From: Acidobacteriota bacterium
GTDB lineage: Bacteria > Acidobacteriota > Vicinamibacteria > Vicinamibacterales > UBA2999
NCBI GenBank assembly: GCA_020851325.1
Contig: JADZCY010000137.1
Location: 1-36,719, forward strand
DNA: 36,719 nt
Reading direction: 5' to 3'
Shown: positions 1 to 36,719 of the stretch, piece after piece
How positions within the stretch are numbered: position 1 is the first letter of the stretch
Layout: every line of letters starts with the position of its first letter
Program-made: the position numbers and the translations under genes
The notes under the pieces: model-generated
Seen by the model: the letters and a program-made list of their open reading frames with translations, nothing else
The model's database searches: none
What the model was told of the DNA's origin: nothing

Positions 1-1
1 G

Positions 2-907
2 GCGCGGCCATCGGTGGCGCCATTGTTTGCGTTGGTGGATGGTGTCGAGTCGGTGGTGACGCTGCCGTCGCGGAGTGGCGTGGGATCGCTGCGCGCGTGG
101 AAGAGCGAGGCGGCGGCGCTGGTGAGTGGCGCTTATGACATTGCCGTCCTGCTGCCGAACTCGTTTGCCGCCGCGTGGCTGGCGGCGCGTGCCGGTATCG
201 GTGACAGGTGGGGATTCGCCGGCGACATGCGCGCGCGGCTGCTGACCAAGGCGATACCGAAGCCGAAAGGGCTGGTCCACCAGGGCGCGTATTACCAGGC
301 GCTCACCAGCGGCCTTGGCATCACCAGCGGTCCGCTGCACGCACAGGTGCGCGTGCCACCGCGGCCGGATGCGCTGCTTCCGCGAAGCGCCTACATCGTG
401 CTGGCGCCCGGCGCGGCCTACGGCAAGGCCAAGCAGTGGCCGGTGGAACACTTCGCGGCGCTCGCCACGCAACTGATCGACGCCGGTCAGGCCGTGGTGC
501 TCGTGGGCAGTCGTGCCGATCACTCCACCTGTGCCGCCATCGTCGCGCAGACGCGTGATGCATCTGCAGTGAGCAACCTGGCGGGACGGACGTCGCTGGC
601 CGAACTCACCGCGGTGCTTGGTCATGCCGACGCCGTGGTGTCGAACGACTCCGGCGCCATGCACCTCGCCGGCGCCACCGGCGTGCCTGTCGTGGCGCTG
701 TTCGGCGCCACCAACGAACATCGCACGGCGCCGCTCGGCAATGGTCCGACGGCGACGCCGCCCGCCGTGCTGACGGCAGCGGCGTGGTGCCGTCCGTGCA
801 TGCTGCGCGAATGCCCGATCGATCACCACTGCATGACGGGCATCACGCCCGAGCGCGCGGCTGTCGCGACGCTCGAAGCGGCGGGGAAACGGGGACAACG
901 GTCGTGA
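2..907 (+). CDS. waaF: Lipopolysaccharide heptosyltransferase II (GT9), 5' truncated
   Basis: This GT9 enzyme transfers the second heptose from ADP-heptose onto the LPS inner core at the cytoplasmic face of the inner membrane. The reading frame is open to the window edge and roughly the first 40-50 residues of the N-terminal domain are missing, so the true start lies upstream. Visible signatures are the PGAAYGKAKQWP motif near residue 135, the VSNDSGAMHLAGATG donor-site motif near residue 215, and the C-terminal cysteine/histidine cluster CRPCMLRECPIDHHCM, which is characteristic of the heptosyltransferase II branch. It is the first of a heptose operon and overlaps gmhB by 4 nt (GTGA). Family assignment is firm; acceptor specificity is inferred from the neighbours. 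Confidence 0.88.
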   Translation, partial: ARPSVAPLFALVDGVESVVTLPSRSGVGSLRAWKSEAAALVSGAYDIAVLLPNSFAAAWLAARAGIGDRWGFAGDMRARLLTKAIPKPKGLVHQGAYYQALTSGLGITSGPLHAQVRVPPRPDALLPRSAYIVLAPGAAYGKAKQWPVEHFAALATQLIDAGQAVVLVGSRADHSTCAAIVAQTRDASAVSNLAGRTSLAELTAVLGHADAVVSNDSGAMHLAGATGVPVVALFGATNEHRTAPLGNGPTATPPAVLTAAAWCRPCMLRECPIDHHCMTGITPERAAVATLEAAGKRGQRS

Positions 908-1584
908 CGACGGCGGGAAGTGGACCCGGCTTCGCCGGGGATGACCGGGAGGCGGGAGGCGGGAGGCGGCCGGCCGTGTTCCTCGATCGCGACGGCACCA
1001 TCAACGAAGACGTCGGCTACATGACCGACCTCGCGCAGCTCAGGATCTACCCCTACGCGCCTGACGCGATTCGCCTGCTTCGCCGCGCCGGCTTTGCCAT
1101 CGTCGTCGTTACCAACCAGGGCGGCATCGCGCGCGGCTTGATGACGGCCGCCTACGTCGAAGACACCCATCGCCGCATCGCCGATCGACTGGCGCGCGCT
1201 GGCGCGCACGTCGATGCGTGGTTCTATTGCCCGCACCATCCGGCGTCGGTGATCGATGGACTCTCGACGCCGTGCGCGTGCCGCAAGCCCGGCATCGCCA
1301 TGCCGTCGGAGGCGGCGCGCTGCCATGGTCTGGACCTGTCGCGTTCGTGGGTCATCGGCGATCACTGGCGCGACGTGCAGATGGGCTATGCCGCCGGCAT
1401 GCGCGCCATCCTGCTGCGCACGGGACACGGCCGCGATCAGGAGCAGCAGCGGCCGCCGGATCAGCGCGTCGAGGCCATCTGCGATAACCTGATGGCCGCC
1501 GTCGCCGTGATTCTCGGATCGCGGCCCGAGCCGTCGCCCGCCGGCATTGCGGCGCGCGAAGAACAAAACAGGCCGAAAGCGTGA
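904..1584 (+). CDS. gmhB: D-glycero-D-manno-heptose 1,7-bisphosphate phosphatase (HAD family)
   Basis: It removes the C7... or C1-side phosphate step of ADP-heptose synthesis as a HAD-IIIA phosphatase acting on heptose 1,7-bisphosphate. The nucleophile motif DRDGT is at residues 28-32, VVVTNQGG follows, and the zinc loop is C109, H111, C124, C126 (CPHHP...CACRKPG); GDHWRD supplies the late acidic residues. I chose GTG 904, which overlaps the waaF stop as GTGA; the open frame extends back to 784 but only through the end of waaF. The protein is 226 aa, with an unusually long N-terminus: the residues before the HAD core are encoded by a hairpin (925-939) and a 7-bp repeat run (946-973). A later start is possible but no good one is visible. 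Which phosphate is removed follows the family, not this sequence. Confidence 0.9.
   Translation: MTTAGSGPGFAGDDREAGGGRRPAVFLDRDGTINEDVGYMTDLAQLRIYPYAPDAIRLLRRAGFAIVVVTNQGGIARGLMTAAYVEDTHRRIADRLARAGAHVDAWFYCPHHPASVIDGLSTPCACRKPGIAMPSEAARCHGLDLSRSWVIGDHWRDVQMGYAAGMRAILLRTGHGRDQEQQRPPDQRVEAICDNLMAAVAVILGSRPEPSPAGIAAREEQNRPKA
925..939. repeat. Palindromic REP-like hairpin inside gmhB
   Basis: CCCGGC-TTC-GCCGGG is a perfect 6-bp stem with a 3-nt loop. It is flanked by GGA on the left and GATGA on the right, an arrangement resembling the GGACC-hairpin-GGATCA units at 23846-23957. It lies in the N-terminal codons of gmhB. Confidence 0.55.
946..973 (+). repeat. 7-bp tandem repeat CGGGAGG in the gmhB N-terminus
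   Basis: Three perfect CGGGAGG units at 946-966 are followed by a degenerate one (CGGCCGG). They are translated as a Gly/Arg/Glu-rich stretch before the HAD core. The reverse complement, CCTCCCG, is the unit of the array at 8754-8788 upstream of pdxA. Confidence 0.8.
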
Positions 1585-2564
1585 TGACGGAGATCGTTCG
1601 GAAGTTCGCGGCGGCGCGCGTCGTCGTCATCGGCGACCTCATCGCCGACGAGTACGTGTATGGCCGGGTGGCGCGCGTGTCGCGCGAGGCGCCGGTGCTG
1701 ATCCTCGAATACGACTCCACCGAAGTGGTGCCGGGCGGCGCCGGCAACGCTGCCGCCAACGCCGCGGCGCTTGGCGCGCGCGTGCAACTGGTGTCGCTGG
1801 CCGGTCGCGACGAAGCCGGCCGCCGCGTGCAGAAGGCGCTGCCATCACGCGTCGCGCACACCGGTCTGGTGCGTCCGGCCGGTTTCCGCACGCCGGTCAA
1901 GACGCGCATCCTCGCCGGCGGCATCCATTCGACGAAGCAGCAGGTGGTGCGTATCGATCGCCTGCCGCGACGCGAGATCACCGAGGGCGATCGCAACGCG
2001 GTGCTGCTGAAGTCGCTGGCCGCCATCCAGCGCGCGGACGCCGTGCTGATCTCGGACTACGGTTCCGGACTGGCGACACCGGCGCTGGCGCGCCGCCTGG
2101 CTGAACATGTGCGCGGCACGGGCGTGCCCATCCTCGTCGATTCGCGCTACGCGTTGACGCGCTACCGCGGCCTCACCGCCTGCGCACCGAATGAATCGGA
2201 AGTGGAACAGGCGCTCGACATCCGCATCGACGACAATCCGCGCATCCTCGAACGCGCCGGCCGTCAACTGCTCAAGACGACGCGCATGAAAGCGGTGATC
2301 ATCACGCGCGGCAGCCGCGGTATGGCGGTGTTCGAACCCGACACCCCGACCGTGCACATCCCCGTGCACGGCACCGACGAAGTGGCGGACGTGACCGGCG
2401 CCGGCGACACGGTGATGGCCACGCTCACGCTGGCGCTCGCCGCCGGCGCGACGATGGCGGATGCCGCCAAGCTGGCCAACATTGCCGGCGGGCTCGTGGT
2501 GATGAAGCGCGGCACGGCCACCGTGGCGGCGGCCGAACTCCGCCGCGCCCTCGGGAGCCTCTGA
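1581..2564 (+). CDS. rfaE1: D-glycero-beta-D-manno-heptose-7-phosphate kinase (PfkB family)
   Basis: This PfkB-family kinase phosphorylates heptose 7-phosphate at C1 in ADP-heptose synthesis. It corresponds to the N-terminal half of E. coli HldE. The N-terminal GD and GGAGNAAANAAALGA substrate/glycine motif (about residues 52-65) and the C-terminal DVTGAGDT signature (D270-T277, with D276 as catalytic base) are present. The length of 327 aa suits a stand-alone kinase; the adenylyltransferase half is encoded separately at 4038. The start is GTG 1581, overlapping the gmhB stop; ATG 1584 immediately after is equally possible. Confidence 0.92.
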   Translation: MMTEIVRKFAAARVVVIGDLIADEYVYGRVARVSREAPVLILEYDSTEVVPGGAGNAAANAAALGARVQLVSLAGRDEAGRRVQKALPSRVAHTGLVRPAGFRTPVKTRILAGGIHSTKQQVVRIDRLPRREITEGDRNAVLLKSLAAIQRADAVLISDYGSGLATPALARRLAEHVRGTGVPILVDSRYALTRYRGLTACAPNESEVEQALDIRIDDNPRILERAGRQLLKTTRMKAVIITRGSRGMAVFEPDTPTVHIPVHGTDEVADVTGAGDTVMATLTLALAAGATMADAAKLANIAGGLVVMKRGTATVAAAELRRALGSL

Positions 2565-2569
2565 CGGCC

Positions 2570-4045
2570 GTGTCCGCTGCCGGCGGCTACGCGCTCGTCG
2601 TCCTGCAGACCTTCGTCGTCGCCGCGCTGGCGACGTGGACGGTCCGGGGCGTGGCGAGGCGGCGCGGCTGGCTGGCGCCAACGCGTCCCGACCGCTGGCA
2701 CAGCGAACCGACGGCGCTCTACGGCGGCGTCGGCATCTTCGCCGGCTTCGCGCTCGGCCTGCTGTGGCACGTGCCGTGGTCGCCGTACATGGCCACGCTG
2801 CTCGTCCTCACCGGCGCGATGTTCGCCACCGGCCTGGTGGATGACGCGCTCGACATCCGGCCGCAGACGAAAGTGGGATTGCAGATCGCGGGCGGGCTGC
2901 TGCTCTACGCCGGCGGTTTCAACTTCAACGAAGTGTTCCCGTGGTGGTTCGACCTCGGTGTCGTCGTGTTCTGGGTGGTGGCGATCACCAACGCGATGAA
3001 CCTGCTCGACAACATGAACGGCCTGGCGGCGGGGACGGCGGTGATTGCCGGTCTGTCGCGGCTGATGCTGTCGCACGACACCGGCAACCTCGAAGGCGCG
3101 CTCGCCAGTGCGGTGCTCGTCGGCGCCGTACTCGGCTTTCTCGTCTTCAACTTTCCGCGCGCCTCGATCTTCATGGGCGACGGCGGCAGCTTCACCATCG
3201 GCTTCGCGCTGGCGGCGCTGAACTTGTCGAACGGGCAGGCGTACACGAAGAGCACGTTCTCGATCTTCATCTTTCCCGTCGTGGCGCTGGCGCTGCCGAT
3301 CTTCGACACGGCGTTCGTGTCGGTGGTGCGCTACTTCTCGGGACGCGCCATCAGCCAGGGCGGGCGTGATCACACCTCACATCGTCTCGTGGCGATCGGC
3401 TTGAGCGAGACGTGGGCGGTGGTGATCCTGTGGATCATCTCGGCGGCCTCGGGCGTCATCGCGTATCTGCTGTATCACGTCGGCTTCTCGTACGCGGTAT
3501 ACGCGATGGCCATCGTGGTGCTGGGCCTGGCGCTGTTCGGTATCGTGCTGTCGCGCGTCCGCGTCTACGCCGAAGGCGCCGCGCCCGATGGTCCGGCGGC
3601 GGCATGGGGTTTCACGCTGCGGGGGGAGCTGCTCTACAAGCGGCAGATCCTGTGGGTGTTGCTCGACGCCATCACCGTCGTGCTGGTGCTTGGCGCCGTG
3701 CTGCCGGTGCCCACCGGGGCGGCGAGCAGCGTCGAGGCGTCGTCCATGGGCGTCGCATCGGCGGCGTCGGCGGCCAGCGTGCTGATGGGGCTGTTCGCAC
3801 TCGGGTTGTATCGCTGGGACTGGATTCAGTTCGGCTGGCCGGTGCTGGCGCGGGTGATTGCCGGCGCGCTGCTCGGGGTGGTCGCCATCTTCATCTGGGA
3901 GCGCGTCGTTGCCGTGGCTGTGCCGTCGGCGCCGCTCGATCTCGCCGCGGCGTGGCTGGCCATCATCGCGGCGATCTGCGGCACGCGTATTCTCGTCCGC
4001 GGGATGGACGCGTGGCTGCACCGCCTCGGAGGCCGTCGTGGCTGA
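2570..4045 (+). CDS. WecA/MraY-type polyprenyl-phosphate glycosyl-1-phosphate transferase with extra C-terminal membrane module
   Basis: This integral membrane enzyme is expected to load a sugar phosphate from a UDP-sugar onto undecaprenyl phosphate, the first step of lipid-linked glycan assembly. Family motifs are visible: DDALDIRP (about residues 88-95), the [15 protein letters not shown] loop (about 142-156), MGDGGS (about 203), and the [10 protein letters not shown] loop near residue 264. The usual WecA core ends near residue 340. Residues about 353-491 add further membrane segments beginning [14 protein letters not shown] and containing a GLYRWDW motif, resembling the N-terminal membrane region of CapD/FlaA1-type proteins. 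Start GTG 2570 is 5 nt after the rfaE1 stop; the end overlaps rfaE2 by 8 nt. Sugar specificity cannot be read. Confidence 0.85.
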
Positions 4046-4520
4046 GATTCTGACGCGCGACGCGCTGGCCGATCGCGTGCGCGAGGCCCGTGCGCGGGGC
4101 GTGAGGTTCGCGTTCGCGAATGGCGCGTTCGACCTGCTGCACGTCGGACACATCCGTTACCTCGAAGCCGCCGCGCGCGAAGCAGACGCGCTGATCGTCG
4201 CCGTGAATGACGATGAGTCGGTGCGCGCGAGCAAGGGACCGCATCGTCCGGTGATGCCGGCGGCCGATCGCGCGGAACTCATCGCCGCCTTGCGTGCCGT
4301 GGATTTCGTCGTCATCTTCAACGAGCCAACGGTGACGCCGCTCCTCGAACTGCTGCACCCCGACGTGCACTGCAAGGGCACGGACTACACCGTCGACACC
4401 GTCCCCGAGCGCGATACCGTGCGCGCCTACGGCGGCCGCATCGCCATCGTCGGCGATCCGAAGGATCATTCGACGACGGAGACGCTGCAAAAGGTGCTGA
4501 AGGGTGCTGAGAGGTGCTGA
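4038..4520 (+). CDS. rfaE2: D-glycero-beta-D-manno-heptose 1-phosphate adenylyltransferase
   Basis: It makes ADP-heptose from heptose 1-phosphate and ATP, and corresponds to the C-terminal half of HldE. The nucleotidyltransferase HxGH motif is H35-V-G-H38, preceded by [25 protein letters not shown] and [10 protein letters not shown] follow as in RfaE2 proteins. The length is 160 aa, normal for the stand-alone form. I chose GTG 4038 because GGAGG (4028-4032) lies 5 nt upstream; the frame extends back to 3858 but only inside the preceding gene. The last residues and the TGA stop are supplied by a 10-bp repeat array beginning at 4491. Confidence 0.92.
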
Positions 4521-4560
4521 GGGGTGCTGACAGGTGCTGAAGGGTGCTGATAGGTGCTGA
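4491..4560 (+). repeat. 10-bp tandem repeat NNGGTGCTGA, seven units
   Basis: Seven units in exact 10-bp register differ only in the first two bases (aa, ag, ga, gg, ca, ag, ta); a decayed unit runs on to about 4574. The array encodes the C-terminus and stop of rfaE2 and runs into the ATG of waaC. Because each unit carries TGA and the period is 10, stops fall in all three frames. A second seven-unit array of the same family is at 19684-19753. Confidence 0.95.
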
Positions 4561-5591
4561 TGAAGGGTGCTCGAGTCCTGATCGTGCGCTTGAGTGCGTT
4601 GGGCGACATCGTGCACGCGGTGCCGGTGCTGGCGGCGTTGAAGCGGCACGATCCGTCGATCGAAGTCGATTGGCTGGTGGAGGAGTCGTACGCGTCGGTG
4701 CTCGCGCTGGTGGACGGCATTCGCCAGCGGATTGTCGTGCGGGCGCGGCAGGCGAGTGACGATGCGGTGTTCGCGGCGACGGCTGGCGGGTATCTGCGGG
4801 CCGCGCGATTCCTTCGCCGGCAGCGCTACGACATCGCCATCGATCTGCAGGGGCTGTTGAAATCCGCCGTGTGGGCGCGCGTGTCGGGAGCAACGCGCGT
4901 GATCGGCTTCGCGCCGTCGCATCTGCGCGAGCGACAGGCGGCGTGGCTGTACAGCGAAACGGTGGAGCCGCCGGCGTTGCCGCACGTGCTGCACAAGAAC
5001 CTGACGATGGCGACGCATCTGGGTGCGCCGCCCATGCCGATCGTTCTGCCGCTTGCGGAGCAGCCGAGCGCGGGGTTGCGCGCGGCGCTGGCAGCCGTGC
5101 CGGGACGCTACGCCGTGCTGAATCCGGGCGCGGCGTGGCCCAACAAACGGTGGCCGGCGGAGCGCTTTGCCGCGGTGGCGCAGCACCTGGTGACGCGGCA
5201 TGGGCTGCACGTGTTCGTCACGTGGGGGCCCGCAGAGCGCGCGCTTGCCGACGCCATCGTCAGCGCGGCGAAGGGCGCGGCGCACCTGGCGCCGCCGACA
5301 TCGATTGCCGATCTGACGGCGCTGCTCCGCGGCGCGGCGCTCGTCGTCTCCGGCGACACGGGTCCGATGCACATTGCCGCCGCGACCGGCGCGCCGATCG
5401 TCGGCCTGTTCGGTCCGACCTGGCCGGAGCGCAACGGCCCGTGGGATCCGCGCGATGAAGTGATCTCGCGCGCCACGGCGTGCCAGTGTCATCACAAGCG
5501 GCAGTGCCTGATCGGCCGGCCGTGCATCGAAGACATCACGATGGACGAAGTCGTGACGGCAATCGATCGCCGCCTGGCCCGGGAGGCTTGA
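4560..5591 (+). CDS. waaC: Lipopolysaccharide heptosyltransferase I (GT9)
   Basis: This GT9 enzyme adds the first heptose to the Kdo-lipid A acceptor. The N-terminal VLIVRLSALGDIVHAVPVL motif and the C-terminal VVSGDTGPMHIAAATGAPI donor motif are intact, with NPGAAWPNKRWP at mid-length, and the 343-aa length is typical. I chose ATG 4560 rather than GTG 4554. The ATG lies at the end of the 10-bp repeat array, and AGGTG of the last unit (4552-4556) sits 3 nt before it as a possible ribosome-binding site. Residues 2-5 are repeat-encoded. The gene completes a waaF-gmhB-rfaE1-rfaE2-waaC set. Confidence 0.9.
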   Translation: MKGARVLIVRLSALGDIVHAVPVLAALKRHDPSIEVDWLVEESYASVLALVDGIRQRIVVRARQASDDAVFAATAGGYLRAARFLRRQRYDIAIDLQGLLKSAVWARVSGATRVIGFAPSHLRERQAAWLYSETVEPPALPHVLHKNLTMATHLGAPPMPIVLPLAEQPSAGLRAALAAVPGRYAVLNPGAAWPNKRWPAERFAAVAQHLVTRHGLHVFVTWGPAERALADAIVSAAKGAAHLAPPTSIADLTALLRGAALVVSGDTGPMHIAAATGAPIVGLFGPTWPERNGPWDPRDEVISRATACQCHHKRQCLIGRPCIEDITMDEVVTAIDRRLAREA

Positions 5592-5680
5592 CCCCGCCAT
5601 TCGCTGGTGTCGACACGTCCCGTTGTCCGAACGACGCCGGATCGTGCCACCATGCGTCGGGGCAGCGGATCGATGGACGA

Positions 5681-5686
5681 TACACT
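5681..5686 (+). promoter_or_regulatory. Possible -10 box (TACACT) upstream of the methyltransferase gene
   Basis: In the 120-nt gap after waaC, TACACT overlaps the start of the repeated palindromic motif at 5683. A start of transcription near 5693 would give a short leader carrying GAGGGG. No convincing -35 is visible. Confidence 0.3.
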
Positions 5687-5702
5687 CGAGTGAGCTGAGG
5701 GG
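5683..5702 (+). promoter_or_regulatory. 20-nt palindrome-plus-RBS motif, copy 1
   Basis: CACTCGAGTGAGCTGAGGGG occurs identically here and at 9748-9767. Its first 10 nt are a perfect palindrome (CACTCGAGTG); its GAGGGG end lies 9 nt before GTG 5712 and can act as ribosome-binding site. Function beyond that is unknown. Confidence 0.55.
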
Positions 5703-5711
5703 TTGGACGAC

Positions 5712-6215
5712 GTGAGACGGTTTCTGACGCGATTCCGCGTCGCGCTCGGCTTTGCGCTGGCGGGCCTCGTGCTGTGGCTGGCGCAGCCGACATGGACGCT
5801 GTGGCTGGCCGGTTTCGGCATTGCGATCTGCGGTGAAGCGCTGCGCGTGTGGGCGGCTGGTCATCTGGAGAAGAGCCGCGAGGTCACCTCCTCCGGCCCG
5901 TACCGCTTTATCCGCCACCCGCTCTACGCCGGGTCAACACTGATCGGCATCGGCCTGGCCGTCGCCGCCGCGCACATGGTGGTGGCGCTGATCGTCGGCA
6001 TGTATCTGGGCCTGACGCTCACGGCCGCCCGCCGCAGCGAGGAAACGCACCTGCGCGAGAAGTTCGGCGACGCCTACGATGCGTATGCGGAAAAGCGCAC
6101 CTCACCGATGACGCGCCGCTTCTCGCTGTCCCGCGCCCTCTACAACCGCGAGCACCACACGATCGCCGGGCTGATCGCGGGGTTCGCGCTCCTGGCTGCG
6201 AAAATCGGCAGCTAA
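5712..6215 (+). CDS. Isoprenylcysteine carboxyl methyltransferase / phospholipid methyltransferase-like membrane protein
   Basis: This is a small (167 aa) polytopic membrane protein of the ICMT/PEMT-like methyltransferase superfamily, which uses S-adenosylmethionine at the membrane. Two hydrophobic segments precede the diagnostic GPYRFIRHPLYAG motif (about residues 63-75), followed by another hydrophobic pair, then a conserved acidic/basic tail (RRSEETHLREKFGDAYDAY) as in bacterial members. I prefer GTG 5712, 9 nt after GAGGGG; TTG 5703 in the same frame is too close to it. It is 120 nt downstream of waaC and may have its own promoter. The substrate is not known. Confidence 0.8.
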   Translation: MRRFLTRFRVALGFALAGLVLWLAQPTWTLWLAGFGIAICGEALRVWAAGHLEKSREVTSSGPYRFIRHPLYAGSTLIGIGLAVAAAHMVVALIVGMYLGLTLTAARRSEETHLREKFGDAYDAYAEKRTSPMTRRFSLSRALYNREHHTIAGLIAGFALLAAKIGS

Positions 6216-6308
6216 CACGACCCAACTCGCCGAACCTGAGGGCGAGGGTGCTTGATTCCACGCCCGGCCACAGCGCCGGCGCCGCGTCTGTGGGTGAACG
6301 TTCGCACC

Positions 6309-6373
6309 GCACCCTCGTGTAGCACCCTCGTGCAGCACCCTCGTGTAGCACCTTCGTGTAGCACCTCCGTGCC
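6309..6373. repeat. 13-bp tandem repeat GCACCYTCGTGTA, five units
   Basis: Five units of exactly 13 bp fill most of the 162-nt gap between the convergent ends of the methyltransferase gene (6215) and ubiX (6378). On the ubiX strand the unit reads TACACGAGGGTGC and shares the GGTGC core of the 10-bp family. The rest of the gap holds a weak hairpin (CTCGCC/GGCGAG) without a T-run. Confidence 0.93.
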
Positions 6374-6377
6374 GCCG

Positions 6378-6950
6378 TCAGTCCATCTGGCCGTTCCATC
6401 TGGGCACATCGACGTGGATGTCGAACTGATCGAGCAGGCGGGCGCAGGTGTAGGTGACCATCGCGTCCAGCGACTCGGGCTTCGAGTAGAACGCCGGCAC
6501 GGGCGGCGAGATGACGACGCCCATGCGCGAGAGCTTGAGCATGTGTTCGAGATGGATCTCGCTGAGCGGCGCTTCGCGGACGGCGAGCACCAGCCGCCGC
6601 CGTTCCTTCAGCACCACGTCCGCGGCGCGGTGGACCAGCGAGTCGCCGAGGCCCACCGCGATCGCCGCCAGCGAGCGGACGCTGCACGGCGCGATCAGCA
6701 TGCCGCGCGTCTGGAACGATCCGCTCGAGATCGCTGCGCCTTCGTCGTTGGCGTTGTAGACGGTATGGGCCAGCGCCTGCACGTCCTTCAGCGTGTACGC
6801 CGTTTCGTGCAGCAGCGTGCGCGCGCCCCACTTGCTCATCACCAGGTGCGCTTCGACGCCGGCCTGCCGCAGCAGCTCCAGTGTGCGGATGCCGTAGATC
6901 GATCCCGAAGCGCCGGTGATGGCGACGATGAGGCGTGAGGGCGCGGACAT
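6378..6950 (-). CDS. ubiX: UbiX family flavin prenyltransferase
   Basis: UbiX prenylates FMN to give the prenyl-FMN cofactor of UbiD-type decarboxylases. The N-terminal IVAITGASGSIYGIRTLELL motif, SSGSFQTRGMLIAPCSVRSLAAIA in the middle, the LAVREAPLSEIHLEHML segment and the GVVISPPVPAFY motif are all typical, and 190 aa is the usual length. It is the only minus-strand gene in the first half of the window and stands alone between the LPS genes and the tRNAs. A UbiD partner is not in the window. Upstream of its ATG only a weak AT-rich stretch is seen. Confidence 0.92.
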   Translation of the reverse strand: MSAPSRLIVAITGASGSIYGIRTLELLRQAGVEAHLVMSKWGARTLLHETAYTLKDVQALAHTVYNANDEGAAISSGSFQTRGMLIAPCSVRSLAAIAVGLGDSLVHRAADVVLKERRRLVLAVREAPLSEIHLEHMLKLSRMGVVISPPVPAFYSKPESLDAMVTYTCARLLDQFDIHVDVPRWNGQMD

Positions 6951-7016
6951 GCCGTCCTATCTTGACGCCTCGGACAGCGGCTGGCTAGACTTGACCGTTC
7001 TGTGTGCCGGAACGTG

Positions 7017-7092
7017 GGGCGGTTAGCTCAGTTGGTAGAGCACCGGCTTTACACGCCGGCTGTCACAGGTTCGAGTCCTGTACCGCCCACCA
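7017..7092 (+). tRNA. tRNA-Val (anticodon TAC)
   Basis: The 76-nt cloverleaf has acceptor stem GGGCGGT/ACCGCCC, a D-loop with GTTGGTAGAG, anticodon stem CCGGC/GCCGG enclosing TT-TAC-AC (anticodon 7050-7052), the T-loop GGTTCGAGTCC, discriminator A and an encoded CCA. Confidence 0.97.
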
Positions 7093-7138
7093 CCCTTCGC
7101 CGAGCGCTCGCTGCGCGAGCGGCTACGGGTGGCAGGCC
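7090..7138 (+). repeat. Hairpin element following tRNA-Val
   Basis: CCACCC (7090-7095, beginning with the tRNA CCA) pairs with GGGTGG (7127-7132). An inner GCCG..CTCGC arm pairs with GCGAGCGGC, and CAGGCC follows. The inner 17-mer CGCTCGCTGCGCGAGCG (7105-7121) recurs at 7151-7167. A related hairpin follows tRNA-Asp. It could be a terminator, a processing signal or a REP-like repeat. Confidence 0.7.
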
Positions 7139-7150
7139 GCCTGCACCGAA

Positions 7151-7167
7151 CGCTCGCTGCGCGAGCG
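7151..7167. repeat. Second copy of the 17-nt palindromic core between the tRNAs
   Basis: CGCTCGCTGCGCGAGCG is identical to 7105-7121 and folds as a short stem. No gene is credible between the two tRNAs; the rest of 7168-7324 shows nothing recognisable. Confidence 0.6.
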
Positions 7168-7324
7168 ACTCAAAACGATCGTCCCGCAAAGCGTGCACGA
7201 TTCGGCCATTCGGTGATAGGATTAACGGCTGTTGCGCTGATGACGTGCGGTGCGCTGACAACGCCCGACGCTGGTGAGCACGATCGACCGTTCAGCCAGT
7301 CACCAGTTCGCAACATCTCCCTGT

Positions 7325-7398
<74 letters not shown>

Positions 7399-7401
<3 letters not shown>

Positions 7402-7449
7402 ACCTACGCCAAGCCGCTCGCTTCGCTCGCTGGCTACGGTTGGCAGGCC
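7399..7449 (+). repeat. Hairpin element following tRNA-Asp
   Basis: CCAACC (7399-7404, beginning with the tRNA CCA) pairs with GGTTGG (7438-7443), and CAGGCC follows. Its layout matches the element after tRNA-Val: GCCNAG, a CGCTCGCT core, GGCTACGG, then TGGCAGGCC. One outer base pair differs by a compensated change (C-G there, A-T here). Confidence 0.7.
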
Positions 7450-7511
7450 ACGTTCCTGCCATAAGACTTTTCTTCGCCCCGTCACCGCGTATCGCCCTGA
7501 GCGAAGGTGCC

Positions 7512-7602
7512 GCACCCCCGTGCCGCACCTCCGTGTAGCACCATCGTGCCGCACCTCCGTGTAGCACCTCCGTGTAGCACCCTCGTGTAGCACCTCCGTG
7601 CA
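7512..7602. repeat. 13-bp tandem repeat GCACCTCCGTGTA, seven units
   Basis: Seven units in exact 13-bp register, plus a broken eighth, end about 10 nt before the -10-like box of holB. This is the same family as 6309-6373. The flanking 7450-7511 shows no gene. Confidence 0.95.
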
Positions 7603-7614
7603 GCACCCCCGCAG

Positions 7615-7620
7615 TACAAT
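7615..7620 (+). promoter_or_regulatory. Possible -10 box (TACAAT) for holB
   Basis: TACAAT ends 5 nt before ATG 7626, so transcription would begin at or next to the start codon, suggesting a leaderless mRNA. The -35 region falls inside the repeat array and has no TTGACA-like sequence. Confidence 0.35.
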
Positions 7621-7625
7621 CCGTC

Positions 7626-8696
7626 ATGCTCTTTCGCGATCTCGTCGGCCATCGCCGGCTGACGCACCTGCTGTCCGGCGCGATCGCAAGAGAGACGCTG
7701 CCGCCGACGCTGCTCTTCACCGGCCCCGCCGGTGTCGGCAAGTGGCAGGCGGCCATCGCCACGGCGCAGGCGGCGAACTGTGAGCAGCCCGTTCGTGCGC
7801 GCGGCGATGGCGTGGCGTCGCAGGCCGACGCGCCTGACGATCAGGCAAAGACGACGAGCGACGCGCTGCCGGTGGATGCGTGCGGCCAGTGCCGCTCCTG
7901 CGATCGCATCGCCCGCGGCGTGCACGTCGACGTCATCGTCATCGAACCGGACGACAGGGCGTCGATCAAGATCGACGTCATCCGCGACGTGCTGTCGCGC
8001 ACGGGCTATAGGCCGTTCGAAGGCAAGCGACGGTTCGTGCTGATCCGCGAGGCCGACACGCTGGAAATCGCCTCGCAGAACGCGCTGCTGAAGTCGCTGG
8101 AAGAACCGCCGCCGGCGACGGTGTTCATCCTCACCACCGCGGTGCCCGGCGCGCTGCTGCCGACCGTGCGCTCGCGGTCGATGACGCTGCGCTTTGGCCG
8201 TCTGCCGCAGGACGAAGTGGCGCGCGTGCTGCGCGAGCGGCACGAGTATTCGGACACGGATGCACGAGCCCTCGCGGCCCTCGCCGACGGCAGCATCGGT
8301 CAGGCGCTGGCGCTCGCCGACACCGACATCTCGGTGCTGCGCGAAACCGCCTTGCTGCTGCTGCAGGAAACCGCGTCGCGCAGCGACGCGCAGGGGCGGC
8401 TGCAGGTGGCCGCCGCCGTCGCCGGCGGCCCGAAGAAAGAACGCTCGCGCGAGGACCTTGCCGTCGTCCTGCGTATCACCGCCTCGATGCTGCGCGATCT
8501 GGAAGCGATGAACGCCGGCGCCGACCCACGCGTGCTGGCCAACCCGGTGGTCGCCGACGATCTCCGGGCCCTCACCGGCCGCTTCGCCGGCACCCGCGCC
8601 CGCGACGCCTTCACCGCCGTCGACCGCGCCCTCTACGCGCTCGAACGGAACGCGGGCACGAAGGTTGTCACCGAGTGGCTGAGCATGAATATCTGA
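7626..8696 (+). CDS. holB: DNA polymerase III clamp loader, delta' subunit
   Basis: This AAA+ subunit of the clamp-loading complex helps place the sliding clamp at primer-template junctions. The N-terminus FRDLVGHRRLTHLL, a degenerate P-loop GPAGVGKW (residues 33-40, W where S/T is usual), a four-cysteine zinc module (C52, C86, C89, C92), and the SQNALLKSLEEPP motif with RSR (SRC-like arginine-finger region) identify it. Between C52 and C86 are 33 residues, against about 8 in E. coli delta', an insertion of roughly 25 charged and polar residues. ATG 7626 lies 5 nt after a TACAAT box. The 356-aa length is normal. Confidence 0.88.
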   Translation: MLFRDLVGHRRLTHLLSGAIARETLPPTLLFTGPAGVGKWQAAIATAQAANCEQPVRARGDGVASQADAPDDQAKTTSDALPVDACGQCRSCDRIARGVHVDVIVIEPDDRASIKIDVIRDVLSRTGYRPFEGKRRFVLIREADTLEIASQNALLKSLEEPPPATVFILTTAVPGALLPTVRSRSMTLRFGRLPQDEVARVLRERHEYSDTDARALAALADGSIGQALALADTDISVLRETALLLLQETASRSDAQGRLQVAAAVAGGPKKERSREDLAVVLRITASMLRDLEAMNAGADPRVLANPVVADDLRALTGRFAGTRARDAFTAVDRALYALERNAGTKVVTEWLSMNI

Positions 8697-8702
8697 GCGG
8701 GA

Positions 8703-8738
8703 GGGCTTGAAGGGCTTGGAAGGCTTGGAAGGCTTGCG
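8703..8738 (+). repeat. 9-bp tandem repeat AGGCTTGGA, four units
   Basis: Four units of 9 bp (gggcttgaa, gggcttgga, aggcttgga, aggcttgcg) start 6 nt after the holB stop. Confidence 0.85.
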
Positions 8739-8753
8739 CTGCCCTCGGTCCTC

Positions 8754-8788
8754 CGCCTCCCGCCGGCCGCCTCCCGCTTCCCGTCTCC
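8754..8788 (+). repeat. 7-bp tandem repeat CGCCTCC, five units
   Basis: Five 7-bp units (cgcctcc, cgccggc, cgcctcc, cgcttcc, cgtctcc) lead directly to the pdxA -10-like box. In reverse complement they match the CGGGAGG family at 946-973. Confidence 0.8.
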
Positions 8789-8790
8789 CC

Positions 8791-8796
8791 TATACT
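8791..8796 (+). promoter_or_regulatory. Possible -10 box (TATACT) for pdxA
   Basis: TATACT ends 6 nt before ATG 8803, again placing the transcription start at the start codon. The upstream 7-bp repeat array occupies the spacer and -35 positions. Confidence 0.4.
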
Positions 8797-8802
8797 GTCG
8801 TG

Positions 8803-9771
<969 letters not shown>

Positions 9772-10269
9772 ATGGCGCGCCCGGGCGACAAGAAACCCGC
9801 ACCGAAGGACGAAGAGAAGGAAACGCTGATTGCGGACAACCGCAAGGCGTTTCACGACTATCACGTCCTCGAAACCTTCGAGGCGGGCATTGCCCTGCTC
9901 GGCACCGAGGTGAAGGGCATCCGCGAGGGCCGCGCCAACCTGCGCGACGCCTACGCCCGCGTCGAGAACGGCGAAGTGTGGCTCTATCAGGTGCACATCA
10001 ACCCGTACTCGCATCGTGGTTACGTCGATCACGATCCGAAGCGCAAGCGCCGGCTGCTGCTGCACCGCTACGAGATCCGCAAGTTGATCGGCAAGACGGT
10101 GGAGAAGGGCCTGACGCTGGTGCCTACGAAGTTGTATTTCAAGAACGGCCGCGTCAAGGTGGCGATTGCGTTGGCGAAGGGCAAGCAGGCGCACGACAAG
10201 CGCGAGACGATCAAGCGGCGCGAAACCGATCGCGAGACGCGCGCCGCCATGAAGGAGCGATCGCGGTGA
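9772..10269 (+). CDS. smpB: SsrA-binding protein SmpB
   Basis: SmpB binds tmRNA and delivers it to stalled ribosomes for trans-translation. The N-terminal ADNRKAFHDYHVLETFEAGI, the GTEVKGIREGRANLRDAY motif, HINPYSHRGYVDHDPKRKRRLLLHR and the basic C-terminal tail (GKQAHDKRETIKRRE) are all characteristic. The 165-aa length is normal. ATG 9772 follows the pdxA stop with no gap and overlaps wecE by 4 nt (GTGA), so a housekeeping gene is co-transcribed with sugar genes. The tmRNA gene is not in the window. Confidence 0.97.
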   Translation: MARPGDKKPAPKDEEKETLIADNRKAFHDYHVLETFEAGIALLGTEVKGIREGRANLRDAYARVENGEVWLYQVHINPYSHRGYVDHDPKRKRRLLLHRYEIRKLIGKTVEKGLTLVPTKLYFKNGRVKVAIALAKGKQAHDKRETIKRRETDRETRAAMKERSR

Positions 10270-11405
10270 ACCCGATTCCGTTCAATCGCGCCGCCGTCAC
10301 TGGTCGCGAAGCCGAATACGTCACGCGCGTCATTGCCGAAGGGCCACTGCACGGCGACGGCCCGTTCACGCGCGAGTGCCACGCCTGGCTGGAACGCCTT
10401 ACCGGCTCGCCGAAGGCGCTGCTCACTACATCCTGCACGCACGCCCTCGAGATGGCGGCGCTGCTGCTCGACCTCCAGCCCGGCGACGAAGTGATCGTTC
10501 CGCCCTTCACCTTCGTCTCCACCGTCAACGCCATCGTCCTGCGCGGCGCCAGGCCGGTGTTCGTCGACATCCGGCCCGATACGCTCAACATCGACGAGAC
10601 GAAGATCGAGGCGGCGATCACGCCGCGCACCCGCGCGCTGCTGCTGGTGCACTACGCCGGCGTCGCCTGCGAGATGGACGCCATCATGGCGATCGCCGCG
10701 CGGCACGGCCTGCCGGTGGTGGAAGACAACGCGCACGGACTGTTCGGCGCCTACAAGGGCCGCGCGCTTGGCACGTTCGGCACGTTTGCGACGCTCAGCT
10801 TTCACGACACCAAGAACCTGTCGTGCGGCGAGGGCGGCGCGCTGATGATCAACGACACGCAGTACGTCGATCGCGCCGAGATCATCCGCGAGAAAGGTAC
10901 CAATCGCACGCGCTTCTATCGCGGCCAGGTGGACAAGTACACCTGGTGTGATGTCGGCTCCAGCTATCTGCCGTCCGACATCCTCGCCGCCTACCTGCTG
11001 GCGCAGCTCGAATCGCACGACCGCATCCAGCGTCGTCGACACGAACTGTGGACGCGCTACGCCGAAGCGCTGGCGCCGTGGGCGTCCGACAACGGCATTC
11101 GCCTGCCCATCGTCCCGGCGGAGTGCCAGCATCCGGCGCACATCTTCTACCTGCTGATGCCGTCACTCGAGGCGCGGACGCGGCTGCTGGCGCACCTGCG
11201 TTCGAAACTGATCCTCGCCGTGTTCCACTATCTGCCGCTGCACCTCTCCGACATGGGCCGGCGGTTCGGCGGTGCCGAAGGACAGCACCCGATCACCGAA
11301 GACGTCAGCGATCGCCTCGTCCGGCTGCCCCTGTTCTTCCAGTTGTCGGACGAGGATCAGGCCCGCGTAATCGAGGAAGTGATGGCAGGAGGCACGGCGT
11401 CGTGA
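10266..11405 (+). CDS. wecE: dTDP-4-amino-4,6-dideoxygalactose transaminase (DegT/DnrJ/EryC1 family)
   Basis: This PLP aminotransferase of the sugar 3,4-ketosugar family is predicted to convert dTDP-4-keto-6-deoxyglucose to dTDP-4-amino-4,6-dideoxygalactose (Fuc4N). It follows E. coli WecE almost block for block: GDGPFTRECHAWLE, LEMAALLLDLQPGDEVI, FTFVSTVNAIVLRGA, HYAGVACEMDAIMA, SFHDTKN with catalytic K183, IREKGTNRTRFYRGQVDKY, and AVFHYLPLH. It is 379 aa. The start is GTG 10266 overlapping the smpB stop. RmlA, RmlB and an acetyltransferase would be needed for Fuc4NAc and are not in the window. Confidence 0.9.
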   Translation: MNPIPFNRAAVTGREAEYVTRVIAEGPLHGDGPFTRECHAWLERLTGSPKALLTTSCTHALEMAALLLDLQPGDEVIVPPFTFVSTVNAIVLRGARPVFVDIRPDTLNIDETKIEAAITPRTRALLLVHYAGVACEMDAIMAIAARHGLPVVEDNAHGLFGAYKGRALGTFGTFATLSFHDTKNLSCGEGGALMINDTQYVDRAEIIREKGTNRTRFYRGQVDKYTWCDVGSSYLPSDILAAYLLAQLESHDRIQRRRHELWTRYAEALAPWASDNGIRLPIVPAECQHPAHIFYLLMPSLEARTRLLAHLRSKLILAVFHYLPLHLSDMGRRFGGAEGQHPITEDVSDRLVRLPLFFQLSDEDQARVIEEVMAGGTAS

Positions 11406-12262
11406 GCCAGTCGAAACCAGTGGTGGCGCTGTTTGGCGCCGATGGACAACTGTCGCGGGCGATTGCCGCGACGTGGGCGGACCGCGCCCGCGTGCACGGC
11501 TTCACGCGCGCGGAGGTCGACATCACCGACGCCGCTTCGGTGCAGCGGGCGCTGACACCGCTTCGTCCCGACATCGTCGTCAACGGCGCCGCCTACAACA
11601 ACGTCGACGAGGCGCAGGAGCGGCAGGGACTGGCGATGGCCGTCAACGGCCTGGCGCCGGGGATTCTGGCCCGCGCCGCCGACGCGCATGGCGCCGTGTT
11701 CGTGCACTACAGCACCGACTTCGTCTTCGCCGGGACCGAGGATCGCCTCTGGACGGAAGACGATGCGCCCGAGCCGCAGAGCGTGTATGCGCAGTCGAAG
11801 CTGATGGGCGAGTGGCTGGCGCGCGATTGCGCGAAGCACTACGTGCTGCGCGTCGAAAGCCTCTTCGGCGGCGACGAGCGGCGCAGCACGATCGATCGTG
11901 TGGCCTCCGCGCTCGCTGCCGGACGCGCGATGCCGCTCTTCATCGATCGCACCGTGACCCCCAGCTTCGTCGACGATGTGGCGGCGGCGACGTGGCAACT
12001 GGTGAGTACGGCTGCGCCGGTGGGCGTGTACCACGCCGTCAACAGCGGCGCCACCACGTGGATGGCGCTGGGGCGGGCGGTGGCGCAGCACTACGGTTAC
12101 GACGAACGCCTGCTGACGCCGGTGAAGGTTGCCGACGTGACGTTCAAGGCGCCGCGCCCGCAGTATGCGGCGCTCGACAACGCGAAGATCGGCCGTCACG
12201 GTGCGCCGCTGCCGCCGTGGACCGACGCGCTCACACGCTATCTGGCCCGCCGGCCGGCATGA
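11402..12262 (+). CDS. rfbD: RmlD-type dTDP-4-dehydro-6-deoxysugar reductase
   Basis: This is an NAD(P)H-dependent extended SDR of the RmlD family, which reduces a dTDP-4-keto-6-deoxysugar, classically giving dTDP-L-rhamnose. The N-terminal LFGADGQLSRAI dinucleotide site, VNGAAYNNVDEAQ, HYSTDFVFAG and the catalytic pair in YAQSKLMGE are present, and 286 aa is typical. It starts at GTG 11402, overlapping wecE by 4 nt. Specificity for rhamnose versus a related deoxysugar cannot be decided; the WecE neighbour leaves an alternative 4-keto substrate open. Confidence 0.82.
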   Translation: MSQSKPVVALFGADGQLSRAIAATWADRARVHGFTRAEVDITDAASVQRALTPLRPDIVVNGAAYNNVDEAQERQGLAMAVNGLAPGILARAADAHGAVFVHYSTDFVFAGTEDRLWTEDDAPEPQSVYAQSKLMGEWLARDCAKHYVLRVESLFGGDERRSTIDRVASALAAGRAMPLFIDRTVTPSFVDDVAAATWQLVSTAAPVGVYHAVNSGATTWMALGRAVAQHYGYDERLLTPVKVADVTFKAPRPQYAALDNAKIGRHGAPLPPWTDALTRYLARRPA

Positions 12263-13095
12263 ACGGCACCATCCTCATCGTCGGATACCGGGCGTATGAG
12301 GAACTGGAGCAGTGCCTGGCGTCGATTGCGCTGTACGAACCGTCGACGCCGGTGGTGGTCGTCGATCACGATGCCGACGCGGACCGCGCGCGCCATCTTC
12401 AGCAGCGCTTCCCCGACGTCACCTATCTGGCGCGCACGACGAATCCCGGTTTCGGCGCTGGAGTGAACGACGCGGCGCGTCACGCGGGGCCTGGTCCGCT
12501 GCTCGTGCTCAATCCCGACTGCCGGCTCGATGGACCACTCCTTCAACCGCTGACGGATGTGCTTGCCGCGCACCCACGCGCGGGCATTGCCGGCGCGCTG
12601 GTGCTCGAGGCCGACGGCAGCGTGCAGGCGTCGGCGCGACGCTTTCCGGATCTGACGACGGGCCTCGGCGGCCGCACGTCGTGGTTGTCGCGCGTGCTGC
12701 CTGGCAATCCGCTCAGCCGCCGCAACCTGACGACGGGTCCGGCGGCAGGGGTGGTGAGGACGGACTGGGTGAGCGGCGCGTGCATGGTGATTCGTCGTGA
12801 GACCTTCGACGCCGTCGGCGGCTTCGACGAGCGCTTCTTTCTCTATTGGGAGGATGCCGATCTGTGCCGCCGCGCGCTCACGGCCGGATGGGAGACGCTC
12901 TATGCGCCGGTGGCACGAGTGATTCACCTCACGGCGCGCGCCAGTCGTCATGCACCGGTGCGATCGTTGTGGGCGTTTCATCGCAGCGCGTTTCGCTATC
13001 ACTGGACGCATGGCGGCGTGATGGCGCGCGTGCTGTCGCCGCTGGTGGCCATGGTCCTGGCCATGCGCTTTCTCGCACGCCTGATCCGTCGCTGA
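12259..13095 (+). CDS. Family 2 glycosyltransferase (rhamnosyltransferase-like)
   Basis: This GT-A fold enzyme (278 aa) transfers a sugar onto a lipid-linked glycan. The N-terminal TILIVGYRAYEELEQCLASI strand, NPGFGAGVNDAARHA, the LVLNPDCRLDG metal-site region, WVSGACMVIRRETFDAVGGFDERFFLYWEDADLCRRA and a C-terminal basic/hydrophobic segment match WbbL-like rhamnosyltransferases. The start ATG 12259 overlaps the reductase stop (ATGA), ending the smpB-wecE-rfbD-GT unit. Use of a deoxysugar made by its neighbours is inference. Confidence 0.85.
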   Translation: MNGTILIVGYRAYEELEQCLASIALYEPSTPVVVVDHDADADRARHLQQRFPDVTYLARTTNPGFGAGVNDAARHAGPGPLLVLNPDCRLDGPLLQPLTDVLAAHPRAGIAGALVLEADGSVQASARRFPDLTTGLGGRTSWLSRVLPGNPLSRRNLTTGPAAGVVRTDWVSGACMVIRRETFDAVGGFDERFFLYWEDADLCRRALTAGWETLYAPVARVIHLTARASRHAPVRSLWAFHRSAFRYHWTHGGVMARVLSPLVAMVLAMRFLARLIRR

Positions 13096-13248
13096 CCTCT
13101 TCCGCCTGAGCCGTAAGCTCGGTCGTTTCCGCGTAAAAGAAACGATGGGCGTGTTGCGCACACCAACCCTCCGAAACCGTTGCGCCGGCGCGAAGCTGTG
13201 GGATAGGCTACAGCCCGCCCGCGTTGGCTCCCCGCTGATCGGAGCGTC

Positions 13249-13620
13249 GTGTCCGTTCATCTGCCGCTGGAACCTGTGGTCGCCTTTGTGCTGGCCGCCT
13301 CCCTCTCTCTGTCTGAAAGCGAGACGGTCCGGATACCGAACCACCCGGTGCAGGTAACCTTCGTCGGCGTGGAGTCCGATTCACGCTGCCCGACCGGCGT
13401 GACCTGCGTGTGGGAGGGTGATGCCGCCGTGCGCATCGCCGTCCGTCGCGACGACGATTCCCCCGAATTGCTGTTGCTGCACACCGCCGATGCCGCCCAA
13501 CGCCGTGGGCGCGCCGCCGGTTTCACGTTCGTGCTCGATCGTCTCGAGCCACGCCCCACCGCCGACCGGCCCGTGCCGGCCGGCGCGTATCGACTGCTCC
13601 TGACCGTCACCGCTGACTAG
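13249..13620 (+). CDS. Small exported-looking protein with CP-x4-CVW motif, function unknown
   Basis: The 123-aa protein starts at GTG 13249 with GGAG 4 nt upstream. Residues about 8-22 (EPVVAFVLAASLSLS) form a short hydrophobic segment that may be a signal peptide. The body carries SRCPTGVTCVWEGDAAV, a two-cysteine motif I have seen in small secreted proteins of unknown role, and ends in VPAGAYRLLLTV, suggesting a small beta sandwich. It lies between the glycan operon and two large secreted proteins. The 153-nt gap before it holds weak hairpins (13106-13122 and 13124-13144) and a TAGGCT that could be a -10. Confidence 0.65.
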   Translation: MSVHLPLEPVVAFVLAASLSLSESETVRIPNHPVQVTFVGVESDSRCPTGVTCVWEGDAAVRIAVRRDDDSPELLLLHTADAAQRRGRAAGFTFVLDRLEPRPTADRPVPAGAYRLLLTVTAD

Positions 13621-13639
13621 TCTTCGAACGGAGTTGCCT

Positions 13640-16600
13640 GTGTCCAGTTCACACCATCGTCCATTGCCGCCGCGTTCCCGCACGCGGTCTTCCATCGTCT
13701 CCGCTCTGCTGCTGATCGTGGTCGCGGTGGCGACCGCGGCCACCTTTGCGCAGTCCGGTGCGCCGTCGCCGTTTGCCGGCGGCGCCGTTGCCCTGTCGCC
13801 TCCGAACTTCGACATCCGCACCTACAAGCTCGACGCCGCGTGGGACAACGTTGCCTTCCCGGCCGAGTATCTCGCGAAGTTCACGAGCGCGCGGGAGCGC
13901 GCTGCCGATCTGGCCGTGGCGCGCATCACCGGCGTGGCCCGGCTCGAAGCGGCGCTGCCCGGCGTGCGTGTCGAGGCCAACGAGGGCACGCGTAATACGG
14001 AGATCGTGAGCGCGATGCCGGCGTCGCCGCTCCTCAGCGGGCCGTCGGACGATCGCACGGCCACGCTGCGAGCATTCCTTGCCGCCAACGCGGCGGCCTA
14101 CGGCGTGAGCGAAGCGCAAGTGGCCGAGCTCAGTCTGGTGACCGATCACATGAACCCGGCCGGCGACATGGGCTGGGCCGAACTCGAGCAGCGGTTCAAC
14201 GGCATCCCGGTGTTCCAGGGCCTGCTCCGCGGCGGCTTCACCGCCAAGGGCGAACTCGTCGCCACCACCGGCATTCTCGCCGAAGGCATCGACGCCTCGA
14301 CGCTGGCGACCACGCCGTCGATGAGCGCGGCGCAGGCCGTGTCGATGGCCGCGGCCACCGTCGGCTGGGCGATCGATCAGTCGGCGCTCGTCGAGACGCC
14401 GTCCGCGGTGGAGGGCCAGGTGCGTTTCGGCGCCGCCGGCCCGGCGAGTGAATCGAGCGCGTGGCTCGTCTACTTCCCGCTGCAGGCCGGTGTCGCGCGC
14501 CTGTCGTGGGCGACGCAGACGCTGGGCAACCCCGATGGTTTCCTCACGGTGCTCGATGCCGAGACCGGCACGATGCTGTTCCGCAAGAACCTGACGAACT
14601 ACCAGACGCAGAGTGCCACCTACAACGTCTACACGAGCGACAGCCCGGCGCCCTCGTCGCCGACGCCGGCGCTGCCCGGCGCCAACTATCAGGCGCCGAT
14701 GGTGTCGCGTCAGAACGTCACGTTGATCGGCAACGAAGCGCCGAACACGTTCAACAACCTGGGCTGGCTCACCGACGGCACCAACACGACGGACGGCAAC
14801 AATGTCGAGGCCGGCATGGACCTCGTGGCGCCGGACGGCGTCGACGCGCCGGTCACCGGGTCGCCCAACCGCGTGTTCAGCCACTCCTACAATCCCGGTC
14901 CGGGTAATCCGCCGCCGGGCGACGACCCGTCGACGCCGGCGTTCCGCAACGGCGAGGCCGTCAACCTGTTCTACTGGACCAATCGCTTCCACGACGCCAC
15001 CTATTTGCTCGGCTTCGATGAAGCGTCGCGCAACTTCCAGAACGACAACTTCGGTCGCGGCGGTGTCGCCGGCGACCGCGTCCGGGCCGAGGGACAGGAT
15101 TTCTCCGGCACCAACAACGCGAACTTCCAGACGCCTGCCGATGGCGGCCGTGGCCGCATGCAGATGTATGTGTTCTCGGCCGGCACGTCCGTCGATCGAT
15201 CGTCCGGTCTGGATCAGGACGTCATCCTGCACGAACTGGCGCACGGCCTCTCGAACCGCCTGCACAACAATGGCAGCGGCCTCGGCGCGACGCAGTCGGG
15301 CGGCATGGGCGAAGGCTGGTCGGACTTCTACGGCCGCTCCATCCTCGCCACGGCTGACGAGGACGTCAACGGCATCTACGCGCTCGGCGGCTGGGTCACG
15401 CACAAGCTGCGCAGCGAAACCTTCGAAAGCTACTACTACGGCATCCGGCGCTTCCCGTTCGCGCTCCGCGCCATCACCGGCGGTCCGCTCAACCGGCCGC
15501 ACAACCCGCTCACCTTCGCGGACATCGATCCGGCGCAGATGAACCTCGCCGACGGCGCCTACGCGCCGGCATTCGACAACGGCGCATTCCTGGTCCACAA
15601 CATCGGCGAGGTCTGGTCGAACTCGCTGATGGAAGTGCGCGCGCGCTTCATCAATCGCCTCGGCTTTACCGCCGGCAACCAGCGCATCCTGCAACTGGTC
15701 ACCAACGGCATGAAGCTGGATCCGATCGCGCCGACGCTGCTGCAGGGGCGCGACTCGATCCTGGCGGCAGCGGTCGCCGCCGGCAATATCCCGGCCGACA
15801 TCGACGACATCTGGCGCGGCTTCGCCACTCGCGGCATGGGCGTGTTTGCCACCGCCGTCGGCGCCAACTCCGGCACCGTCGTCGAGAGCTTCCTGACGCC
15901 GTCGGATCCGGTGCCGACCTTCACCATCGACGATGTCTCGCTCGCGGAAGGCAATGCCGGCACGACGAGCTTCGTGTTCACCGTGACGCGCGCCAACCCC
16001 GGCAGCGGCATCGAAAGCCGCGTCAACTACAGCACCGCCAATGGCACGGCGACCGCTCCCGCGCCAACCACCACGACGACCACTCTGGCCACGACCATCC
16101 CCGACAGCGGTCCGGCCAGTTCGTATCCGCTGACCGCGAACGTTGCCGGACTCACCGGCACGATCACGAAGGTGGCGGTGCGGCTGAACGGCCTGTCGCA
16201 CACCTTCCCAGCCGACATCGATGCGCTGCTTGTCGGACCCGGTGGCCAGACGTCGATGTTCATGTCGGATATCGGCGGCGGCAGCACGGTTTCCAATATC
16301 AACCTGACGTTCGAGGATGGCGCCCCGGCCCCGGGGGCGCCGCTGGTCACCGGGACCGTTGCGCCGACCAATACCGGGGCGGGCGACACGATGCCGGCCC
16401 CGGCCCCGGCGGGCACACACAACACGCCGTTGTCGGTGTTCAACGGTCTGAACCCGAACGGTGCCTGGTCCCTGTATCTCACCGACGATGCGGGCGGGGA
16501 TCTCGGCGAGTTCGATGGGTTCTCGGTGCTGATCACCACGACGACCTCGCCGGGCGACTACCAGAGCGTCAGCGGACAACTCGTGTTCGCCTCCGGCGTG

Positions 16601-17857
16601 ACGACGCAGACGATCACGGTGCCGGTGCTGGGCGATGCCACGCCTGAGCCTTCCGAGACGTTCTTCGTCAACCTGTTCTCGCCGATCAACGCGACGATCA
16701 CCGACGGCCAGGGACTTGGCACCATCACCAACGACGATGGCGGCTCCTTCCCGGTGCCAACAGCCGTGGACGACGTCTACAATCCGTTGTTCAACACGCC
16801 GCTGACGGTGCCCGCGCCAGGTGTGCTTGCCAACGACAACAGCAACGGCGGCGGCGCGATGACGGCGGCGCTCGTCAGCGGTCCCGCGAGCGGCACGCTG
16901 ACCTTCAACGCGGATGGCAGCTTCACCTACACGCCAAACGGCGGCTTCGTCGGCGCCGATGGATTCATCTACCGGCCGTCGAACGTCAACGGCCCGGGCG
17001 ATGAAGGGTTCGTCTCGCTGGTCACCTCGGGCCCGCCGACCATTCAGGCCCCGTACAACCTGCGCGTCGACAACGTCAGCGGCACCACGGTGACGCTGCG
17101 CTGGGATCAGCCGTCGATTGGCCCGGCGGCGACCGCGTTCGTCCTCGAAGGCGGCATCAGTCCCGGTGAGGTGCTGGCGAGCATTCCAACCGGTCATCTG
17201 GGCAGCACGTTCACGTTCGCCGCGCCGGTCGGGTCGTTCTACATCCGCATGCACGCGATGCAGGGCGCGACGAAGAGCCCGGCGTCGAACGAAGTGCGGC
17301 TGCACGTCGCGGTGCCGGTGGCGCCGTCGGCGCCGGCCAACCTGCTCGGCACCGCGCTTGGCAGCAACCTGGCGCTGGCGTGGAAGAACACGTTCCTCGG
17401 CGGCGCGCCAACGGGCCTGGTGCTGGATGTCACCGGCAGCCTGACGACGTCGATTCCGATCGGCGTCAGCGAAGGCTTCAGCTTCGCCGGCGTCCCGGGC
17501 GGCAGCTACACGCTGCAACTGCGTGCCACCAACGCCGGCGGATCGAGCGCGGCGTCGAACCCGGTGTCGCTGACCTTCCCGGCGGCGTCGTGCACGGGCG
17601 CGCCGCAGGCGCCGCAGAACCCGCATGCCTATCGCATCGGCAACCAGATCTTCGTCATCTGGGATCCACCGGCGGCGGGGGCAGCGCAGACCGGCTACAC
17701 GCTGAACGTGAGCGGATCGTTCGTCGGCAGCTTCGCGCTGACGGGCCGTGCCATCAGCGGCGCCGTGCCGCCGGGCACGTACAACCTCAGCGTCGTTGCG
17801 ACCAACGCCTGCGGGACGGGGCCAGCGGCGCCGACGCAGACCATCACGGTGCCGTAG
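13640..17857 (+). CDS. Secreted fungalysin-type (M36) metalloprotease with Calx-beta, P-like, cadherin-like and FN3 domains
   Basis: A large exported zinc protease. The start is GTG 13640, 6 nt after GGAG (TTG 13634 is alternative). A basic N-terminus and hydrophobic run SALLLIVVAVATAATFA form a signal peptide. A fungalysin/thermolysin-type propeptide follows (about residues 90-230), then the M36 catalytic domain with HELAH (H531, E532, H535) and GEGWSD (E558) as third zinc ligand. From about residue 757 a Calx-beta domain begins; it is interrupted at about residues 808-970 by a P-domain-like beta sandwich and resumes with SPGDYQSVSGQLVF. A cadherin-like/VCBS-type domain (about 1040-1130) and three FN3-like domains reach the C-terminus. 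No sorting signal or anchor is seen. Total 1405 aa. Confidence 0.85.
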   Translation: MSSSHHRPLPPRSRTRSSIVSALLLIVVAVATAATFAQSGAPSPFAGGAVALSPPNFDIRTYKLDAAWDNVAFPAEYLAKFTSARERAADLAVARITGVARLEAALPGVRVEANEGTRNTEIVSAMPASPLLSGPSDDRTATLRAFLAANAAAYGVSEAQVAELSLVTDHMNPAGDMGWAELEQRFNGIPVFQGLLRGGFTAKGELVATTGILAEGIDASTLATTPSMSAAQAVSMAAATVGWAIDQSALVETPSAVEGQVRFGAAGPASESSAWLVYFPLQAGVARLSWATQTLGNPDGFLTVLDAETGTMLFRKNLTNYQTQSATYNVYTSDSPAPSSPTPALPGANYQAPMVSRQNVTLIGNEAPNTFNNLGWLTDGTNTTDGNNVEAGMDLVAPDGVDAPVTGSPNRVFSHSYNPGPGNPPPGDDPSTPAFRNGEAVNLFYWTNRFHDATYLLGFDEASRNFQNDNFGRGGVAGDRVRAEGQDFSGTNNANFQTPADGGRGRMQMYVFSAGTSVDRSSGLDQDVILHELAHGLSNRLHNNGSGLGATQSGGMGEGWSDFYGRSILATADEDVNGIYALGGWVTHKLRSETFESYYYGIRRFPFALRAITGGPLNRPHNPLTFADIDPAQMNLADGAYAPAFDNGAFLVHNIGEVWSNSLMEVRARFINRLGFTAGNQRILQLVTNGMKLDPIAPTLLQGRDSILAAAVAAGNIPADIDDIWRGFATRGMGVFATAVGANSGTVVESFLTPSDPVPTFTIDDVSLAEGNAGTTSFVFTVTRANPGSGIESRVNYSTANGTATAPAPTTTTTTLATTIPDSGPASSYPLTANVAGLTGTITKVAVRLNGLSHTFPADIDALLVGPGGQTSMFMSDIGGGSTVSNINLTFEDGAPAPGAPLVTGTVAPTNTGAGDTMPAPAPAGTHNTPLSVFNGLNPNGAWSLYLTDDAGGDLGEFDGFSVLITTTTSPGDYQSVSGQLVFASGVTTQTITVPVLGDATPEPSETFFVNLFSPINATITDGQGLGTITNDDGGSFPVPTAVDDVYNPLFNTPLTVPAPGVLANDNSNGGGAMTAALVSGPASGTLTFNADGSFTYTPNGGFVGADGFIYRPSNVNGPGDEGFVSLVTSGPPTIQAPYNLRVDNVSGTTVTLRWDQPSIGPAATAFVLEGGISPGEVLASIPTGHLGSTFTFAAPVGSFYIRMHAMQGATKSPASNEVRLHVAVPVAPSAPANLLGTALGSNLALAWKNTFLGGAPTGLVLDVTGSLTTSIPIGVSEGFSFAGVPGGSYTLQLRATNAGGSSAASNPVSLTFPAASCTGAPQAPQNPHAYRIGNQIFVIWDPPAAGAAQTGYTLNVSGSFVGSFALTGRAISGAVPPGTYNLSVVATNACGTGPAAPTQTITVP

Positions 17858-17877
17858 CCGGCACTCCGCTATTATCC

Positions 17878-17918
17878 GGGCGGCGAGGAACGAACATCGT
17901 TCTTCGCCGCTCGTTTTT
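17878..17918 (+). terminator. Intrinsic terminator after the metalloprotease gene
   Basis: Arms 17878-17893 and 17897-17912 pair over 16 bp (two G-U pairs) around the loop ACA, and GTTTTT follows at 17913-17918. It starts 21 nt after the stop codon. This is the clearest Rho-independent terminator in the window. Confidence 0.9.
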
Positions 17919-17945
17919 CGTGGCCGGCTTCGCGGAGGTTCATCC

Positions 17946-19679
17946 ATGCGTCTCTCCCCCTGGGTTCACGGCGTCTGTCTGGCGGTCCTGCTCGCGGCCT
18001 GGCCGCCTGCCGTAGCGGCGCGCCAGGCGTCGCCGCAGTTGACGCAGGTGTTTCCGGCCAACGCCGGCACGCTCGGAGCGATTCCCGATGGCGGCGGGGT
18101 CTGTCCCACCAACGGTGCGCCGCGTGACGTCACCTTCACCGTGTCGGGCATGACGACGGTGACCGCCGTGTCGCTGACCGTGACGATGACGCACACCTTC
18201 GTCGGCGACCTCACAGCCACCCTGATCGCCCCCAACGGGGTGCTGTTCGTCCCCTTCGGCCGAACGGGCGCCACGACCGCGACCGCCTTTGGCGACAGCA
18301 GCAATATCGGCGGCTCTTACACATTCAACGACGACGCGACGGGCGGCTGGTGGGCCGCGGCCGCAGCCACGGCCGATGCGGCGATCATTCCCGTCGGCGC
18401 GTACCGCACGAGCCAGTTGGGCGGCGCCGGTTCGACCGGCGCCACGACGTCGATGAACCCGGCCTTTGCCGGTGTGCCTGGCAACGGCACCTGGACGCTG
18501 CGCTTCGTCGACGGTTGCGCCAGCGACACCGGTTCAGTGACGATGGCGTCCCTGACGCTGACCGACGCCACCGGACCGCCGACGGCGGTGAACGACAGCT
18601 ACGCTCCGGCGTTCAACACGCCGCTGGTGGTGGCGGCGCCGGGCGTGCTGGGCAACGACGACAGCAATGGCGGCGGCAGCCTGACGGCCGCCGTCGTGAC
18701 GGCGCCCACTCAGGGCACGCTGTCGCTCAACAGCAACGGCAGTTTCACCTACACACCCAACGGCGGCCACGTCGGCGCCGACAGCTTCACGTATCGAGCC
18801 ACCAACAGCCAGGGGTCCAGCGATGCGTTCGTGTCGGTCGTGACGGCGGGACCGACGGCGGTGCAGCCGCCGTACAACCTGCGGGTGGAACATGTGAGCG
18901 GCAAAACGGTGACGCTGCGCTGGGACGTCCCGTCGATTGGCCCGCAGCCGACGCAGTTCGTCGTCGAAGGCGGCGTCAACCCGGGCGAAGTGCTGGCGAG
19001 CCTGCCGACGGGCAGCAGCGTGCCGCTCTACACGTTTGCCGCGCCCACCGGATCGTTCCACGTCCGCCTGCGTTCGGTCAGCGGCGCGCAGGTCAGTGGC
19101 AATTCGAACGAAGTGCCGCTGTATGTGAACGTGCCGCTGCCGCCATCACCACCGGCGTTCATCAAGGGCGTGGTGCAGGGCACGTCGCTGGCGCTGTCGT
19201 GGAAGCGCAGCTTCGGCGGCGGTGAACCCACCGGCGCGCTGATCGAGGTCAGCGGCGCCGCCAACGCGACGATCCCGATCGGCAACAGCGAGTCGTTCGT
19301 GGCGCAGAACGTGCCGCCGGGCAGCTACACGATCTGGTTCAGGCAGGCCAACGCCGCCGGCGTGAGCAACCGCGTCGGGGTGTTGAACTTCACCATCCCG
19401 ACCGCGTGCACGGCGGGTCCCGTGACGCCCGCCAACCTGCTGGCGTATCGCGTCGGCAACGAGATCCGCGTGGTATGGGATCCGGCGATTTCGGTCGGTG
19501 GCGGCGCCATCACCAGCTACATGCTGACCGTCACCGGCAGCTACAACGGCGCGTTCCAGACCGCCGGCCGCGCGCTCAGCGGCGTCGTCGGTCCCGGCAC
19601 CTACAACTTGAGCCTCACTGCAAGCAACATGTGCGGCACGAGCCCGGCCACACCGGTGCAGACGGTGACGGTGCCATGA
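17946..19679 (+). CDS. Secreted P-domain / cadherin-like / FN3 protein
   Basis: A 577-aa exported protein. ATG 17946 follows GGAGG (17934-17938) by 7 nt. The signal peptide is VHGVCLAVLLAAWPPAVAA followed by RQA. Residues about 30-210 resemble a proprotein-convertase P domain (IPDGGGVCP, THTFVGDLTATLIAPNG, GNGTWTLRFVDGCASDTG). A cadherin-like/VCBS-type domain (NDSYAPAFNTPLVV to SFTYRATN, about 211-310) and three FN3-like domains follow. From about residue 211 to the end it parallels the C-terminus of the preceding protease, down to the final TVTVP. There is no protease domain. It may be an adhesin or a partner of the protease; the role is not known. Confidence 0.8.
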   Translation: MRLSPWVHGVCLAVLLAAWPPAVAARQASPQLTQVFPANAGTLGAIPDGGGVCPTNGAPRDVTFTVSGMTTVTAVSLTVTMTHTFVGDLTATLIAPNGVLFVPFGRTGATTATAFGDSSNIGGSYTFNDDATGGWWAAAAATADAAIIPVGAYRTSQLGGAGSTGATTSMNPAFAGVPGNGTWTLRFVDGCASDTGSVTMASLTLTDATGPPTAVNDSYAPAFNTPLVVAAPGVLGNDDSNGGGSLTAAVVTAPTQGTLSLNSNGSFTYTPNGGHVGADSFTYRATNSQGSSDAFVSVVTAGPTAVQPPYNLRVEHVSGKTVTLRWDVPSIGPQPTQFVVEGGVNPGEVLASLPTGSSVPLYTFAAPTGSFHVRLRSVSGAQVSGNSNEVPLYVNVPLPPSPPAFIKGVVQGTSLALSWKRSFGGGEPTGALIEVSGAANATIPIGNSESFVAQNVPPGSYTIWFRQANAAGVSNRVGVLNFTIPTACTAGPVTPANLLAYRVGNEIRVVWDPAISVGGGAITSYMLTVTGSYNGAFQTAGRALSGVVGPGTYNLSLTASNMCGTSPATPVQTVTVP

Positions 19680-19683
19680 AGGA

Positions 19684-19753
19684 AAGGTGCTGAAAGGTGC
19701 TGAAAGGTGCTGAGGGGTGCTGAAAGGTGCTGACGGGTGCTGACGGGTGCTGA
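19684..19753 (+). repeat. 10-bp tandem repeat NNGGTGCTGA, seven units
   Basis: Seven units in exact register (leading pairs aa, aa, aa, gg, aa, cg, cg) plus a truncated eighth begin 5 nt after the stop of the FN3 protein. Same unit, copy number and orientation to the upstream gene as 4491-4560. Confidence 0.95.
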
Positions 19754-19780
19754 GAGGTGCGGGGCGGCCCTGTTGCCTTT

Positions 19781-19811
19781 CCCCATGATCCTACCGCCGC
19801 GCAGCGGCGGT
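19781..19811. repeat. REP-like hairpin with CCCCATGATCCTACCG arm
   Basis: ACCGCCGC-GCA-GCGGCGGT (19793-19811) is a perfect 8-bp stem. The 16-nt CCCCATGATCCTACCG leading into it is found inverted at 23942-23957, next to another copy of the same hairpin. Confidence 0.75.
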
Positions 19812-19846
19812 CCTGTCCGCGAAGGCGAGCGGTCCGTGAAGCCCCT

Positions 19847-19852
19847 TAGAAT
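19847..19852 (+). promoter_or_regulatory. Possible -10 box (TAGAAT) for the exporter operon, with a minimal leader ORF
   Basis: TAGAAT ends 6 nt before ATG 19859, which opens an 8-codon frame (MTFSGPAW) ending at TGA 19883-19885. That TGA overlaps the GTG start (19882) of the permease, as GTGA. The promoter would make this leader frame leaderless and couple it to the permease. Confidence 0.35.
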
Positions 19853-19881
19853 GTCTGGATGACTTTTTCCGGACCGGCCTG

Positions 19882-21126
19882 GTGAGCGATCCGTCTCGCT
19901 GGCGTGTCGGGACGCTGGCTGTCGCGATCGATGCCGCGGCGGCCGTCCTCTGCATCCTGGCCGCCTATCGCCTGCGCTTCGCCGGCGACGAGGCGGCCGG
20001 CTTCCTGTTGGCCGCGTGGCCCGTGCTGGGCGCCGTCGCCGCCTTGCAGTTGTCGGTGGCGTGGACGCTCGGCCTGTATCGCCACGATGGCCATGCGATG
20101 TGGCCGATTCGCCTGGCCACGGCAACGGCGCTGGGTGTGGCCGTCGGTATCCTGGCGCCGGTGTGGCTCGGCGCCAATGCCGGCGTGTCGCGTCAGGCGC
20201 TGGTCATTCAGGGCGCCATGTTCTGCCTCGTCGGCGTGATGTGGCGCGCCTTCGTCGGCCTGCGCGTCCGTCAGGCGCGCGCGGTGGCCATCAGCCAGGC
20301 CTTCGGCGGGCAGGACCTCGTCATCCAGGGCGACGAGGTCGGCTCGATGGCGGGGTCGCTCGAGCGCACGTGGGCGTATCGCCACCTGCTGTTCAATCTC
20401 GTCGCCAAGGATCTCAAGCTCAAGTATCAGCGGTCGGTGCTCGGCTTCGCGTGGTCGCTGCTCAATCCGCTGATCATGATCGGCGTCTACACGGCGGCCT
20501 TCACCTACGTGATGCGCGTGCCGACGCCGCGCTTCTCGTTCTTCATCCTGATCGGCCTGCTGTCGTGGAACTTCTTCGCCGGCGCCGTGGTGAGCGCCAC
20601 CGACGCCGTGGCGGCGCAGGGTTCACTGCTGCGCAGCGTCGTGTTCCCCCGCGTCGTCCTGCCGTTCGCGGCGGTCCTCTACAACCTCGCGCAGTACCTG
20701 CTCACCATCGTCGTCTTCCTGCCGGTGATGCTGATCGTCCATCAGGTGTCGCCGGAGCCGCGGATGCTGCTGTTCCCGGTGTTCCTGCTGCTGCAGGTGA
20801 CCTTCATCGCCGGCCTGGCCATGGTGCTGTCGACGGCGGCGGCGGCGTTCCGCGACGTGCGGCACCTCGTCGAGGTCGGCATCGGCATCTTCTTCTGGGC
20901 GACGCCGATCATCTACGAACCGACGATGGTGCCCGAGCCGTTCCGTCAGGTGGCGCTGCTGGCGCCGATGACGTCGTATATCCGCGCCTATCAGGACATC
21001 TTCTATTACGGTGTGATGCCCGACCTGTCGATCTGGATCGTTGCCGCCGGTTATGCGGCCGGCATGTTCATCGGCGGCCTCAGCGTCTTTCTCGCCTACG
21101 AGGCGCGCATGCCGGAGCTGGTGTAA
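19882..21126 (+). CDS. Polysaccharide ABC exporter permease (Wzm/ABC-2 type) with N-terminal membrane extension
   Basis: The membrane half of an ABC-2 exporter that moves lipid-linked polysaccharide across the inner membrane. The Wzm core begins near residue 160 (WAYRHLLFNLVAKDLKLKYQ), with the family's VLGFAWSLLNPL, LLSWNFFAGAV and FRDVRHLVEVGIGIFFWATPIIY segments and about six membrane spans. The protein is 414 aa against roughly 260 for usual Wzm. The extra 150 N-terminal residues contain about four membrane spans with AYRLRFAGDE and TLGLYRHDG, like the N-terminal membrane region of CapD/FlaA1 proteins. Start GTG 19882; the stop TAA overlaps the ATPase ATG by 1 nt. Confidence 0.88.
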   Translation: MSDPSRWRVGTLAVAIDAAAAVLCILAAYRLRFAGDEAAGFLLAAWPVLGAVAALQLSVAWTLGLYRHDGHAMWPIRLATATALGVAVGILAPVWLGANAGVSRQALVIQGAMFCLVGVMWRAFVGLRVRQARAVAISQAFGGQDLVIQGDEVGSMAGSLERTWAYRHLLFNLVAKDLKLKYQRSVLGFAWSLLNPLIMIGVYTAAFTYVMRVPTPRFSFFILIGLLSWNFFAGAVVSATDAVAAQGSLLRSVVFPRVVLPFAAVLYNLAQYLLTIVVFLPVMLIVHQVSPEPRMLLFPVFLLLQVTFIAGLAMVLSTAAAAFRDVRHLVEVGIGIFFWATPIIYEPTMVPEPFRQVALLAPMTSYIRAYQDIFYYGVMPDLSIWIVAAGYAAGMFIGGLSVFLAYEARMPELV

Positions 21127-21881
21127 TGGACGCGGTGATTGTTGCCGACCGCGTCTCGAAGCGGTACGAGATCCACCACAATCGCGCCCATGCGCTGAAG
21201 TCGCGCGTGATGGGACTGTTCTACGAACGCTATCGATCGCGCGTCGAGGACTTCTGGGCGCTGCGCGACGTCAGCCTCACCGTCGGCCGCGGCGAAGCCG
21301 TCGGCCTGGTCGGGCGCAACGGCTCGGGCAAGAGCACGCTGCTCAAGCTGATTGCCGGCATCCATCGACCGACATCGGGGCAGATTCTCATCCGCCGCGG
21401 TGCCAAGGTGGGGACGATGATCGAACTCGGCGTCGGTTTCAATACCGAGCTGACCGGCGCGGAGAACGTCTTCCTCAACGCCTCCGTCTACGGCCTCAGC
21501 CGTCGCGACGTCGAAGCCATCTACGATCGCGTCGTCGATTACTCGGAGATCGGGCAGTTCATCGACGAGCCGATCAAGAACTATTCGTCTGGCATGGTGA
21601 TGCGTCTGGCGTTCGCCGTTGCCGCGCACCTCGATCCCGAAGTGCTGCTGCTCGACGAGATCTTCGCCGTCGGCGACGAAGCCTTCCAGGACAAGTGCCG
21701 CGCGACGATGCAGCAGTTCATTGCCGAGGGGAAGACGCTGCTGTTCGTGTCGCACTCGGCGAAGTCGGTGCAGCAGATCTGCAGCCGCGTCTGCGTGCTG
21801 AGCCACGGGCAGAAGCTCTTCGACGGGCCGACGGACGAGGGGCTGGATTTCTACCACGCGCTCACCGAGGCCACGCCATGA
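21126..21881 (+). CDS. Polysaccharide ABC exporter ATPase (Wzt type, short form)
   Basis: The ATP-binding half of the glycan exporter. Walker A is GRNGSGKST (about residues 65-73), the KVGTMIELGVGFNTELTGAEN segment is typical of Wzt/TagH, the signature is YSSGM, Walker B is VLLLDEIFAVGD and the switch histidine lies in VSHSAKSV. It is 251 aa and stops after the nucleotide-binding domain, so it lacks the C-terminal carbohydrate-binding domain that reads the modified glycan end in WbdD-type systems. ATG 21126 shares one base with the permease stop. Confidence 0.93.
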   Translation: MDAVIVADRVSKRYEIHHNRAHALKSRVMGLFYERYRSRVEDFWALRDVSLTVGRGEAVGLVGRNGSGKSTLLKLIAGIHRPTSGQILIRRGAKVGTMIELGVGFNTELTGAENVFLNASVYGLSRRDVEAIYDRVVDYSEIGQFIDEPIKNYSSGMVMRLAFAVAAHLDPEVLLLDEIFAVGDEAFQDKCRATMQQFIAEGKTLLFVSHSAKSVQQICSRVCVLSHGQKLFDGPTDEGLDFYHALTEATP

Positions 21882-23518
21882 ACCGTCCGCCGTTGCGCGT
21901 GCTCACGATCTTCCTGCGGACCGGCACCGACGCGTACGCCGGCGCCGAGTCGCGGCTGGCGGATCTTTTCGCGCGCCAGATGCCGGATGTCCAGCGCGAT
22001 GTCGTGGTGGTGGACAACCTGCTGCCGCCTGGTGTCAGTTCCCAGCCCGCCAGCCCGCCAGCCCGCCAGACATCTTCCCTCCCAGTGGCGGAGTCGTCGT
22101 CAGCGCGCGAGGTGATCGGCGGCGACAACAGCGCCTCGGAATTCTCGGCCATCGACGCCGCGCTCGCCCATGTCGGCGTCCGCATCTGGCACTACGACCT
22201 CGTCAACATCGTCACGGCGGCGTTCGAGCAGTTGTATGTGGCGTATCTCGAGCGCTTCACGCCCGCGGTGCTGAACGCCATCGCCGGCCAGCGCGTGTGC
22301 GTGGCGCACATCGACTGCTACAACGAGCCGATCCGCGTGCTCGGGCATCACAGCCAGCACTGGGCGCGGACGTCGTTCGTGATGCTGCCGCCGGCGGAGT
22401 TGATGGCGCTTGGCGGCGTCGTCTCGGTGCGCGATCGCGCGCCGTGGTTCAGCGGCCGCAGCGACGCGCCGTTTACGGAGGACGCGCCACTGTCCGAGAC
22501 GTATCGCCGCTACATTCTCGACTGGCTGCTCGGCGAAGACATCGGCCAGGGCGTGCGCTGGCACAAGACGCTGTCGCTCGACGGCGACGGCCTGGCGGTG
22601 TTCGAACGCAAGGCGCAGGCGATTCTCAACGAGCATCTGTTCGGCGTGCGGCTGCGCACCGCCGGCTGCCGGGTCATCGACGTGACGTGGCTGTCGTCCG
22701 AACTCGCCCGCGGCGTCACGCCCGACTGGTCGACGCCGTGGTACCAGCAGCTCGCAAACCGCGACCGCGACGCCCACGCCATCGACCCCGGCAGCGCCCC
22801 CGCTCGCGTCGCCGCGGCTCCGGTCGTGGCTGCGGACGGCCAACCCGAGCACGACACCAATGCCGCCTACGACATCGAGACGGTGGAGGTGATGGCGCGC
22901 CTGCTGCGCGCGGACAGCATCTGTCTCGACATCGGCGCGCACGAAGGCAGCGTGCTCACCGACATGATCCGCCTGGCGCCGCACGGCAGGCATCACGCCT
23001 TCGAGCCGCTGCCGCATCTGGCGGCGCGCCTCCGCGAGTCCTTCCCCGGCGTGCACATCCACCAGGCCGCGGTGTCGGACGCACCGGGACAGGCGCAGTA
23101 CGTGTACGTGGAGAACGCGCCGGCTTACAGCGGCCTTCGGGAACGTGAATACGATCGCGCCGATCCACGGAAGACGCTGATTGACGTCGAGGTCGTGCAG
23201 ATCGACAAACTGATTCCGGCGGACGAATCGATCGCGTTCATCAAGCTCGACATCGAAGGCGGGGAGTACCACGCGCTCAAGGGCGCAAGCGAGACCATCC
23301 GCCGGTGCCAGCCGGTCATCGTGTTCGAGGCCAGCGTGCGTTCGACGGGTCAGTACGGCGTCACGCCGGAGCAGATGTTCGGGATGCTGGCCGGAGACTT
23401 CGGCTACAACGTCTCGACGATGAGGCGCTGGCTGCGTGGGCAGCCGCCGTTCGACGAAGCCACCTTCGCGCGCAACTGGCACCAGGGGCCCGAGTACTAC
23501 TTCATCGCGTATCCCTGA
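21878..23518 (+). CDS. FkbM-family methyltransferase with N-terminal domain of unknown function
   Basis: Residues about 330-546 form a FkbM SAM-dependent methyltransferase (SICLDIGAHEGSVLTDMIRLAP near 350, FIKLDIEGGEYHALKGA near 455), a family that O-methylates glycans and other substrates. The N-terminal 300 residues begin LRVLTIFLRTGTDAYAGAE and include VVVVDNLLPP and VIGGDNSASEFSAIDAAL; I do not recognise a named domain. Between those two motifs an 8-bp CAGCCCGC repeat (22043-22066, residues about 56-66) adds a Pro/Ser/Ala-rich stretch. ATG 21878 overlaps the ATPase stop, so the gene is part of the exporter operon. Methylation of the exported glycan is inference. Confidence 0.8.
   Translation: MNRPPLRVLTIFLRTGTDAYAGAESRLADLFARQMPDVQRDVVVVDNLLPPGVSSQPASPPARQTSSLPVAESSSAREVIGGDNSASEFSAIDAALAHVGVRIWHYDLVNIVTAAFEQLYVAYLERFTPAVLNAIAGQRVCVAHIDCYNEPIRVLGHHSQHWARTSFVMLPPAELMALGGVVSVRDRAPWFSGRSDAPFTEDAPLSETYRRYILDWLLGEDIGQGVRWHKTLSLDGDGLAVFERKAQAILNEHLFGVRLRTAGCRVIDVTWLSSELARGVTPDWSTPWYQQLANRDRDAHAIDPGSAPARVAAAPVVAADGQPEHDTNAAYDIETVEVMARLLRADSICLDIGAHEGSVLTDMIRLAPHGRHHAFEPLPHLAARLRESFPGVHIHQAAVSDAPGQAQYVYVENAPAYSGLREREYDRADPRKTLIDVEVVQIDKLIPADESIAFIKLDIEGGEYHALKGASETIRRCQPVIVFEASVRSTGQYGVTPEQMFGMLAGDFGYNVSTMRRWLRGQPPFDEATFARNWHQGPEYYFIAYP
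22043..22066 (+). repeat. 8-bp tandem repeat CAGCCCGC, three units, in coding sequence
   Basis: Three perfect 8-bp units plus a decayed fourth lie in frame in the FkbM gene. The same family occurs on the coding strand of two other enzymes at 27392-27423 and 34589-34668. Confidence 0.9.
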
Positions 23519-23543
23519 CCGCGACGACGATCCGGAGCGTCCG

Positions 23544-23837
23544 ATGATTCCTCCAGCACACTGGATTGTGCCCCGTGACATCCGCTCACCTGGTGAGCTC
23601 GCCGACGTGATCACAATCGTCGCCCAGGCGGTGCGCGATGGTGATTTGCGCCAAGTCGCTTCAGGAGCGACCGTGTTCGGCGCGGACGAGGATATCCTTG
23701 CGATCGTTCCGGAAGGGCCGTGGCCTGACTATCTGAAGCTTCACTTCGTGGATACACGGACGGGCATGCGCTTCAAGCTGACTGTTGAGACCTACCATGG
23801 GTCCGGCGGCAGTTGGGGTCCCATGGAGCCAGAGTGA
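23544..23837 (+). CDS. Small protein of unknown function
   Basis: A 97-aa protein starting at ATG 23544 with GGAG (23533-23536) 7 nt upstream, 25 nt after the FkbM stop. It is soluble and acidic, with PGELADVITIVAQAV, an ILAIVPEGPWPDYLKLHF strand region and FKLTVETYHGSGGSW. The composition and pattern look like a small alpha/beta protein of the immunity-protein size class, but no family is recognised. It is the last gene before the convergent repeat-rich gap. The frame extends upstream to 23436 only inside the FkbM gene. Confidence 0.6.
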   Translation: MIPPAHWIVPRDIRSPGELADVITIVAQAVRDGDLRQVASGATVFGADEDILAIVPEGPWPDYLKLHFVDTRTGMRFKLTVETYHGSGGSWGPMEPE

Positions 23838-23845
23838 GACCTTGT

Positions 23846-23957
23846 GGACCGTCGCTTCGCGCCGGATCACAGGAGAGTCGGGACCGCCGCTTCGCGTCCG
23901 GATCAGGATCATAAGGAGAGTTGGGACCGCCGCTTCGCGTCGGTAGGATCATGGGGG
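23846..23957. repeat. Three tandem REP-like units in a convergent gap
   Basis: Three copies of a roughly 35-43-bp unit begin at 23846, 23881 and 23924: GGACCGYCGCTTCGCG, then CGG, then GGATCA, and in the first two AGGAGAGTYGG. Each holds an imperfect hairpin around TTC. The last copy ends in CGGTAGGATCATGGGG, the reverse complement of 19781-19796. Confidence 0.8.
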
Positions 23958-23969
23958 CAGCGGGATTGC

Positions 23970-24067
23970 CAATCCTCAATCGCCAATCCTTCAATCGCGC
24001 AATCCGAATCACTCAATCGCCCTTCGCCCAATCGTCAACAATCGCCCAATCCCCCGATCCGTCAATC
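23970..24067. repeat. CAATC-rich degenerate array at the 3' end of the GT-C gene
   Basis: Ten CAATC copies (23970, 23977, 23984, 23992, 24000, 24014, 24029, 24039, 24047, 24063) have 7-8-nt spacing at first, then looser. On the minus strand this reads GATTG and includes the TGA stop and last codons of the glycosyltransferase ending at 24062. Confidence 0.8.
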
Positions 24068-25654
24068 GGGCAATTTCACAGCCCTGCAAATCTCGAACCT
24101 CCCACCGAGATTGCTCACCGTCTCACACTCGTCGGTCATGGTGATGCCGATGTAGCCGAGGATGCGTGCCTGTTCGGGCTCGAGGAATGGCGGCTGCGCT
24201 TCGATGACGTACAGCCGTCCCTCCGGCGTCGCGTTCACCGCCGTTTCGATGCGCGGCCAGAACGCCGTCTGACCGTTGAGACCGCCGTTGCTGAAGTGAC
24301 GGATGAAGGTCGTGGACGCCGGGAAGAACGGCACGAGATACCCCTGCGGCATCCCCCACATCACCATCGTCGCGTTGGCGTACTTGGCGAGGCCGCCGCG
24401 GTCGATGCCGAAGTACGACGACGACCACGGGGCGCGGCCCCAGTCGGGGGCGTGGGTGTGCACGGCGGCGGCGAAGAACACCGGCAGCAGGAGCGCGAGA
24501 AACACACGCGGGTGACGGGCAATACGCGCCAGACAGCCGGCGACGATGACGCCGGCGACGAGTTCGACGGGGACGAGGTAGCGGTAATACGCGAACAGGC
24601 GCAGCCACACGACGTACGTCACCACGGCGAAGACGCAGACGAGCACGAACGCTGGCGAGGCGGCAGGCGTGGTGCGTGGGTTCGAGCGGCGGAGGATCGC
24701 CGCCACAGCGGCGACTGCCAGCGTCAGGAAGAGGAGCGCGATCCGTCCGTCGCGCATCACCGGTTCGCTCACCAGCGTCTGATCCCACAGCCAGTAGAAC
24801 GGCAGGAACAGCAGGTGCCGCGCGTCGTGCACGAGCCACCGCCCGTCGGCGAGGCTCTCCACCGTCGCGAACGGCGACGCGAAGACCTGATTGAAGTACG
24901 GGAAGAAGGGATTGGCGAAGTGCTGCTGCATCAGCACCGCCCACCAGGCGCCGGTGACGAGCGCACCGGCGACGCCGCCGGCGCCGACCGCGGCCATGCG
25001 CACGAGTCGCTGCCGCCAGGTGCCGCGGAAGGCGAGCGCGGCCACGCCGAGTCCTACCGCCGCGGGCGCGGTGGCGAGCTTGGCGCCAACGGCAAGGCCG
25101 CCGAGCACGCCGGCCAGCACCAGCCGTCGCGGCCGCGGATCATCGCCAGTGGCGGCTTCATCCACCAGCACCATCAGCGCCAGCAGCACCAGCGTGGCCA
25201 CCGTGTCGTCGCCCATCGAACTGCCGATGAGCGAGCGGTAACCGGCCGCCGTGGCGGCAAGCAGCGCCGCACACACACCCACGATCGGCGCGATACGCGC
25301 GAACGCCGGCGGCACGACGCGCGTGGCGATGACGTGCACGGCCCACAACGCGAGGCCGTGGAACGCCGCCAGCGTGCTGAAGAACACGATCGGCGGGACG
25401 CCGAGGCGTTCGGCGAGGGAGAGCGGCAGATCGAGAACGGGGTTGTGGTACGACTGGAGCCCGGCGACGTGCACGTCGCGATCGAGACGGCCCTCGAGCC
25501 ACTGATACGGGTTGTAGAAGTGGTAGTTGAGGAGATCCCAGTTGAGATCCTGCCCCTGCGCCAGGCCCAGCGCGACGCCCAGGCAGACGTACGCCACGGC
25601 CACCGCGACCTGGGGAGCGAGCCGGCGGATGAATGCATTCCAGCGTGTGGCCAT
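24062..25654 (-). CDS. Polytopic GT-C-like membrane glycosyltransferase, candidate
   Basis: A 530-aa inner-membrane protein with about ten hydrophobic segments. Near the N-terminus, DLNWDLLNYHFYNPYQWLEGR carries acidic/aromatic residues in the first periplasmic loop, as in GT-C enzymes that use lipid-linked sugar donors. A long soluble C-terminal tail follows (from about SSSYFGIDRGGLAKYAN). It is directly downstream of the GT4 gene with no gap (start 25654, upstream stop 25655-25657) and is last in the minus-strand operon. The final codons and TGA lie in the CAATC repeat. GT-C assignment is by topology and loop motif only. Confidence 0.68.
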   Translation of the reverse strand: MATRWNAFIRRLAPQVAVAVAYVCLGVALGLAQGQDLNWDLLNYHFYNPYQWLEGRLDRDVHVAGLQSYHNPVLDLPLSLAERLGVPPIVFFSTLAAFHGLALWAVHVIATRVVPPAFARIAPIVGVCAALLAATAAGYRSLIGSSMGDDTVATLVLLALMVLVDEAATGDDPRPRRLVLAGVLGGLAVGAKLATAPAAVGLGVAALAFRGTWRQRLVRMAAVGAGGVAGALVTGAWWAVLMQQHFANPFFPYFNQVFASPFATVESLADGRWLVHDARHLLFLPFYWLWDQTLVSEPVMRDGRIALLFLTLAVAAVAAILRRSNPRTTPAASPAFVLVCVFAVVTYVVWLRLFAYYRYLVPVELVAGVIVAGCLARIARHPRVFLALLLPVFFAAAVHTHAPDWGRAPWSSSYFGIDRGGLAKYANATMVMWGMPQGYLVPFFPASTTFIRHFSNGGLNGQTAFWPRIETAVNATPEGRLYVIEAQPPFLEPEQARILGYIGITMTDECETVSNLGGRFEICRAVKLPD

Positions 25655-27595
25655 TCAGGGGACGCTGCGAGTCTCCCGAAGCCTACGCGAAAAGCCGCGC
25701 GCCAGGCCAGCGCGGGCGCGCAGTTGCGGCGAAGGACTCACGGCGACGGCATCGGAGAGGTGCGCGAGTGCCAGACGGGCCGCCGCATCCCAGTTCCACG
25801 TGCCGGCATCAGCGGCCGTGCCCAGCGCCACCGCCGGCACCTCGTCGCCGCGGCGGAGCGCCGTCATCACGTCGACGAGTTCGCGTTCGGTGCGGAACGT
25901 GTGCAGCCGCCCGGGACCGCGATAGCGCGCGGCAAGTTCATCCACGAGCGCCGACGCGCGCGCCACCACCGTGCGGCCGCAGGCCAGGCCGTGCACGATC
26001 GGCAGGCCGAAGCCTTCGTAGAACGACGGAAAGACGATGATGTCGGCGCGGGAGAAGCACGCTTCGACCACCGCCTGATCGACGCTGCCGCTGTCGAACC
26101 GCGTCACCAGCGGCGTGCGCACCTGATCACGATCGCCGAACACCACGAGCGGTTGTGTCGGGAACGCGCGCGTGAGCAGATCGACGGTCGGTGCAATGTG
26201 TTTGTGGTCGTAGCGATTGCCGATCAGCAGCCAGTACGGCGGCGCCGGGCCCTCGCTTGATGTGACGCCGGTGTAGTCATCCCGCATCAGCGACAGAGAG
26301 CAGACATCGACGGCAACACCCGCCTGCCAGCCGAAGCGGCGCTCGAACCTGTCGCGCGAGAACGCCGAGATGAACATCAGCACGTCGGCTTCGACGCCAA
26401 GGCGCGCCCACACACCGTCGATTTCGTCAGGCGCCGTGTAGACGATGTCCCAGGCGATGGTGTCGAGCATCCAGTAGGCGGTGACCGCCGCGTGGGCGCC
26501 CAGCGAATCCACCTCGTCGTGCGACCACGGCTGCGACAGCCGCAGGCCGGCGGCATACGCCGGGAACGGCGTGCCGGCATGGTGCAGCGTCCAGCGTGGA
26601 TAGCGGACCGACAGTTGCCACCACGCATCGACGTCGGCGTGCACCCACAAGCCGACGTGGCCGTCAGGCCGCGCCCGGTAGAGCGCGTCGGCCATGCCCA
26701 GGATCGCGGACGACGTGCCGTTGAACACGGCGGCGAGATTGCGCGCGTCGAGCAGCAGCGATGACGGCCGTTCCCACGCCGCGCTCATCACCGCCTCGAC
26801 GCCGAACGGCTGACGTCCCGCGCGCGCGGTCAGCATGCGAGCGGTTTCCGGAAAGCGCTCCACGATGCGCGCGTGATCCGCCTCTGGCACCATCGGTCCC
26901 CACGCCTCGGCCTCGATCGCGATGCGGTTGCACAGCACGGTGCGGAAGCCGGCGCGCCGCGCTCGCGTCAGCAGGTCTTCGCACGCACCCCAGACGTCGT
27001 GCCAGCCGTCGACGACCACCGGCAGGTTGGCCGGGATGTCGGCGCGGAGCAGCAGCAGCGGCGCCAGCGTTTCGGTGAGGAACTGGAAGTCCGGCGCGTA
27101 GGCGAGCGCACGCACCGGTACGAGCGTGCCCGTGGTGTCGTCGCCCTGCGCCGGTGCGAACACATGCGCCGCCGGACCGCCGCGCGGCGACACGCGCGGC
27201 ACCGCGCAGCCGAGCAGCGGGTCGTGCGTCAACGCATCGGCCAGCGCCTCGACGGCCTCGAGCGTCGGCCACGCGCCAGGGCCCACCAGCAGCAGCGGCG
27301 CGTCATGCTGCGCCGCGAGATCCGCCGCCCAGGCCAGCGCCTGCACGCCGCTCGCCTCTGCTGCCGCGTTCCACCCCTCGGGCCACGAAGGGGCTGGAGG
27401 GCTGGCGGGCTGGCGGGGTGGGGATGCGCCATCTGCGCGGCTGCGGCCCGTCGCCTCCGCGGCGATCATCACAACAGCCTGCGTCACGACCAGGCCAAGC
27501 GCATCGGCGGCCGACAGACGAGCGATGCGTGTGTCGAGATCGTGCGGCGCGATGTCGCGCGCATCGATGAGCGCGATCAGGGAGCGTTCCGTCAT
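25655..27595 (-). CDS. Glycosyltransferase with C-terminal GT4-type domain and unusual N-terminal half
   Basis: A 646-aa protein. Residues about 445-600 form a GT-B nucleotide-sugar domain of the group 1/GT4 type: YWLLIGNRYDHKH, VVFGDRDQV and the signature PSFYEGFGLPIVHGLACG near 523. The first 270 residues resemble a glycosyltransferase-like alpha/beta domain (DAPLLLVGPGAWPTLEAV, VVVDGWHDVWGACEDLL) without a clear metal site. Residues about 275-445 (DARNLAAVFNGTSSAI onwards) belong to the GT-B N-lobe. An 8-bp repeat at 27392-27423 gives PPRQPASPPAP (about residues 57-68). The start ATG 27595 overlaps the stop of the giant gene by 4 nt. Confidence 0.8.
   Translation of the reverse strand: MTERSLIALIDARDIAPHDLDTRIARLSAADALGLVVTQAVVMIAAEATGRSRADGASPPRQPASPPAPSWPEGWNAAAEASGVQALAWAADLAAQHDAPLLLVGPGAWPTLEAVEALADALTHDPLLGCAVPRVSPRGGPAAHVFAPAQGDDTTGTLVPVRALAYAPDFQFLTETLAPLLLLRADIPANLPVVVDGWHDVWGACEDLLTRARRAGFRTVLCNRIAIEAEAWGPMVPEADHARIVERFPETARMLTARAGRQPFGVEAVMSAAWERPSSLLLDARNLAAVFNGTSSAILGMADALYRARPDGHVGLWVHADVDAWWQLSVRYPRWTLHHAGTPFPAYAAGLRLSQPWSHDEVDSLGAHAAVTAYWMLDTIAWDIVYTAPDEIDGVWARLGVEADVLMFISAFSRDRFERRFGWQAGVAVDVCSLSLMRDDYTGVTSSEGPAPPYWLLIGNRYDHKHIAPTVDLLTRAFPTQPLVVFGDRDQVRTPLVTRFDSGSVDQAVVEACFSRADIIVFPSFYEGFGLPIVHGLACGRTVVARASALVDELAARYRGPGRLHTFRTERELVDVMTALRRGDEVPAVALGTAADAGTWNWDAAARLALAHLSDAVAVSPSPQLRARAGLARGFSRRLRETRSVP
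27392..27423 (-). repeat. 8-bp tandem repeat (CAGCCCGC on the coding strand), four units, in coding sequence
   Basis: Forward units ggctggag, ggctggcg, ggctggcg and a degenerate gggtgggg read as CAGCCCGC-type on the minus, coding strand. Same family and orientation to the gene as 22043-22066 and 34589-34668. Confidence 0.88.
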
Positions 27596-30500
27596 CGCGG
27601 CGTGGCGAAGAACTGCCGCAGCCGCGCGTCGAGCACGCCGTAGGCTTCATTGGCGGAGAGCGCGTCGGCCACGCGCGCGCGCGCATCGGCGGTGAACGGC
27701 GTCGCGTCGCGCCTGATCGCGGTGATCACGGCATCGGCAAAGTCCGACCAGTCGCTGGCCTCGTGCACGAACGCATTCAGCGACGCGTCGATACCGTCGC
27801 GGTTGTGCGGCCAGCCAATCACCGGCCGCAGGTGCGCCAGCGCTTCGACAGTCTTGATCTTGAGCCCGGTGCCAGCGACCGCGGGGTTGATTACGGCGCG
27901 GGCTCGGGCGTACTCGGGCGCGAGATCGGCGACGTGCCCCAGACGATGCACGCCAGGTACGCCGGGCGGGACGGCCGCGCTGACGCGTCCGGCCACCCGT
28001 AGTTCGGCCGTTGGGATCGCGGCCCGCACGCGCGGCCACGCGAACTTGAGGAAGTCGCGCACGCCGGCGACGTTGAGCCGGTTACCCGAACCCGGCAGGA
28101 ACACCACCGGCGCCGCCGGCCACCCATCGTCCGCGCGCACGTCGGCGTCGACGCCGGCGACGATGACGTCGCGATCCGGCGCCAGCCGCTGCAGCGCCTC
28201 GCCATCAGCCGGATGAATCGCCACGACGAGATCGGCGCGCTTCAGCAGCCGCGCTTCCTCGACGGCCGGCGTTTCGGCGTCGCCAATGCCGTAGGCGATG
28301 ACGTTCGATCCCTTCTGCGAGAAGACGTCGATGGTGTCGACGATCTTGAGCACGCGCTCCGGCAGAGCGGGGAAGACGCGCGTCATGAAGATGTACTCGA
28401 CCAGCAGCGCACACGACCCCAGCGCCTCCGCCATCATCGTCGTCACCGTCGCGGCGGTGTCGTGACAGTAGGCGAGGTCGGGCCCCGGTTCACTCCGCCG
28501 CGGCGCCGGCGACTGGCCGGCCAGGCCGCGAAGCACGTCCGGCACATCGTGCAGGCGATACTCCACGAGCCCGCTGCGATCGCACAGCACGACGTTGCCA
28601 TAGCGCCGCACGAGCTCGTCGAACACGCCGGGCGCCGGCTCTTCGCCCGGCAGCGGCGCCAGGATGAAGACGATGCGGTACTGCGTGCGCAGGTGATCGA
28701 GCAACCGCGCCAGTCGATACTCGTTGCCCGCGCCGACCGGGTACGGCGAGACGTGGCTCAGGCACACCAGCGTCGGCGCCGTTGCCGCTGCGCCGATCAC
28801 ACGGATAGGCGGTGCTGGCGCCGGCGACGCCTCGGCCGATGGACGCGGCAGACGGCCCTCGGCGCGGCCGTGACGCATGTAGTGCGCGAGCGGATTGAAC
28901 CCGGCGCGTGCGACGTCGCGATAGGTGTCGAGATAGCAGGTGACCGAGAAGTCCGGCGACGGATCGCGGCCCTCGCGCCAGCCGTGCAGCGCGAAGTGCT
29001 CAAGCGGATTGCCGACGACGTCGACGTAGCGTTCGAGGTACCAGCGCGGATCGAACCAGGCGTTCGGCCGCAGTCCCTCGCGCCAGCCGATGGTCAGGAA
29101 GTGCGCCAGCGGCGTGATGCGTGCCTCGCGCAGGTGCGGCATCTGCGCGAGATAACCGGCCGTGTCGAACAGCGGATGCGGATCGTGCCACGTGCCCGGC
29201 TTCGCGGTGACGTAGTGCTCGAGCGCGCGGCCGCGGCTGGCCTCGCCGGCCTGCCCGATGTAGAACGCCGGATTGAAGAGCGGGTGCGGCAGCCGATCCT
29301 CCGAGGCGCCGCGCCGGGCGTAGTGATCGAGCGGCGGCATCGTGCCGGCATCGGCATAGGTCTGCCGATAGAAGCGCGCGGAAAACAGCGGATGCGGATC
29401 GGCGTTCGGACACGCGCTTCCCAGGTAGTGCGCGAGCGGGTTCACGCCCTCCGGGAGGTGCGGCACCTGCGCGCGGTAGTGGGCGACGTCGAACAACGGA
29501 TGCGGCGATGCCGTGCCCAGATCCGCCGTGAAGACGAAATGGCTCAGCGGCGTCAGCGCCTGCCTCGTTGCGTCCTCCGGCCACTGCGAGAGATAGAAAC
29601 GCGGATCGAACAGCGGATGCGGCGCCCGCAGATCCCAGCCGCCCTGGCGGATGTAGTGACGGAGCGGCGCTTCGCCTGGCCCGACATCGGCATGCACGGC
29701 GCGATACCACACCGGGTCGAACAACGGATGCGAAGAGAAACCGGCCATGTCGCCGCGCGTCAGGAAGTGCGTGGTCAGCGGCGTGTCGGGCGGCGCCTGG
29801 CTGGCCGCCTGATAGTGCGCGCGATCGAACAGTCCGCTCAGGGTCAGCTGCGCCACGCGCAACCGGAACTCGCGGCGGCGCAGACGCACGAGGCCGCGGA
29901 CGAAATGCAGCGGATGCAACCGCGCCCAGGCGAGCGGGACGTCGGATTCGATCAGTCGCTGCCGCGCCCGCTCACCCATCCAGCGTGGCTGCACGTGCGG
30001 CAGCAGTCGCGTCGCGGCGCGCGTCGCCGTGTCGCGACGTTCGCGATCGACAACCGCGCGCTCGTCGTCGAGCAGCGCGTGCTGGCGGCGGAGGTCGGCG
30101 TCGTGCTGCTGCAGCAGCGTGGTCCGTTCCTGATCGCGATCGCGAAGCTGGGCGTCGGCACGCGTCAGCCGGGCGAGCAGCGCGTCCTGCTCCCGTTGCA
30201 GCACCTCGCGACTCGCCATCAGCGCGTTGTGCGCGCTGGTCTGGTGGTCGCGCTCGTCGATCGCCTGCTGCAGCGCCACCTGCGCCGCGGCGAGGTGACG
30301 CATGTAGTCCGCTTCAACCGCAGCGCGGCTCTCGAGCAGCGCCTGCTCGTGTTCCGCTTCACGCGTGGCGCGAGCGGACTCCGCCTGCGCAAGCGCGGAT
30401 TCCGCCTGCGACACCTGCTGCCGCAGCGCGTCGCGTTCGGCGATCGCTTCCACCTGCGCCTGCTCGATACGCGCACGCGCGGCGACGACGTCGTCGAGTT

Positions 30501-32370
30501 GCGCGCGGATCTGTTCCGCCGTCCGGGCGCCGTCTTCGACACGCGCCAGCGCGTCGTCACGCTCGGCGTGCAGGCGATGGAGGTTGGCTTCGTGCTCCGA
30601 CCGCACGCGCGCAAGTGCCGCTTCGCCGTCGTGCACCGCGCGTTCAGCGGCTTCGGCGCGTGTCCGCAGTCCGAGGAGATCGGTGACCGACGGCCGCGGT
30701 TCGAGTCGCAACCGCTCGAGGCCATCGACGATGGACTCCGGCGCCATGCCGGTGGTGTCCTGCTGCAGGTCTGCTTCGAGCGTGAGATACCGGCGGACGT
30801 CGTCCGCGGGAATCGCGACGCCGAGCCCGGCGGCCACCTCCGCGGCGAGATCCGCCAGCCGCATCGGCACGCCATCCGCAGGTGTGGCCACCGAGCGGAA
30901 GCGCGAGAGACTCCAGTACACGCCGCGGAAGACGACGAAGCCGTACTCGACCTTCCATGTCGGCGCCCATTCGAGATCGAAAAACGTGAACGCGTCGTCC
31001 TGCCGCAGCAGGTTGAAGGGTGTCGCGTCGACCAGCGTGGACGGTACGTGCGCGGCAGCAGCCGGATGCCGCAGGCCGGCGGCGCGCTGCAGCGCATCGC
31101 GCCAGGGCCGCGCCCAGGCGACGACATCGGCGGTGGTCCAGCCCGGACGGTTCAGCACCGGCGCCAGTTGCTGCGTCCACAGCTCGCCGTGCTGGAACGG
31201 CGTCGTGAGTTCGTGATGCGCGGTGCCGTCGGTCGTTGTCGGCAACGGCGCCTGTCGCACGAGAGGCTCGCGTTCGACAGCGACGCCCTCGGGCGTGGCG
31301 CGGAAGCGCGTTTCGCGCGCCCAGCCGGCGCGGCGCGTGCCCGAGTAGTGCCACGCCAGCACGTGACGATCGACCACCTTGCGCGGCGCCCGGCTCGCCA
31401 CCAGCAGGAACGAGTTCGACAGCCCGCGCAGCACGCCGTTGCGCGCGGCCAGCGTCAGCGCCTGTTCGAGCGAGAAGAGCGGCAGCGGCGGTGCCTGCTC
31501 GTCGGCGACCGGCGTGGACGACACCAGCGCCGCGAGATCCTCGGCCCAGGCGCGATGATCGAGTCCCGCTGGCGACACGATGACGCGCGGCAGCTTGTAG
31601 TCGGGGAATGGCGCGAACACCGCGTGATGTGGCAGCCCGGCATCGGCGACGAGCGCGGCCAGTTCGCCAAGGCCAAACGTGCGCGGATCGTTTGCCGCAT
31701 AGCCGTCGTTGACGCCGGTCATCACCGAACCAAGGTGATCCTCGGGCCAGCCGGCGAGGTACTTCAATCCCAACTGGTTCTCGATCGCGACGATCAACAC
31801 GCCGGTGTCGTCGAGATGCGCGGCCGCCTGCGCGATCAGCTCGCGCGCGGCGTCAGGCCCTTGTCCGAACCGGCTGGCCCATTCGACGACGCCGACGAGC
31901 GTGACGGCGGAGAAGCGGGTGCCGAGACCGAAGCGTTCGAGGCGGTCGTGATAGACGGCGACGTTGGCGAGATCGCGGCAGCGCGCGGCGGTGATGCTGG
32001 CGCGGCGACTACTGCCTTCGAGCGCGACGACGCGCCCGCCGAGCTCGCCGAGATAGCGCGTCAGCGCGCCGCACCCGGCCCCGATCTCGAGCGTCGTCCC
32101 GCGCAGCAGCGGCGCCAGCGGCCGCAGCAGATGCGCACGTGCCGCCGACAGGTGATATCGCGTCGGCCAGTCGGAGATGGCGGCGGCCAGCTCGGGAGAA
32201 TGCAGCGAGACGTCGGCGGCTTCGCGCACGATCGCCAGCAGCGTGTCTTCGGTGGCGTCGCCCTCGGAATACGCGAAGGCGTCGTCCGCGCCGGCACGCA
32301 CGAAGAGACGCGACTCACCGTGCCACTGGTAAGCGGTCGACGGCGTCTCTCTGGTGAAGCGGATAGCCAC
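27592..32370 (-). CDS. 1592-residue methyltransferase / kinase-like / coiled-coil / HPLFD-repeat / glycosyltransferase protein
   Basis: Domains in order: a class I SAM methyltransferase (LEIGAGCGALTRYLGE near residues 92-107, to about 290); a kinase-like region with LVDATPFNLL (D near 447) and, some 16 residues on, FDLEW, which match the catalytic-loop D...N and the later metal-binding D of protein-kinase-fold enzymes; a long coiled coil rich in Ala/Glu/Arg/Gln (about 560-785); nine copies of a 36-38-residue repeat (about 840-1172) with consensus HPLFDPxxY...NPLxHYxxxGxxEGRxP; and a GT-B glycosyltransferase domain (from about 1198, LSHVSPYPVGAGNEYRLARLL, to VAGTGLKIKTVEALAHLRPVIG). Start is GTG 32370. 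The first three parts are ordered as in WbdD, the O-antigen chain terminator. It is first in the minus-strand operon. Activities are inferred. Confidence 0.78.
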   Translation of the reverse strand: MAIRFTRETPSTAYQWHGESRLFVRAGADDAFAYSEGDATEDTLLAIVREAADVSLHSPELAAAISDWPTRYHLSAARAHLLRPLAPLLRGTTLEIGAGCGALTRYLGELGGRVVALEGSSRRASITAARCRDLANVAVYHDRLERFGLGTRFSAVTLVGVVEWASRFGQGPDAARELIAQAAAHLDDTGVLIVAIENQLGLKYLAGWPEDHLGSVMTGVNDGYAANDPRTFGLGELAALVADAGLPHHAVFAPFPDYKLPRVIVSPAGLDHRAWAEDLAALVSSTPVADEQAPPLPLFSLEQALTLAARNGVLRGLSNSFLLVASRAPRKVVDRHVLAWHYSGTRRAGWARETRFRATPEGVAVEREPLVRQAPLPTTTDGTAHHELTTPFQHGELWTQQLAPVLNRPGWTTADVVAWARPWRDALQRAAGLRHPAAAAHVPSTLVDATPFNLLRQDDAFTFFDLEWAPTWKVEYGFVVFRGVYWSLSRFRSVATPADGVPMRLADLAAEVAAGLGVAIPADDVRRYLTLEADLQQDTTGMAPESIVDGLERLRLEPRPSVTDLLGLRTRAEAAERAVHDGEAALARVRSEHEANLHRLHAERDDALARVEDGARTAEQIRAQLDDVVAARARIEQAQVEAIAERDALRQQVSQAESALAQAESARATREAEHEQALLESRAAVEADYMRHLAAAQVALQQAIDERDHQTSAHNALMASREVLQREQDALLARLTRADAQLRDRDQERTTLLQQHDADLRRQHALLDDERAVVDRERRDTATRAATRLLPHVQPRWMGERARQRLIESDVPLAWARLHPLHFVRGLVRLRRREFRLRVAQLTLSGLFDRAHYQAASQAPPDTPLTTHFLTRGDMAGFSSHPLFDPVWYRAVHADVGPGEAPLRHYIRQGGWDLRAPHPLFDPRFYLSQWPEDATRQALTPLSHFVFTADLGTASPHPLFDVAHYRAQVPHLPEGVNPLAHYLGSACPNADPHPLFSARFYRQTYADAGTMPPLDHYARRGASEDRLPHPLFNPAFYIGQAGEASRGRALEHYVTAKPGTWHDPHPLFDTAGYLAQMPHLREARITPLAHFLTIGWREGLRPNAWFDPRWYLERYVDVVGNPLEHFALHGWREGRDPSPDFSVTCYLDTYRDVARAGFNPLAHYMRHGRAEGRLPRPSAEASPAPAPPIRVIGAAATAPTLVCLSHVSPYPVGAGNEYRLARLLDHLRTQYRIVFILAPLPGEEPAPGVFDELVRRYGNVVLCDRSGLVEYRLHDVPDVLRGLAGQSPAPRRSEPGPDLAYCHDTAATVTTMMAEALGSCALLVEYIFMTRVFPALPERVLKIVDTIDVFSQKGSNVIAYGIGDAETPAVEEARLLKRADLVVAIHPADGEALQRLAPDRDVIVAGVDADVRADDGWPAAPVVFLPGSGNRLNVAGVRDFLKFAWPRVRAAIPTAELRVAGRVSAAVPPGVPGVHRLGHVADLAPEYARARAVINPAVAGTGLKIKTVEALAHLRPVIGWPHNRDGIDASLNAFVHEASDWSDFADAVITAIRRDATPFTADARARVADALSANEAYGVLDARLRQFFATPR

Positions 32371-32385
32371 GCTGAGGCGTTAGGA

Positions 32386-32391
32386 TACTAT
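32386..32391. promoter_or_regulatory. Shared -10-like element in the 39-nt divergent gap
   Basis: GATACTATC is symmetrical about its centre, so it reads TACTAT on plus (toward the epimerase, ATG 32410) and TAGTAT on minus (toward the giant gene, GTG 32370). TTGCAA, itself a palindrome, lies at 32394-32399. No strong -35 is visible on either strand. Confidence 0.4.
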
Positions 32392-32409
32392 CTTTGCAAC
32401 GCGCTCCCA

Positions 32410-33366
32410 ATGCATGCATTCGTGACCGGCGGCGCCGGCTTCATCGGTAGTTCTCTGGTCGATCGCCTGCTGGCCGACGGCCACTCCGTGGTGGCGTTCG
32501 ACAACTTTTCTACCGGGCAGCGCGCCTTCCTCGACGGTGCGTCCGCCCACGCCAGCTTCACCCTCGTCGAAGGCGATACGCTCGACCTGCCGGCGCTCAC
32601 CGCGGCCATGGCCGGCTGTGATGTCGTCTTCCACCTCGCCGCCAACGCCGACGTGCGCTTCGGCACCGAGCATCCGCGCCGCGATCTCGAACAGAACACC
32701 ATCGCGACGTTCAACGTGCTCGAGGCCATGCGCGCCACCGGCATTCGCCGCATCGCGTTCTCGTCCACCGGCTCGGTGTACGGCGAAGCGCACGTGTTCC
32801 CGACGCCGGAGGACGCACCATTTCCCGTGCAGACATCGCTGTATGGGGCGTCGAAGCTCGCCGGCGAAGGGTTGATTGCGGCATACGCCAGCGGTTTCGG
32901 CTTCGAAGGCTGCGTCTTCCGCTTCGTGTCCATCCTCGGCGAGCGCTACACGCACGGGCACGTGTTCGACTTCTACAAGAGCCTGCGCGCCGATCCGACG
33001 CGGCTGCGCGTGCTCGGCAACGGCAAGCAGCGGAAGTCGTACCTCTACATCGGTGACTGCCTCGACGCGATGCTGCTGGCGATGCGCCGCACGCGGAACG
33101 CCGTCGAGATCTACAACCTTGGCACCGACGAGTACTGCGAGGTGAACGACTCCATCGGCTGGATCTGCGGCCGGCTCGGCATCGATCCCGTGCGCGAGTA
33201 CACCGGCGGCGAGCGCGGGTGGATCGGCGACAACCCGTTCATCTTTCTCGACACCGCGAAGATCCGCGGGCTCGGCTGGCGTCCGAAGCTGACGATCGAA
33301 CAGGGCATCGTCCGCACGCTGGAATATCTGCAGGCGCATCCCGAGATCCTCGAGGCGCGCGCATGA
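32410..33366 (+). CDS. NAD-dependent nucleotide-sugar epimerase (GalE-like extended SDR)
   Basis: A 318-aa extended SDR predicted to epimerise or modify a UDP-sugar. FVTGGAGFIGSSLVDRLL is the NAD-binding motif, HLAANADVR and SSTGSVYGEA (Ser/Thr) precede the catalytic pair in YGASKLAGE, and VFRFVSILGERY and GKQRKSYLYIGDC match GalE-like sugar epimerases. The start ATG 32410 is 39 nt from the divergent giant gene; the large open frame running back to 28213 is only the antisense of that gene. The stop overlaps the next gene by 4 nt. The substrate is unknown; UDP-glucose or UDP-glucuronate are the family defaults. Confidence 0.87.
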   Translation: MHAFVTGGAGFIGSSLVDRLLADGHSVVAFDNFSTGQRAFLDGASAHASFTLVEGDTLDLPALTAAMAGCDVVFHLAANADVRFGTEHPRRDLEQNTIATFNVLEAMRATGIRRIAFSSTGSVYGEAHVFPTPEDAPFPVQTSLYGASKLAGEGLIAAYASGFGFEGCVFRFVSILGERYTHGHVFDFYKSLRADPTRLRVLGNGKQRKSYLYIGDCLDAMLLAMRRTRNAVEIYNLGTDEYCEVNDSIGWICGRLGIDPVREYTGGERGWIGDNPFIFLDTAKIRGLGWRPKLTIEQGIVRTLEYLQAHPEILEARA

Positions 33367-34772
33367 AGGTGGCGGTGCTGGGGCTGTGGCACCTCGGTTC
33401 GGTGACGGCGGCATGCACGGCTGCGGCTGGACACGACGTGATCGGTTTCGATTCGGATGCCGCCACGGTGAACGGACTGCAGCGCGCGCGCCCGCCGGTG
33501 AATGAACCGGGCCTGGCGGATCTACTCACCACCGAGATGACTGCGGGACGTCTTCGCTTCACCATCGACCGCGATGCTGCGGTGGATGGCGCGGATGTCG
33601 TGTGGGTGACCATCGACACGCCGGTCGATGACGATGACCATGCGGATGTCGATGCGGTGGTCGCCGAGGTGGAGCGTTCGTTCGCGGCCCTGCGCGATCG
33701 CACCGTGGTGCTCATCTCGTCGCAGGTGCCGGTCGGGACGACGGCGCGGTTGGAGCAGTCGTTCGCTGGCGTCGCCGCCGGGCGCACCGTGGCGTTCGCG
33801 TGTTCACCGGAGAACCTTCGGCTCGGCAAGGCGATTGACGTGTTCACGCATCCCGATCGCGTCGTGATCGGTGTGCGCGAGGCGTGGGCGCGCGAGCGTC
33901 TGCAGGCGCTGTTTGCACCGATTACGGATCGCCTCGAGTGGATGAGCGTGGAATCGGCGGAGATGACCAAGCACGCGATCAACGCGTTCCTGGCGACGTC
34001 GGTCACGTTCATCAACGAGATTGCGGCACTCTGTGAGCAGGCCGGCGCCGACGCGAAGGAAGTGGAGCGCGGACTGAAGACCGAGAAGCGCATTGGTCCC
34101 GGCGCGTATCTGGGGCCAGGCGGCGCGTTTGCCGGCGGCACGCTGGCGCGTGACGTCGTCTTCCTGCGCGCGCTGGGCGGTCAGGTACAGCGCGAGACGC
34201 CACTGATGGATGGCGTCGAGTCATCGAACCGTTCGCATCGCCAGTGGCCGCGTCGACGGCTGGTATCCGTGCTCGGACCGCTCGCCGGTCGCACCGTCGC
34301 CGTGTGGGGACTCACGTACAAACCGGGTACCGACACGCTGCGGCGCTCGACGGCGGTGGAACTGTGCCGCTGGTTGATCGAACAGGGCGCCGTCGTTCGT
34401 GCACACGATCCGCAGGCTATGGACCTACCTGCGGAACTTGCCGGTGTCACGCGAACAGCAACACCGGAAGAGGCCGCCGCCGGCGCCGACGCGATCGTCG
34501 TGGCCACTGAATGGCCGGAGTACCGCCGCGTCGATCTCGACGTGGTTGCGCGCGGTCTGCGCGCGCCAGGGCCTGAGGGTTCGGCCGCCAGTCCTCCAGC
34601 CCCCCAGTCTTCCAGACCGCCAGTCCCCCAGTCTTCCAGTCCTCCAGTCCCCCAGCCCTCCAGCCCTCTGTTCCCTGTCATCGATGCGAACGGTTTCCTT
34701 CGCGCCACGATCGGCCAGGACGCGCGGTTCTCTCTCGTCAGTGTCGGCGCGCCGGCGCGCGTCGACAAGTGA
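33363..34772 (+). CDS. UDP-glucose/GDP-mannose dehydrogenase homologue lacking the catalytic cysteine
   Basis: A 469-aa three-domain protein of the UDP-glucose dehydrogenase family. The N-terminal VAVLGLWHLGSVTAAC Rossmann motif, VTIDTPVDDDD, SSQVPVGTT, FACSPENLRLGKAI and EMTKHAINAFLATSVTFINE (K203, N207) are intact. The usual GGSCFPKD site reads GGAFAGGTLARD: the nucleophilic Cys is Thr260 and the following Lys is Arg. Two-step oxidation to a uronate normally needs that Cys, so the reaction may stop early or differ. In the C-terminal domain a Pro/Ser-rich run (residues about 409-436) comes from ten 8-bp repeats. The start ATG 33363 overlaps the epimerase stop. Confidence 0.85.
   Translation: MKVAVLGLWHLGSVTAACTAAAGHDVIGFDSDAATVNGLQRARPPVNEPGLADLLTTEMTAGRLRFTIDRDAAVDGADVVWVTIDTPVDDDDHADVDAVVAEVERSFAALRDRTVVLISSQVPVGTTARLEQSFAGVAAGRTVAFACSPENLRLGKAIDVFTHPDRVVIGVREAWARERLQALFAPITDRLEWMSVESAEMTKHAINAFLATSVTFINEIAALCEQAGADAKEVERGLKTEKRIGPGAYLGPGGAFAGGTLARDVVFLRALGGQVQRETPLMDGVESSNRSHRQWPRRRLVSVLGPLAGRTVAVWGLTYKPGTDTLRRSTAVELCRWLIEQGAVVRAHDPQAMDLPAELAGVTRTATPEEAAAGADAIVVATEWPEYRRVDLDVVARGLRAPGPEGSAASPPAPQSSRPPVPQSSSPPVPQPSSPLFPVIDANGFLRATIGQDARFSLVSVGAPARVDK
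34589..34668 (+). repeat. 8-bp tandem repeat CAGYCYYC, ten units, in coding sequence
   Basis: Ten units in exact 8-bp register lie in frame in the dehydrogenase gene. Three units make 24 nt, so the protein shows an 8-residue period (PPAPQSSR, PPVPQSSS, PPVPQPSS). It lies in the loop before the VIDANGF strand of the C-terminal domain. Confidence 0.95.
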
Positions 34773-35665
34773 CGCCCTCGCATCTCGCCATGTCCTTACC
34801 GCTTTACGCACGCTCCGCCCTCATCACCGGCGCCAGCCAGGGCCTCGGCCTGGCGATCGCGCGCGCCTACGTGCGGGCCGGCGCCAGCGTCACGCTGTGC
34901 GCGCGTGACGAAGCGATGCTGGAGCGCGCGCGCGACGAAGTGGCATCGCTCGCCGGGCCCGAACAGACCGTGCACGCGATGCGCGCGGACGTGTCGAACG
35001 CCGACGATGTGTCGCGGCTGGTGACGACCGCTGTCGAGCGGCTTGGCGGCCTGCACGTACTGGTGAACAACGCCGGCGTGTACGGACCGATGGGCAGTCT
35101 CGACGCCATCGACTGGGCCGAGTGGACGCGCGCGATGGCGATCAACATCGACGGCTCGGCGCTGCCAATGCGGGCCGTGCTGCCGCACTTTCGGAAACAG
35201 CGCTACGGCAAGATCGTCCAGCTTTCTGGCGGCGGCGCCACCAATCCACTGCCGCGCATCGTCGCTTACGCCGCGGCCAAGGCGGCGATCGTGCGCCTTG
35301 CCGAATGCGTCGCGGTGGACGTGAAAGACGACGGCATCGACGTCAACTGCATCGCGCCCGGCGCCCTCAACACACGGATGATGGATCAACTGCTGGAGGC
35401 TGGTGCCGCGACTGTCGGTGAAGGCTTCTACGCCCGCATGAAGACGCTGGCCGAGGGCGGCACGACGCCGCTGGAGATCGGCGCGGCGCTGGCGGTGTAT
35501 CTCGGCTCTCCGGAGAGCGACGGCATCACCGGCCGGTTGATTTCGGCGCCGTGGGACCCGTGGGAGCGGCTACAGACACATCGCGACGATCTCGACGGCT
35601 CCGACATCTACACGCTGCGCCGCATCGTTCCGAAGGATCGCGGCAAGACATGGGGGGATCGATGA
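34769..35665 (+). CDS. Short-chain dehydrogenase/reductase
   Basis: A classical SDR: TGASQGLGLAIA cofactor site, NNAG (VLVNNAGVYG), catalytic Ser in IVQLSGGGA, and YAAAK with the catalytic Tyr and Lys; NCIAPGALNTRM follows as usual. The C-terminal extension ending DPWERLQTHRDDLDGSDIYTLRRI is longer than in generic SDRs and seems specific to this group. The start GTG 34769 overlaps the dehydrogenase stop; ATG 34790 would give the more usual distance to the cofactor motif. Its position between a UDP-sugar dehydrogenase homologue and a Gfo/Idh enzyme suggests a sugar nucleotide or sugar substrate, which is inference. Confidence 0.87.
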   Translation: MTPSHLAMSLPLYARSALITGASQGLGLAIARAYVRAGASVTLCARDEAMLERARDEVASLAGPEQTVHAMRADVSNADDVSRLVTTAVERLGGLHVLVNNAGVYGPMGSLDAIDWAEWTRAMAINIDGSALPMRAVLPHFRKQRYGKIVQLSGGGATNPLPRIVAYAAAKAAIVRLAECVAVDVKDDGIDVNCIAPGALNTRMMDQLLEAGAATVGEGFYARMKTLAEGGTTPLEIGAALAVYLGSPESDGITGRLISAPWDPWERLQTHRDDLDGSDIYTLRRIVPKDRGKTWGDR

Positions 35666-36719
35666 GCTACGGCGTGGCCATCGTCGGCTGCGGCCTGATC
35701 GGCCGCAAGCGCGCCGCGGCGTTGCCCGGCGGTCATCTGGTGGCGTGCGCGGATCTCGATCTTGCGCGCGCGGAAGCGCTGGCGCGCTCGTATCGGAGCG
35801 ACGGCACTTCAGTCCCGTCGGCGACATCAGGTGCGGCTTCCGCGGGCGGCGATCGATCGGTCGCGTCCGCTCCCGCGCCCGTCGCCGTGCCGCGATGGGA
35901 AGACGCCGTCACACGCACCGACGTGGACATCGTCGTCGTCGCGACGACGAATGACGCGTTGGCGGCGGTGACGAAGGGCGCGCTCGACGCCGGCAAGCAC
36001 GTGCTGGTGGAGAAGCCGGCGGCGCGAACCGTCGCCGAAGTCGAGCCGCTGATCGACATCGCGCGTGCGAAGGACCTGCGTGTGCGTGTCGGCTTCAATC
36101 ACCGCTATCATCCCGCGCTGCAGAAGGCACACGAGATCATCACGAGCGGCGCGCTCGGACCGTTGATGTTCATGCGCGGGCGCTACGGCCACGGCGGCCG
36201 CGTCGGCTACGACCGCGAGTGGCGCGCCAATCCGGCGCTCTCCGGTGGCGGCGAGCTCATCGATCAGGGCGTGCACCTGATCGACCTGTCACGCTGGTTC
36301 CTCGGCGACTTCCCGACGGTGGACGGCTTTGCCGCAACGTATTTCTGGGACATGCCGGTGGACGACAACGCGTTCCTGACGCTGCGCACGGCCACTGGAC
36401 AAGCGGCGTTCCTGCACGTGAGCTGCAGCGAATGGAAGAACCTGTTCTCGCTGGAGGTCTACGGGCGTGACGGCAAGCTCGCCATCGATGGCCTCGGCGG
36501 CAGCTACGGTGTCGAGCGCCTCACCTGGTATCAGATGCTGCCCGAGATGGGTCCGCCGGACACGACGAGCTGGGAGTATCCGCGCGGCGATCGCTCATGG
36601 GCGCTGGAGTTCGCGGCGTTCGTGCAGGACATCGACGCCGTGCGCGAGCCCGATCCCGGCTTGCGCGACGCCCGCGCCGCACTGCTGATCGTCGAAGATA
36701 TCTACCGCCGCAGCGGCTA
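35662..36719 (+). CDS. Gfo/Idh/MocA family oxidoreductase, cut by the window end
   Basis: NAD(P)-dependent sugar or inositol oxidoreductase family. The N-terminal VAIVGCGLIGRKRAAAL motif, VVVATTNDALA, the HVLVEKPAA motif (K118) and the GGGELIDQGVHLIDLSRWF motif with the family histidine are present. The frame is open to the last base (352 codons plus 2 nt, ending in TA), so the stop may be just beyond. Residues about 46-76 (from SDGTSVPSATSG to APAPVAVP) are an insertion in the NAD domain before the strand TDVDIVVVAT, and contain a REP-like hairpin at DNA level. The start ATG 35662 overlaps the SDR stop; GGGGGG (35652-35657) is the likely ribosome-binding site. Confidence 0.88.
   Translation, partial: MSYGVAIVGCGLIGRKRAAALPGGHLVACADLDLARAEALARSYRSDGTSVPSATSGAASAGGDRSVASAPAPVAVPRWEDAVTRTDVDIVVVATTNDALAAVTKGALDAGKHVLVEKPAARTVAEVEPLIDIARAKDLRVRVGFNHRYHPALQKAHEIITSGALGPLMFMRGRYGHGGRVGYDREWRANPALSGGGELIDQGVHLIDLSRWFLGDFPTVDGFAATYFWDMPVDDNAFLTLRTATGQAAFLHVSCSEWKNLFSLEVYGRDGKLAIDGLGGSYGVERLTWYQMLPEMGPPDTTSWEYPRGDRSWALEFAAFVQDIDAVREPDPGLRDARAALLIVEDIYRRSG
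35800..35819. repeat. Hairpin repeat inside the Gfo/Idh gene
   Basis: GACGGCACT-TC-AGTCCCGTC is a 9-bp stem with one mismatch. It lies in the low-complexity insertion in the NAD-binding domain and resembles the other REP-like hairpins of this window in size and GC content. Confidence 0.5.

What the first reader, a model, noticed from the sequence alone, without database searches (positions are those of the whole stretch)
27592..32370. WbdD-like chain-terminator architecture fused to HPLFD repeats and a glycosyltransferase
One protein carries, in order, a SAM methyltransferase, a kinase-like region (LVDATPFNLL and FDLEW), a coiled coil of about 225 residues, nine 36-38-residue repeats and a GT-B domain. 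In E. coli O9a, WbdD has methyltransferase, kinase and a coiled-coil ruler that sets O-antigen length beside an ABC exporter. Here an ABC exporter is 4 kb away. Joining a ruler-like rod and a repeat array to a transferase in one chain would be a distinct way to control glycan length.
Basis: partly seen in the sequence, partly recalled or inferred. Interest (0 to 1): 0.85.

Follow-up and report, generated by a model that had tools for sequence, protein, structure and literature searches.

The report
Capping enzyme, ruler and polymerase fused
One acidobacterial protein appears to carry an enzyme that caps a growing surface-sugar chain, a long rod that would measure it, an undescribed helical repeat array and a sugar-adding enzyme; the overall plan is known from Klebsiella O7, but the repeat array, its reuse with other capping enzymes and the missing recognition domain on the exporter are new.

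Summary
Window 27592-32370(-) is one intact 1592-aa protein: SAM methyltransferase, a small kinase-like domain, a heptad-patterned rod (about 561-790), nine 35-39-residue repeats and a GT-B domain, in an ABC-exporter (Wzm/Wzt) O-antigen-type locus. The architecture recurs in congeners, so it is not an assembly artefact. "WbdD-like" is half right. It works like WbdD, but its head belongs to the Klebsiella O7 ORF6 methyltransferase-kinase terminator family: residues named for ORF6 fall on near-invariant columns of an 80-member alignment. The kinase models as an APH/choline-kinase fold (pLDDT 92). A terminator, ruler and transferase in one chain is already known (O12 WbbB, O7 ORF6). New here: (1) a confidently modelled repeat solenoid with no match in Pfam, NCBIfam or PDB, sitting between rods and glycosyltransferases and used with other heads (other methyltransferases, pyruvyltransferase, sulfotransferase, probably FkbM), or at the start of a separate neighbouring glycosyltransferase; (2) the rod is at shuffled-baseline identity and varies in length (220/274/308) while its neighbours stay 54-64% identical, as a ruler should; (3) the exporter's Wzt lacks the carbohydrate-binding module that reads the cap in characterised terminator systems. 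Function is inferred, not shown.

The parts
27592..32370 (-). whole multidomain gene, 1592 aa (GTG start)
   Evidence: same domain order in congeners L017/L010 and L018/L012
31381..32370 (-). N-terminal SAM methyltransferase, residues 1-330
   Evidence: Pfam/PDB matches; SAM-binding positions of ORF6-O7 coincide with conserved columns
30691..31380 (-). APH/choline-kinase-like kinase domain, residues 331-560; candidate catalytic Asp448 codon at 31027-31029
   Evidence: AF2 pLDDT 92.1, VIA-align Z up to 8.0, invariant D448/N453/D465/E467
30001..30690 (-). coiled-coil rod (ruler candidate), residues 561-790
   Evidence: heptad test z 5.1; low identity and variable length among orthologues
29836..30000 (-). 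basic, predicted-helical linker after the rod, residues 791-845 (possible membrane-associated helix)
   Evidence: sequence and AF2 helices; membrane role inferred from WbdD
28843..29835 (-). array of nine HPLFD/NPLxHY-type repeats, residues 846-1176, alpha-solenoid
   Evidence: AF2 pLDDT 86.6, pTM 0.80; repeat starts; no Pfam, NCBIfam or PDB match
27595..28803 (-). GT4 / GT-B glycosyltransferase (TIGR03087-like, below its cut-off), residues 1190-1592
25655..27595 (-). GT4 glycosyltransferase, start overlapping the main gene's stop
   Evidence: 48% identical in L010
24062..25654 (-). multi-pass membrane protein of the same operon, GT-C-like appearance
   Evidence: assignment inferred
19882..21126 (+). 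Wzm exporter permease with a conserved N-terminal extension of about 140 residues
21126..21881 (+). Wzt exporter ATPase, 251 aa, without the C-terminal carbohydrate-binding module
21878..23518 (+). FkbM-type methyltransferase with an unassigned N-terminal part of about 330 aa

Best explanation
This is an assembly protein of an ABC-transporter-dependent O-antigen-like polysaccharide. The N-terminal kinase and methyltransferase most likely phosphorylate and then methylate the non-reducing end of the growing chain and so stop elongation, as K. pneumoniae O7 ORF6 does. The coiled-coil rod holds this capping site away from the membrane, so only chains long enough to reach it are capped. The repeat solenoid at the other end of the rod is a rigid platform that ties the rod to the polymerising GT domain, in this protein within one chain. 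Shown: the domains, the kinase fold model, the conserved catalytic residues, the heptads, rod length variation and exporter linkage. Inferred: methyl-phosphate chemistry, the ruler role, the platform role of the array, and that the GT is part of the polymerase.
For: Six ORF6-O7 SAM-binding residues recur at one constant offset in 40 of 80 relatives and five of six here, against 0 of 1600 shuffles with six and 1 with five. ORF6's essential D441 corresponds by position to D448, inside an invariant DxxxxN...DxE motif. APH-like kinase model, matching the paper's AmiN result (Z 7.4). The one sensible sequence hit of the kinase profile in PDB is LicA choline kinase over this motif (E 0.28, suggestive only). 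Most relatives whose transporter was found lie right beside wzm-wzt; Citrobacter and Pseudomonas plasmids have wzm-wzt-terminator in order. The rod diverges to shuffled baseline and changes length while flanking domains are conserved. Array between rod and GT in fused forms, at the N-terminus of the separate GT in split forms. The locus also encodes a PF00953 sugar-phosphate transferase (WecA-type initiator) and heptosyltransferase-like genes.
Against: No biochemistry. The true ORF6-O7 sequence could not be fetched, so membership rests on residue positions and predicted fold. A Lys conserved in 74 of 80 (column 352) is Arg here, Thr or Gly in congeners, so the kinase could be weakened or altered. 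Wzt has no CBM, unlike characterised terminator systems and unlike 36 of 37 repeat-free relatives, so capping may not license export. Foldseek alone gives no significant kinase match, and Z 8 is near the level of common arrangements.
Confidence: 0.72

Rival explanations
1. The head decorates the chain end but does not control length. Export is coupled to elongation through the CBM-less Wzt, as in K. pneumoniae O1/O2, where a terminating pyruvate group only diversifies the structure; the rod is then a scaffold.
For: Wzt is 251 aa without Wzt_C here and 253 aa in the two congeners examined; the O1 precedent; the genome's only Wzt_C lies on another contig with its own Wzm.
Against: Rod length varies while its neighbours are conserved, the head family is a shown length-setting terminator in O7 (PMC11231755), and a long rod has no obvious use in pure decoration.
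Confidence: 0.2
2. The kinase is impaired in this clade and the head acts as a methyltransferase-only terminator, as E. coli O8 WbdD does.
For: The conserved Lys column is Arg/Arg/Thr/Gly in the window protein and its congeners.
Against: D448, N453, D465 and E467 remain, and the fold is intact in the model.
Confidence: 0.2
3. The repeat array is mainly a glycan-binding or export-gating module that replaces the missing Wzt CBM, rather than a structural platform.
For: Repeat-bearing clusters tend to have CBM-less Wzt (5 of 7 lineages against 1 of 18, Fisher p 0.002; 3 of 5 after dropping Kps-type exporters, p 0.02; post hoc).
Against: Legionella and Azospirillum have both repeats and a long Wzt; repeats also occur at the ends of RTX-like and peptidase proteins.
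Confidence: 0.12
4. A true WbdD orthologue with extra domains added.
For: Same order of methyltransferase, kinase and coiled coil; ABC exporter in the locus.
Against: No WbdD chain among PDB sequence matches with profiles of the kinase (E up to 10) or the whole head (E up to 0.01); the residue pattern fits ORF6-O7, whose kinase the authors call quite different from WbdD's.
Confidence: 0.03

Closest known systems
K. pneumoniae O7 ORF6 (methyltransferase-kinase terminator, PMC11231755)
   Same: N-terminal methyltransferase, about 220-aa APH-like kinase with a matching catalytic Asp, coiled coil, C-terminal GT modules, ABC-exporter locus
   Different: ORF6 has an Ig-like CBM after the kinase, two GT2 modules and no reported repeat array; here nine repeats, one GT-B domain and a CBM-less Wzt
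E. coli O9a / K. pneumoniae O3 WbdD
   Same: methyltransferase, kinase and coiled-coil ruler in an ABC-dependent pathway
   Different: eukaryotic-type kinase; polymerase WbdA is a separate protein recruited by WbdD; no sequence match found here
K. pneumoniae O12 WbbB
   Same: terminator, coiled coil and polymerising GTs in one polypeptide
   Different: the terminator is a Kdo glycosyltransferase, not a methyltransferase-kinase; no repeat array reported
K. pneumoniae O4 ORF7
   Same: terminator whose coiled coil is attached to a helical bundle
   Different: the bundle is TPR-like and precedes the coil; the terminator is a GT137 Kdo transferase
E. coli group 3 capsule methyltransferases (PMC13171606, PMC10433991)
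   Same: methyltransferase, long coil and two of the same repeats beside an ABC exporter (L129-L131); coil length variation noted in PMC13171606
   Different: Methyltransf_24 head without kinase; GTs on the next gene; Kps-type exporter

Membership tests
ORF6-O7-type methyltransferase-kinase terminator | SAM-binding residues Y28, Y66, G91, G93, E112, Y158 | tested here: met
   five of six at constant offset +6 (Y34, Y72, G97, G99, E118; W164 for Y158); all six in 40 of 80 relatives, 0 of 1600 shuffles
ORF6-O7-type methyltransferase-kinase terminator | unannotated kinase-like domain of about 223 aa after the methyltransferase, with catalytic Asp | tested here: met
   no Pfam hit; AF2 APH-like fold; D448 at the place of D441, invariant in 80 of 80
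ORF6-O7-type methyltransferase-kinase terminator | coiled coil after the kinase | tested here: met
ORF6-O7-type methyltransferase-kinase terminator | direct sequence comparison with ORF6 itself (MN173773) | not tested
   the record is not in the collections searched
ORF6-O7-type methyltransferase-kinase terminator | ATP- and SAM-dependent methyl-phosphate capping | not testable with these tools
   needs an enzyme assay
WbdD | sequence relationship to WbdD | tested here: not met
   kinase and head profiles recover no WbdD chain from PDB sequences
WbdD | eukaryotic-protein-kinase-like fold as in WbdD | tested here: inconclusive
   APH and choline kinases rank first; WbdD not listed, which does not exclude it
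WbdD | coiled-coil spacer after the catalytic head | tested here: met
Polymerase-terminator ABC pathway | Wzm/Wzt exporter in the locus | tested here: met
Polymerase-terminator ABC pathway | Wzt carries a C-terminal CBM that reads the cap | tested here: not met
   Wzt is 251 aa; the only Wzt_C in the genome is on contig C144
Known repeat families (Pfam, NCBIfam) | array matches a curated model | tested here: not met
   no match for the array or for near-consensus arrays of L132 and L122

The most novel reading that the evidence does not exclude
The HPLFD/NPLxHY arrays are an undescribed, widespread solenoid that couples interchangeable capping enzymes on coiled-coil rulers (methyltransferase-kinase, other methyltransferases, pyruvyltransferase, sulfotransferase) to polysaccharide polymerases. 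With a CBM-less Wzt they form a third way of linking chain termination to export, distinct from the CBM-read (O9a) and uncapped (O2a) modes.
Probability: 0.25. Interest if true: 0.8.

Novelty: new variant of a known kind. Interest (0 to 1): 0.58.

Why it matters
Bacterial surface-glycan length is set in several species by a cap plus a ruler, but only a few such machines have been characterised. This family shows the same rod and repeat module carrying different capping chemistries and different polymerase GTs, fused or split between neighbouring genes. That makes natural rod-length and head-swap comparisons available and gives a testable role to a repeat that has no entry in Pfam or NCBIfam. 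The co-occurrence of a terminator head with a CBM-less exporter questions whether cap recognition by Wzt is required in all terminator systems.

Tried and rejected
A first heptad statistic was not specific (the methyltransferase region scored equally) and was replaced by a slip-tolerant model. Foldseek with the kinase model gave no hit below E 0.2. The repeat model gave no PDB match by Foldseek and none with Z of 2 or more by VIA-align on 11 chains; this does not show that the fold is new. K. pneumoniae O7 ORF6 itself could not be retrieved. 'HPLFD' found nothing relevant in the literature, and the coiled-coil ruler paper PMC4650267 is not held. A strict link of repeats with CBM-less Wzt was rejected: Legionella and Azospirillum are exceptions. 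The 1717-aa plus-strand ORF over this gene was rejected as a high-GC shadow. Repeats are not specific to terminators: many alphaproteobacterial GTs and RTX-like proteins carry them.

Full report
OBSERVATION. The window (36,719 bases, 68.5% GC) is a whole contig of a metagenome-derived genome of 458 contigs. Named congeners in the genome collection are labelled Acidobacteria, so the host is taken to be an acidobacterium. The gene at 27592-32370(-) encodes 1592 aa without interruption. Pfam finds a methyltransferase and a GT4 domain and nothing for the kinase-like region or the repeats.

SURROUNDINGS. The minus-strand operon is the main gene, a GT4 glycosyltransferase (25655-27595) and a multi-pass membrane protein (24062-25654), the genes abutting or overlapping by a few bases. 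Facing it on the plus strand are Wzm (19882-21126), Wzt (21126-21881) and an FkbM-type methyltransferase (21878-23518). Upstream of the main gene and divergent are an epimerase, a UDP-sugar dehydrogenase and a short-chain dehydrogenase. Further left lie an RmlD-like reductase, an aminotransferase, a GT2, a PF00953 sugar-phosphate transferase of the WecA type and two heptosyltransferase-like genes. This is an ABC-dependent O-antigen-type locus. The exporter ends 5.7 kb, not 4 kb, from the main gene. Gene content is conserved in congener G004.

HEAD FAMILY. A genome-collection scan found 287 relatives of the head; the best 80 come from Acidobacteria, Proteobacteria, Nitrospirales, Bacteroidetes, Actinobacteria and others. 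D448, N453, D465 and E467 are invariant in 80 of 80. The closest characterised protein is ORF6 of K. pneumoniae O7 (PMC11231755): a methyltransferase, an unannotated 223-aa kinase inactivated by D441A, a coiled coil and two GT2 modules, which caps the O7 chain with methyl-phosphate. Y28, Y66, G91, G93, E112 and Y158 recur at one constant offset in 40 of 80 aligned proteins and five of six in the window protein (Trp replaces Y158); 1600 shuffles gave none with six and one with five. D441 corresponds to D448. AlphaFold2 of 326-575 (79 sequences) gave pLDDT 92.1 and pTM 0.89; VIA-align ranks APH(3')-Ia (Z 8.0) and choline kinase LicA (Z 7.8) among the first, as the paper found for ORF6 (AmiN, Z 7.4). 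These Z values are modest and Foldseek alone is not significant; the invariant motif, and LicA's position at the catalytic loop in an independent, non-significant profile search (E 0.28), are what make the kinase reading convincing. A Lys conserved in 74 of 80 is Arg here, so activity is not certain.

ROD. Residues 561-790 contain almost no Pro or Gly. A heptad model that allows phase slips gives positive log-odds and z 5.1 here, 7.1 to 8.1 in congeners, and z 2.6 or less with negative log-odds in other parts of the protein. Between orthologues the head is 59-64% identical, array 54-57%, GT 57-63%, but the rod only 33-40% against a shuffled baseline of 28-35%, and its length is 274, 220 or 308 residues. 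A spacer whose length, not sequence, matters would look like this.

ARRAY. Nine repeats of 35-39 residues start at 845 to 1138. The model (four sequences, pLDDT 86.6, pTM 0.80) shows most units as a short bridge strand, a helix on FDxxWY and a helix on PLxHY. Foldseek found no PDB match below E 7; Pfam and NCBIfam have no model.

OTHER HEADS. Searching with the repeat found the same order (head, coil, repeats, GT) with other heads: Methyltransf_24 (Azospirillum L132, Acidobacteria L123; E. coli L129-L131 with the GT on the next gene), Methyltransf_11 (L124), polysaccharide pyruvyl transferase (L125), sulfotransferase (L134) and FkbM (L128, only a short rod candidate). Heptad tests are strong for L125, L129, L132 and L134 (z 4.9 to 12.5). 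In split forms a head-coil gene precedes a repeat-GT gene (Ensifer L043 z 4.8, Phaeobacter L203 z 7.7, Paracoccus L200 z 4.5); Agrobacterium L031 has the split but no clear coil. The array thus lies where ruler meets polymerase whether or not they share a chain, which is why I favour a platform role. Repeats also occur on many GTs without a coil and on RTX-like proteins, so the array is a general module, not a terminator signature.

EXPORT. In the characterised systems a CBM on Wzt reads the cap, while CBM-less Wzt goes with uncapped or optionally capped chains. Of relatives without repeats that lie beside a found transporter, 36 of 37 have a long Wzt (412-466 aa). Wzt is short (251-253 aa) in the window and in two congeners, and in most other repeat-bearing clusters, with two long exceptions. 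The comparison was made after seeing the data, lineages are few and Kps-type exporters confound it. Still, a terminator head beside a CBM-less Wzt departs from both described modes. The genome's only Wzt_C is on contig C144 with its own Wzm; Wzt_C occurs in 140 of 149 related genomes.

VERDICT. The finding is real. The general strategy is known; this is a new variant with an undescribed repeat module, interchangeable heads and an unusual exporter. Novelty rests on the array and its distribution; catalytic, ruler and platform roles are inferred.

Noticed in passing
window 19882-20300 (+): Wzm has a conserved N-terminal hydrophobic extension of about 140 residues, reminiscent of the membrane domain of CapD/WbaP-type proteins (from memory), in all three congeners compared.
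   Followed up: partly
L129, L130, L131: E. coli plasmids and one 4.9-Mb E. coli record carry a methyltransferase with a rod of about 320-550 residues and two of the same repeats beside a kps-like exporter; the gene is in 17 of 5426 E. coli genomes. PMC13171606 mentions coil-length variation in such genes and treats it as not critical.
   Followed up: partly
L023, L025, L041 and similar loci: In Methylophilus and some Nitrospirales the methyltransferase-kinase module lies towards the C-terminal side of proteins of 2,500-3,500 aa, the reverse of the usual order.
   Followed up: no
L126 14928-18062: Two rod proteins side by side: a coil-repeat protein and a contig-truncated FkbM-like coil protein.
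   Followed up: partly
G000:C144 (L194): A second exporter with its own Wzm and a Wzt bearing a CBM; Wzt_C is present in 140 of 149 related genomes.
   Followed up: partly
window 21878-22900 (+): The FkbM methyltransferase has about 330 N-terminal residues with no family match.
   Followed up: no
window 13634-17857 (+): Large M36 metallopeptidase with Calx-beta, Big and cadherin-like domains between glycan genes.
   Followed up: no
window 28213-33366 (+): A 1717-aa open frame antisense to the main gene whose end is the epimerase; the rest looks like a high-GC shadow.
   Followed up: no

Follow-up and report, generated by a model that had tools for sequence, protein, structure and literature searches.

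Dehydrogenases of the UDP-glucose dehydrogenase (UGDH) type act on the primary alcohol at C6 of a hexose, first oxidizing it to an aldehyde; a catalytic cysteine traps this aldehyde, and a second oxidation yields the acid. LmbL, from the biosynthesis of lincomycin, is presumably also a UGDH-type enzyme. According to work in PNAS from 2020, the steps on the lincomycin octose are reportedly 6-epimerization, 6,8-dehydration, 4-epimerization, and 6-transamination, and in the LmbL reaction the C8 hydroxyl is said to be lost and a hydride handed back to C8. Two papers (PMC4351081, PMC12945683) describe an octose branch consisting of a transaldolase (LmbR), an octulose-8-phosphate isomerase (LmbN), a kinase (LmbP), a phosphatase (LmbK), and a guanylyltransferase (LmbO), together with an epimerase (LmbM), a dehydrogenase (LmbL), an oxidoreductase (LmbZ), and an aminotransferase (LmbS). 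GDP-octose is converted to GDP-lincosamide by LmbM, LmbL, CcbZ, and CcbS (PMC12945683), and in the literature examined a straight-chain octose pathway is described only for lincosamides. Our search of the literature on lipopolysaccharide and GDP-heptose returned a paulomycin paper in which C-4 branched octoses are mentioned. A search for octoses in polysaccharides gave no mention of octose among the matches listed, and we found no paper linking octose, polysaccharide, and transaldolase, nor one stating which residue LmbL has at the catalytic cysteine position.

For the nucleotide diphosphate (NDP)-sugar dehydrogenases, PMC4794789 lists 18 residues, with their roles, that are invariant across 229 enzymes. 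Among the roles given there, Thr118 holds the catalytic water, and Tyr10, conserved in 98% of these enzymes, catalyzes hydrolysis of the thioester. We compared these residues with a gene, here called UGD, in a 36,719-nucleotide stretch of Acidobacteriota DNA (the window); all features described below lie on its forward strand. UGD (33363 to 34772) is an open reading frame of 469 amino acids, with all three UDPG_MGDP_dh Pfam domains (PF03721, PF00984, PF03720) above their cut-offs and a score of 310 bits against the NCBIfam nucleotide-sugar dehydrogenase model (cut-off 189.8). An AlphaFold model based on 75 alignment rows has a pLDDT of 91.8 and the full UGDH fold, matching 3gg2 with a Z score of 41.7 and an rmsd of 1.9 over 417 aligned residues at 33% identity. 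By its three domains and its fold, UGD is a member of the NDP-sugar dehydrogenase superfamily. Its C-terminal domain carries a low-complexity, proline/serine-rich insert (34569 to 34682, near residues 403–440), and relatives, with a median length of 432 amino acids, are without it. Translated stretches of contigs C31, C125, and C401 match the same part of the protein, so the insert may be a dispersed repeat of its own genome.

The active-site loop GGTLARD (residues 258–264; 34134 to 34154) reads LGPGGAFAGGTLARDVV, also given as GGAFAGGTLARD. In a HMMER alignment with solved UGDHs there are no gaps at the loop, and T260 (codon 34140 to 34142) therefore occupies the place of the nucleophilic cysteine; its number even coincides with that of Cys260 in Streptococcus pyogenes UGDH. 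The ungapped alignment also rules out deletion of the cysteine rather than its substitution. Threonine is present in 84 of 84 family members, which rules out sequencing error or chance, and D264 is present in 83 of 84. The threonine noticed in the sequence-only reading was thus confirmed, as was the retention of K203 and N207 (33969 to 33983), the lysine and asparagine of the first oxidation; K203, N207, and E150 are each found in all 84 members. Lys204, Asn208, and Asp264, assigned to the first oxidation, and Glu141 are each kept in 75 of 75 rows of a stricter alignment (A2), and K320 and R327, which bind substrate and NAD, are invariant or nearly so in the same number of sequences.

Residues assigned to the second oxidation were replaced throughout the family. 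The second Rossmann glycine is tryptophan in UGD (W9, 74 of 75 sequences), and Tyr10 is histidine (H10, 75 of 75; W9–H10 at 33387 to 33392; roles from PMC4794789). At S119–S120–Q121 (33717 to 33725), the invariant Thr118 is replaced by glutamine, in 77 of 77 family sequences and in all 75 rows of A2. Ordinary homologues in the fetched loci (n = 33) have the catalytic cysteine in 32, Tyr10 in 32, and Thr118 in all 33. Altogether, UGD retains 14 of the 18 invariant residues, the four changes being G9>W, T118>Q, G257>A, and C260>T. We also note that a relative from the same order (L115) has an ordinary-type UGDH homologue with the loop GGSGFAKD, with glycine at the catalytic cysteine and serine for Asn208.

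Since Cys260, Tyr10, Thr118, Gly9, and Gly257 are all replaced, UGD does not qualify, judging by its residues, as a four-electron enzyme. The residues of the thioester step are replaced and those of the first oxidation are invariant, which suggests that the second half-reaction was lost and not activity overall. The earlier proposals that UGD lacks the second, cysteine-dependent oxidation, and that its gene is nonetheless not dead, both fit this pattern; the former is very probably correct, and the latter is supported. In the model, T260 begins a helix (260–274), and no cysteine is found at the catalytic site. The only near-invariant cysteine of the family, C224, lies in helix 196–227, 17 residues from N207 along the same helix, or some 25 Å as estimated from helical rise. 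It is present in all 33 ordinary homologues as well. A replacement cysteine elsewhere is thus ruled out, C224 being general to the superfamily and too far along the helix to be a substitute nucleophile; a nearby cysteine filling the site had been named beforehand as the observation that would count against the loss.

These residue counts come from probing 84,980 species genomes with six peptides, a scan that gave 146 relatives; the best 80 were used here. None of the peptides came from the active-site loop, so the invariance of T260 is not circular, and its count refers to these best 80 of 146 relatives. The set of 84 consists of the 80 scan loci, three loci from related genomes (L093, L094, L096), and the window, with copies L089–L092 and L095 left out. 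Alignments A1 (77 rows) and A2 (75 rows) required a start codon, a stop codon, and a length of 400–480 amino acids. In a tree sampling 25 of the 77 family rows and 19 of the 33 ordinary homologues, the threonine-type rows form one side of a single branch (SH-aLRT 100). On this sequence evidence the threonine type is a clade of single origin, a point that the sequence-only reading had proposed to check.

The family is widespread and patchy. The best 80 of 146 relatives fall into 16 named phyla, apart from four loci of no assigned phylum; four of the records are archaeal. These four archaeal records (L060, L070, L075, L085, among them Thermoplasmata and Methanomicrobiales) have all or parts of the gene cassette described below and may reflect binning errors. 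When 59 genomes from the same order or nearer were compared, 9 of them, with the source genome counted, matched UGD with E below 1e-120, a value typical of this family, and ordinary homologues are general. Proteins of 60 genomes from the class to which G059 (the centre genome) belongs were also searched, and the family turned up in G059 alone.

UGD sits in a tight series of genes. Upstream is a predicted NAD-dependent epimerase (EPI, 32410 to 33366; Pfam Epimerase, 6e-50), in the place of LmbM and a proposed 6-epimerase. Downstream are a short-chain reductase (SDR, 34769 to 35665; Pfam adh_short, 2e-50), proposed to reduce a 6-ketone in the place of LmbS, and a Gfo/Idh/MocA oxidoreductase (GFO, 35662 to 36719; Pfam GFO_IDH_MocA and _C3) in a place like that of LmbZ and CcbZ. 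The EPI/UGD, UGD/SDR, and SDR/GFO junctions are 4-base overlaps, and the stop codon of GFO is cut by the contig end at 36719. The operon of four genes recognized earlier was therefore real but only the first half of a longer cassette, the contig end cutting off the rest.

The complete cassette consists of nine collinear genes in the order epimerase, UGD, SDR, Gfo/Idh, HddA-like kinase, nucleotidyltransferase, GmhA-like isomerase, GmhB-like phosphatase, and transaldolase. We looked for it among 85 loci (the 80 scan loci and L093, L094, L096, L131, and L132, with L119 reported apart), 46 of which were well flanked, meaning at least 950 bases upstream and at least 6,200 downstream. Clustering of the neighbors brought out, besides EPI, SDR, and Gfo/Idh, a GHMP kinase, a nucleotidyltransferase, a SIS-type isomerase, a HAD phosphatase, and a transaldolase, and cassette genes were then counted with trimmed queries. 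Across the 46 well-flanked loci, we found EPI in 43, SDR in 45, GFO in 43, the kinase in 43, the nucleotidyltransferase in 38, the isomerase in 37, the phosphatase in 34, and the transaldolase in 40. All nine genes were present in 34 of the 46, in a single order in 27, and 12 loci lacked at least one gene nearby, with L055 and L076 lacking most. The pairing with SDR and Gfo/Idh genes, which the sequence-only reading had proposed to check, held in nearly all of these loci. Protein distances covaried with those of UGD for EPI (r = 0.85), GFO (0.84), SDR (0.80), nucleotidyltransferase (0.74), isomerase (0.74), transaldolase (0.60), and kinase (0.59), which suggests that UGD, EPI, GFO, and SDR travel together, although kinship of the organisms raises such values too.

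Functional assignment of the five sugar-building genes was made with NCBIfam models on the proteins of Lawsonia intracellularis. Its transaldolase scores above the TIGR02134 cut-off and is the only one of the five to reach the cut-off of a named enzyme. The kinase is nearest HddA and the isomerase nearest GmhA, both far below those cut-offs; the phosphatase falls among histidinol and GmhB phosphatases, below their cut-offs; and the nucleotidyltransferase is nearest MurU, then HddC, far below the cut-off of HddC and also below that of MurU. In this intracellular bacterium of pigs, all nine genes are on the large plasmid pl01 (NZ_CP107055.1, L131), with an LPG-synthase-type membrane protein inserted. 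Extra neighbors in some loci include a GT2-type glycosyltransferase (31 loci) and a GtrA-type membrane protein (12 loci), which suggests that a lipid carrier conveys the product to a surface glycan.

In the source genome, the cassette is split over two contigs. On a small contig (C18), the final 21 kinase residues come first and the nucleotidyltransferase, isomerase, phosphatase, and transaldolase genes come next, so the contig break lies within the kinase gene or ahead of it. Beyond the transaldolase is a gene resembling GDP-mannose 4,6-dehydratases (L139:3233-4192). The genome of the same genus behind L119 has all nine genes on one contig. Another of the same genus (L120:7089-8988) retains an intact UGD, but its EPI is truncated, its SDR is cut down to the first 62 aligned residues, and its transaldolase is a 43-residue piece; a frame similar to the dehydratase-like gene follows. 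Either the cassette was deleted here or the contig is misassembled; the former neighborhood is still visible. The window also holds a separate ADP-heptose/lipopolysaccharide set at 2 to 4517, encoding heptosyltransferase II, a GmhB-like phosphatase, RfaE domain I, a WecA/MraY-like protein, and RfaE domain II.

The neighborhood of UGD is of the LmbL type, with transaldolase, isomerase, kinase, phosphatase, nucleotidyltransferase, epimerase, and oxidoreductase. There is no aminotransferase among the identified conserved neighbor clusters, which are part of all clusters, so the end product of the cassette would probably differ from the lincosamide. We found no lmb-like locus in Streptomycetaceae with two UGD-family motif scans (392 and 394 genomes) and a transaldolase motif scan (392 genomes), though lincosamide producers may not be among these genomes. 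The single hits of the two UGD-motif scans were chance matches in unrelated frames, and the transaldolase motif had 0 hits. The kinship with LmbL is argued here from gene content.

By analogy with LmbL, we infer a substrate and product for UGD and consider it probable that UGD is a redox-neutral, UGDH-fold enzyme acting on a nucleotide-activated octose (probably GDP-octose), that is, a C6-oxidizing 6,8-dehydratase. The transaldolase, isomerase, kinase, phosphatase, and nucleotidyltransferase would start from a C5 phosphate acceptor and assemble the NDP-octose, as LmbR, LmbN, LmbP, LmbK, and LmbO do, and EPI would invert C6. UGD would then oxidize the C6 carbinol to a ketone with bound NAD+, water would be lost across C7–C8, and the hydride would return to C8 to give a 6-keto-8-deoxy sugar, with T260, H10, Q121, and N151 lining the space for the C7–C8 tail. 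The Gfo/Idh protein would epimerize C4, and where LmbS transaminates the 6-ketone, SDR would reduce it; the resulting NDP-8-deoxy-octose would be used for a surface glycan. A cysteine would be useless in such an enzyme because a C6 bearing the C7–C8 tail gives a ketone, which cannot be oxidized further. A dehydratase would also have to keep NAD firmly bound and leave space for the tail, which fits the replacement of the thioester residues and of the Rossmann glycine.

The main rival to the octose is a heptose: the transaldolase would supply sedoheptulose 7-phosphate, the cassette would make GDP-heptose, and UGD would form a 6-ketone for reduction by SDR and epimerization by the Gfo/Idh protein. 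Because a heptose, too, has a secondary carbinol at C6, this reading accounts for the missing cysteine equally well, and the closest matches of the kinase, isomerase, and phosphatase are or include HddA, GmhA, and GmhB, with the nucleotidyltransferase scoring against HddC and higher against MurU. However, the C7 precursor of a heptose is a common metabolite, and a dedicated transaldolase would be superfluous. The transaldolase is present in 40 of 46 loci and is, going by PMC4351081, the lincosamide signature. Eight of the nine genes have lmb octose counterparts, and the source genome already has its ADP-heptose set, and on balance we consider a heptose unlikely.

Residue losses that spare the first oxidation would fit a two-electron dehydrogenase on any sugar, including one releasing an NDP-hexose 6-aldehyde for SDR and Gfo/Idh, as the sequence-only reading had suggested. 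That proposal gives no role to five of the nine conserved genes and did not find support: the transaldolase, phosphoheptose-isomerase-like, kinase, phosphatase, and nucleotidyltransferase genes point to an eight-carbon NDP-sugar, of which C6 is a secondary carbinol that would give a ketone, and the LmbL precedent would predict net dehydration, not oxidation. We thus regard the hexose aldehyde as improbable. Formation of a uronate, with threonine, another residue, or another cysteine as nucleophile, is very improbable: UGD does exceed the NCBIfam dehydrogenase cut-off, but every family row counted has other residues at Cys, Tyr10, and Thr118, and C224 is shared with ordinary homologues and remote along its helix. 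Tryptophan at the second Rossmann glycine could weaken NAD binding, as might be expected of a dead or purely structural homologue, yet the near-complete invariance of K203, N207, E150, D264, K320, and R327 makes this reading scarcely credible.

More broadly, we see roughly even chances that the cassette represents a general GDP-8-deoxy-octose pathway outside antibiotic clusters, found complete in at least ten bacterial phyla and in whole or part in archaea, and making an unrecognized surface sugar. Its hallmarks would be a UGDH-fold, hydride-recycling dehydratase arisen by replacement of Cys260, Tyr10, and Thr118, and an SDR in the role that an aminotransferase has for lincosamides; the octose genes of lincomycin would be an offshoot of this pathway. 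If so, the conserved, dispersed cassette would predict an unnoticed class of sugar on many environmental bacteria and some archaea, and would account for a set of proteins that carry the annotation nucleotide sugar dehydrogenase, for example in Lawsonia. It would also be a natural case of a single fold exchanging oxidation for dehydration.

Compared with known systems, UGD shares its whole fold and most invariant residues with the UDP-glucose, GDP-mannose, and UDP-ManNAc dehydrogenases (TIGR03026), but differs from them at Cys260, Tyr10, Thr118, Gly9, and Gly257. With the GDP-D-glycero-D-manno-heptose pathway (GmhA, HddA, GmhB, HddC), the cassette has in common the types of isomerase, GHMP kinase, HAD phosphatase, and nucleotidyltransferase, but it adds a transaldolase, and its isomerase, kinase, and nucleotidyltransferase are far below the GmhA, HddA, and HddC cut-offs. 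The closest likeness is to the LmbL/CcbL octose branch, in which LmbM, L, Z, P, O, N, K, and R match eight of the nine cassette genes by activity, and the lmb genes and the window cassette are alike in tight packing with 4-base overlaps. Unlike the lincomycin branch, the cassette has an SDR in place of the aminotransferase LmbS, keeps a fixed nine-gene order, and occurs in Gram-negative, archaeal, and polysaccharide-type contexts.
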